From: a virus
Virus record (IMG/VR): IMGVR_UViG_3300037246_000716
Span: 1-41,029 of that record
DNA: 41,029 nt
Reading direction: 5' to 3' (one strand)
Shown here: one piece after another, positions 1-41,029 of the stretch
How positions within the stretch are numbered: the stretch's first letter is position 1
Layout: each line of letters begins with the position of its first letter
Notes under the pieces: model-generated
What the model saw: the letters and a program-made list of their open reading frames with translations, nothing else
What the model was told of the DNA's origin: nothing
Database searches by the model: none
Position numbers and translations under genes: made by a program

Positions 1-3000
1 GATTCTGATCTAAGGTTTGCCACAGCACTAAGTAATACGGATACAGAACGTATGAGGATTACAAGTGCTGGCTTCGTTGGCATCGGGACAACGTCCCCGC
101 AAGCCCTACTAGATGTCCGCGGAGACGCAGTTGTTAGAGATGAGATCCACGCCGGTCGCGTGGAGGCGGGCGTCGGTGTGTTCTACACCTCGCTGACTGT
201 TGATGAATACCTCACCGTTGGTCAAGCCGACGCTCAAAACCACAACTCCGATCCGCAATTGGTCTTCGGCGACTCCAGCGCAACCGGTATCGGCTACAAC
301 TACATCGCGCCCGCCCTCCAGTTCCATGTTGCCGCGGCTAGAAAGATGTACATAACCTCTTCTGCGATCGTCATGGCAGAAGAGATGAGGTTCCAAGACG
401 GGACTGCGCTCGACCCCGGCATCAACTGGTCTAACGACTCTAACACAGGTCTCTTCCGCCTCAGCGGCGATGCGTCAGGCGTCATCAGATTCTCTTCAGA
501 CAGCGCAGAGGTAGGGCACTGGGCTGGTGATGGTCTCCACGTTGAGGATGACCTCATGGCAGGTCGCATCCACTCCGGACCGGCTACGTTCTACACCCAG
601 AGCGCTGAGACGGCTCTCACGGTTTCGGGTGATGTCCACGTCACCCGTGGTGCCGTGATCGTTGATACTTCTGCTGAGTTCGCCGGTGGACAGTTCCTAG
701 GTCAGTCAGACGACGCAGTGCCCCAGTTTGCTGCTGAGGGTCGCCTAAACAGTGGCGTCAGTGTCTCAAACACGCATGTGAAGATCTGGGAGCAGGGTGA
801 TCTTTGCTGTACGTGGAATGGCTTGGATCAAGTGATGTCCTCAAACATTCGACTCGAGTTGGGTGGCGCGGGTGACGACTCACTGTACTTCAACGTCGGC
901 ATCAGAGACCCTGGGGTACACTCCAATCTAGATAACGGTAGCAGCGGTTGGGGCTGGCATGTCAGCGGCAACGAGGTAGGGTACTTCGACTGGACTGATG
1001 AGGATCTCCACATCACCAACAACCTTCACATCGGTGGTGTCCTAACGGATGTCACAGCCGATAACCTCACCGTCACAGACACCCTCAGCGCCGGTCGCGT
1101 AGAAGCAGGGTACGGTACGTTCTACACCCAGGTGCTTGCTGAAGGTACCCAGGCCAAACCGGGTCATTCTTTCACATTGTCTGATGACGCTGGGATGTGG
1201 CTGAAGTCGGCAGGCGATCTGAGACTTGTTACAGGCGGTGTCGCCAGAATCTCCCTTCAAAGCGGCGGGCTGGTGCCTTTGGGTCAAACCATACCGAACA
1301 CCCCCGGGACCGCTGCGGCACCTTCTTATGCATGGAACCATTCTAAAGATACCGGGCTGTACGAACTGTCATCAGGTGATGACACGATCGCCTTCTCTAC
1401 CGCTGGCACGTACGCCGGTCATTTCGACGATGGTCAACAGCTATACATCGAGAGGGATGTCCGCGCCGGTCGCGTGGAAGCAGGCATCGGTACGTTCTAC
1501 ACCCAGGTGAATGCGGACAGGTTTGTTGCTGATCGGATTGGGACTGCCACCGCGTGTGCTTTTGGATTTGGTCCGGACGGTGGAGACACCGGCATGTACC
1601 AAAACAGCTCAGGGCGGATAGACTTCTCTGTGAATTCAACCTTCGTATTAAATCTGACAAACAGTCGAGTCTACGCGGCCAAGCCAATCCTCATGCGTGG
1701 GCTCAACGGCCCCGCAGCAGCGGACATTGGGTGGCTCAACGATGCCGACACGGGTCTGTACCAGATCGCAGAGGGTGATGATGGGGTCGCTTTCACTACT
1801 GGTGGACAGTACGCCGGTCACTTCGACGCGGATCAGAACCTACACGTAGAGAACGACGTAAAGGCCGGTCACGTAGAGTCAGGCACCGGTACGTTCTACA
1901 CCAACGTCCATGCTCAGCAGTTCCTCGCAAGCCCCACCGGCGCCGCCGAAGAGCTCACAAGGGTGGGGTACGCTTTCGAAGAAAGTCCTGACTCCGGACT
2001 CATGTGGAACACTGGTGGTGGCGGGTATCCGAAGTTCGTCCACAACGGCGCCTCGCAGATGTTCTTCGCTGGGTACATCGGGGTTAATGTGCGTATGAGG
2101 AGCTATGCCGGTTCCGCCGCCAACCCCAACTTCGCGTCCCAGAGCGACCTCGGCACCGGGATGTGGTTTACCAGTGCTGATCCGGACAAGGTCAACTTCG
2201 CTACCGATGCGCTCAACCGTGTCACGATTGGCAACACGGGCATGAACGTCGAGGGTAGCCTCTGGGTTGATAACGAGATCAGCACCGACGTTGGCTTCTT
2301 CTACCAGTCCATACACATCGGCGATCCTGCTGATCAGTTCGGGGCTGGTGATCCCAATGACATGTGGAAGCTGTACGTAGAGAAGGATGCCAACCAAGCA
2401 TCCCTTCGGATTTCACCGACCTCCCCGCAAGCACCATCAGGGTCGTTGACAGGTACTAACATCACTTTGGATGGGCCGATTAATTTCCTACCTAATCGGG
2501 TACAGGCAGGTGACGGGTTCAATCCTCCTGACGCGGCGTTCTCTACGGAGCCCACGATCACATCATCGGGTCAGACTTGGAATAGATACTCGTTCATTCG
2601 TGACGCGACAATCTTCGAAGATGATACTCTGGTTCCTAAGCTGAGACTATTTAGTTGCGAGTGGAAACACACGAATACGGCGGAAGCGTTGCAGAACGAT
2701 ATTTCAGTGATTAATCTCGGTCCCAAGTTCTGGGGTGCAACGGATGCTGTTCCCCCGAGCACCGGCACCATGCTGAATATCGCACCGAGCCACCTCCAGC
2801 AGGATGGTGAAGGGACGATCATTAACGAGACCATCGCAATAGAAGTAAGGCCCGTCTACGCAGGCGACGCGGCCGCGGGCGCGACGCTCACCCAGCCTCT
2901 TTTGACTAACTATTCATCTACCTTCAGTATAGTATCGGGTGCTACCGCAACGACCAATGTCGGACATGTCAATGACTATATGTGTTTGGCTGGTTCATAC

Positions 3001-3693
3001 GCTGGGACTGGTGCTTTTGGCTATCCTTCCCGTACCAATCTCACTTTGGAAGCTGAACCCGTAGAAAACACCAGTGCTCATATCGGCATCAGTTCAGCAA
3101 TTACTGCGAGTTCAGGAAATCGGTTCATCAACCACACAGGTGGGGCAGTCAGCCATCACACCGGCGACTTCTACATCCACAGTGAGCTGGTTGTTGACGA
3201 GATCAAGCTCGGTAACAACTTCATCACCGGGTACACGAAGCCGTTCATCTCCCTCCTGAAGACTGTAGCCGTGCAGCAGGACATCGGCGGCGCTACCAAC
3301 GCTACTGTGCTGGTCACTTGGGATGTACAGGAGCATATCGACTCTACGTTCACGCACTCTACTTCGGTCAACCCGAGTCGAATTACGGTGAACGAGACAG
3401 GGCGCTACGAGATCTACTGCTCGGTGGCTGGTACCAACACAGGCGGTGCGCGACTAAACGTTGTAGGAGGCATCAAGATAGACGGAGGCACCAGAGATCA
3501 GAGAGGTGGTGTGAAGTCGTACTCGCGGAGTAGTGTCACCGGATTCACCGTGCGGCCTGCGATTCGAACAGAACGTCAAATCATCGCAGGCTCCTACATT
3601 GAGTTTGAAACGCTTGTAGAGACTGCTGACGGTACATACGTCGCGAACACAATCGACGCAGAATGTGAATTCATCATGCGAAGGCTTAGCTAA
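1..3693 (+). CDS. Tail fibre / receptor-binding protein with C-terminal C1q-like tip (5' partial)
   Basis: The reading frame is open to the left edge, so the gene starts outside the window; about 1230 residues are visible. The first visible residues contain the ERMRI..GFVGIGTTSPQALLDV motif found in many phage fibre proteins. The middle carries imperfect repeats. A ~13-residue AGRVEAG-x-GTFYT unit recurs at nt 151, 559, 1090, 1465 and 1864. It is preceded several times by a ~45-residue unit with NDxDTGLY..GDD.IAFST..YAGHF.. The last ~145 residues (V..TGRYEIYCSVAG... to ...ECEFIMRRLS) look like a C1q/TNF-type jelly-roll, a common receptor-binding tip. Role, by family knowledge: a trimeric fibre binding the host surface. 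No C-terminal endosialidase-type chaperone is seen. A strong AAGGAGGG Shine-Dalgarno for the next gene touches the stop codon. Confidence 0.85.
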   Translation, partial: DSDLRFATALSNTDTERMRITSAGFVGIGTTSPQALLDVRGDAVVRDEIHAGRVEAGVGVFYTSLTVDEYLTVGQADAQNHNSDPQLVFGDSSATGIGYNYIAPALQFHVAAARKMYITSSAIVMAEEMRFQDGTALDPGINWSNDSNTGLFRLSGDASGVIRFSSDSAEVGHWAGDGLHVEDDLMAGRIHSGPATFYTQSAETALTVSGDVHVTRGAVIVDTSAEFAGGQFLGQSDDAVPQFAAEGRLNSGVSVSNTHVKIWEQGDLCCTWNGLDQVMSSNIRLELGGAGDDSLYFNVGIRDPGVHSNLDNGSSGWGWHVSGNEVGYFDWTDEDLHITNNLHIGGVLTDVTADNLTVTDTLSAGRVEAGYGTFYTQVLAEGTQAKPGHSFTLSDDAGMWLKSAGDLRLVTGGVARISLQSGGLVPLGQTIPNTPGTAAAPSYAWNHSKDTGLYELSSGDDTIAFSTAGTYAGHFDDGQQLYIERDVRAGRVEAGIGTFYTQVNADRFVADRIGTATACAFGFGPDGGDTGMYQNSSGRIDFSVNSTFVLNLTNSRVYAAKPILMRGLNGPAAADIGWLNDADTGLYQIAEGDDGVAFTTGGQYAGHFDADQNLHVENDVKAGHVESGTGTFYTNVHAQQFLASPTGAAEELTRVGYAFEESPDSGLMWNTGGGGYPKFVHNGASQMFFAGYIGVNVRMRSYAGSAANPNFASQSDLGTGMWFTSADPDKVNFATDALNRVTIGNTGMNVEGSLWVDNEISTDVGFFYQSIHIGDPADQFGAGDPNDMWKLYVEKDANQASLRISPTSPQAPSGSLTGTNITLDGPINFLPNRVQAGDGFNPPDAAFSTEPTITSSGQTWNRYSFIRDATIFEDDTLVPKLRLFSCEWKHTNTAEALQNDISVINLGPKFWGATDAVPPSTGTMLNIAPSHLQQDGEGTIINETIAIEVRPVYAGDAAAGATLTQPLLTNYSSTFSIVSGATATTNVGHVNDYMCLAGSYAGTGAFGYPSRTNLTLEAEPVENTSAHIGISSAITASSGNRFINHTGGAVSHHTGDFYIHSELVVDEIKLGNNFITGYTKPFISLLKTVAVQQDIGGATNATVLVTWDVQEHIDSTFTHSTSVNPSRITVNETGRYEIYCSVAGTNTGGARLNVVGGIKIDGGTRDQRGGVKSYSRSSVTGFTVRPAIRTERQIIAGSYIEFETLVETADGTYVANTIDAECEFIMRRLS
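151..1902 (+). repeat. Five dispersed 39-bp coding repeats within the fibre gene
   Basis: In-frame units begin at 151, 559, 1090, 1465 and 1864. Each encodes AGR/HVEAG-like residues followed by GTFYT. Spacing is 408, 531, 375 and 399 bp, and the DNA is conserved but not identical. A degenerate sixth unit (DVGFFYQS) lies near 2285. They are part of a beta-rich fibre shaft rather than a mobile or CRISPR repeat. Confidence 0.8.
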
Positions 3694-3704
3694 AGGAGGG
3701 TAAC

Positions 3705-3923
3705 ATGACAGACGAACAATACACCAGGGCACAACGTTACATTGTCCGAACGGCATTGGAAGCCGGTGTAGACATCAGCAATCCAGATGCGGTCATCAGG
3801 TACTTACTTGAAAACCCGCTACCGGAAGACTATGAAACGCAGACTGACACACAAGACGAAGACGACAAACAGGCTCGCATCATAGCGTTGCGGGCAGAAC
3901 TAGCCAAACTAGAAGGGAGATAA
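3705..3923 (+). CDS. Small acidic protein, paralogue of the next gene (72 aa)
   Basis: I do not recognise a function. The protein is helical and ends in a charged KQARIIALRAELAKLEGR helix. It shares the pattern I-x-NP-x2-V-x-RY-x3-NPLP with the gene starting at 3925, so the two are tandem paralogues. The start is fixed by AAGGAGGG 5-12 nt upstream, directly after the fibre stop codon. It is probably co-transcribed with the fibre gene; a role as a small accessory or assembly factor would be a guess. Confidence 0.75.
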   Translation: MTDEQYTRAQRYIVRTALEAGVDISNPDAVIRYLLENPLPEDYETQTDTQDEDDKQARIIALRAELAKLEGR

Positions 3924-3924
3924 G

Positions 3925-4161
3925 ATGGCGATCGATTTAACAGAGGAACAGATCATGGTGACGATGAGGTTCATTGTCAACAAGATGCGTGAAGAAGAGG
4001 TACAGATCAACAACCCGGAACAGGTCTTGAGGTACATGATCCTGAATCCGCTTCCGGACCACGACACTGTGGCCGCGGAAGCCACAAAGCAGGAAGAAGC
4101 AGAGAAGGCGAAAAGGATCGTCCTTCTCACAGAAGAACTCAAAAGACTGGAGGGAAACTAA
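3925..4161 (+). CDS. Small helical protein, paralogue of the previous gene (78 aa)
   Basis: Its middle (INNPEQVLRYMILNPLP) matches the upstream gene (ISNPDAVIRYLLENPLP), and both end in L.AEL.KLEG-like helices. The ATG lies one base after the preceding TAA, with AGAAGGGAG just upstream, so translation is likely coupled. Function unknown. The conserved NPLP motif in both copies suggests a retained binding surface. Confidence 0.75.
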   Translation: MAIDLTEEQIMVTMRFIVNKMREEEVQINNPEQVLRYMILNPLPDHDTVAAEATKQEEAEKAKRIVLLTEELKRLEGN

Positions 4162-4302
4162 ATGTTCACCGAACAGGAACTACAGCAACTGTCGTACTTT
4201 CTCAACAAATGCACCCTGACTGGCAATGAGAGCTTGGCCCACGCCCAGCTCCTCATCAAGATCCAGAACTTCATCCAACGAGAGAAGGAGGAAGGAGAAT
4301 AG
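4162..4302 (+). CDS. Tiny conserved-type phage protein (46 aa)
   Basis: The ATG follows the preceding TAA immediately, with GGAGGG 5-10 nt upstream. The 46-residue product contains LNKCTLTGNESLAHAQLLIK. This resembles a tiny protein family I recall from many phages, with an LN-x-V/C-x-L-x-G-x-E-x3-A pattern and no known role. The gene ends 10 bases before the -35 box of the next promoter, so it closes the fibre transcription unit. Confidence 0.7.
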   Translation: MFTEQELQQLSYFLNKCTLTGNESLAHAQLLIKIQNFIQREKEEGE

Positions 4303-4312
4303 GCAGCTCGAC

Positions 4313-4341
4313 GTGCAAACTGTCGAGATAATTCCTATAAT
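4313..4341 (+). promoter_or_regulatory. Phage promoter copy 1 (GTGCAA-N17-TATAAT)
   Basis: The -35-like GTGCAA is at 4313-4318, the spacer is 17 bp and the -10 TATAAT is at 4336-4341, inside AATTCCTATAATTA. The same 14-base core and a TGCA-type -35 at identical spacing recur at 14600-14628 and 28358-28386, each just upstream of a gene block. A small inverted repeat (CTCGAC at 4307-4312, GTCGAG at 4322-4327) flanks the -35 and could be an operator. It would drive the portal and basic-protein unit. Confidence 0.8.
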
Positions 4342-4368
4342 TAGGTAGGACTGTCTAAGGAGAAAACT

Positions 4369-4629
4369 ATGTCAGATGGAAGTGCGACCATTGCGAAATG
4401 GACGAGGAAACATGAGAAGGTCGAGGAAGATGACAAGAAGGCCACCCAAGGCATGAAGGACGCCATCAAGGGCGCGATGCGTGACGCGGGTACCCACAAG
4501 AACATCTCCAAAGAGCTTCTCCGTGCCCGCCAGGGCGAGAGCGGCCCGATCAAGACCCGGTCATGCTGGGGCGACGATGGGGAAGAGTTCACGGGAATCT
4601 ACGAGGACCGGCCCTGGGAACGAGACTGA
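4369..4629 (+). CDS. Small charged protein of unknown function (86 aa)
   Basis: This is the first gene after promoter copy 1. AAGGAG lies at 4357-4362, 6 nt before the ATG. The product is rich in Lys, Glu and Asp and predicted mostly helical in its first 60 residues, ending with CWGDDGEEFTGIYEDRPWERD. The stop overlaps the next start (TGATG). I do not recognise a family. Its position before the portal fits a packaging or connector accessory, but this is only positional inference. Confidence 0.7.
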   Translation: MSDGSATIAKWTRKHEKVEEDDKKATQGMKDAIKGAMRDAGTHKNISKELLRARQGESGPIKTRSCWGDDGEEFTGIYEDRPWERD

Positions 4630-5012
4630 TGGGCGCAAAAGCAGAGCTAGAGAGGGAGCTAATCTTCTGTAAGGCGCGAGTTGAAGCACTTGAAGAGCAG
4701 CTCAGGGGAGCCCTTGCTGAAAAGCAAGGGCTGTTCCAACAGGTTGAAAAGCTAACGGATTCCCTGATCTCGATCAGGGCGCCCGAGGCTTACAGGGACA
4801 TCCAGATAGAGAAGGAAGGGCCTCAGCCCATGATGTCTGCTGAAACCATGGAGAAGAATCGGATCACGAAGGAGTTCACGACGAACTACTTCAATGCGAT
4901 TGAGGGGCCAACGTTCCGAGATGGCAACGATCTCGATGATCTTTTAACAGAGGGCATTATCAGGAACACTGATCATACCCCTCCGAGCGTACATGGGAAC
5001 AATGAAAGCTAA
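4629..5012 (+). CDS. Coiled-coil protein upstream of portal (127 aa)
   Basis: The ATG at 4629 overlaps the preceding TGA (TGATG). A longer reading from 4563 would lie inside the previous gene and is not needed. Residues ~3-45 form a clear coiled coil (ELERELIFCKARVEALEEQL.., LFQQVEKLTDSL). The rest is acidic, with GPTFRDGNDLDDLLTEGI. The stop overlaps the portal start (TAATG), implying coupled translation. Function unknown; a portal or packaging accessory is plausible. Confidence 0.7.
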   Translation: MGAKAELERELIFCKARVEALEEQLRGALAEKQGLFQQVEKLTDSLISIRAPEAYRDIQIEKEGPQPMMSAETMEKNRITKEFTTNYFNAIEGPTFRDGNDLDDLLTEGIIRNTDHTPPSVHGNNES

Positions 5013-7231
5013 TGGGCGAAGCTAAAGCGACAGGCGCAGCACAATCCGATTGGAGAAAGGGCCGACTCCACGCTCTCGATGCGATCCCCGCAGGGGACAA
5101 GCGGATAGGGCAGGCCATCAAGACCTATGCCGATGAAGTGAATGACAATCGGAATAGTAAGCAATGGGTGCGTGCTGTGCAGTGGGTGGAGAACTTTCTC
5201 TTCTCGCTGGGAAGGCACTACGTCGACGATGTCCTCATTTCGAGGCTGTCGAGGGACACGGATGGCAACCAGAGCGTTGTCCAAGATGCTGCCAACAACA
5301 TTCCCAAGCCTGTTAATGATTTGCTCGGCCGCTACATCGAAACAAATATCGCCCTCCTGACCGAGAACAAGCCGATCCCCAGGATCGAGGCGAGTTCTGG
5401 GAACGCGGAGGACGAGGACGCTGCGAAGCTGTCAGAGCTGACCATGGACTTCATGTGGGAGTCTCTGGATCTGCCGCAGAAGCACAGGGAAATCGCACGG
5501 CTGATCCTCCACTGCGGCGTGTGCTGGATGGAGATCATCTACGACGAGACAGTGCCCCGGAGGATAACCGTCCCCGACACCGAGGCCCAGGACACGACCA
5601 TGGCCCCGGGGGTTGGAGCCGGTCAGATCCAGCTACCGGTGCCCACTGAAACGCCCCTGCACGATGAGGTCGGACGCCCGATCTACACGGACAAGGTAGA
5701 GTACGGAGATATTACCGCGAACATCGTCAGCCCATTCGAGATGCACCTTCCTCAAGTCCACTGGTGGGACGGAGAGGACATGGGCTGGGTCATGCGAGAG
5801 TACTACACCAGCATCGACATGCTGCAAGACAAGTATGAGCACCGACCGGGCCTGAAGCTGAAGAAGTCAGATGGCTGGAATCTGAGTGCCCTCAAGGACT
5901 CTGGTAGCGCCGGTGACAACGTGAGGAACCTCCCCATCTGGTGGTGGGAGAGGCTCTCTGACATCGTGGAAGGCCCGGGGCCGTCGTTGTACGTGGGCAC
6001 CCCCGAGACCTGGGATGGCTACACCACGGTCAGGATCTTCGACCGGAAGCCGAACACCAAGTGGCCACGCGGACGGACGATCATCACCGTGGGCGACAAA
6101 GTCCTGTACGACTCACCGAAGAAGCGTGGCGCGCGGGCGTATGACCCCCGCTGGCCAACTAGATGGCACCCCTATATCCGGTTCCGCTGGGAGGCGATGG
6201 CTGGCAGCATGTTCGGTAGGTCGCTGGTATCCAAGCTCCTGCCAAAGCTGAAGAGAGTGAACGCGATCGATACCACCATGATTATGTGGCGGCGTACGGT
6301 TCCGATGTCGGCCTGGATCATCCCGAAGGGAGCCCAGCCGATCGAGGATCAGTGGCTTGGCGTACCCGGAAACATCTGGGGTTACGACCCGAGAAGGACA
6401 GCGGGAGCCAAGCCCGAACCGATCTATGCACCTCCTTACCCGGCGGCGGCGTCTGAAGAGCGCCAACAGCAGATTCAGGAGATGGAAGCGATAGCAGGGA
6501 CGGAAGAGATCCTGAGGGGCCAGAGGCCCGCTGGCGTCAACTCTGCGGCGATGATTGACATCCTACGAAAGCAAGCACTCGCGGGCCGGTCCTCGATCTT
6601 GCAGGAGTGGGATGAAGCCTTGCAAAAGGAGGGCTCGATCATCCTTCAGGAGACCATCAAGCATATCCGTAACGACGAGCGGTACGCTCAGCGGCTGCGG
6701 GTGCTGGCACGGGACAAGGTCAGTACGCTGGCGATCCGGAGCTTCAGTGGCTCCGACCTCAGCGACAACGTGATCGTGAAGATCGACACGGCGTCCATGG
6801 CGCTGTCGAGCAAGGAGGCCAGACAGGCCAAGGCTATCGAGATGGTGCAGTACGCATCCGGCCTTGCCAACATGGAGCCCCTGCTCAAGGCGAAGGTGCT
6901 GGAGGAGATCGGGTACGAAGACACCCTGATCCCGTCGGGACCGGACGTGGAGCGGTGCAAGCGGGTCATGGCGTGGATCAGGCAGGAGGCGTACGCCATG
7001 ATCATCCCCATGCCAGAAGACGACCCGTTCATCTTCTACGCGATGCTGGCAGAGGAGATGAAGTCGGATGGCTTCAACAACCTCAACGAGCAGCAACAGA
7101 TGATGCTGCTGGCATTGGTGGATCTCTACAAGAAGCAGGTTGAGAAGATCCAGCAGCAGCAGATGGCACAGCAAATGGCTATGGCCCAGGCGGGCGGTGG
7201 CGGTCAAGGTGGCCAAGGAGGTCCGCAGTAG
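5012..7231 (+). CDS. Portal protein (739 aa)
   Basis: Forms the dodecameric DNA channel at the capsid vertex and docks the terminase (family knowledge). The length, and an N-terminal region with DVLISRLSRDTDGNQSVVQDAANNIPKPVND followed by a helical block, are typical of P22-like/podoviral portals. So are the middle wing/stem segment (RGRTIITVGDKVLYDSP, HPYIRFRWEAMAGSMFGRSLVSKLLPKLKRVNAIDTTMI) and the Gln/Met-rich C-terminus (QQQMAQQMAMAQ then GGQGG). The ATG overlaps the upstream TAA. Scaffold and capsid genes lie downstream, but separated by an unusual ~7 kb of unknown and basic proteins. No terminase gene is adjacent in the window. Confidence 0.88.
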   Translation: MGEAKATGAAQSDWRKGRLHALDAIPAGDKRIGQAIKTYADEVNDNRNSKQWVRAVQWVENFLFSLGRHYVDDVLISRLSRDTDGNQSVVQDAANNIPKPVNDLLGRYIETNIALLTENKPIPRIEASSGNAEDEDAAKLSELTMDFMWESLDLPQKHREIARLILHCGVCWMEIIYDETVPRRITVPDTEAQDTTMAPGVGAGQIQLPVPTETPLHDEVGRPIYTDKVEYGDITANIVSPFEMHLPQVHWWDGEDMGWVMREYYTSIDMLQDKYEHRPGLKLKKSDGWNLSALKDSGSAGDNVRNLPIWWWERLSDIVEGPGPSLYVGTPETWDGYTTVRIFDRKPNTKWPRGRTIITVGDKVLYDSPKKRGARAYDPRWPTRWHPYIRFRWEAMAGSMFGRSLVSKLLPKLKRVNAIDTTMIMWRRTVPMSAWIIPKGAQPIEDQWLGVPGNIWGYDPRRTAGAKPEPIYAPPYPAAASEERQQQIQEMEAIAGTEEILRGQRPAGVNSAAMIDILRKQALAGRSSILQEWDEALQKEGSIILQETIKHIRNDERYAQRLRVLARDKVSTLAIRSFSGSDLSDNVIVKIDTASMALSSKEARQAKAIEMVQYASGLANMEPLLKAKVLEEIGYEDTLIPSGPDVERCKRVMAWIRQEAYAMIIPMPEDDPFIFYAMLAEEMKSDGFNNLNEQQQMMLLALVDLYKKQVEKIQQQQMAQQMAMAQAGGGGQGGQGGPQ

Positions 7232-7428
7232 TGAACAGCGTAGGCCAAGCATACGCGATTCTTCGTAGTCGCCGGTCAGGTGACAAGGAAGAGGCCGCTA
7301 GGTTTCTGGACAGCAAGGGACCGGCAGCGCGGGGCGAGCAGAACCGCCAAGAGTCTAAGGCTCGCGGCAGTGCGCGCCCCAAGAAGCCATACAAGCTCGG
7401 TGAGCGATTGAGGGTGAGACGTGGCTAG
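7231..7428 (+). CDS. Small basic protein after portal (65 aa, GTG start)
   Basis: The GTG start overlaps the portal TAG (TAGTG), and AAGGAGGT lies at 7216-7223. The product is strongly basic (R/K-rich, ending KPYKLGERLRVRRG). It overlaps the next gene by 8 bases. No family is recognised. Its basic charge and site next to the portal fit a DNA-contacting connector accessory, which is inference only. Confidence 0.65.
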   Translation: MNSVGQAYAILRSRRSGDKEEAARFLDSKGPAARGEQNRQESKARGSARPKKPYKLGERLRVRRG

Positions 7429-8200
7429 GCCGCCCGACAAATCATCGGCATCACAGTTCAGGACTCAATCATACATTGAGTCGTGGGCGGCGAACAACCC
7501 GTTCTACGCACCGCATGTAAATTGGGCGTTCGACACAACGGATACCACCCTCGGGCGCTCTGCTGCCTACTCCGGTAACGTACAGGTGGCAGGGTACAAC
7601 AACGTCACACCTCAGAACAAAGGTATTGACGAGAACAATCCCATTAACTGGGCGAGCCCCGTGCGTAGGGGCACGGCGTATGACAGGTTCGGGGCCGTGA
7701 ACAAACAGGTGGGCGACGTACAGCTAGGGCTGGTGCTGATGGGTGGCTACCAGTTCCCGGGTCAGGCGTTCTCCCCCGAGAGAACAAAGTCCGGGTTGTG
7801 GGGTGCGAACCCCCTGGCTAAGTGGATGAACAAACAGGGCGTGCAAGGGTACGTCCCTGAAGGAAGGCGCTACCGGAACGGACGACGAGAGACAGGGTGG
7901 TCTACCATGTTGAGCCGTTCGATCACGTCCAACAAAGCCGTGGGCGGCGTTGGCCAGAGCAGCGAGGACTCCACGCAGGAGGTGTACAGCACGCAAGAGA
8001 CCCGGTTGGCCACGCGCGCGGAATTCACGAACGAGCAGTTCAACGCCGAGGCAGGGAAGTTTGGAAGGACGTGGGCGGGGTTCAAGCCCCTCAGCACGCA
8101 CTCATTGAACCCTCACTTCGATTCGAAGCTGGGGCAGATGTTCAAGACTGAGAACGCGAACACCGGTTTTGCAAGGAGATCTACGGAGAGAAGGCTCTAG
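7421..8200 (+). CDS. Unknown protein in portal unit (259 aa)
   Basis: The GTG start is preceded by GAGG and overlaps the previous gene by 8 bases. The sequence is rich in Asn, Gly, Ser and aromatics (SYIESWAANNPFYAPHVNWAFDTTDTT...) with no clear catalytic motif or membrane segment. It looks like a largely extended or loosely folded structural protein. A minor virion role is suggested by its place between portal and scaffold; I cannot name a family. Confidence 0.7.
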   Translation: MARPPDKSSASQFRTQSYIESWAANNPFYAPHVNWAFDTTDTTLGRSAAYSGNVQVAGYNNVTPQNKGIDENNPINWASPVRRGTAYDRFGAVNKQVGDVQLGLVLMGGYQFPGQAFSPERTKSGLWGANPLAKWMNKQGVQGYVPEGRRYRNGRRETGWSTMLSRSITSNKAVGGVGQSSEDSTQEVYSTQETRLATRAEFTNEQFNAEAGKFGRTWAGFKPLSTHSLNPHFDSKLGQMFKTENANTGFARRSTERRL

Positions 8201-8208
8201 GAGGGGCA

Positions 8209-8589
8209 GTGATTCTTTTTCTCGATCCGAGTCCGCAACGAGCCGTCCTGGCATTCAACAGGATGACTCCGAAGGACAGAGAGAATACGATTTGGTGTAA
8301 GACGGTACTAGAGGCACAGACAACGCTCTGGAACTACCGTGGGGAGCTTACGAGAGTTCATCTGGAACACGATCTTGGCGAGCATCCGTATATGAATACG
8401 GCCAGCGAAGAGAGTGGGATGGAGATTGTACGGTACTTGGAGCGGATAGAGAAGCACTCCTACCCGGAGTTCGCTGAGATCCGAGCCTCGTTTGTCGTGC
8501 ATACGTGGAACGAACACGCAGGCCCTATCATGGTAGAGAGACTACGTAACATAGGGCTCGGCGTTTTGTACAAACCGTTTGGCATGTAG
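8209..8589 (+). CDS. cREC-like (cyclic-phosphate processing receiver domain) protein (126 aa)
   Basis: A GTG start is preceded by a GGAGGGG Shine-Dalgarno. The pattern matches the cREC family of receiver-like domains: an N-terminal strand ILFLD-x-SPQR (residues 2-11), LEHDLGEHPY (52-61, where the family usually has LDHDLG), then ESGMEI (68-73), FVVHTWNEHAGPIM (95-108) and a C-terminal YKPFG. The family is proposed to process cyclic phosphates linked to nucleotide signalling or RNA repair. Two usual acidic positions are altered: P7 where DD is common, and E53 for D. The domain fills the whole protein. It lies between portal and basic-protein genes, an unexpected place for a signalling domain. 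It could also be a degenerate, non-catalytic copy. Confidence 0.68.
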   Translation: MILFLDPSPQRAVLAFNRMTPKDRENTIWCKTVLEAQTTLWNYRGELTRVHLEHDLGEHPYMNTASEESGMEIVRYLERIEKHSYPEFAEIRASFVVHTWNEHAGPIMVERLRNIGLGVLYKPFGM

Positions 8590-8603
8590 CAGTAGGAGCT
8601 ATA

Positions 8604-11600
8604 ATGGACGCTAAGGAAAAGCTAGCAGCACTGAGGGCCGGTAAGCGCATCACGACCAGTGATGGCAAGACCACGCACAGCTACCGCCAGGGTAAGACCA
8701 CCGTCACCAAGAGTGCCGGTAAGACTACCACCACCACCAAGAAGGGACAGGGGTGGACGATTGACTCCGGTACCCAGAAGAAGACCATCGCACCCAAGCA
8801 CAAGGCGAGCCCCAAGTCAACCGCCGGTCGCTCTATCAAGTACCACGGTGGCAAGTCGAACGTTGTAGACCTCGGACACAATCCTACCAAGTCCGCAGTC
8901 TCCAAGGCAACTGTCAAGCTCAACAAGGCGAAGGCCGTTGCGAAGCCCAAGGCCAAGAAGAACACCGCGTCGACCACCCCCACGATCAAGATCCCCCAGG
9001 AGGGCGCCCCTACAGTGCCCACCTCGGCCAAGTCCGATAGTGGTAGCGGTTTCAGCCTCGGTGGCGCTGCTGTCGCTACCGGTCTCGCTGCTGGTACGGC
9101 GGTTGGTGTGCATAAGCTGCTGAAGGCTCCCACGGCGCCCCAGAAGGCGGCGGCACCCCCGAAGGCTAAGCCCCCGCGCCCCGGTGAAGACCCGAAACAG
9201 ATCAAACTCCCCGCAGCACCGAAGGGACTACCGGGTCGCCCCAAGAGAGTGGGACTCCCGAAGCCTCCCCTAGGACTCCCCGGTCCCCCGAAGGGCAAGA
9301 TCGAATACAATCCCCCGATCAATCTACCGAAGTCCCCGAAGGGACTCCCCGGTGATCGCCGCCCCACGCTGGTCGCACCGGAGGAGCCTAAGAAGCCCCC
9401 GACACGAAAGCAGATCGTTGACGACATCCGCTCCAAGTCCGCTCCGAAGGTCGCGAAGGTTGTGGTCCCGAAGGAGCTGCCGAAGACCCCGACCACCGTC
9501 AAGGTGCGAGGCATCGATGTGTCCGCGGCCGACATCGCAGACCAGCGGCCCAAGAACATCATCCGCACTACCATGGACAACGCGGGCAAGCGCACAACCA
9601 AGATCACCACAGGTACGAAGATGGAAGATGTGCAGCTTGAGGCCGACAAGCGCGTAGGTGACGAGCGCCGAGGCGGTGGTAGCAGACGAAGTGCTTCCCG
9701 TATGACGAAGAAGCAAGCTGGCGTCGAGAGTGGAGCAGGGTACCGCGAAGGCAGCCCCGTTGCTCCGAAGCAGAGTTCCCGCCGCAAGGCTGGGCAGCGA
9801 CGCGCCCCGGTTGAGTCCGACGCGACCATCGCACTGAAGGAAGCTGGTATTCTCCCGGATACAGTGGAAGCACCCAAGGCGGCCAAGGTCGAGGTGCCCG
9901 TAGAGGGTGGTGGTACTCCCAAGGCGAACCCGGAAGGTGTTGGTAGACTCCCGACGGCCCCGCACATGGGTGGACGCGCAGCCAACCAAGGAGCGCCACT
10001 CGCAATCGTGAGGGGCGTCAACGTCCCGGGTGCGCCCAGTACTGCGGAGCCCAAGGTGGCGAAGGTCGAGGTTCCGAAGGTTAAGACTATCACGACTGGG
10101 ACCGGGTTCGACGGTCAACCGTTGAAGGCAGAGGTCCCCAAGGTTGGCAGAATTGACACCGCGCCCAAGGTAGATCCCAAGCTGAAGAAGGAGCTGGATA
10201 AGGAGCGCGCGAAGAACGCGAAGCTCATAGCCGCACAACCGGCGGATCAGAAGCAGGTAGAACTAGAGCTGAAGAAGACTGAGGCGAAGGTGGCCAAGGT
10301 TGAGCCTCCCAAGACGAGCGCACCCGTTGCAGAGACACCCCCCGCCGACGCCACGCGGGCGGCTGGTGATCTCCGTGGCGTTGCAGTGGAGCAGGCTCCT
10401 GTCTCCGATGAGGCTGTCAAGTCAGCGCGAGAGTCGGCCGCGAAGAAGAGCTTCTACAGGAAGCAGGGCGCGGCCCGCAGGACTGCGCGAGATGCGTCGA
10501 TCGCTGAGAAGGGCATCATGACCATTCCGGAGACCGGTGAGATCGATTCTGAGGTGGCTCAGGTCAAGCAGAAGGCGCTTGAGCGAGACCTCTTGGATGC
10601 CACGGTTGCTGAGGAAGGACCGGGGAAGAAGGCGACCCCGGCCAAGGCTGTGGGTTCGGCGACTGACAAGCGGACCGCTGCTCAGATCGTCGGCACGGAA
10701 GCTGTTGAGGCCAAGGTGCGTGTGATGGAACCGGGTCCGCGTGATCTGGAGACCGAGCACGGTGGTGGACGCCAGCAGGGCACCATCGCGGACATCATCA
10801 ATCAGGACACCGACATGCGCGACGCGCGCAACGAGGATGTTCGGAGGGCCGCAAACAAGGCGCGCGCCATCGCAGCCAGCCGGGATGCAACCCCGGAGCA
10901 GGAGGCGAAACTTGATAAGGCCATTCAGGGTGAGTATGACCGGTCGTTGGAGCTGTACTTCGATGACGTTGAGACAGACGCGGACCCCAAGAACCAACGT
11001 GGCCCGCGCAAGCCTGACGCCCGACCCCGTATCATGGACTCGATGATTGACGCGGACGCAGAGCTGGCTAAGGCTCGCGACTCCGCTTCACCACCGGCAC
11101 CGGCTGACAGAACAACCGTTGACCAGAAGATCGCATTGATAAACGAGCGAATGGCGCCCGGTGGTGAAGCCATCTACAAGGGCAAAGAGTCCATCGATAT
11201 GCTGGAGTCCCTCAGGGACACGGGTGTCGCAGAGGTGAAGCCTCCGAAGCGCTCGCTAGCACTACCACCCGCACAGGACTTGCTCACCGAGCAGGAAGCT
11301 GGGTCGAAGCGTGGGCGCACAGCAGCGCGCGTGCAGGGCGCGGAAGCGGGACAGGCAGCGGCGGCGGCGAAGGCGGCAACAGGCGCAGCAGGACCGCCGG
11401 AAGTTCCGAGGATGGGTCCGAGAATCGTTACGACTGATACCGGTGAGGCGAAAGCCCTCCAAGGAAAGCAGGCTGGGATCCCGCCCGCTACTCCCCCCGT
11501 GGAGCGCGGCGTGGTGAGCACACCACCCAAGACGATGGCGCAGCTCTGGACAGGCCGCATGGCTGACTGGGGTCGGAGCGCGTACCAAGCCCAGGTCAAG

Positions 11601-12191
11601 CGACTGTCCGCTCCGTATCTGGATGTGGCTGGTGCAGACGCCAAGGCAACCGGCAAGGCTAGCGCGAAGGCGAAGGCCGCAGCGGGCGTCAAGGGTCTGG
11701 GTCTGGCGACCCTGGCGTTTACCGCCCTCGGTGCTGGTGAGTCCTACGCGGCTGAGCATGATCCGAAGAAGAAGCTCGGTGCGGCGGGTGAGCAGTTCAA
11801 GGCAGACTTGCCCGAGGTGGGTAAGAGCATCGTCAAGTTCACGGCTGCTGACTACGGTGTCACGAAGGTGATCCCAGCAGTGGTGAAGAAGATAGCCACC
11901 ACGCTGGGTGCTAACGCTACCCGCTCCGCGTTCGCGGCGGGGGCTAGCGCAACGATTGGTAGGCTGGGGCTTGCAGGGTACATCGGGTACCACGCACTCC
12001 CGTACACGGGCAAGAAGCTGGCAGAGCTGGCCCATTCGGCAGTCGAAGCTAGGAAAGCAGGTGCCGAGGCAACTGATAAACGAAAGAAGTCCGAGGCCAA
12101 GTATGGCACGGTGGAACTCGCAACCAAAACACGTCACGCCAAGGAAGCTGAGAAGCGACGCAAGGCGGCAGACAAGAAGGGGATCATATAA
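8604..12191 (+). CDS. Very long Lys/Ala/Pro-rich, largely disordered protein (1195 aa)
   Basis: A TAGGAGCT Shine-Dalgarno precedes the ATG. The N-terminus (residues 1-140) is Lys/Thr-rich. A short hydrophobic Gly/Ala segment follows at ~150-175 (GGAAVATGLAAGTAVGVHKLL). Residues ~190-260 carry proline repeats of the type LP..PKGLPG. Then come several copies of K-V-A-K-V-E-V-P-K-like motifs (~285-560) and long charged helical stretches. The last ~200 residues have small hydrophobic segments (GLGLATLAFTALGAG, SATIGRLGLAGYIGYH) and a basic tail. No enzyme motif is seen. Its size, basic charge and place beside the portal suggest a virion-internal or ejected DNA-associated protein; this is inference. 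It ends in TAATG with the next gene. Confidence 0.75.
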   Translation: MDAKEKLAALRAGKRITTSDGKTTHSYRQGKTTVTKSAGKTTTTTKKGQGWTIDSGTQKKTIAPKHKASPKSTAGRSIKYHGGKSNVVDLGHNPTKSAVSKATVKLNKAKAVAKPKAKKNTASTTPTIKIPQEGAPTVPTSAKSDSGSGFSLGGAAVATGLAAGTAVGVHKLLKAPTAPQKAAAPPKAKPPRPGEDPKQIKLPAAPKGLPGRPKRVGLPKPPLGLPGPPKGKIEYNPPINLPKSPKGLPGDRRPTLVAPEEPKKPPTRKQIVDDIRSKSAPKVAKVVVPKELPKTPTTVKVRGIDVSAADIADQRPKNIIRTTMDNAGKRTTKITTGTKMEDVQLEADKRVGDERRGGGSRRSASRMTKKQAGVESGAGYREGSPVAPKQSSRRKAGQRRAPVESDATIALKEAGILPDTVEAPKAAKVEVPVEGGGTPKANPEGVGRLPTAPHMGGRAANQGAPLAIVRGVNVPGAPSTAEPKVAKVEVPKVKTITTGTGFDGQPLKAEVPKVGRIDTAPKVDPKLKKELDKERAKNAKLIAAQPADQKQVELELKKTEAKVAKVEPPKTSAPVAETPPADATRAAGDLRGVAVEQAPVSDEAVKSARESAAKKSFYRKQGAARRTARDASIAEKGIMTIPETGEIDSEVAQVKQKALERDLLDATVAEEGPGKKATPAKAVGSATDKRTAAQIVGTEAVEAKVRVMEPGPRDLETEHGGGRQQGTIADIINQDTDMRDARNEDVRRAANKARAIAASRDATPEQEAKLDKAIQGEYDRSLELYFDDVETDADPKNQRGPRKPDARPRIMDSMIDADAELAKARDSASPPAPADRTTVDQKIALINERMAPGGEAIYKGKESIDMLESLRDTGVAEVKPPKRSLALPPAQDLLTEQEAGSKRGRTAARVQGAEAGQAAAAAKAATGAAGPPEVPRMGPRIVTTDTGEAKALQGKQAGIPPATPPVERGVVSTPPKTMAQLWTGRMADWGRSAYQAQVKRLSAPYLDVAGADAKATGKASAKAKAAAGVKGLGLATLAFTALGAGESYAAEHDPKKKLGAAGEQFKADLPEVGKSIVKFTAADYGVTKVIPAVVKKIATTLGANATRSAFAAGASATIGRLGLAGYIGYHALPYTGKKLAELAHSAVEARKAGAEATDKRKKSEAKYGTVELATKTRHAKEAEKRRKAADKKGII

Positions 12192-12556
12192 TGCCCGGAA
12201 CATTCACCGGTTCATCATTTGGCGAGAAGTTCAGAGAGAAGATCGCCGCGAAGAAAGCGGAGCGGGACGAGAAGAAGTCCGCGAAGAAGGAAACCCGTGG
12301 GAAGAAGAAAGCAGCCCGCAAGGACTCCCGCGAGGCCGTCAAGAAGGTCCGGAAAGAGGAGAAACCCGGCGCAATGCGGCGCTTCAAGGTTCAAGCCGCG
12401 AAGGCGATTCACAAGACCGACAAGACTGGCAAGAAGGCTGGCTTCGTGGGGTTCGGTAAGTACGCTGCAAGCAAGAGGGGGGCGCGACTCGGGAAGGTAG
12501 CGGCGGCCCAGAAGGCGCGGCGAGCCAAGCGCGCGGAGAAGAAGGGCCTGTCATAA
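12191..12556 (+). CDS. Highly basic histone-H1-like protein (121 aa)
   Basis: The ATG overlaps the preceding TAA. About a third of residues are Lys or Arg, in AAKKAER/EKKSAKK/RGKKKAARK runs typical of H1-like tails, and Ala and Glu make up most of the rest. No membrane segment or catalytic motif is visible. The composition fits a nucleic-acid binding or genome-condensing protein. It is one of a series of similar proteins from 8604 to 13440. The stop overlaps the next ATG. Confidence 0.7.
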   Translation: MPGTFTGSSFGEKFREKIAAKKAERDEKKSAKKETRGKKKAARKDSREAVKKVRKEEKPGAMRRFKVQAAKAIHKTDKTGKKAGFVGFGKYAASKRGARLGKVAAAQKARRAKRAEKKGLS

Positions 12557-12915
12557 TGGCTAGCAAGAAGACAAAGGCAAAGTTCGAGTCGACGCTGCGG
12601 GACAAGTTCAAGCGCACGGCCATGAAGAACAAGGCCGACGGCAGATCCTTGAGCTACAAACCCCTGAAAGGGGAGCACAAAGAAGTAAGCCTCCCCAAGT
12701 CTGCCTCACCCATCTTCTCGCTCAGCAAGATCGCAGGAAAGATCAAAGCATCTACGAAGAAGCGCGCCCATGAACTCTTGGGTGGCGAGGTGAAGAAAGG
12801 CGCGACAGCAGCTCACAAGGGTCTGACTGGTATCAGGCACCCTGCACAACTGATCCCGGCCATCAAGACGGGTAGTACCCTGGCTGGTCTCATCAAATCA
12901 CTCATGAAGAAATAG
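12556..12915 (+). CDS. Highly basic small protein (119 aa)
   Basis: The start overlaps the previous stop (TAATG). The N-terminal ~60 residues are Lys-rich (SKKTKAKFESTLRDKFKRTAMKNK). The C-terminal half has amphipathic helices (IAGKIKASTKKRAHELLGGEVKKG, LIPAIKTGSTLAGLIKSLMKK). It differs from its neighbours in sequence but shares their charge. Probably a DNA- or membrane-contacting virion component; the exact role is unknown. Confidence 0.68.
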   Translation: MASKKTKAKFESTLRDKFKRTAMKNKADGRSLSYKPLKGEHKEVSLPKSASPIFSLSKIAGKIKASTKKRAHELLGGEVKKGATAAHKGLTGIRHPAQLIPAIKTGSTLAGLIKSLMKK

Positions 12916-12924
12916 GAGTACGCT

Positions 12925-13440
12925 ATGATTATCCCCGGCAAGAAGACCACCATCGGCGCGGGCAAGAAAACCGCACCGGCGAAGAAGACCACGCTCAGCG
13001 GCCCGGCAAAGAAGACTGCGCCCACAGCGAAGAAGACCATCAGCGGGCCGACGGTCAAGACATCAGGCAAAACACCCACGTCCGGACACGATCCGGCAGG
13101 GAAGAAGACCCCGGCGACGGCGACAACGCACGGTTCGACCTATGACTACCGCAAGGGGTCAACGGCCGCGCCTCCGAAGAAGAAGGCCCCGAAGCCCAGC
13201 TACACGGTAAAGACCAGCGACGGCGACTCCGGAACGGGTCCGACCAAGCAGGCTGCTGTGAACGACATGAGGAAGAAGGCGCCCCCGACGAAGGCCGAGT
13301 TGAGAGCCAGCAAGAAGCTCGCGAAAACGGCGACGCGTCTAGCCAAGAAGCGGGCCAAGGACATCAAGCGGGCTTCGAAGAAGAAGGCGCAGGCCGCGAA
13401 GAAGGCTGCGAAGAAGAAGAGCAGGGGCATCTTGAAGTAG
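12925..13440 (+). CDS. Lys-rich repeat protein, histone-like (171 aa)
   Basis: TAGGAG lies 9 nt upstream of the ATG. Residues 1-60 contain degenerate KKT-x-SGP/KKTAP repeats. A short less-charged middle (YTVKTSDGDSGTGPTKQAAVNDM, ~92-114) follows. The last 50 residues are an almost pure K/A/R tail (KKLAKTATRLAKKRAKDIKRASKKKAQ..). This arrangement of a repeat region, small core and H1-like tail resembles bacterial and viral histone-H1-like proteins. Likely role: DNA compaction or neutralising packaged DNA; inferred from composition only. Confidence 0.72.
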   Translation: MIIPGKKTTIGAGKKTAPAKKTTLSGPAKKTAPTAKKTISGPTVKTSGKTPTSGHDPAGKKTPATATTHGSTYDYRKGSTAAPPKKKAPKPSYTVKTSDGDSGTGPTKQAAVNDMRKKAPPTKAELRASKKLAKTATRLAKKRAKDIKRASKKKAQAAKKAAKKKSRGILK

Positions 13441-13448
13441 GAGTAAGT

Positions 13449-14321
13449 ATGACGCTTGGTAGGTTTGGTACAGGGTTCCTCAATTCGGATCCCCGCAAGG
13501 GACAGCACCCGACTGGCGGGTCTATTCATGCCGCTCAGGGTAAGGACACGTCCGTTCTCATTACGGGTAATCCCGAGGACAGTTTTGGGTATGGGAACAA
13601 GGATGCATTCTCCACACAGAATGAGTCCTACGTCCCCAACGAGTCCGATCCTAACTCTTTTCGACGGACCGCTGCTGAGACCAGGGAGCTGAGAGAGTCC
13701 CGTGGTGTGGCCAAATCCCATGAGAACATGGGGTCACTGGCCGTTGACTTCCGGAAGTCCGAAGAGGGCAAGCGAAAGATAGGAGAGCAGACGGAGACAT
13801 CGAAGCGAGCCACGAAGATCCTCGATGCGAGGGCGGCTGCCGAGTACCAGCGTAACGTGACTGGGCCCGCTGAATGGGAAGCGGCGAAGTTCAGGGCTCA
13901 GGCTGCGGGCGCGAAGGCGTACATGGATCAGTTCACGCACAAAATGGACGCCGGGAGTAGCATCGACGCCCTCTTTGCTCGGGGGAAAAGAGGTGGCGGG
14001 GGGGTCGCCGGGGGGATGCGCATGCCAACATCTGGTCCGAACACTAATAAGCTCTTCGCAGCAGGCAGCCGTAGTGGCCTTGACCTCGGCCCAAACCACT
14101 CTAAGATAATGGCCCAGACGACGAGTGACTTCAACTCCATTAGGGGTGAGGATCCCTCGGCCCTGGCCGGGCAGCGCGCGCACGCCCAGGCCCCTGGTAC
14201 TCAAGCGAAGTCAGCCGCAGAGATGGCCAACGCACAGTCAGCAAGTGGTAGGGCCACCCCTATTGAGATGGCTCAGGCAATGGCATCTCAGAGCTACAGA
14301 AACAACCCGAACAAACCGTAG
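13449..14321 (+). CDS. Unknown virion-region protein (290 aa)
   Basis: TAGGAGTAAGT precedes the ATG. The product is hydrophilic and rich in Gly, Ser, Ala and Gln. A helical charged centre lies at ~95-165 (GKRKIGEQTETSKRATKILDARAAAEYQRNV..) and a glycine run (GKRGGGGVAGG) at ~179-189. The C-terminal 60 residues are Ala/Gln-rich. No recognised domain. The placement directly before the scaffold/capsid unit suggests an internal or connector component. Confidence 0.65.
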   Translation: MTLGRFGTGFLNSDPRKGQHPTGGSIHAAQGKDTSVLITGNPEDSFGYGNKDAFSTQNESYVPNESDPNSFRRTAAETRELRESRGVAKSHENMGSLAVDFRKSEEGKRKIGEQTETSKRATKILDARAAAEYQRNVTGPAEWEAAKFRAQAAGAKAYMDQFTHKMDAGSSIDALFARGKRGGGGVAGGMRMPTSGPNTNKLFAAGSRSGLDLGPNHSKIMAQTTSDFNSIRGEDPSALAGQRAHAQAPGTQAKSAAEMANAQSASGRATPIEMAQAMASQSYRNNPNKP

Positions 14322-14329
14322 GAGATACA

Positions 14330-14509
14330 ATGCCCAGATCTAACACGACAAACAAACCCGTATACGCAGCCGACTCCATAGCATCCGTCTTTGGGACGGC
14401 CGTAGGAAAGGTCAAAGATCTGATCAACTATGGTGCCCCGAAGCCGAAGAAGGAGCAGGGCGAGGGACTGGGGCGTACCGCTAAGCTCCTGAAGAAGGTA
14501 GACTACTGA
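14330..14509 (+). CDS. Small protein closing the portal unit (59 aa)
   Basis: AGGAGATACA precedes the ATG. The reading frame begins MPRSNTTNKPVYAADSIASV and ends AKLLKKVDY. It has a short amphipathic helix and a basic C-terminus, with no recognised family. It is the last gene before two hairpins and promoter copy 2, so it ends the transcription unit that begins at 4369. The Shine-Dalgarno and tight spacing support it as real. Confidence 0.6.
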   Translation: MPRSNTTNKPVYAADSIASVFGTAVGKVKDLINYGAPKPKKEQGEGLGRTAKLLKKVDY

Positions 14510-14514
14510 TTATG

Positions 14515-14536
14515 CCTACGCGTTTCGATGCGTAGG
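14515..14536 (+). other. Short hairpin (CCTACGC / GCGTAGG)
   Basis: A 7-bp perfect stem (14515-14521 with 14530-14536) encloses an 8-base loop immediately after the stop codon of the preceding gene and before the larger terminator hairpin. It could be a 3'-end stabiliser or part of a tandem terminator. Confidence 0.5.
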
Positions 14537-14538
14537 GA

Positions 14539-14590
14539 TGGCCACAGAGGGCTCTGTTCTCCCTCCTAGCCCCTGTGGCCAAATACTTTA
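14539..14590 (+). terminator. Terminator-like hairpin between portal and capsid units
   Basis: A 14-bp GC-rich stem with one bulged A: TGGCCACAG (14539-14547) and GGGCT (14549-14553) pair with AGCCC (14568-14572) and CTGTGGCCA (14573-14581). The loop is 14 nt. It is followed by AAATACTTTA, a weak T tract rather than a run of U. It sits between the end of one gene block and promoter copy 2, where a terminator is expected. Confidence 0.65.
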
Positions 14591-14599
14591 TGGGGATAC

Positions 14600-14628
14600 T
14601 TGCACATTAGTGAGGAAATTCCTATAAT
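14600..14628 (+). promoter_or_regulatory. Phage promoter copy 2 (TTGCAC-N17-TATAAT)
   Basis: TTGCAC is at 14600-14605, the spacer is 17 bp and TATAAT is at 14623-14628, in the same AATTCCTATAATTA core as the other two copies. It lies in the only sizeable non-coding gap of the plus strand (14510-14743) and would transcribe scaffold and major capsid genes with a leader of about 108 nt. Confidence 0.85.
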
Positions 14629-14642
14629 TAATAGAGAGAGTG

Positions 14643-14703
14643 TGAAGAATTCTACCGTAGTTAGCTGCGTTATGGCCCGCTCTCCCATGTAAAGAGTTCT
14701 TCA
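14643..14703 (+). promoter_or_regulatory. Structured 5' leader of the scaffold-capsid transcript
   Basis: TGAAGAATTCT (14643-14653) can pair with AGAGTTCTTCA (14693-14703) to give 11 bp with one G-U pair and a 39-nt loop. A smaller ATGG/CCAT hairpin is possible inside the loop. It forms at the 5' end of the predicted transcript, 40 nt upstream of the scaffold start, and may stabilise a highly expressed mRNA. It does not resemble a riboswitch or tRNA I know. Confidence 0.5.
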
Positions 14704-14743
14704 AACTTCGCCAATATCCAGGCGTTAAAGGAGATGCGTACAA

Positions 14744-15667
14744 ATGAGTACAGAAAATCAGGACGGAAATACGTCAACAGTTGAAGACAAACTGAGGGCG
14801 GCTGTGGCTGCGTCCGACACAGGAACCGTAGAAGAAACGGTCGAAGAAGAGCCGGTAGAAGAGGTTGTGGTTGAGGGTAAAACCGAAGTCCGCATCCCCA
14901 AGAAACGTTTCGATGAGGTGAACAACAAGTTCAAGGAGGCTTCGGCTTCCAACGATTTGCTCACCCAACAGGTCGCGGACTCCAATGCGAAGCTGGTCGA
15001 GATGGCGGCAATTCTGGCTGCGAAAGATGATGATGTCAACACCCTGAACGAGATCAAAAGTTTCGTCAATGACCCGTCGATGGAAGCTCACGTTAGAGCC
15101 ATCGACAACAAGTTGAAGGGCATTGAACAGGAAGTTGAAGAAGGTGTGTCTACACCTGATGAAGCTCAAGCCAAGACTCGCGAGTTGATTGAAGAGACTC
15201 GTACAGAGATGGCAGACATCCAAGCGACGGCTTCGGCCGAAGCACTGGTGGGTCGAGCGGACGTTATCGCTGACAAGCTACTGGCACAACTGCCTGAGAC
15301 GTACAATGAGCAGGATCGTACGATCGTTCAGGCACTGTGGACCGAGAAGATGGACTGGGATGTCGCAGTTGCGAACCCTGACAACCTCTCGGAGCAGCTT
15401 ACGGAAGGCTTCCAAGAAGCCCTCGATACGTATGGTGTGCCACGCGGCGCGTTGTTTACGGTGGATGAGGTAGAAGAGTTGACACCTGAAGCGATTACCG
15501 CAACCAAGACTCCAGAGCAGGAGTTGGAAGACTTGATGGATCAAAACTGGGGCGGCGTGAAGACAGAGACCTCTGAAGCAGGGAAGACTACGGTCACCCC
15601 TGAGAAGAGCGACGATGACTTCAACGATGCCTTGGCCGACATCATCAGGAAAGCGAACAAGCGGTAG
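14744..15667 (+). CDS. Scaffolding protein (307 aa)
   Basis: AAAGGAGATG precedes the ATG. The protein is very acidic (EETVEEEPVEEVVVEG near residue 30) and mostly helical, with a coiled coil at ~55-100 and ~120-160. It ends in a small basic helix (FNDALADIIRKANKR), the usual capsid-binding end of scaffolds. It lies immediately upstream of the major capsid gene under the same promoter. By family knowledge it guides procapsid assembly and then leaves the head. No protease domain is seen. Confidence 0.82.
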   Translation: MSTENQDGNTSTVEDKLRAAVAASDTGTVEETVEEEPVEEVVVEGKTEVRIPKKRFDEVNNKFKEASASNDLLTQQVADSNAKLVEMAAILAAKDDDVNTLNEIKSFVNDPSMEAHVRAIDNKLKGIEQEVEEGVSTPDEAQAKTRELIEETRTEMADIQATASAEALVGRADVIADKLLAQLPETYNEQDRTIVQALWTEKMDWDVAVANPDNLSEQLTEGFQEALDTYGVPRGALFTVDEVEELTPEAITATKTPEQELEDLMDQNWGGVKTETSEAGKTTVTPEKSDDDFNDALADIIRKANKR

Positions 15668-15690
15668 CCGCACAACGATAGGAGCTACCA

Positions 15691-16899
15691 ATGATTACAT
15701 TTAATACGTTGGGCGATATGCTTCTTCGTCGGTACATCGTCGACTTCATTGCCCAGATGCAGAATCTTTCTGCACCCATTTATACGCAGCTCCGCGAGAA
15801 CACGCAGTTCACCCCCTCGGGTGATGGCGCGTACTTCGGCGTTCGTATTGCTGGTAATGAAGCAGGCGGCGGATGGCGTGCGACGGACGACAACGTCCTT
15901 CCCACGGCATCGAACGAGAATGTTAAGCAGGCTCGTGTCCGACCTAAGAAGTACTACCACACAGTGACGTTCTCCGGTCTCGCCGAAGCAGTTTCGGCGC
16001 GTGGCGGGGAAGATGCCTTTGCTTCCGGGATTACTGACGCGATCAGTACTGCCGTCAAGCGCGCGGGCGCACGATTCGAGACCGACTTCCTTCGGGGCGA
16101 CGGTACGGGTCGACTGACCAATTGCGGTTCTGCAAGCACGAACTCCACGGTTCCCGTGGATGACGCGCGTCCGTTCCGTGCCGGTCAAGTCATTGTTGGT
16201 CTCAACAACGCATCGGGCCTCAGAACTTTCGGTCCGGTGACGGTTACTTCCAAGGACATCGCGAATGGCCAGATTACGGTATCAAGTGCCGTGACGTGGT
16301 CGACTGACGATGGTATCTACATCTCTGGTGAGCAGAGTGAAGCTTCGGCCCCGCAAGAGGTCACGGCTCTCGGTCTCCCCGCCATTGTGTCGGCTACTGG
16401 AAGTATCTACAACCTTTCACGAACCACGTATCCGATCCTTCAGTCGAAGGTAATCGCTGCGGGCTCCGTGGCACTCGACGAAGCCCTGCTTCGCCGGTTG
16501 CGACGCCAGCTCTTGGTGGAAACGGATGTTGGATCTCTCGATGGCTTTGCCATGATTTCCAACTGGGAGCAGTATGATCGCTACACTGAGATCTCACTGC
16601 CCTTCCGTCGGTTCAACGACATGCGCTTGGAGCTAGGCGCTCAGCAAGAGCTGACTACGTTTGAAGGCCGTCCCTGGCTGATTTCGTGGGCCGCTCTCCC
16701 GGATCAGGTATTCCAACTGAACCTGGGTGCAATTGAGCGTGGCGTTGTGCGACCCCTCTCGATCGACGAGAGAGTGAACATGGCGTGGGTTCCGGGTCAG
16801 GACGCGTTCACGGTTCTCATGAAGTACTACGGTGAGAACGTGGCACGCAGCATCAACCAGACGGCGAAGCTGACTGGCTTGACTGTCCCGACCTACTAA
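15691..16899 (+). CDS. Major capsid protein, HK97-like fold (402 aa)
   Basis: TAGGAGCTACCA precedes the ATG. The protein follows the scaffold and is followed by a terminator, as is common for capsid genes. An N-terminal arm and helix lead to an E-loop-like segment rich in Gly (GNEAGGGWRATDDNVLP, ~55-71) and a long spine helix (GGEDAFASGITDAISTAVKRAGARFETDFL). A mixed beta/alpha P-domain follows, and the C-terminal third contains FAMISNWEQYDRYTE and RPWLISW. These are typical of HK97-like capsid proteins of about 400 residues. No cleavage site is obvious. Confidence 0.85.
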   Translation: MITFNTLGDMLLRRYIVDFIAQMQNLSAPIYTQLRENTQFTPSGDGAYFGVRIAGNEAGGGWRATDDNVLPTASNENVKQARVRPKKYYHTVTFSGLAEAVSARGGEDAFASGITDAISTAVKRAGARFETDFLRGDGTGRLTNCGSASTNSTVPVDDARPFRAGQVIVGLNNASGLRTFGPVTVTSKDIANGQITVSSAVTWSTDDGIYISGEQSEASAPQEVTALGLPAIVSATGSIYNLSRTTYPILQSKVIAAGSVALDEALLRRLRRQLLVETDVGSLDGFAMISNWEQYDRYTEISLPFRRFNDMRLELGAQQELTTFEGRPWLISWAALPDQVFQLNLGAIERGVVRPLSIDERVNMAWVPGQDAFTVLMKYYGENVARSINQTAKLTGLTVPTY

Positions 16900-16926
16900 G
16901 CCTCTGGCTTGGTAGTAACAACTTGA

Positions 16927-16965
16927 AGTAGGGGGCTCCATCCGGGGCTCCCTACTCTTGTATGT
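16927..16965 (+). terminator. Terminator hairpin after the capsid gene
   Basis: AGTAGGG (16927-16933) pairs with CCCTACT (16950-16956). The stem extends inward to about 13 bp with two G-U pairs and an ATCC loop, followed by CTTGTATG. The U-tract is short, so it may attenuate rather than fully stop transcription. It defines scaffold-capsid as a separate high-expression unit; no copy of the phage promoter follows it before 17015. Confidence 0.65.
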
Positions 16966-17014
16966 AACATTCGAATGATACACCTAAACAGAAATTCCAA
17001 GTAGGAGAAACAAA

Positions 17015-17341
17015 ATGGCAGATTTTCTACACAAGCCTCAGAACGTCATCCAAGTAGATGACAAGGCTGGCAATGCGTATACGATCTTCTCGATCAACCA
17101 TGTTCAGCTTGGCTCTGGTAATGAAGTGGCTTTTGAACTTGATGCGTCCGTTGTCTCAGCTAAGCACATTGAAGAGTCAGGACAAACCGTTGTGGTCATC
17201 TCATTGGACTCAACGTCCGATACCACTCTCTGGTCGAAGACACTTTCGTTTCCGTCTGAGTCAGCTACTGGTACCTATGTAATCTGCGCCCGCCACGCGG
17301 GCTCCGCTGCGAGCGTTGGCGGGTTCAAGGGCGACCTTTAA
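17015..17341 (+). CDS. Small beta-rich protein after capsid, possible decoration protein (108 aa)
   Basis: TAGGAGAAACAAA precedes the ATG. The product is rich in Val, Thr, Ser and Gly with alternating hydrophobic strands (YTIFSINHVQLG, QTVVVISLDSTSD, TYVICARHAG) and no helix-rich or catalytic segment. Size and position directly after the capsid gene fit a head decoration or minor capsid protein, but no family is recognised. Confidence 0.6.
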   Translation: MADFLHKPQNVIQVDDKAGNAYTIFSINHVQLGSGNEVAFELDASVVSAKHIEESGQTVVVISLDSTSDTTLWSKTLSFPSESATGTYVICARHAGSAASVGGFKGDL

Positions 17342-17353
17342 GGAGGATGAATA

Positions 17354-17662
17354 ATGGCTAAACTATTTCCCTCCAAACAAACGGTCGTGGATCACGCTAA
17401 TAACGTGACTGTAATCCTTTCGAACGTCAAGATTCTTGGCGCGACATCGGATCACCTTGAACTTCCGAATGCGTCGGATGCGGGTTTCCTGCACGCCGAC
17501 CGCGGCACTGCGGATCCCACCTTCTATCTCACCACCAGTGGCAACCAGCTTGCCATCGACGGTGCGACGGTCGGTACGGAGTACACAGTCGTGTCGAGGC
17601 ATGACGGACAGATCAACTTCGCGCGTGGTACGAACACTCGTTCTAGCGACAACGTGAAGTAG
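17354..17662 (+). CDS. Small beta-rich protein of capsid region (102 aa)
   Basis: AAGGAGGATGAATA precedes the ATG. The product is similar in size and composition to the preceding gene, with beta-strand patterns (NNVTVILSNVKILGAT, GTEYTVVSRHDGQINFARG). The shared YVICARHxG/YTVVSRHDG motif near the C-terminus suggests distant paralogy. The stop overlaps the GTG of the lipoprotein gene. Role probably structural; unproven. Confidence 0.6.
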   Translation: MAKLFPSKQTVVDHANNVTVILSNVKILGATSDHLELPNASDAGFLHADRGTADPTFYLTTSGNQLAIDGATVGTEYTVVSRHDGQINFARGTNTRSSDNVK

Positions 17663-17946
17663 TGAGAATCACGGTACTAACTATCTGTGTGATTGGGCTC
17701 ACCCTGCTTGCAGGGTGCGCCTTCTCACACGGCAAGTACTACTACCATGACGGACAGCTCTGCGCCCACACGTTTGAAGGTGTGGTGGGCACGGGTGAGA
17801 CCGAGACGGTAGCTGACATGGAGTGCGTCATACTGGGCCGCTCGACCTCTGATACGGGGCTGAGTGACAACGGTAAGGAAGCATTCGGAAAGGTCGCCGA
17901 GGGTGTCGCTAAAGGGGCAGTCAAAGGCGTAGTGCCTGTGCCGTGA
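17662..17946 (+). CDS. Predicted lipoprotein (94 aa)
   Basis: The GTG start overlaps the previous TAG. A signal segment (residues 1-18) ends in LLAGC with Cys19, a good lipobox for signal peptidase II, so the mature protein should be membrane-anchored in the host envelope. Two further Cys (C33, C54) lie in the mature part, and a Gly/Ala/Val-rich tail (EGVAKGAVKGVVPVP) ends the protein. Phage lipoproteins of this size act in lysis (Rz1-type) or superinfection exclusion. It lacks the proline-rich stretch of Rz1, so exclusion or envelope interaction is at least as likely. Confidence 0.72.
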   Translation: MRITVLTICVIGLTLLAGCAFSHGKYYYHDGQLCAHTFEGVVGTGETETVADMECVILGRSTSDTGLSDNGKEAFGKVAEGVAKGAVKGVVPVP

Positions 17947-18338
17947 GCAGGGTTATTGAGAAGGTAAGTTGGTACATGAGCATCATCCGTCGGGAAAACC
18001 CTGACTTCGTTGATGATGGTCTCTCCGGTGGTTTCCCTGACTGGGCGTACCAACGACACAGTCTGTGGATCTGCGGAAGGGTTCATGACTGGCATTACTG
18101 CACACGCTGCCACAGGGCCGGGTCTATGACAGACCCCGCGAAGAGCTTCGCGGACAAAGCACTGAGGAAGCACGCAAGAGAATTACTCCCCTGGTACCTT
18201 AGACTAGCTCCGTGGATACTCTACATTGGTGTATCCGTAGGGGGTGGTTTCGGTTCATGGGATAGCTGCGGCCCCGAAGAAGGTGATCGGTGTCGCCACA
18301 ATATCGAGCAGCCACAGTGGATGCTTGACCTTACTTAA
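17943..18338 (+). CDS. DUF1353/phospholipase-A2-like HD-motif protein (131 aa)
   Basis: The GTG overlaps the stop of the lipoprotein gene (GTGA), so translation is likely coupled. After DDGLSGGFPDW (24-34) come CGRVHDWHYCTRC (44-56) with H48-D49, then ADKALRKHA (70-78), a hydrophobic helix (PWYLRLAPWILYIGVSVGGG, ~83-102) and a Cys-containing tail. The order HD-x2-Y, AD-x-A-L, Y-x-GV-x-VGG matches the phage DUF1353 family, which recalls phospholipase A2 active sites. A membrane or lysis role is plausible given the lipoprotein partner. No catalytic activity is established. Confidence 0.52.
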   Translation: MSRVIEKVSWYMSIIRRENPDFVDDGLSGGFPDWAYQRHSLWICGRVHDWHYCTRCHRAGSMTDPAKSFADKALRKHARELLPWYLRLAPWILYIGVSVGGGFGSWDSCGPEEGDRCRHNIEQPQWMLDLT

Positions 18339-18369
18339 AGGAGAAACGAAATGGCTAATGGCGATATTA
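18336..18369 (+). repeat. 34-bp direct repeat, copy 1 (RBS plus start of paralogue A)
   Basis: This is identical to 18759-18792. It covers TAAAGGAGAAACGAA and the first ATGGCTAATGGCGATATTA codons of two adjacent paralogues. A diverged third copy sits at 19172-19203. It marks a recent tandem gene duplication that included the ribosome-binding site. Confidence 0.9.
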
Positions 18370-18758
18370 CGTCAATCAAAGAACTCGGGCGTTTTGCTAT
18401 TCCCGGTGCGGGCCATACTCTTAGTGGCATCGCAAAGAACAACAAGGTTCTGGTCTGGGGCGAGATCATAGGAAGCTATGTGTCTACTGGTATCAACCTT
18501 GAGAACGAAGGTGGTCTTCATGCTCTCGGCGTAACCAGTGCTGACTTCATCAGCCTGACCGTCACGAAGACTGGAGCGGCTGGAACTACACTTCCTACGC
18601 AGCAACTAGGTAACTTGGCGAACATAGACGCGGCTAATAAGATCTTCCTCTGTGACTCGGTTGGTGCGGATAACCCCACAGCTGTCGCAGCGGGAGACAT
18701 CATCACCATTCAGTACTGCGTGTTCGGTGACGATTCCTCAACCCCGGCTATGGTCTAA
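18351..18758 (+). CDS. Triplicated virion-region protein A (135 aa)
   Basis: This is the first of three tandem paralogues sharing MANGDI, L...PG.GHTLSG.AKNNKVLVWGEI, HALGV...DF and a C-terminal D-x-I-T-I-x-Y...GDD segment. The protein is predicted beta-rich and has no membrane segment. An AAAGGAG Shine-Dalgarno precedes it. The position between the capsid and adaptor genes suggests a head decoration or tail-accessory protein; no family name can be given. Confidence 0.65.
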   Translation: MANGDITSIKELGRFAIPGAGHTLSGIAKNNKVLVWGEIIGSYVSTGINLENEGGLHALGVTSADFISLTVTKTGAAGTTLPTQQLGNLANIDAANKIFLCDSVGADNPTAVAAGDIITIQYCVFGDDSSTPAMV

Positions 18759-18792
18759 TAAAGGAGAAACGAAATGGCTAATGGCGATATTA
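18759..18792 (+). repeat. 34-bp direct repeat, copy 2 (RBS plus start of paralogue B)
   Basis: Base-for-base identical to 18336-18369, whereas the downstream coding sequences have diverged strongly. Translation-initiation sequence has therefore been better conserved than the protein, or has been re-copied by gene conversion. Confidence 0.9.
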
Positions 18793-19169
18793 ACGTAAAG
18801 ATACTGTATAGCCAGTCGCTCGGTGGTGGATTTGCGCTGAGTGGTCTTGCTAAGAACACTAAGAGACTTGTGGTTGGTGAGATCACAGGGACATACGTGT
18901 CTACTGGCCTCGCTGTAAACAAGCTAGGTGGACCGGCTGCATTTGGTCTGGTGACGATGGACTTTCTGAAGCTGGACGTGGTGAGTCTCAATGCCGCGTA
19001 CCCGGAACAGGCAAAGTTGTTCACGGCGGATTACGATGTCACAAACCAGAAGATCTTCTGTAATGAAGGGATCGGACAGGCCGGTGCTGGTAGTGATCCG
19101 GAAAACGGCGAAGCTGTCGTTATCAGGTTTGCTGCTGTAGGCGACGACGCGACTACGCCAGAACTCTAA
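18774..19169 (+). CDS. Triplicated virion-region protein B (131 aa)
   Basis: This is the second paralogue: MANGDI, LGGGFALSGLAKNTKRLVVGEITGTYVSTGL, AFGLVTMDFLKLDVV and the C-terminal VVIRFAAVGDDATTPEL line up with paralogue A. It keeps the YVSTG motif that the third copy has lost. Beta-rich and soluble. Likely assembles with or alongside copies A and C. Confidence 0.65.
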   Translation: MANGDINVKILYSQSLGGGFALSGLAKNTKRLVVGEITGTYVSTGLAVNKLGGPAAFGLVTMDFLKLDVVSLNAAYPEQAKLFTADYDVTNQKIFCNEGIGQAGAGSDPENGEAVVIRFAAVGDDATTPEL

Positions 19170-19184
19170 TAAAGGAGAAACAAA

Positions 19185-19598
19185 ATGGCAACAGGTGATA
19201 TTCAATTTATTAAAAAGTTGGGCAGTGTTCTCCTCCCCGGCGGTGGCCAAACGACCACTGGTGGTAAGAAGCAGAACAAGGTTCTGGTCTGGGGTCACAT
19301 CAACTGTGACGATTACGATCAAGACAAAGGGCTCGATCTAGCCGAGGAAGTAAGTGATCCGCTTCACGCTCTTGGTGTTGCTACCCTTGACTTCATTGAT
19401 TTTCAAGTTGTCTCGGAAGGACTCACCGAAGCAATGGCCGACGACTCGTTGTACCTTGTAAACTTGGACCGTCCAGACATGACAATCTGGATTCTGGAAG
19501 ATGTTGGAGCTGATACTCCCGCCGGTCCTGGCGACGACGATAATGTCAGTGTCAGGTACTGGGCAATTGGCGACGCACCCGACAAGGACGTGACATAA
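19185..19598 (+). CDS. Triplicated virion-region protein C (137 aa)
   Basis: This is the third paralogue: MATGDI, KKLGSVLLPGGGQTTTGGKKQNKVLVWGHI, HALGVATLDFIDFQVV. Its middle has diverged and is very acidic (CDDYDQDKGLDLAEEVSD). It is the most different of the three, consistent with specialisation after duplication. AAAGGAGAAACAAA precedes the ATG. Confidence 0.65.
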   Translation: MATGDIQFIKKLGSVLLPGGGQTTTGGKKQNKVLVWGHINCDDYDQDKGLDLAEEVSDPLHALGVATLDFIDFQVVSEGLTEAMADDSLYLVNLDRPDMTIWILEDVGADTPAGPGDDDNVSVRYWAIGDAPDKDVT

Positions 19599-19601
19599 AC
19601 C

Positions 19602-19721
19602 ATGCTCCGCTGCGCTGATTGCGGTATGCCTCTCAAGAAGAAGGACGGGAAGAAATCTCCCAAGTATTGTGAGTACCACCGCAAGCAGCGCCAGGAAGCA
19701 TTCAAGAAAAGGAGTAAATGA
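19602..19721 (+). CDS. Tiny zinc-knuckle protein (39 aa)
   Basis: Four bases after the previous stop an ATG opens a 39-residue frame: MLRCADCGMPLKKKDGKKSP then KYCEYHRKQRQEAFKKRSK. The CxxC followed by C-x2-H is a treble-clef/zinc-ribbon-type metal site, with a strongly basic remainder. Its TGA overlaps the ATG of the next gene, so it probably feeds translation there. No clear Shine-Dalgarno of its own; expression may rely on re-initiation. Confidence 0.6.
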   Translation: MLRCADCGMPLKKKDGKKSPKYCEYHRKQRQEAFKKRSK

Positions 19722-20014
19722 TGGCTGCTAAAGTACTGCCGACTCAGTCGTTCTTGACCGTGAATGGTCCGGTAAAGGTGGAGTATGTGGAGTTCCTTGG
19801 AACCCTTACGACTTCAACCGGCACGACTCAGACAGAAGTTAGTGATGGCGACTCGTTTGATTCGAAGATGGTTGGTCCCAAGTTTGTGATCGTCACTAAC
19901 AGTGATGATGGTGATGACACGAGCTGGACAGCGACGATCTCCGGTAAGACGATCACGCTGACGAGCACGGGTGCAAGTGATGTCGCACTCAGATGCATCG
20001 TTGTTGGACACTAA
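19718..20014 (+). CDS. Small beta-rich protein (98 aa)
   Basis: AAAAGGAGTAA precedes two adjacent in-frame ATGs (19718 and 19721); either can be the start. The product is almost entirely beta-strand-like and Thr/Ser/Gly-rich (VKVEYVEFLGTLTTSTGTT, WTATISGKTITLTSTG). It resembles the other small capsid-region proteins in size and composition. A structural virion role is likely; the family is unknown. Confidence 0.62.
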   Translation: MMAAKVLPTQSFLTVNGPVKVEYVEFLGTLTTSTGTTQTEVSDGDSFDSKMVGPKFVIVTNSDDGDDTSWTATISGKTITLTSTGASDVALRCIVVGH

Positions 20015-20043
20015 GAAACAAACATAATCTCGGGGGAGAATGA

Positions 20044-20721
20044 ATGAAGCTACCTAGTACGTGCAGGCCTAGCAATTCGGATTACAGAGAATGCCTACCT
20101 GGGAAGGATCTACCTTCTTGGTTCATGGATGACCTGAAGTCAATTGATGGGAGGCTGTACATCGTGTATCACCCGTTCGCTACGATCTGGGACGACATGA
20201 TGAATCAGTACGAAGGCGAACTAGAGGATCCACGCTTCACGATCCACCGAGAGCACGGCGAAGAGGTGTGGGGCTTTGTCACCATGTACGGTGACGGAGC
20301 CCCGATACCCGAAGGCGCGTGGCATGTGTGGCGACTGTGCGAACCGCATGGTTGGGCGCACGTAGTGCGTGTCGAGTCCAAGGAAGGCGAGTACCTCAAG
20401 CTGCTGGTAAACAGGCTGCACATCCAGTCCCGGTTCCGTGACCGTTACGGAGACCTCGCCTGGAACAAGAACACACGCGACGAGGACGAAGAGGCACAGC
20501 GTAAAGCCCAGGATGCGAAGCAGGAAGGGTTCGAAGCTGTGCAGGAAGAGAACTCATGGCTGACCAAGAACGCCATGGAGAACTTCCAACGAGGCAAGGT
20601 GGCTCCCTCCAATCCTAAGATGGAGAAGATCGTGAGCTACGCTGGCCAGACGAACAAGTCCAGAACCTCGCGGCCTCTTGAGGATGCCGACGTTGGGCTG
20701 AAGAGTATCGACGATCTTTAA
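20044..20721 (+). CDS. Conserved-type phage protein upstream of adaptor (225 aa)
   Basis: GGGGGAGAATGA precedes the ATG. A folded N-terminal ~140 residues are rich in Trp and Tyr (GRLYIVYHPFATIWDDMMNQYEGELEDPRF, GAWHVWRLCEPHGWAHVVRVESKEGEYLKLLVNRL). A charged helical tail follows (DEDEEAQRKAQDAKQEGFEAVQEENSWL). I recall similar proteins beside adaptor genes in short-tailed phages, without assigned function. Likely a structural or assembly factor. Confidence 0.65.
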   Translation: MKLPSTCRPSNSDYRECLPGKDLPSWFMDDLKSIDGRLYIVYHPFATIWDDMMNQYEGELEDPRFTIHREHGEEVWGFVTMYGDGAPIPEGAWHVWRLCEPHGWAHVVRVESKEGEYLKLLVNRLHIQSRFRDRYGDLAWNKNTRDEDEEAQRKAQDAKQEGFEAVQEENSWLTKNAMENFQRGKVAPSNPKMEKIVSYAGQTNKSRTSRPLEDADVGLKSIDDL

Positions 20722-20739
20722 CTCCGACAAGGAGATGAC

Positions 20740-21429
20740 ATGGCTGAACTAACTGGGACACTGAGCAATTACCTCACCCGGGTCCGTAGGTACGTTGGAG
20801 AGGAAGACGAAGACAAGAGCTTCTGGGATACTCCGATGATCAAGCAGATCTTCAACGCACACTACAGAAAGAGGTGCGCTGAGCTGGTGATGGCTTACGA
20901 AGGGTACTTCACGGTCGTGGCTACCAGAGACACGGTCTCAAATCAAGAACGATACGCTTGGCCGACCGGCTTTGAGCGTCTAATGAAACTAGAGATCGTC
21001 CGATCAGACGGGCGCACGGTCCCGCTACAGCGAGCGGAGAGGCACTACGGTGCCAAGCCCACACCCGGTACCGGTGGGGATGACTACCTCCCCAACTACC
21101 GCTCCATCGGGAGTGGTTTCGTGCTGGAGCCAGCGCCCTCAACGGGCGTGGCAGGGCAGATCCGGATGGAGTACATCGGAACCCCCGCCGAACTCACTGC
21201 TGACGACGATCAACTACACTCTGACTTCCCCTCCATGCTGGACGAGATCTTGGTGCTGGACACGGCGTGCGCGCTGTACGACCAAGAGCAGGCCCAGGAA
21301 GAGGGACGCATGAGGAGTCTACTCAGACAGCGGATGGAATGGGAAATGCAATGGGAGAGGTACATCGAGAATAGGATGATCTCTTCCAGTAGCGTGACCC
21401 CGTTCGCTCCACACTATCAGGATGCCTAA
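20740..21429 (+). CDS. Head-tail adaptor (P22 gp4 / T7 gp11-type) (229 aa)
   Basis: AAGGAGATGAC precedes the ATG. The mostly helical protein opens with LSNYLTRVRRYVGEEDEDKSFWDTPMIKQIFNAHYRKRCAEL. A beta section follows (TRDTVSNQERYAWPTGFERLMKLEIV..) and a C-terminal helical bundle. This layout is typical of podoviral adaptor proteins that form a ring under the portal. Its stop overlaps the nozzle gene start (TAATG), and adaptor followed by nozzle is the usual order. Confidence 0.72.
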   Translation: MAELTGTLSNYLTRVRRYVGEEDEDKSFWDTPMIKQIFNAHYRKRCAELVMAYEGYFTVVATRDTVSNQERYAWPTGFERLMKLEIVRSDGRTVPLQRAERHYGAKPTPGTGGDDYLPNYRSIGSGFVLEPAPSTGVAGQIRMEYIGTPAELTADDDQLHSDFPSMLDEILVLDTACALYDQEQAQEEGRMRSLLRQRMEWEMQWERYIENRMISSSSVTPFAPHYQDA

Positions 21430-23969
21430 TGGCGGGTCGCGAACGGATACCGTTCCTTGACATCAAAGCGTTTCAAGGACTTTATACGAAGGCCAGCACG
21501 GAGTCTCTCCAAGCAGAGCAGCTCCGTATCTGTCAGAATATCGACTTCTTCGATGAGTACGGCGCGCTGGCCAAGATCAGGGGCAGCTCCCGTGTGCTGG
21601 ACACACCGTACACCGAAGCCTCGGTCGCCAAGAAGATCACATGGCTGGACTTCTACAAGTCCGCTGACCTCGATGGCACCATCCTCCGACACACCCTGTG
21701 CGCCGCCGGGACCATCCTTGGTAGGGTGGTGAACGGTGCGATCACCCCGCTCCTGACAGGGCGCACCCCCAACCTGTACCACAGCGCAGACCGGCTCGAC
21801 CGGCTGTTCTTCATATCCAACCAGAACCCCGACCGCGTAGGCGAAGGGGACAGCATGGTCAAGTACGATGGCGCGGTCATCACCAACTGGGGTGTCGCAG
21901 CCCCCGGTACGGAAGAGACCGTCGTCGAAGGCTTTGAGGACTACACAGAGTGGACCCGAGAGAACTGCAACGCCTCCGACCAGTCGAACGCCACGGTAGG
22001 GGACGTTACCTGGGACGGTGCGGCGATGCGGATCGACTCCCGGTTCTACGGCTTCAACACGTACCACGTCACGAAGGCCCACAGCGGCGACGGCTTCTAC
22101 GTCCAAGGAGACAGTAGACTGAACTCCGACGCGGCCCGCAACCGGGTGTCCGTGTATTCGTACATCCCCCGAGGCGCACTCACTGCGTCCCTCACGCATC
22201 CCACAGACACCGGCCTCCAGACAGCGGGACCGGCGATGTCTATCTATGTCAGCCCCGACACCACTCCCGAGACCAACAACTGGCAGTTCGACTTCCCCAA
22301 CGGATCGGTGTTTGAAGGGTGGAACAAGCTCAACCTCGACTTCGCCTCTGGCGCGCCAGGGAGCGGACAATTCAACAGCCCCGCCGGTATCCAGACAGGA
22401 TCCTTCTATCCGGAAGATCAGACGGTAAGGAGCACTCGTTTTGAATTCTACCTCGCCACGCGACAGACGGTCGTTAGCGGGATCAGGCTCGACAGGTACC
22501 ACAAGAAGGATGAGGGAACGCTCGTCGCCACACCACTCAACGATGGTGACGGTGATCTTAACGGCGTTTACATGTATAAAGTGGTTTACGTTAGTAAGTA
22601 TGGTCAGCTTTCTAATGCTGGCCCTGGCAGCGTGGATGAAACTGCGGTCGATTCTACCTCAATCGCGCTTACTAAAATCCCTGTCTCGTCTGATCCACAG
22701 GTTACTGCTCGGAGAATCTACCGGACGGTAGCTAACGGCTCCGTGTATTTGTACCTCGACCAGATACTCGACAACAACTCAACCGTATATACGGACACCG
22801 TAGCAGACGGTAGCCTCGGCAACGAGACCCCGCCCGCAGCAGGGGACTACTCCGACGACAACTCCATCCCGCCCAAGGCAGGGATCGTGAAGCGTTGGAA
22901 GAAGACCATGTTCATGGCTGGTGACCCACAGAATCCGTACACCCTGTACTACTCAGAGGACAACGAGCCCGAGAGCTTCCCGCTCATCAACGCGTTCGAT
23001 ATGGATGCGAAGATCACGGCGATGTACGAGTCCTACGCTGGTCTGGTCATTGAGACTGAGACCGGTAAGTGGCAGGTAATCGGCGATAACCCTGACTTTT
23101 CCCTCGATAAGATCGTGGATGGAATGGGTTGCGTGGGACGGAGAGCTGCTGGAACCGCACGACTGATTGGCTACGCCGTCGACCGTGACGGAATGCGGCT
23201 CTTCGACCTCTCTGAGACCAAGAAGATCAGTGAGCCGATCCGTGACAAGTATGACACGGACATCGACAAGGTCAACATCGAGCTGATCCACACGGTCCAC
23301 AGTAAGTCCAAGAACATGATCATGCAGTTCAACCCTGACGCGGCCGGGGACTACACCTCGATCTTCGCGTACCAGTACCCCATCGACCAAGTGGAGACAG
23401 GGTACTGGACCGAGATCGTCACCCCCAGCGCGGCGAACTTGAACTTCCTCGACGCCGTGGAGATCGAAGACTCCAACGGAGACTTCCAGATCCTGGCCAG
23501 TGGCGGCGACGGTATGATCTACCGGCTGTTCAACAACAACTCCAAGAACTGGGTGGATGCCGCCGGGGTAGAGTACCCCATCGACACCAAGATCCAGACT
23601 CCGTACTTCCGTCCTGGCGTGCTGGGCCTGGAAGCTGAGCTGGCCACCGGGCGCTGCAACCCACGCAAGGTTGAGATGCGCGCCGGTACTGACGACGCCT
23701 GCATCTGGACATGCACCGTGGAGACTGCGGACGGACCTAACCAAGAGCTTGCGCGCTCCAGCACTACGCTTGCGATAGAGTTCGGGGCGAACAACTCACT
23801 GATCCGCCAGTCCACACCCTCACAGGATCTCACTCCTGCTGAGTATATACGGTTGACCCTCCAGAACGCCGAGGCTGACGTGTTCACGAAGATCCAAGCA
23901 CTTCGGGTCTACTACCACGTATCCCCCTCGCTGTTCGACGTGTTGGATGTTGACAATACGGTGTCGTAA
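21429..23969 (+). CDS. Tail nozzle / tubular tail protein (T7 gp12 / P22 gp10-like) (846 aa)
   Basis: The N-terminus (PFLDIKAFQGLYTKASTESLQAEQLRICQNIDFFDEYGALAKIRGSS) is typical of nozzle proteins. An inserted jelly-roll/carbohydrate-module-like segment occupies roughly residues 165-360. The nozzle then resumes with KRWKKTMFMAGDPQNPYTLYYSEDNEPESFP and YESYAGLVIETETGKWQV, the beta-propeller-type motifs of this family. By family knowledge it forms the tube end through which DNA leaves. The insertion probably projects outward and may bind fibres or host glycans. Translation is coupled to adaptor and next gene by TAATG overlaps. Confidence 0.78.
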   Translation: MAGRERIPFLDIKAFQGLYTKASTESLQAEQLRICQNIDFFDEYGALAKIRGSSRVLDTPYTEASVAKKITWLDFYKSADLDGTILRHTLCAAGTILGRVVNGAITPLLTGRTPNLYHSADRLDRLFFISNQNPDRVGEGDSMVKYDGAVITNWGVAAPGTEETVVEGFEDYTEWTRENCNASDQSNATVGDVTWDGAAMRIDSRFYGFNTYHVTKAHSGDGFYVQGDSRLNSDAARNRVSVYSYIPRGALTASLTHPTDTGLQTAGPAMSIYVSPDTTPETNNWQFDFPNGSVFEGWNKLNLDFASGAPGSGQFNSPAGIQTGSFYPEDQTVRSTRFEFYLATRQTVVSGIRLDRYHKKDEGTLVATPLNDGDGDLNGVYMYKVVYVSKYGQLSNAGPGSVDETAVDSTSIALTKIPVSSDPQVTARRIYRTVANGSVYLYLDQILDNNSTVYTDTVADGSLGNETPPAAGDYSDDNSIPPKAGIVKRWKKTMFMAGDPQNPYTLYYSEDNEPESFPLINAFDMDAKITAMYESYAGLVIETETGKWQVIGDNPDFSLDKIVDGMGCVGRRAAGTARLIGYAVDRDGMRLFDLSETKKISEPIRDKYDTDIDKVNIELIHTVHSKSKNMIMQFNPDAAGDYTSIFAYQYPIDQVETGYWTEIVTPSAANLNFLDAVEIEDSNGDFQILASGGDGMIYRLFNNNSKNWVDAAGVEYPIDTKIQTPYFRPGVLGLEAELATGRCNPRKVEMRAGTDDACIWTCTVETADGPNQELARSSTTLAIEFGANNSLIRQSTPSQDLTPAEYIRLTLQNAEADVFTKIQALRVYYHVSPSLFDVLDVDNTVS

Positions 23970-25042
23970 TGGCGAAAGTCAAGCGTCCCGCTGCCCTACA
24001 GTCCGAGGTCAGGCTTCGGAAATGGCCCCCCGGTAGGGTATCTCAGCTCAAGCTATTCCTCGGTCACCTAGAGCAGGCGATTACCATCTCGCTGGCTGCT
24101 CAGGTGGAGCAGTCCCCTAAGCGCACGTTCTCGGAGTTCATCCCGAAGATCCCGTCGCAGGACGTGACAGTGGAAGTAGAGTACAGGGAGCTTCGTATCT
24201 TCTTCACCGCACCACGGGGCCTGAGGAATCTGCTGTTCTACGAGTATGACATCAGCGGCACCTCAGGGTTCTTCAACCTCGATAGGTTCGCTTCGCCAGA
24301 GACCAGCTACATGTTCCCCAATCTGGTCGACGGCACCACGTACTACGTCAGGATGCGGGTGGTCACCAAGAATGGAGAGGTAGGGCCTTGGTCAGATACC
24401 GAGGAGGGCACCACCCCGATAGCTCAGGCGTTCGGGTTGTACGATTCAACAGAAGAGATCACCAGGATAAGTACCCGAGGGAACCAGTGGGACCGATGTT
24501 ATCAGCGGGCGTACAACGCCATCGGTGGCAAGCTGTACTACGCGGTCGACTACGACGTATCGGTGGCGCGCAAGTGGGGCGTGAGTGGGAACGTTGAGTT
24601 CACCGACCTGACCTTTAGATGGATGGATGCTCCTACGTTCTACCCGGTTGACTCTGACTTCGTACAGAGGGGGTCCGAGTTTCATGTTACGTCGTATGCC
24701 ACCAACCAGCAGATTAGCGCAACGGCGTTTTACGTGTTCTCTGTGCAGACAGATGGGTTCTCGACCCCGTTGACCATACCTGGGACATGGCAGAACGAGC
24801 GGCGGGGGACGTTCGTGCAGAAGTTCTCCACGATCACCGGTGGCCCGCACACGTTCAAGTTGGAAGCGATGGCGCTGGGCGACCACAACAACAGCGTGTT
24901 CAAGAACGAGTTCGTCTCAGCCACGATTGATGGCGGGACACACGATGGAGAGAACCTCGTGAACTTCACGTATGGGGCGGATGCCATAGTGAAGGTGAAG
25001 AACTTCAACATCTTTGAAGCACTGGTTGACGAGGGCGGATGA
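23969..25042 (+). CDS. FN3-domain tail-associated protein 1 (357 aa)
   Basis: The ATG overlaps the nozzle TAA. A helical N-terminus of ~60 residues leads to an FN3-like domain (~65-150: VTVEVEYRELRIFFTAPRG... TTYYVRMRVVTKNGEVGPWSD). A beta-rich C-terminal domain (~155-357) then contains WQNERRGTFVQKFSTITGGPHTFKLEAMALGDHN, resembling a jelly-roll. The two following genes share the helix-FN3 plan. Likely a fibre or fibre-adaptor protein attached to the nozzle; inference from order and domains. Confidence 0.68.
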   Translation: MAKVKRPAALQSEVRLRKWPPGRVSQLKLFLGHLEQAITISLAAQVEQSPKRTFSEFIPKIPSQDVTVEVEYRELRIFFTAPRGLRNLLFYEYDISGTSGFFNLDRFASPETSYMFPNLVDGTTYYVRMRVVTKNGEVGPWSDTEEGTTPIAQAFGLYDSTEEITRISTRGNQWDRCYQRAYNAIGGKLYYAVDYDVSVARKWGVSGNVEFTDLTFRWMDAPTFYPVDSDFVQRGSEFHVTSYATNQQISATAFYVFSVQTDGFSTPLTIPGTWQNERRGTFVQKFSTITGGPHTFKLEAMALGDHNNSVFKNEFVSATIDGGTHDGENLVNFTYGADAIVKVKNFNIFEALVDEGG

Positions 25043-25920
25043 TGGCTGGTGAATCCCTAAAAGGTTTCTCTCGATTCTTCACGAACCTGACGCCACAGCA
25101 GCGCCAGGAGATCGACAGGGTGCTGGCAGACCTCCAGAACTCCAAGGAGATGACCAGTCTGGACACCTCCGTCAGGCTGCTCAAGCGGAAGGTAGATCAG
25201 AGGCTCCCGATCCCGCAACTGATAGTGAAGACATCACTCCGTGGAGCCACGGTGGACTGGGCGCCGCTGAGTGATCAGCGCATCAATTTCTACGAGGCAG
25301 ACATCACCTCGATCAGCAACTTCGCATCGTTTACCACGGTCCCCACGTATGGGATCCAGATTGTGGTCGATGGGTTGCGGGGGACAAAGTACATCAGGGT
25401 AAGAGGGATCAGGCGTGACGGGACTACAACTCCGTACTCCGAGGTCGCCACCATTACCCCGACGGTGTTCAGTGTTCGGTCACACTCGGCTGAGGCGTTC
25501 TACATCCAGCTTGAGGGGACCAGCATACACACCCTGCTTGGTGGGCCGGGGTCTGAATTGGCCTACTCTCCCATCAACCCTGACGGGAACAGCATGGTGT
25601 GGGGATTCATTAGCGCGTATGCTGACCCCGCGTCAGCGATGTTCGGAGACAGTCCGGTGACGGCGTCGATCATGGTCAAGACGACCACTGCGGCTGGTGA
25701 CGAAACCGACGTAGAGGAACTCAGGGTCAGCTTCGGAGAGTATTTCAACTCTCAGAACATCGGCCCGTTCATCGTACCGCATCCTGACCTGGGAGGCACC
25801 ATAGAGATCAGGATGCTAGCATCAGACGTTTCAACGACAGAGGCGCTAGACGCACGTACACAAGACTCAACAGAGATCATGTGGTGCCACCTCAACGTAC
25901 TAGAAGTAGGGAGCGGATAA
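25039..25920 (+). CDS. FN3-domain tail-associated protein 2 (293 aa)
   Basis: Two in-frame ATGs (25039, 25042) overlap the previous TGA. Residues 1-55 are helical (FFTNLTPQQRQEIDRVLADLQ). An FN3-like domain follows at ~57-140 (GLRGTKYIRVRGIRRDGTTTPYSEVATITP). The C-terminal beta-rich domain (~145-293) contains NSMVWGFISAYAD. Same architecture as both neighbours, indicating tandem duplication with strong divergence. Probably part of the same tail appendage. Confidence 0.68.
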   Translation: MMAGESLKGFSRFFTNLTPQQRQEIDRVLADLQNSKEMTSLDTSVRLLKRKVDQRLPIPQLIVKTSLRGATVDWAPLSDQRINFYEADITSISNFASFTTVPTYGIQIVVDGLRGTKYIRVRGIRRDGTTTPYSEVATITPTVFSVRSHSAEAFYIQLEGTSIHTLLGGPGSELAYSPINPDGNSMVWGFISAYADPASAMFGDSPVTASIMVKTTTAAGDETDVEELRVSFGEYFNSQNIGPFIVPHPDLGGTIEIRMLASDVSTTEALDARTQDSTEIMWCHLNVLEVGSG

Positions 25921-28355
25921 TGGCTAGACGTAGGAACGCAGTAGCACACAGGTTTGCTAGGATACGAGGTCTTCCCCCCGAGGAGAAGGCACTGATGCAG
26001 CGGATCGGCCATCTCATGGATGCCGCGCTGAACAACAGGCAAGCGTCCAATCCGTTTGAGCAGAGCCAAGCGCGGACGAACAGACAGGTGTACCCGCCCA
26101 CCGGGCTGCTGACACAGACAGGGATTTCGTCGGTGAAGATCCTCTGGGATGCCACCCCGAGCAACGAGCTGCTGCGGTACGAGGTGGAGTTCATCAACCT
26201 GACGACCGGGTTGAGTGAGACCAAGACCTCGTTCACCAACGAAATCACCTACAAGGGGGCTGACGGTACCTACCTTGCTAGGGTCAAGTCCGTCGGGCGC
26301 GACGGCTCCAGCTCCACCATCCGGCAGGTTTCGTTTGGGATGGGTGATGACGTGATGCTGCTTGAGGGAGCGAAGAATGACGCGACGGAACTCGGCACGC
26401 TGGTACAGGACAACATCAAGCTGTATGATGGGTGGAGTGTGTACGTGTGGGGCTCCTGTGTTCTAGACAAGTACATGCTCCAGACGAACAACAGAATCAC
26501 GTTCAGGCTGTGGAGAGCGGACGTGCCCGATGCCTCATTCGGTCAGGCGTACTTGGTGGAGACCATCACGTTGTACCGGGGGACTGAGTCCGGTACGAAC
26601 CTCGACTCTACGGCTAGAGGAGGGAACATCACCAGACCAGCGGGTACCAGGGCCGGGAGCTATGAGACCTCGCAGTCTGTCATGTTCTCCCCGCAGCAGG
26701 TAGACACAGACGACGATGAGAAAACCGTGACCTTCTTCCTACAGGCTGTGAACCGTGAGTTGGAGGATGACGAGGTGTGTCTCTCTCTGGTGCTATGGTC
26801 TGGGGCAGACGGTATTGGCACGTCCATACCCGGTAACGATTTCAGAGCGAGAGCACCCCATATCTTCCCTCACTTCAACTCCTTCCACAAAACCGGGTCA
26901 CCAACTGGTAACTTCCAGACTGATTTCCCGTATGACACGAGGTCGTGGCACGCCACCCTTGAGGATGGGTACTCGTTGGTTGGGAACCGCTGGACGATTG
27001 CTATGTGGGTTCGGTTTGACAACCTCGACGGGAATAACATGGGAGTTAGTGGGTCCGTTGACGGAGGTGACCAGCAGCTATTCAATAGGGATAAGATAGA
27101 CTTCAGCGGGGGCCAGGAAGATCGCCCAAACAAGATCACCACGACCCTCTCTGCCACAGTTGGGGCACAGACGGGGTGTGACTCTCAAACCCAGCACCAC
27201 TTTCCGACGGTCATATTTGATTACCGTTCTGGCACTCCACAGCAGGCCAACATCGTCCCTGATGGACAAGATCGTAGAGTAATGGAGTTCTTGGCTTGCT
27301 GTTTTGGGGATCGGAATGAGAAGAGTGGTATCTTCCCTTGGGGTGACGCACAGTCCGCGCCCAGCTCCATCGAGAACAACGCGTGGTACTTCATAGTATG
27401 GTGCTTTGAAGGCGGAAACTTCGTCAACCACAACCTTCCTAAGCTGCGGGTGTATATGAACACCGCAGTGATGGCACTTACAGGTGAGCCCGCGATGGCG
27501 CTCATGCTACCTCCGGCGAGCGGGGCATTCAATAGTATGTACTCCGGAGTAACCCAGAACGATGAGGGGTCCATGGCGTACCTACTTGAAGCTGTCAATG
27601 ACGGCCAGGAATTCCATTACTTTCTAGGGGTCTATAATGGTGACCTTTACAGCGGACCGACAGTCACGGCCGGAACGCAGTACAGCACGGTGGGAATCTG
27701 GAACGTCGCGCTCGACTCCACTGTAAACAACGCGGGTAGTAACATCGGACCGATTCAGACGCTGTTCAACGAAGGCCGAGGGTGGGCGGTTGACTGGCGC
27801 CGGAACTCCACACAGTACGACTCCGAGGGTCCGTTTGGTCATCTTAACTATGTACAGTCAGAGAACCTCTGTCACTACTTGCAGTCGGGTGCGGTGGAGG
27901 AACCGTTCGCGACCCATCAGGCCGGTAGGGATACAGGGTATTTCCTTCCTAGTGAGGAGGGAGAGCTGAACTGGACGTTCGACAGGTCTGATCTGGGGTA
28001 CGACTGGCACGAAGAGATTGGTGCGGGCTCCCATCCGCACACACGATTCTTGGGCGACGGGCAGGGTGGGTTCACGTACTTCGACAACCTCCCCCAGAGC
28101 TGGGCGAGGGGCACAGACATCTACGACATCCTGTCGCCGCTGGGCACCAACAACACCACGGAGTACGACTTCGCGTACCCAGGCCAGCATCTGAGTGGAA
28201 ATGGGACCATCACCCAGGACAATGGGGACTACCCGTCGTTTTCTGATTGGGTGGAGGCTGGGTCGGACCTGAGCATCCTGCCGTGGCTCTCAGGGCCTTT
28301 CTCGCCTGGGTACCACAAGGACGATCCGGATAGGCCCATCGAGGGTGGGGTGTGA
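25920..28355 (+). CDS. FN3 plus LamG-like tail fibre/spike protein (811 aa)
   Basis: The ATG at 25920 overlaps the upstream TAA and has GTAGGGAG upstream. A longer frame from 25881 lies inside the previous gene. Residues 1-55 are helical with a basic start. An FN3-like domain occupies ~65-138 (YEVEFINLTTGLSE... TYLARVKSVGRDGSS). A concanavalin/LamG-like domain follows, with strands WTIAMWVRFDNLDGNN (~357), WYFIVWCFEGG (~489) and STVGIWNVALDS (~588). The remaining ~200 residues are Asp/Gly/aromatic-rich. LamG-like folds often bind glycans, so this is a candidate receptor-binding protein. Confidence 0.68.
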   Translation: MARRRNAVAHRFARIRGLPPEEKALMQRIGHLMDAALNNRQASNPFEQSQARTNRQVYPPTGLLTQTGISSVKILWDATPSNELLRYEVEFINLTTGLSETKTSFTNEITYKGADGTYLARVKSVGRDGSSSTIRQVSFGMGDDVMLLEGAKNDATELGTLVQDNIKLYDGWSVYVWGSCVLDKYMLQTNNRITFRLWRADVPDASFGQAYLVETITLYRGTESGTNLDSTARGGNITRPAGTRAGSYETSQSVMFSPQQVDTDDDEKTVTFFLQAVNRELEDDEVCLSLVLWSGADGIGTSIPGNDFRARAPHIFPHFNSFHKTGSPTGNFQTDFPYDTRSWHATLEDGYSLVGNRWTIAMWVRFDNLDGNNMGVSGSVDGGDQQLFNRDKIDFSGGQEDRPNKITTTLSATVGAQTGCDSQTQHHFPTVIFDYRSGTPQQANIVPDGQDRRVMEFLACCFGDRNEKSGIFPWGDAQSAPSSIENNAWYFIVWCFEGGNFVNHNLPKLRVYMNTAVMALTGEPAMALMLPPASGAFNSMYSGVTQNDEGSMAYLLEAVNDGQEFHYFLGVYNGDLYSGPTVTAGTQYSTVGIWNVALDSTVNNAGSNIGPIQTLFNEGRGWAVDWRRNSTQYDSEGPFGHLNYVQSENLCHYLQSGAVEEPFATHQAGRDTGYFLPSEEGELNWTFDRSDLGYDWHEEIGAGSHPHTRFLGDGQGGFTYFDNLPQSWARGTDIYDILSPLGTNNTTEYDFAYPGQHLSGNGTITQDNGDYPSFSDWVEAGSDLSILPWLSGPFSPGYHKDDPDRPIEGGV

Positions 28356-28357
28356 TA

Positions 28358-28386
28358 TTGCAATTTGGCGTGTAAATTCCTATAAT
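28358..28386 (+). promoter_or_regulatory. Phage promoter copy 3 (TTGCAA-N17-TATAAT)
   Basis: TTGCAA is at 28358-28363, the spacer is 17 bp and TATAAT is at 28381-28386, inside AATTCCTATAATTAGGTAGGA. This matches copy 1 from AATTCC through TAGGTAGGA. It lies in the gap 28356-28421 directly before the ejection-protein genes, giving a leader of about 30 nt. Confidence 0.85.
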
Positions 28387-28421
28387 TAGGTAGGAGACTG
28401 CGTACAACAGGAGAGGACTAT

Positions 28422-29636
28422 ATGGCATTTTCACCGTTTTCGAACAGCAAGGCTATCCGAGAGGCCAAGGAGGCGGCTGGCCAGCAGCAGGCAGCAGCCA
28501 TCTACGGGATGGAGGCCGCTGATGCCGCGAACGCGCGCACCATCGCAGGAGAGGCCGCCGCAGTCAACATCTTCAACGCCTTCGGTCAGGAAGGAACCTT
28601 CGAACCCGGTTCGGGAACGGGGAGTTACGGCGAGGGCCAGACCAACCTCTTCGACCCCAACGCCATGCCCAACCAGAACCTCAAGTCGTTCGGGAGCTAT
28701 GGGGGCAGGAAGCAGCTCAAGACACCCCGTGGGGGCATCATCGACCCCGAGGGGTACGCCAACGCCAACATCGGGACCACCGCCTTCAAGATCCGCAGCA
28801 AGCAGACCGCTGAAGCGTACCAGCTCCTCAACAGAGAGGGCAAAGAGTGGGACATGCTTGAGAACTCCACCCTCGGCCAGATCCACGAAGGCGCCGCCCT
28901 CCAGCTCCGAGACACCCTCCGACAGCTCAAGAACAACTACGCCAAGGGCGGGACCGCACGGCGCACGGCCATGAACGAGATGGGTGAGATCCAGGCGGCT
29001 GAGTTCGCCCACCGGATGAAGACCAGCGAGACTTGGCAGGCCAACATCCGACTCCACGACTACATCCGGAAGAACGCCGACCGCGTTCAGGCGGGCAACA
29101 TCGAGTACGTCAAGACCCTCCCGGGTCTCAGCACAGAATACCGAGCGGCGTACACCGCGACCGCTGCCCTGATGGTGTCAGCTTCTGAGAAGGCGGCGAT
29201 TATCGCTGGAGAGGCATACGAAATCCGCGCGTCCCAGCAGGCCAGGGACATCGGTGGCAAACTGGTAGAGGCTGTCGTCCTGGCGGCTGCCTCGTCGGCA
29301 CTTAGTCACAGTAACGAGATGTTTTCTGCTGCTGGTAACTACATACAGGAGTGGGGCGATAGCAATCTTGGAGTCACCGGTGGTAAGTTCACTGACCTCC
29401 TCGGTGGTGGCGTCACGGCTATGGGTGGTGACCTCTCTGGCTTGTGGGGTAGGGCCGATGCTTCCCCCGCGGGGCGCCTCGGCGGTCTCACCGCAGCCCA
29501 GAAGGCGGCGGCTGACGCGTCGGCGGGGGTTGATGTCAACCAAGCCGTACTCGATGAGAAGACCGGCGTGAAGAACACAACTGTAGCAGGCCCCGGTAGT
29601 GAATTTACCCAACGGTACTACGACAGCATAACGTAG
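28422..29636 (+). CDS. Putative internal virion (ejection) protein 1 (404 aa)
   Basis: ACAGGAGAGG precedes the ATG. The protein is Ala/Gly/Gln-rich and helical. Its N-terminus (AIREAKEAAGQQQAAAIYGMEAADAANARTIAGEAAAVN) is of the kind found in podoviral internal core proteins. A weakly hydrophobic helix lies near residues 265-295 (EIRASQQARDIGGKLVEAVVLAAASSAL) and a Gly-rich tail follows. First gene of a three-gene set in which sizes rise (404, 509, 1272 aa), a pattern resembling T7 gp14-gp15-gp16. Role inferred from order and composition. Confidence 0.66.
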   Translation: MAFSPFSNSKAIREAKEAAGQQQAAAIYGMEAADAANARTIAGEAAAVNIFNAFGQEGTFEPGSGTGSYGEGQTNLFDPNAMPNQNLKSFGSYGGRKQLKTPRGGIIDPEGYANANIGTTAFKIRSKQTAEAYQLLNREGKEWDMLENSTLGQIHEGAALQLRDTLRQLKNNYAKGGTARRTAMNEMGEIQAAEFAHRMKTSETWQANIRLHDYIRKNADRVQAGNIEYVKTLPGLSTEYRAAYTATAALMVSASEKAAIIAGEAYEIRASQQARDIGGKLVEAVVLAAASSALSHSNEMFSAAGNYIQEWGDSNLGVTGGKFTDLLGGGVTAMGGDLSGLWGRADASPAGRLGGLTAAQKAAADASAGVDVNQAVLDEKTGVKNTTVAGPGSEFTQRYYDSIT

Positions 29637-29645
29637 GAGAACTAA

Positions 29646-31175
29646 ATGGCAATTGATCCCAACCAAGCGTCCGCGCAGGCGGCAGATCCGTACCCGAAGC
29701 CGCGCCCGAAGGCTGGCTACGAAGAGAAGAAGCCGCCCGGGTCCATAGCCAGGGGGCTCTCCACGGCTCTGATGCAGAGCGCGTTCTCAAAGTTTGGTGA
29801 AGCGTTCACTGACACTGGTGACGTGAAGAAGGATGCCGCGTCCCGCAATGAGCGACTCGCACCCTACAACGCTAGCGGCGAGGGTGTAGCCGCAGCCCTT
29901 GAGGGACGGTGGCACCAGATGGAGATGGACAACTTCAACAACGAGTTCATCGAACCCTTTATTGCGTCGAAGAAGGGGATGCTCGACGACTACGAGCGCC
30001 GCCACGCCATGGCGGAACTAGGAATCTTTGAGGGACCGGATGGTAACCCCATACAGGTTCCCCTTGACAGCAAGGAAGGCCGACTGCGGGCGGGCAAGAT
30101 GACGAACGCACTGGTCACACGGTTCTTCTCGATCAACGGTGACATGGATCTTGAGCTGTTCAACGAAGCAGGCAAGTACTCCAGCAACCCACTGATTACT
30201 AACCGCGCGATTGCCATTGAGCAAGCTGCGTCGGCTACGTTCGCTATGGTTACCAACCCCGTCAATGCCCTCGGAGCACAGAACGTGCAGTCACAGATCC
30301 GAAGACGAGAGGATGAGTCTGAAATTGGGAGAGAGCGGAACAGGCTCATGGCCGCTGACGCCCAGTCGCAGAAGCGGGCGAGGTCGTATGCTGAGGCCCT
30401 CGCGCACCCCAACATCGGGCACGCAGGACTTGTGCAGTGGCTCCGTGGTGACCCGGATGGGTTGGCTGTCCTCCACTCGAAGGGTGGTGGTGGTTCATTT
30501 GTGACCGAAGAGAGGCGGCTCGTTGAAGCGCGAGTCCATAAGGATTTTCCCGACCTAGAGCCCCTTGACGACGAATTCATCGCTAAGGTTGAGTCACACG
30601 AAAGTCAGTACGTGCTCGCGGCGGCCCTCAAGTTCATCGCCAGTCAGAACCCGGCCGATCTGGACAAGGTCAAGGAAGAGTCCCCACACTTCTTCAAGGA
30701 GAGTGGACCGGGTGACGCAGCGATCGTGTCGGACAAACGAATGTCTCCGGATAGGCGACAGAGCCACGTTGATACGTGGAGGGACCACGCAGAGAGGCAC
30801 TTCGACGAGTACATGAGTGACCCCGCCAACCCGCCGGGCATCGACGCAGCAATGGCTAACCTCGATGAGTGGTTGCGAGCAGCAATCTATGGCGAAACAG
30901 GTGAGGATCATCTCAAGGGTTCTACCGCAGCTCGCGGCAAGGGCACCAAGCGGCTTGTCGATCAAATCCTCACCGAAGTACCCGAGCACATCAGTAAGTG
31001 GTGGGCAACCAAGGGTGGTGGTAGTGGCATCGGTCAAGAGGAGAACCCCCGTCGGGCTGGTCTTTTGCAGATGCGCGCCGGGGGTGGGAAGAGGGGACGG
31101 ATGGCAGCCGCGGAGTTGCGTGACTTGAAGCAGAAGAGGAAGAAGAAGGGTGATGGTGGGTTGAACCTACCGTAA
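29646..31175 (+). CDS. Putative internal virion (ejection) protein 2 (509 aa)
   Basis: TAGGAGAACTAA precedes the ATG. A Pro/Lys-rich N-terminus is followed by long helices (EGRWHQMEMDNFNNEFIEPFIASKKGMLDDYERRH; SQIRRREDESEIGRERNRLMAADAQ). The C-terminus is basic and Gly-rich (AAELRDLKQKRKKKGDGG). No enzyme motif is recognised. Its position between two other ejection candidates fits a middle tunnel protein (T7 gp15 analogue). Confidence 0.64.
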   Translation: MAIDPNQASAQAADPYPKPRPKAGYEEKKPPGSIARGLSTALMQSAFSKFGEAFTDTGDVKKDAASRNERLAPYNASGEGVAAALEGRWHQMEMDNFNNEFIEPFIASKKGMLDDYERRHAMAELGIFEGPDGNPIQVPLDSKEGRLRAGKMTNALVTRFFSINGDMDLELFNEAGKYSSNPLITNRAIAIEQAASATFAMVTNPVNALGAQNVQSQIRRREDESEIGRERNRLMAADAQSQKRARSYAEALAHPNIGHAGLVQWLRGDPDGLAVLHSKGGGGSFVTEERRLVEARVHKDFPDLEPLDDEFIAKVESHESQYVLAAALKFIASQNPADLDKVKEESPHFFKESGPGDAAIVSDKRMSPDRRQSHVDTWRDHAERHFDEYMSDPANPPGIDAAMANLDEWLRAAIYGETGEDHLKGSTAARGKGTKRLVDQILTEVPEHISKWWATKGGGSGIGQEENPRRAGLLQMRAGGGKRGRMAAAELRDLKQKRKKKGDGGLNLP

Positions 31176-31183
31176 GAGGACGT

Positions 31184-34100
31184 ATGGCTGGTTTGATCGA
31201 CGACAAGTACGGTGAAAAGAAGCAGGACTCTTCAGCATACGCCAGTGATCCCCTAGCGGACACTCCCGAGCGCGATCCTGAGAAGCGCGACGAGCGGAAG
31301 CGTAAGTCTGAATCCCGTAGTCTGCTCAAGAAGACCAAGTCCGCACAGAGGATCCGAGGGCGTGGTGTCATCAACGATGACTACTCATCACACGACACCC
31401 TTGGGGACTACTCCAGCCCCATAGATGGCATCGACTCCGACTACAGCGATTCATATGCCAACGTACCCACCAACGAGTGGGCGTACAGAGATGACGCTGT
31501 CTCTGAAGTGACAGGCTCGCTCACGCAGCCCGAGGACGAAGAGGGCTGGGGGGTCAAGACTCTGGACTTCCTGTTCGGGGCCGAGGGTGCCATCATTGGC
31601 ATCAACCACGACGCTGACGGTTGGGCCTGGAACATGGAGAACATGAAGGATCAGTGGGCAGAGCAGCCGCTGTGGTCGAATCTGTTGTCTACTGCGTCCC
31701 TCATCGGTACCATCGCTCTCCCCGCTGGCCTCGCTGTCAAGAGCAGCATGAAGATGGGGATGCTGGCCGGTAAGGCAGGCCGTGCCGCGTTCGAAACCGC
31801 TGAGGTTACCAAGTGGGCTGAGCTGAACATCATGGATGACGCCATCAAGGGCATCGCAACCCATGAGTCCATGGGACCGGCGACCGTCAAGCGGATGCGG
31901 ATTCTAGCAGCGTCCAAGGAAAAGCAGATCAAGAGGCTGGGTCGCAAGGACATGGCCAGGGCGACAGAGGCCGGTGAAGACGTAGGGATGACCGCGATGG
32001 ACAAGGTCAAGTACGCATTCGAGAAACGGTTCGCCAACACCTACAACGACATCGTCAACGACACAGGCGGATTGGTTGCCTCCCCCAAGCAGAGGTTTGC
32101 AGCGTCACTGGACGCAGCACTCGGCGAGGGAGCGGTCGGGAAAATGCTAGATACCATGCCGGTGGATGAGAAACAGTTCATCCCCATCAGTGCATACCTG
32201 ATGTCGAAGCTGAGTCCGGAGGTGGCGGCGAAGTCCGCGAAGCACCTCAAGAAACTCACCCCCGAGTCCAAGCAGTGGGCTGACTTCTTCATGGAGTCAT
32301 CCATCATCAAGCAGAAGAGCCGCCTTGACGACGGCTTTATCGACCAAGAGACCTTCGACCGCATCGGCCGCTTCCATATGGCTGGTGTTGACAAGGGAAC
32401 TGAGGGCTTGGACGGCGCTCGATCTATCCTTGTGCCCGTGCGTGGGCCGGTGAAGACAGAGGTACGTGGGCTGGTTGAGGTGGAGAAGAAGGGGCTGTTG
32501 GGCGGCAAGAAGACCGTGATCGAAGCAGCCGATGAGGTTTCCTACGTCCCGATCAGCGTCCAAGCCAGACCAAGGCTGAGTGGTCCCACCCTGATGCACC
32601 GTGCCAGCACTCATGAGGAGCTGTTTGAACGCATGGTTCAAGGGCGTGTGATCTCCGACCCCGCCGACGTGCTGTCTAAGGGTTACCTGACAGATGAGAT
32701 ACTCCACACCAACTTCAAGACGGTCCGTGACATCGCTATGGACCCCAAGCTGGCCACCAATGCCGCTGCGATTGAGGCGTTCGGTTTTAAGAAGGCCAAG
32801 AAGCTGGGGTTCAGGAGCCTTGAAGCCGAAGGTATCCTTGGCGCCGGTGGAGCAAAGACCCTCCGACGTATGATCGCGAAGCAGACCGGTAATAAGGAAG
32901 AGGCACTGCCTTGGATCCGGGAAGAGATCTTCGAAGACATCTTTGGTGTGAATGGCATGTTTGACCAGACCAGCCACGTCGCCGCAAACATGATGGATGT
33001 GGCCACCACGATCTACAAGACAGCCAAGACCGCCGGTAACATTCCGACGCACCTACAGAACCTCACGGGTAACCTCACGTTCCTCGCGCAGGCTGGGTTC
33101 AACCCGTTGGACCCACAGAACATCGCCCTCATGACAGGGCTCCACAAGTCTTTCACCAAGCTGGCTGAGATCTCGGCGATCTCACACAAAGCAGAGACAG
33201 CAGGCAAGGGTGCGCGGGAGGCGTTCGATGCGGCGGGTGCGATCAAGAAGATCAACTTCGGTACGATCAAGTACAAGGGCGTGACGCTCGACCTCAACAA
33301 GGAACTGACGGACCCCATCATCAAGGAGTTGATCGAGGACTCAGCGTTCAGTTCTGCTGAGGGTGCGGGTATGCTAGGCAACATCGCCCAGTCCCTGACC
33401 ACCGATCAGCACGCCACCAAAGCGCTCATCAAAGGGATCAACGCGGGCCGCAAGTTCGTCCAGGGTGGAGACCGGGTGAAGTGGTGGGAAGGCATGACCA
33501 GGGCGTACCTTGAGGAAGATATGCTTCCCAAGATGGCGTATTACTTGTCCTTGCGGGCTGATGGGTTCTCCAAGGTAGGCGCGGCCACCGAGGTGGCTCG
33601 ACGGCTCCCGATGTACAACACCGTGGGCTCGACCATCAAGAAGGGGCGGAAGTTCTGGATGCCGTGGGCTACGTTCCCGGCTGAGGCTGCCCGTATCACG
33701 AAGAACAACATCCAAGACTACCCGCTCCGAATGATGCCGTGGCTCCGTGCCCCGCAGATCTTGCAGGCCACGGCGAGTGGCATGGGCATAGCCCCCGATA
33801 CCCGAGAGGGAGTAGAGGAAGCAGAGAAGATGCTCCCCTGGTGGGCGCAGAAGAGCACTACGGTTGTGGCTGAGGGTGGAGCTGTTGCGAAGATTGGTGG
33901 TGCTACTACTGGTGCCGTGGCTGGTGCGTGGGCCGGTGGTTTGATGGGTGGCGCGAAGGGTGTCGTGATGGGTGCTGCTGGTGGTGCCGTGGTCGGTGGT
34001 GTCGCTGCTGCGATGGCCACGGATGAGGAGCATGAGAAGCATTTGCGTGGTAGCCTGATGGACTGGCTCCCGCACTCGACCACCTTCCTGGCCACTACCT

Positions 34101-35002
34101 CTAAGGACTGGGCGGGCGAGGGTATCATCCCCGCGCGCACCTTCCAGGGCATGATCGAGCAGATGCCTGCTGAGCCGCTGGCGATTCTCAAGCCCATGCT
34201 TGATGCGATGAACGGAGAGGACGCGTTCGGTAACCCGGTGGGTGACGGGACGGCGTTCAACGGCACCATGAAGGCCCTCGCGGGCACCATTGGCCTGCTG
34301 GCTCCTCCCATCGTTCAGAAGTACGGGTTCCAAACGAGGTTGCCTGACGTACCGGTGCCTATTGACCCGCTGGGCATCACCAACATCGCGCGCCTGAAGG
34401 TCGAAGGTGGCTCTATCATCCCGTTCATGGACCCAGCGATGGATCCCATGACAGGCATGGTGGGTAGCCTTGGGCACGACTTCTTCCTCAACAACTTTGG
34501 TACGTTCAAGTCATACATGGCCACCGCCGAGACGCAGCTCGCGAACGAGACCATCACCGAGCGCCACATGGGTGATGTGCGGAACAAGCTCACCAAGAAC
34601 CTCACGTTCCACCTTGAGAACGGTAACGACAAGGAGGTGGTGGGGCTGCTGTCGGAGGTGCAGTCGACGTTCTCCAAGCAGTTCGCTGCGGACCCGAGGC
34701 AGGCGCAGATGAAGTACACGGAGTGGTTGGAGCGGCGCAAGACGCAGATCGGACGGCACCCGAGGCTGCGGAACTGGTCCGAGGAAGAGCTTACGGCGAG
34801 GCTACGACAGGCAGGACACGCGGCGGGCGAGGCCCGCTCAGAGGCGCGCAACCACATGCTACAGGCGCTGCGTGACGAGATGAAGGTACGCGGGATGGGG
34901 GCGGGGAGCAGCGGGCTCGGCTCTGGCGTGTCAGGTAGTGGTGTGGGAGAGGGTGATGGTGGCTTGTCGGAGAGTGGCCTATCCAGCGGATTACTAGGGT
35001 AA
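31184..35002 (+). CDS. Large internal virion (ejection) protein with glycine-zipper segment (1272 aa)
   Basis: AAGAGGACGT precedes the ATG. A charged N-terminus (~1-60, KRDERKRKSESRSLLKKTKS) leads into mostly helical sequence. A small hydrophobic segment (SLIGTIALPAGLAVKSSMKMGMLAG) lies near residues 170-195. Between ~893 and 952 lies a glycine-zipper run (GGATTGAVAGAWAGG, GVVMGAAGGAVVGG), a membrane-inserting motif. The end is a Gly/Ser-rich repeat tail. By analogy with T7 gp16 or P22 ejection proteins it would enter the host and help DNA cross the envelope. No lytic transglycosylase motif was found. Confidence 0.7.
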   Translation: MAGLIDDKYGEKKQDSSAYASDPLADTPERDPEKRDERKRKSESRSLLKKTKSAQRIRGRGVINDDYSSHDTLGDYSSPIDGIDSDYSDSYANVPTNEWAYRDDAVSEVTGSLTQPEDEEGWGVKTLDFLFGAEGAIIGINHDADGWAWNMENMKDQWAEQPLWSNLLSTASLIGTIALPAGLAVKSSMKMGMLAGKAGRAAFETAEVTKWAELNIMDDAIKGIATHESMGPATVKRMRILAASKEKQIKRLGRKDMARATEAGEDVGMTAMDKVKYAFEKRFANTYNDIVNDTGGLVASPKQRFAASLDAALGEGAVGKMLDTMPVDEKQFIPISAYLMSKLSPEVAAKSAKHLKKLTPESKQWADFFMESSIIKQKSRLDDGFIDQETFDRIGRFHMAGVDKGTEGLDGARSILVPVRGPVKTEVRGLVEVEKKGLLGGKKTVIEAADEVSYVPISVQARPRLSGPTLMHRASTHEELFERMVQGRVISDPADVLSKGYLTDEILHTNFKTVRDIAMDPKLATNAAAIEAFGFKKAKKLGFRSLEAEGILGAGGAKTLRRMIAKQTGNKEEALPWIREEIFEDIFGVNGMFDQTSHVAANMMDVATTIYKTAKTAGNIPTHLQNLTGNLTFLAQAGFNPLDPQNIALMTGLHKSFTKLAEISAISHKAETAGKGAREAFDAAGAIKKINFGTIKYKGVTLDLNKELTDPIIKELIEDSAFSSAEGAGMLGNIAQSLTTDQHATKALIKGINAGRKFVQGGDRVKWWEGMTRAYLEEDMLPKMAYYLSLRADGFSKVGAATEVARRLPMYNTVGSTIKKGRKFWMPWATFPAEAARITKNNIQDYPLRMMPWLRAPQILQATASGMGIAPDTREGVEEAEKMLPWWAQKSTTVVAEGGAVAKIGGATTGAVAGAWAGGLMGGAKGVVMGAAGGAVVGGVAAAMATDEEHEKHLRGSLMDWLPHSTTFLATTSKDWAGEGIIPARTFQGMIEQMPAEPLAILKPMLDAMNGEDAFGNPVGDGTAFNGTMKALAGTIGLLAPPIVQKYGFQTRLPDVPVPIDPLGITNIARLKVEGGSIIPFMDPAMDPMTGMVGSLGHDFFLNNFGTFKSYMATAETQLANETITERHMGDVRNKLTKNLTFHLENGNDKEVVGLLSEVQSTFSKQFAADPRQAQMKYTEWLERRKTQIGRHPRLRNWSEEELTARLRQAGHAAGEARSEARNHMLQALRDEMKVRGMGAGSSGLGSGVSGSGVGEGDGGLSESGLSSGLLG

Positions 35003-35014
35003 ATAGGGGGAGTC

Positions 35015-35362
35015 ATGATCCATAGGTTGGCGGCGTGTGCATTGGGGCTGGCGATGGTGCTAGCGATTCTGTTTCTTGTTGCGTTCCGGAGCCAGAGCGC
35101 GGACTTCGACAGCGACTGGCTGCTTGAGGATCTGACGTGCGAGGAGCTGGTGTCCGCATACGCGTTCGAACGAGAGGTGCTCGATCAGGTCATAGAGTCA
35201 TGGCATGGGTGCAACGCCTACGCTGACTCACCCGCTGATGCGGGCCATGGTGCGCTGCATTGTGCCCTCATCCGCAAGGATGGTGAGTTCATACAAGGGA
35301 TGACCAACGACATCGCCGATGTGTTCAACGCCAAGCCTGAATGCACCGGCGAGACTCCGTGA
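35015..35362 (+). CDS. Exported four-cysteine protein 1 (115 aa)
   Basis: GGGGGAGTC precedes the ATG. Residues ~5-25 are a hydrophobic signal anchor or signal peptide (LAACALGLAMVLAILFLVAF). The rest is helical and acidic with Cys at 42, 66, 83 and 110. The spacing (x23, x16, x26) nearly equals that of the next gene, so the two are paralogues. Disulphide-bonded periplasmic helical bundles are expected. Function unknown; it follows the ejection genes and could act on the envelope at entry, exclusion or lysis. Confidence 0.66.
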   Translation: MIHRLAACALGLAMVLAILFLVAFRSQSADFDSDWLLEDLTCEELVSAYAFEREVLDQVIESWHGCNAYADSPADAGHGALHCALIRKDGEFIQGMTNDIADVFNAKPECTGETP

Positions 35363-35721
35363 AATGGCTCGCACTCTTAGCGTGCCTCTTCATCACCACG
35401 GCGGCGGGTGCTAGGATAGATGACCCGATCGATGAGTCCACGCCCGAGCTGGTGAAGACCTATATCTTCTTCCCGTGTGACGCCCTCCGGGACAGCTACG
35501 AGTTCATGTACAACGAGCTGACGATGCACACCGAGCGCCTCGTCAAGTGTCATAAGCTGTATGACGATAGCGACTACAAGTACAAGGATTTGATGTGTTT
35601 GTATGTGCAGATGCAGTGGCAGAATATGTATGACCACATGAAGTCGGTGGAGAAGGCGCATGAACTGACGTGTGATGACTGGGACATGAAGAAGAGCCCA
35701 GAGTACGAGATCAGCTTCTAA
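35359..35721 (+). CDS. Exported four-cysteine protein 2 (120 aa)
   Basis: I prefer the GTG at 35359, which overlaps the previous stop (GTGA) and gives a classical signal peptide (MKWLALLACLFITTAAGA). The in-frame ATG at 35341 would add six residues and is the alternative. The mature part is helical and rich in Tyr, Met and Asp with Cys at 40, 64, 80 and 105 (x23, x15, x24), matching the upstream paralogue. It is the last gene of the plus-strand operon; its TAA overlaps the stop of the convergent minus-strand gene. Confidence 0.66.
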   Translation: MKWLALLACLFITTAAGARIDDPIDESTPELVKTYIFFPCDALRDSYEFMYNELTMHTERLVKCHKLYDDSDYKYKDLMCLYVQMQWQNMYDHMKSVEKAHELTCDDWDMKKSPEYEISF

Positions 35722-35897
35722 TCGTCGTCCTCTTCATCGAAGTGATCAACAACAGTGAAGCCGTACTCGTCCAACTCTTCCGCTTCCTCGTCCTCAGGCT
35801 CATAGTAGGACGTATCTATCGTCCCGTCCCTCTGGCAGTTGGTGCAGAGGAAGCCGTTATCGGTGTTCCGGCCGCACTTACATCTGCTTAGCGTCAT
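35718..35897 (-). CDS. Small zinc-ribbon protein with acidic tail (59 aa)
   Basis: Start chosen at 35897 (ATG), preceded by GGAGAGG in the mRNA and overlapping the upstream gene's end by 20 bases. A longer frame to 36050 would lie almost wholly inside that gene. The sequence has CKCGRNTDNGFLCTNC (CxC...CxxC), a zinc-ribbon-type site near residues 6-21, then an acidic C-terminus ending HFDEEDDD. Last gene of the minus-strand operon. Unknown role; such small ribbons often bind nucleic acid or protein partners. Confidence 0.62.
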   Translation of the reverse strand: MTLSRCKCGRNTDNGFLCTNCQRDGTIDTSYYEPEDEEAEELDEYGFTVVDHFDEEDDD

Positions 35898-36648
35898 GTT
35901 GGAGCCTCTCCAAGTCAGGGCTGACAGTGAAGCCGTTGATGGGCTCCCGCAGCGCAGGTAGTGTCTCCAACAGATTGAAAGGTACAAGCTCTCCTGGGTG
36001 GTACGTGCCTTGTGCCTTTCGATCCAGCCTTTTCGGTACTGATCCTTCAAGCGGCGAACGTAGAGCGTTGTGAAAGTGGTAACATGTCACGTCATCGAGT
36101 CGTAACTCGTTCTTCGGTACCTGTTTGAACGCCGGTGCTTCTCCTGGGTGGGAACCCATGAAGTGAGCGTTCCTTCGGTACAGCCTGTGGTGTCCTCGTA
36201 TCTCTGAGTACCGCTGCGTCAGGTCCGACCCGATCTCCTGGCGGCGTGTCACCCCGTACAGGAACTCATCCACGTAGCAACCCATGATGCGATCGTGATC
36301 CTTATGGGTATTCTTGGGTGTGATATGGTTGGCCAGATTATCCAGGCCCTCCGGGGTGTACAGCTCGTCCCCGTCCACCATGAATGTCCACTCTGTCTGC
36401 GCCTCCACCAGCATGGAGTTGCGGTAGCAGCCCTGGATGGCGGGCACTGCGAACGGCAGCTTGCGGATGAAGAACTCAGCCTCCTCCGTCTCGGAGAACC
36501 AATCAACTATGTTCTCGGTGCCATCCTCCGACCCTGCGTCATAGATCACGTAGCGGTTGAACCGCCCGCGTAGCTGATCCAGCACGTAGGGCAGGAAGTA
36601 CGCATCATTCATCACCAAAATCGTCGGGGTCAAGCCTTCAACTCTCAT
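35878..36648 (-). CDS. Glycosyltransferase, GT-A/GT2-like (256 aa)
   Basis: The N-terminus (PTILVMNDAYFLPYVLDQLRGRFNRYVIYDAGSEDGTENIVDWF) is a nucleotide-sugar binding beta-alpha-beta with D-x-GS-x-DGT. WTFMVDGDELY (88-97) supplies the DxD-type metal motif. H-x-L/Y-rich segments follow (RYSEIRGHHRLYRRNAHFMGSHPGE), common in the Glyco_tranf_2_4 group. The ATG overlaps the upstream stop (ATGA). Transfers a sugar from an NDP donor; acceptor unknown. Confidence 0.75.
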   Translation of the reverse strand: MRVEGLTPTILVMNDAYFLPYVLDQLRGRFNRYVIYDAGSEDGTENIVDWFSETEEAEFFIRKLPFAVPAIQGCYRNSMLVEAQTEWTFMVDGDELYTPEGLDNLANHITPKNTHKDHDRIMGCYVDEFLYGVTRRQEIGSDLTQRYSEIRGHHRLYRRNAHFMGSHPGEAPAFKQVPKNELRLDDVTCYHFHNALRSPLEGSVPKRLDRKAQGTYHPGELVPFNLLETLPALREPINGFTVSPDLERLQHDAKQM

Positions 36649-37610
36649 ATCCCTACCACCTCCAGTATTTGTTCGACTCTGTGTTTGACTTGGTGCTTAT
36701 CATATGCGAGGCGGTAAGCTCGGCGAGCCATAGACCCAGCCAAGGAAGGTTCTCTAATGCACCACTCGATGTTGTTAGCGAGTTCCGAGTCACTGTCGTA
36801 TCCAAGGTAGTGTTCTCCTTCTTCAAAGAGTTTTGCCATGCCGTCTGTTTTGTCCCTATCGGACACCAGAGGGATGTTCATGAGCATGGACTCAATCACT
36901 CGCTGGTTAGGTCCGTCGTGCTTCTGGCCGTGGTTGAAGAGCACCTTGCATAGATCCATTGCTTGGGCTGTCATGGGCCATCTGTTGCGGTTAGCACGTC
37001 CGATCTCCCTGATGTCCACGTTCCAGTCATGGCGCTCGCCGATAGCCTTCAGGGGGTCAGCCCGTGACTGTCCTCCCCTGCTACCGTAGAACCCAACGTC
37101 GAACATCTTGTGCGGGACAGTGATCTTTGTGCCATCCACTTCGATAGGGCTCGTCTTATTGGCCTCGATGGTCACATCTATGCCGAAGTACCGGGCGTCG
37201 CTGGCGTTCGGGCACCAGTGGACAGATGGGTGGTTGGTGAACAGCTCACGTCTGGCCCACACGGCGAAGAACACATGGTCATAGTTCTTCGATGCCCGCT
37301 TGTGATAGCTGGGGTACCCGTGGGAGTCGATCCACCGTACCGCTGAGGGGATCGGGGCGCGCTCATCCTGACAGGAGAAGTTGAACTTCCCCTCACTGTT
37401 GCGCCCACAGTCAAGGTCAAGGAAGAAGTCCTGTTTGACCAACCGGGCAGGGGCCATGCTATTGAACGACCGGATTGGGTGCCCTTCCCCCAAGGGGAGG
37501 ATGGTGTGGCCTAGCTTGAGCAGCGCATCATGTGTGCTGTTTGAGTACGTGATGATCTTCCTACCACTGGTGTCCCTGTCCTGCCTGTACCCGAGAACGA
37601 TGTTAGCCAT
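36645..37610 (-). CDS. Glycosyltransferase, GT-B / CgeB-like (321 aa)
   Basis: ATG at 37610 overlaps the upstream stop (TAATG) and has CTGGAG upstream. A TTG at 37631 would extend it by seven residues but is less likely. The C-terminal third carries the CgeB-like pattern NQRVIESMLMNIPLVSDRD, LFEEGEHYLGYDSDSELANNIEWCI, ending with RAYRLAYDKHQVKHRVEQIL, typical of GT-B enzymes (donor-binding Rossmann domain with E for ribose). The N-terminal half (IVLGYRQDRDTSGRKIITYSNSTHDALLKLGH) fits the acceptor domain. Substrates unknown. Confidence 0.72.
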   Translation of the reverse strand: MANIVLGYRQDRDTSGRKIITYSNSTHDALLKLGHTILPLGEGHPIRSFNSMAPARLVKQDFFLDLDCGRNSEGKFNFSCQDERAPIPSAVRWIDSHGYPSYHKRASKNYDHVFFAVWARRELFTNHPSVHWCPNASDARYFGIDVTIEANKTSPIEVDGTKITVPHKMFDVGFYGSRGGQSRADPLKAIGERHDWNVDIREIGRANRNRWPMTAQAMDLCKVLFNHGQKHDGPNQRVIESMLMNIPLVSDRDKTDGMAKLFEEGEHYLGYDSDSELANNIEWCIREPSLAGSMARRAYRLAYDKHQVKHRVEQILEVVGI

Positions 37611-38359
37611 TACGTGATCTCCAGTGGGCAATAGATGTAGTCACTCTTATTCAGTTCCTTCCTGACTGCGCGGTTCGCCTTGAGTTCGGCGTCGATCGTG
37701 TCCTTGTCGTCGTCCCAGCGCCCGCCTTCCGTGTCACCAATCTGCTTGAACATGTCCCGTGCGTCGGCGATGTCCACGTACCCGGCGGGGTGAGACACCA
37801 GCCCCGCCTTGACCACCCGCGCCGACCACTCACCGTGTGCGAACCCCACACCCTTGAACAGGGGGTTGAGGCCACCCACCGTGGTGATGACCTTGCGGGT
37901 GAGGAAGGTGAAGTCCCCTCTGGGTGAGGTGGCGTAGATGGGTGTTACGTCCATCGCCTTGGCGAGGTAGTTGGCGAACGCGGGGGCCACCTCAGGTACC
38001 TCCTTGTCTTGTATGCGGCAGAAGTGGTGGGTGTCGGTGAGTGTGGCCGCTTCCTCGTACAGTTCGAACCAGCCCTTCTCGATGGGCATGAGATCATCCT
38101 CAAGGATGACACTGAAGTGGTGGTTCTGCATGAGCCACAGCGCACGGTTCTTGTTGGCACCCACACCAAGGTTGGGGCCACGTAGGTACTTGACTCCGCT
38201 GGCTGTGAACTCATCCACCTCGCTACCGGTGCCATCAGTGCTGCCATCATCGCACACGAACACATCGGTGCCGTTGGGCACGGTGTTCAGCACGCTCTCA
38301 ATGACCTCACCGATGCGCTTGCATCGGTTGTACGTGCAGATGCTAACCGCTCTCTTCAT
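37610..38359 (-). CDS. Glycosyltransferase family 2 (GT-A) (249 aa)
   Basis: Starts MKRAVSICTYNRCKRIGEVI, the classical GT2 opening. Nucleotide-binding CDDGSTDGT lies at 36-44 and the metal-binding ILEDDLMP at 85-92. GGLNPLFKGVGFAHGEWSARV (~160-180) is an acceptor-side segment of the same family. The preceding small gene's TAG overlaps its start by 17 bases, and its own TAA overlaps the next ATG. Likely cytoplasmic; no membrane helices, so it works on a soluble acceptor or one at the membrane surface. Confidence 0.85.
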   Translation of the reverse strand: MKRAVSICTYNRCKRIGEVIESVLNTVPNGTDVFVCDDGSTDGTGSEVDEFTASGVKYLRGPNLGVGANKNRALWLMQNHHFSVILEDDLMPIEKGWFELYEEAATLTDTHHFCRIQDKEVPEVAPAFANYLAKAMDVTPIYATSPRGDFTFLTRKVITTVGGLNPLFKGVGFAHGEWSARVVKAGLVSHPAGYVDIADARDMFKQIGDTEGGRWDDDKDTIDAELKANRAVRKELNKSDYIYCPLEIT

Positions 38360-38510
38360 CTTCCAGCTCCTTTGCTGCCTTCAGGGCGGGGCAAACATAC
38401 TCCAGACCCTCGCACCCAGTGCAGTATGCCTTGAGGTCTTCGTGTAACCAAGTCAACGGGATGTGCGTACGCCGCACACCCTCAATCAGTGTCTTGATCC
38501 GTGGATCCAT
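38343..38510 (-). CDS. Small CxxC protein B, paralogue of its upstream neighbour (55 aa)
   Basis: ATG at 38510 begins MDPRIKTLIEGVRRTHIPLT and contains WLH..., YCTGCEGLEYVCPALKAAKELE. The upstream gene has the same MDPRIK start and C-x-GCEG-x5/6-CPAL-x-AA-x-ELE pattern. A conserved His after Trp plus three Cys could bind one zinc. The start overlaps the upstream gene's end and the stop overlaps the GT2 start, so the set is translationally linked. No known family is recognised; possibly a glycosyltransferase partner. Confidence 0.68.
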   Translation of the reverse strand: MDPRIKTLIEGVRRTHIPLTWLHEDLKAYCTGCEGLEYVCPALKAAKELEDEESG

Positions 38511-38685
38511 CTTCCTTCTCCAGTTCGTCTGCCGCCATCAGGGCGGGGCATTCTGTGTGTAGTACATGTCCTTCACACCCACTACAAAACGGCTCATTCG
38601 CAGCACAGATCTTCCGCTTGTGAATCCACGCCGTGAGGTGGGAGTACCGTACACCATCAATCAGATTCTTTATTCGAGGATCCAT
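38482..38685 (-). CDS. Small CxxC protein A (67 aa)
   Basis: Start at 38685 chosen because the product then begins MDPRIKNLIDGVRYS like its paralogue; an ATG at 38694 would add MTL. It carries WIHKRKICAANEPFCSGCEGH and TECPALMAADELEKED with an acidic tail, so a His plus Cys cluster is a likely zinc site. Overlaps the upstream 52-aa gene and the downstream paralogue by 29 bases. Function unknown. Confidence 0.68.
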   Translation of the reverse strand: MDPRIKNLIDGVRYSHLTAWIHKRKICAANEPFCSGCEGHVLHTECPALMAADELEKEDGSTDQDTD

Positions 38686-38815
38686 CAATGTCATCCATTA
38701 TATAGTTGAGGGCTTGTGCTGCAACAACGAAGGCTTGCTCTACATTCTCGAATGAGCCCGAACCCACCTTCTCAACACACTCTACCAGCTTGTTGAACGC
38801 GTCATCTCTATCCAC
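38657..38815 (-). CDS. Tiny acidic helical protein (52 aa, GTG start)
   Basis: GTG at 38815 overlaps the last codons of the upstream glycosyltransferase by 8 bases and has ATAGGAG 7-13 nt upstream in the mRNA. The 52-residue product (DRDDAFNKLVECVEKVGSGS, then FENVEQAFVVAAQALNYIMD) is two short acidic amphipathic helices. Unknown function. It fits the chain of overlapping genes in this operon and would otherwise leave an unexplained gap. Confidence 0.6.
   Translation of the reverse strand: MDRDDAFNKLVECVEKVGSGSFENVEQAFVVAAQALNYIMDDIDGSSNKESD
38697..38724 (-). promoter_or_regulatory. Candidate internal promoter of the glycosyltransferase operon
   Basis: On the minus strand TTGCAG (38724-38719) lies 16 bp from TATAAT (38702-38697). 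It lacks the AATTCC extension of the three plus-strand promoters. A start near 38690 would be too close to the gene at 38685 but could supply the genes from 38510 downward. It sits inside a coding sequence and may be chance. Confidence 0.3.
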
Positions 38816-41029
38816 AGCAGTCTCCTATGATCTTGTTCCAGCTTTTCACGTACTCAGTGGGGTCACCAGACATGCCTGCCGTGGCATACCCGCCCTCAAT
38901 GAGCTTCTTTCTGAGGTTGTCGTCGCTAATCACCCGGTCCAGGGCGATGTTCATTGCGTTCTGGTCACCCGGTTCGAACAGCACACAGTTCACACCATCC
39001 TTCAGGAACTCAGCACCCGTGTTGGTGGCCACGATGGCGGCGCCAGAGGACATAGCCTCCAGCGTCAGGCGCCCCAGCCCCTCAGTGTGGGAGGCGACCA
39101 GCCAGATGTCCATCTGCTTCATCACCTGGGCCATGTCAGTGCGCGTGGGGTTGAGGACGTAGTTCATCCAGTCAGGCTTCTGCTTGCCGAACTCCACCAC
39201 CTCACCAACCGACACCATCTGTAGCATGGTGGGCCGCTTCTTGAGCATGGTCATGAGGCCCTCAAGCGCCTCGTTTGTGCCCTTGAGGGGGTGCTTGTGG
39301 ATGAGCGTCCCGAGGGTGAGCCTCGTGTCTGAGCTACCAAAGCCCCTCTCGTTCGGGGGGCACGCAAAGGTCGGGTGCCCGTAGTGGTACCACCCTACCC
39401 GTGATGCGGGCTGAGTCTCGTACTCCCATCCCTCTGTCACTGTCTCGCACGCCTCCTTCAGCCACCCCGTGCTTGTCGCAATGGCATCCCACTTGATGTT
39501 CAGTGAGTCAGCCTCTAGCTGCTGGAACCTCATGTTGTGGGACAACTTGAGCAGGATCTTCCTCTTGACCTGGGGCAGCTCCGAGAAGTACTTGTTGTGC
39601 GGGTTGTCTGAGTTCGTGATCAGAACGTCGCACTCCCTGATGCTCTGCCAGTCCAGGCGGATCGGCACCCTACTCAACTTCTGAATGTCGGGTGCGATGT
39701 CAGCGTAGATGGAGTACAGCACCACGTCGTGCCCCGCATCGTGCAGGAGGTTGGCGGCGTTCAAGATGGTAGTCGGCCCGCCGTGCTTCCTGAGGTGAGG
39801 GGTGATGACTGAGATCGAGTGCCTGGATGCGGTGAGGTCAAGCGTATTCTCCATCAGCTTGATGAAGTCACCCACACCCTTGCTCCGCTTGAACCGCTTG
39901 GCTGTCTTGAGGGCCTCCTTCTTCAGGCCCGCCAGCCGCTTCGGCTCGTTGAACAGGAGGCTGTAGATTCGGTCTGCCACCACCTCGACCGGCGTCTTGT
40001 TCTTGAGGATGATGGAGTCAAGGTCGTTGGTGGCATACTCCCCGATGCCTCTGTTGTTCCAGCACACCGGGACCACACCCGAGGCCATGGCCTCCAGCGA
40101 GGGGAGCCCGTAGCTGTGGTTGATGGAGGGGTCGCAGTACACATCCGCCTCTGACCCGAGTACCGTAGCGAACCGGGGCTGGTTCAGGACACCGAGGCCC
40201 ACGATGTACTGGGATCCCGGTACGGCTTCAACGCCGTTGGCGAGGATCCGCATCTCTTTCTTGTTCTGCTTGCATAGTGTGTGGAGGCGCTCGCACAACG
40301 CGATGCCCCGGTCGTTCCCCTTGAAGGGGTACCCGGTTAGCCCGAGTGAGATGAGCAGCGTCGGGCGCTCGTCCCCATCCTCTCTGCCACGGGGGAAGAA
40401 CAGGTTCTCATCGTACCCGGGGCTGAAGTGGCCCGCCACGTCCACGTACTTACTCATCTGCGCCGCCGTCCACTTGCTGTTGGAGATCGTGTAGTTGGCC
40501 AGCTTGTTGGCGTTCTTGATGCTAGCAGCTAGCTCCTTCTGGGGTGCCAGTGCCACGTCGTCGCTCTGCGTCAGGTGCAGCGAGGTCAGCTCCGGGGTGG
40601 CGGCGCACACCGCAGCCACCATGCCCATCAGCTCACCTGTCCCTGCCACCACGATGCCCTCAGAGAACACCCGCTCCTTGAAGTTCTGGATGAGGTCGGG
40701 TACGCCTTCGAAGATCACCGGCCCCGTCCGCAGGGACGTGACACCAGGGACCGTGCGAGCCTCCGGGTCGCGCTTGACATGCACCACCTTGGCGTCGACG
40801 TTACTATCGTTGAGCCTGTTGACGATGTCGGCGATCACCCTCATGCCACCACAGTTCTCGGTGCTGTACACAACGAACGCGATCTTGTACTTGGGATTCT
40901 CCTTCTGAATCAGCGCCGGGGCGATGGGTGTCCTGAGCCGACGGAGGGATTTCTCCACGTCGAACGTCTTTGACCACGCCTTGTACCCGGGCCAGATCTT
41001 GTGGAACCGGGCCGACCCTGACTTACGCA
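38808..41029 (-). CDS. Two-domain GT4-type glycosyltransferase (5' partial, at least 739 aa)
   Basis: The frame is open to the right edge, so the start lies outside; the GTG at 40958 is not needed as a start. Domain 1 starts KIAFVVYSTENCGGMRVIADIVNRL. Its GT-B signature is NHSYGLPSLEAMASGVVPVCWNNRGIGEY. Domain 2 starts SVITPHLRKHGGPTTILNAANLLHDAGHDVVLYS and has SHTEGLGRLTLEAMSSGAAIVATNTGAEF (about 93 residues from the end). Both keep the E-x7-E-like donor motif region, so both halves could be active. Likely adds two sugars in sequence, or one half binds the acceptor. It is the visible start of the minus-strand glycosylation operon. Confidence 0.82.
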   Translation of the reverse strand, partial: RKSGSARFHKIWPGYKAWSKTFDVEKSLRRLRTPIAPALIQKENPKYKIAFVVYSTENCGGMRVIADIVNRLNDSNVDAKVVHVKRDPEARTVPGVTSLRTGPVIFEGVPDLIQNFKERVFSEGIVVAGTGELMGMVAAVCAATPELTSLHLTQSDDVALAPQKELAASIKNANKLANYTISNSKWTAAQMSKYVDVAGHFSPGYDENLFFPRGREDGDERPTLLISLGLTGYPFKGNDRGIALCERLHTLCKQNKKEMRILANGVEAVPGSQYIVGLGVLNQPRFATVLGSEADVYCDPSINHSYGLPSLEAMASGVVPVCWNNRGIGEYATNDLDSIILKNKTPVEVVADRIYSLLFNEPKRLAGLKKEALKTAKRFKRSKGVGDFIKLMENTLDLTASRHSISVITPHLRKHGGPTTILNAANLLHDAGHDVVLYSIYADIAPDIQKLSRVPIRLDWQSIRECDVLITNSDNPHNKYFSELPQVKRKILLKLSHNMRFQQLEADSLNIKWDAIATSTGWLKEACETVTEGWEYETQPASRVGWYHYGHPTFACPPNERGFGSSDTRLTLGTLIHKHPLKGTNEALEGLMTMLKKRPTMLQMVSVGEVVEFGKQKPDWMNYVLNPTRTDMAQVMKQMDIWLVASHTEGLGRLTLEAMSSGAAIVATNTGAEFLKDGVNCVLFEPGDQNAMNIALDRVISDDNLRKKLIEGGYATAGMSGDPTEYVKSWNKIIGDCCG

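Follow-up and report, generated by a model that had tools for sequence, protein, structure and literature searches.

The internal proteins IPI-IPIII and the core proteins gp67/gp68 of phage T4 are head proteins loaded by the scaffold, with IPII and IPIII carrying a common short targeting sequence at the N-terminus; in phage T7, the large internal proteins gp15 and gp16, which possess hydrophobic helices, are ejected ahead of the DNA. The proteins gp20-24 of SU10 (Kuravirus) act as ejection proteins, and one of them, gp20, has transglycosylase activity (PMC9509320). The cargo protein gp45 of crAss001 has a hydrophobic helix after a basic N-terminus (PMC10172136), an arrangement that is also present in the largest of the four basic proteins described below.

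The window, i.e. the whole analysed stretch of 41,029 nucleotides, belongs to an uncultured phage of the short-tail type; all features given here are located on its plus strand. The first-pass annotation had reported four tightly or TAATG-linked genes beside the portal and ahead of the scaffold that encode about 1600 residues of strongly basic, H1-like sequence, and gene content and location were confirmed: the ORFs at 8604-12191 (1195 aa, net charge +78; the giant), 12191-12556 (121 aa, +30), 12556-12915 (119 aa, +22) and 12925-13440 (171 aa, +40) amount to 1606 aa, with an AGGAG ribosome-binding site in front of 8604, TAATG joins at 12191 and 12556 and a 9-nt gap before 12925. Because homologues are found at the same place in relatives and the giant exhibits a dN/dS of 0.20 in a relative pair (purifying selection), the four ORFs are coding and do not represent chance reading frames.

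The basic set adjoins the portal region (portal protein of 739 aa, 5012-7231; PF16510, E 1e-9; phrog_156, E 2e-19) and is followed by the genes of an acidic putative scaffold (14744-15667; 307 aa, net −39, Cys-free) and the major capsid protein (15691-16899; phrog_14242, E 1e-16). The putative scaffold matched no family in the PHROG profile search; its assignment is based on the position directly 5' of the capsid gene, its acidity and 47% identity in a relative. The interval between portal and scaffold is shared with further genes: a small basic protein (7231-7428; 65 aa, net +11, 59% identity to its counterpart in a 119 kb relative), a 259 aa protein that is variable among the relatives (7421-8200; same place in relatives, no Pfam/PHROG family), a cREC receiver-domain protein as fixed marker between portal and giant (8209-8589; PF20274, E 3e-8; the family was matched in 17 portal-scaffold proteins among those scanned across loci), a Cys-free protein of 290 aa (13449-14321; 41% identity to a 289 aa protein of relative L020) and a 59 aa ORF (14330-14509), the start of which, MPRSNTTNKPVY, resembles that of the 119 aa basic protein of L020 (86% over 14 aa). 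A 13-pair hairpin with tail at 16927-16956 is a possible end of the head operon, given a consensus match only and a hairpin count not above that of shuffled sequences. Further downstream, an SU10-type adaptor protein (20740-21429; PF24175, E 2e-15) and an ejection-like trio in the gp14/gp15/gp16 order of T7 are encoded, the latter recognized by size, order and composition only: 28422-29636 (404 aa, one hydrophobic helix), 29646-31175 (509 aa) and 31184-35002 (1272 aa, two hydrophobic helices), all Cys-free. A homology of the largest trio gene to SU10 gp24 or T7 gp16 was considered and rejected, as the comparisons yielded a Gly-rich stretch only or nothing (T7 gp16: no match).

As the giant itself gave no annotated relatives among 50,697 phage records and none in a direct IMG/VR scan, relatives were collected via portal and capsid searches; isolated phages were related in portal or capsid by only 22-28% identity. 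This search revealed co-located homologues of the basic genes in one clade (A) with closed genomes of ~119.4 kb, in which the cassette is fixed in position and fast-evolving. The giant (1195-1484 aa) is present in every clade A locus that covers the slot and absent from the sister clade (B), where the slot is filled by other genes, partly lipoprotein-like small ORFs; in consequence, the slot is not reserved for internal proteins. In relative L072, a lytic transglycosylase of the SLT type (PF01464, E 2e-26) is located immediately 3' of the giant within the slot (an SLT was found within the phage part of one of the 14 records tested).

The long chain of the giant is predominantly coil and disorder-like and lacks cysteine; Lys, Arg, Ala and Pro account for ~42% of its residues. 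Its basic charge is confined mainly to residues 1-400 and the last 300; the middle is neutral or slightly acidic. Near residue 150, a conserved hydrophobic, transmembrane-like helix (residues 149-173; 9048-9122) occupies the matching place in six profiled homologous N-termini according to the alignment, and the sequence profile revealed a second one at residues 1025-1045 (11676-11738). The latter is part of the C-terminal domain (residues 960-1195; 11481-12188), which is helical, partly hydrophobic and the most conserved region (48% identity to L020; alignment and low-confidence helical models). It includes the terminal motif KYGTVELATKTRH (12099-12137), whose pattern KYGTVExATxTRK gave eight exact matches in a scan of 2.9 million viral contigs, all of them from this lineage. 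An octad similar to KVAKVEVP occurs four times; other repeats are weak. AlphaFold2 models reached a pLDDT of 48 for the C-terminal domain and 39 for the full length, and were thus too uncertain for fold searches.

The three small basic proteins have the highest charge per residue among the 40 proteins of the window and carry few acidic residues. The 121 aa protein shows 31% identity to a basic protein of 160 aa from the 119 kb relative, and the 119 aa protein 33% identity to the 119 aa protein of L020 (E 4e-12); for the 171 aa protein, BLAST returned no clear homologue. At three loci, a pair of co-encoded basic proteins was found to have a common C-terminal module (z 14-24 versus shuffles), and the same shuffle comparison revealed no comparable sharing of the N-termini. 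In addition, six of 48 slot proteins end in a G[IL][ILSV] tag (0.15 expected), among them three of the window's four basic proteins; since the pattern was chosen post hoc from the sequences, it is a lead only. The slot proteins of the window contain no cysteine in 1955 aa (~20 expected, P 2e-9), nor do those of the relatives in 11,453 aa; the same holds for the five ejection proteins of SU10 (2956 aa) and for T7 gp15/gp16, but a scarcity of cysteine is also expected from disordered, low-complexity sequence. Across loci, the basic charge of the slot tracks the acidity of the scaffold (Spearman −0.72, p 0.002, n 16, with a basic-charge threshold of our own choice); independent contrasts gave r −0.77 (p 3e-4), with the expected sign in just 10 of 16. 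The total slot charge is +202 in the window and far less positive in the sister clade.

None of the four basic proteins matched a Pfam, PHROG or PDB family, including PDB profile searches with the N- and C-terminal regions of the giant, so that the clear match to a known non-DNA family that the first-pass annotation had named as refuting its reading was sought in vain. Likewise, database and profile searches linked the proteins by sequence to no known ejection, cargo or internal protein, be it podovirus ejection proteins of the T7, P22 or SU10 type or, by profile comparison, crAss001 gp45, SU10 gp24 and T4 gp68; a search of the literature for head proteins of phages that are H1-like or strongly basic yielded nothing useful. 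SU10 gp20-24, as internal proteins of a short-tailed phage, are large, Ala-rich and Cys-free like the basic set, and one of them is a transglycosylase (compare the L072 cassette and the SU10-type adaptor of the window); however, their genes follow the tail genes, their products are near neutral, and the SU10 portal-scaffold interval encodes a single neutral protein of 78 aa. crAss001 gp45, which resides in capsid and tail, is a slightly basic and flexible chain with one transmembrane helix in its N-terminal region (136-158), but its gene follows the muzzle gene and it has a net charge of +16 in 842 aa and two cysteines. Hydrophobic helices in the large member, as in podovirus ejection proteins, are present in the giant; the podovirus ejection cluster follows the tail genes, a place taken by the trio in the window, whereas the additional basic set precedes the capsid gene. 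With T4, compared by description for the internal proteins, the set shares the gene position of gp67/gp68 between portal and scaffold genes and the lack of cysteine in core and scaffold proteins; in contrast to the N-terminal targeting sequence of T4, sharing in the basic set is C-terminal, and no strong N-terminal sharing of the T4 capsid-targeting type was detected among the slot proteins.

From these sequence features, we favor with moderate confidence that the four genes encode internal virion cargo proteins, probably loaded by the scaffold and expelled with the DNA in a role resembling that of known phage internal proteins. The shared C-terminal modules, the lack of cysteine, the L072 transglycosylase and the scaffold acidity tracking the cassette charge point to such cargo, the charge tracking being an indirect sign of packaging through the scaffold core; together with gene position and hydrophobic helices, they favor two of the functions suggested in the first-pass annotation, an internal core or injected proteins. 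The set would be expressed from the same operon as portal, scaffold and capsid protein, and the acidic scaffold and the C-terminal sorting modules would gather the basic, flexible chains into the prohead. Once the scaffold has left, the cargo would lie close to the portal, either on the packaged DNA or interspersed with it. Largely unfolded and Cys-free, the cargo could then pass through the portal and the short tail, together with the DNA or ahead of it, and the giant's hydrophobic helices may enter or cross the host envelope. As a counterpoint, the separate trio at 28422-35002 could suffice for ejection. That the cassette constitutes a second, independent delivery system beside the trio, charge-loaded via the scaffold, sorted by portable C-terminal modules and with the giant as membrane-entering main piece, is a tentative and rather doubtful extension; in that case, the modules would act as general tags for virion loading.

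The first-pass annotation had also suggested condensation or protection of the DNA. Proteins of this kind would form a bulk coat on the packaged DNA, shield its charge and facilitate tight packing or protect the DNA after entry, and the high Lys, Ala and Pro content, the strong net charge, the few acidic residues of the small proteins and the structureless chains are in line with this. Composition alone does not define H1 membership, however, and histone, Hc1, HU and H1 domains are absent from the window proteins (Pfam, E 1), as are histone/HU-type domains from 142 portal-scaffold proteins (Pfam, E 0.01). "H1-like" thus suits the Lys/Ala/Pro-rich basic tails, but not the neutral or slightly acidic middle of the giant and its hydrophobic helices; judged by sequence, the four proteins are not histones. 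Moreover, a 119.4 kb genome carries ~239,000 phosphates against a slot charge of +202; neutralizing 10% of them would require ~118 copies of each protein of the set, feasible only at copy numbers like those of the T4 internal proteins, and the sister clade copes with much lower positive charge. Condensation is therefore regarded as unlikely.

We judge it similarly improbable that the proteins are transient assembly factors forming a prohead core with the acidic scaffold that is lost or degraded at maturation. The position equivalent to T4 gp67/gp68, the charge tracking and the degradation of the core protein gp68 (PMC9958956) would fit, but T4 gp67 is strongly acidic and gp68 (141 aa) only mildly basic (+9), no maturation protease was found among the head genes of the window, and hydrophobic helices, the L072 transglycosylase and a size of 1195-1484 aa suit delivery better. 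Late host-takeover or membrane proteins merely sited in the head operon appear very unlikely: the lipoprotein-like ORFs in the sister clade and the cREC protein, atypical for a head protein, point in this direction, but the strict position in clade A, the charge tracking and the modules common to co-encoded proteins speak against it.

The proposed job resembles a known one, but the proteins fall outside any known family; composition-based "histone-like" labels on phage proteins can mask delivery proteins. How proteins are selected for head loading and ejection is understood in few phage systems, and this lineage offers a testable case, in which the putative cargo evolves fast, is mostly unstructured and carries short shared C-terminal modules, and in which scaffold acidity follows the charge of the cargo. 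Should the modules serve as loading signals, they may be of use in studying or directing protein loading into phage heads.

The first-pass annotation had described four strongly basic ORFs beside the portal gene, and this observation is sound: the genes at 8604-12191 (1195 aa, hereafter the giant), 12191-12556 (121 aa), 12556-12915 (119 aa) and 12925-13440 (171 aa) encode proteins with net charges of +78, +30, +22 and +40, respectively, and the three small proteins rank highest in charge per residue among the 40 genes of the window. A ribosome-binding site lies upstream of 8604, and TAATG junctions are present at 12191 and 12556. The interval containing these genes (the slot) starts with the portal protein (PF16510, phrog_156) and ends with an acidic putative scaffold (307 aa, net charge −39) and the major capsid protein (phrog_14242); no prominent forward terminator was detected within the portal-scaffold interval, and a 13-pair hairpin 3' of the capsid gene is a weak candidate terminator. 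The gene at 8209-8589 encodes a protein with a cREC domain (cyclic-phosphate processing receiver), with counterparts at the matching place in relatives (17 slot matches to PF20274, in both clades described below). Several basic proteins terminate in K-x-G-[IL]-[ILS] (window 12170-12191, 12530-12556 and 13410-13440; also in the related loci L036 and L072), in 6 of 48 cases versus 0.15 expected for this pattern picked post hoc, after inspection.

Two relatives of the 41 kb IMG/VR record comprise 119,470 and 119,599 bp and share 78% portal and 89-90% capsid identity with the window; their contigs (G001, loci L056/L061; G002, loci L010/L024) are classed as linear, despite perfect end overlaps of 121 and 87 bp that lie at different genome places, and the genomes are therefore closed, at ~119.4 kb. 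Among the genes of one 119 kb relative are those for a DnaB-type helicase, a large terminase and DNA polymerase A; the family A polymerase ORF (L058 8513-11077) also has an N-terminal match to a uracil-DNA glycosylase domain. An SU10-type adaptor is encoded in the window, as is, at its end (38808-40958, minus strand), a large glycosyltransferase-like protein, the counterpart of which in a relative is a GT2 and GT1-type domain fusion of 1120 aa. Locus L055, a clade member, derives from a metagenome bin labelled Deltaproteobacteria/Myxococcota; its capsid gene (9257-11143) is seemingly interrupted near the start (match from residue 22, a 225 aa basic ORF just upstream), perhaps by an intron or homing element.

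The portal and capsid tree revealed two clades of 11 loci each. Large basic proteins occupy the slot of every slot-covering clade A locus; clade B slots contain other, mostly smaller genes, with a set of small basic genes additionally retained in L034/L044, and seem to be a site of exchangeable genes. Small ORFs with lipoprotein-like signals are located at the slot end, immediately 5' of the scaffold, in clade B loci L027, L030, L032 and L046. An N-terminal WARTQPGLRGVF stretch is common to the slot proteins L039 6087-8759 (890 aa) and L032 5627-6076 (149 aa). The giant is fast-evolving yet constrained: its identity between the window and a 119 kb relative is only ~25% over part of its length (portal: 78%; capsid: 89%; scaffold: 47%), and its dN/dS in a pair of more closely related loci is 0.20 versus 0.10 for portal and 0.08 for capsid.

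The giant's charge is unevenly distributed (+57 in the first 400 residues, −10 in residues 701-900, +25 in the last 300). A hydrophobic helix at residues 149-173 recurs at the matching place in the homologous N-termini examined. Conservation is highest in the C-terminal 220-236 residues (48% identity to locus L020), a region with predicted helix and a second hydrophobic stretch that terminates in K-Y-G-T-[VIL]-E-x-A-[TA]-x-T-R. The DNA pattern of this motif had eight matches in 2.9 million viral contigs, seven in already known members and one in L072, a new lineage member whose capsid protein is 75% identical. The AlphaFold2 model of the full-length giant, based on six input sequences, is mostly coil up to residue 520 and has helical islands thereafter; at its mean pLDDT of 39 it is no more than consistent with disorder.

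Cysteine is absent from the 1955 residues of the window slot proteins (~20 expected from the other genes) and from 11,453 residues of the relatives' slot proteins. Since disordered proteins are commonly low in cysteine too, this absence supports an internal location rather than proving it. Equally devoid of cysteine are T7 gp15 and gp16, the scaffold/core proteins of T7 and T4 proheads, the five ejection proteins of SU10 (0/2956; PMC9509320), and the ejection-like trio at 28422-35002 of the window (404, 509 and 1272 aa), which resembles T7 gp14-15-16 in gene order and size. In L072, an SLT lytic transglycosylase (9883-10326, minus strand; 147 aa; PF01464, E 2e-26) is encoded inside the basic cassette, directly after the giant and before the scaffold, and is the only lytic transglycosylase of this 59.6 kb record; it is comparable to the cell-wall enzymes of podovirus ejection machines, the transglycosylase SU10 gp20 (PMC9509320) and T7 gp16 with its peptidoglycan-hydrolase domain (PMC8954989). 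In having a flexible N-terminus followed by a hydrophobic helix, the giant is reminiscent of crAss001 gp45, a protein that is partly stationed in the tail (PMC10172136). As profile comparisons with crAss001 gp45, SU10 gp24 and T4 gp68 revealed no homology, the claim is limited to proteins that work like ejected cargo and does not extend to family membership.

A C-terminal module is common to two basic proteins of the same locus in L055 (z 23.6), L029 (z 14.2) and L043 (z 17.1, all versus shuffled ends), whereas no N-terminal pair exceeded z 4.4 in the same comparison; in L055 and L029 the module links the largest basic protein to a small one encoded beside it, and sharing between the window giant and the 121 aa protein is marginal (z 3.5). 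The two adjoining basic genes at L043 5632-6758 are nearly identical in their last 23 residues, which suggests that gene ends were exchanged recently. Slot basic charge correlated inversely with scaffold charge (Spearman −0.72, 16 loci); contrasts on the tree gave r −0.77 with the same sign in only 10 of 16, so that this result is carried by a few large contrasts. Together, the shared modules and the charge correlation suggest that cargo may be loaded via the scaffold.

Regarding function, the annotation's histone comparison is unsupported as a statement of membership. Nothing favours bulk coating or condensation of the DNA by the basic set, although its stoichiometry is conceivable: with a total slot charge of +202 and ~239,000 phosphates in a 119.4 kb genome, 10% neutralisation corresponds to ~118 copies of every slot protein, and in T4 each of the internal proteins is present in ~360 copies (PMC9958956). 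Best supported among the proposed roles, and moderately probable in our judgement, is that of an internal core or injected cargo. The sharing of C-terminal modules and the tracking of scaffold charge are the most testable features of the basic set, which is probably a new variation on phage internal cargo.
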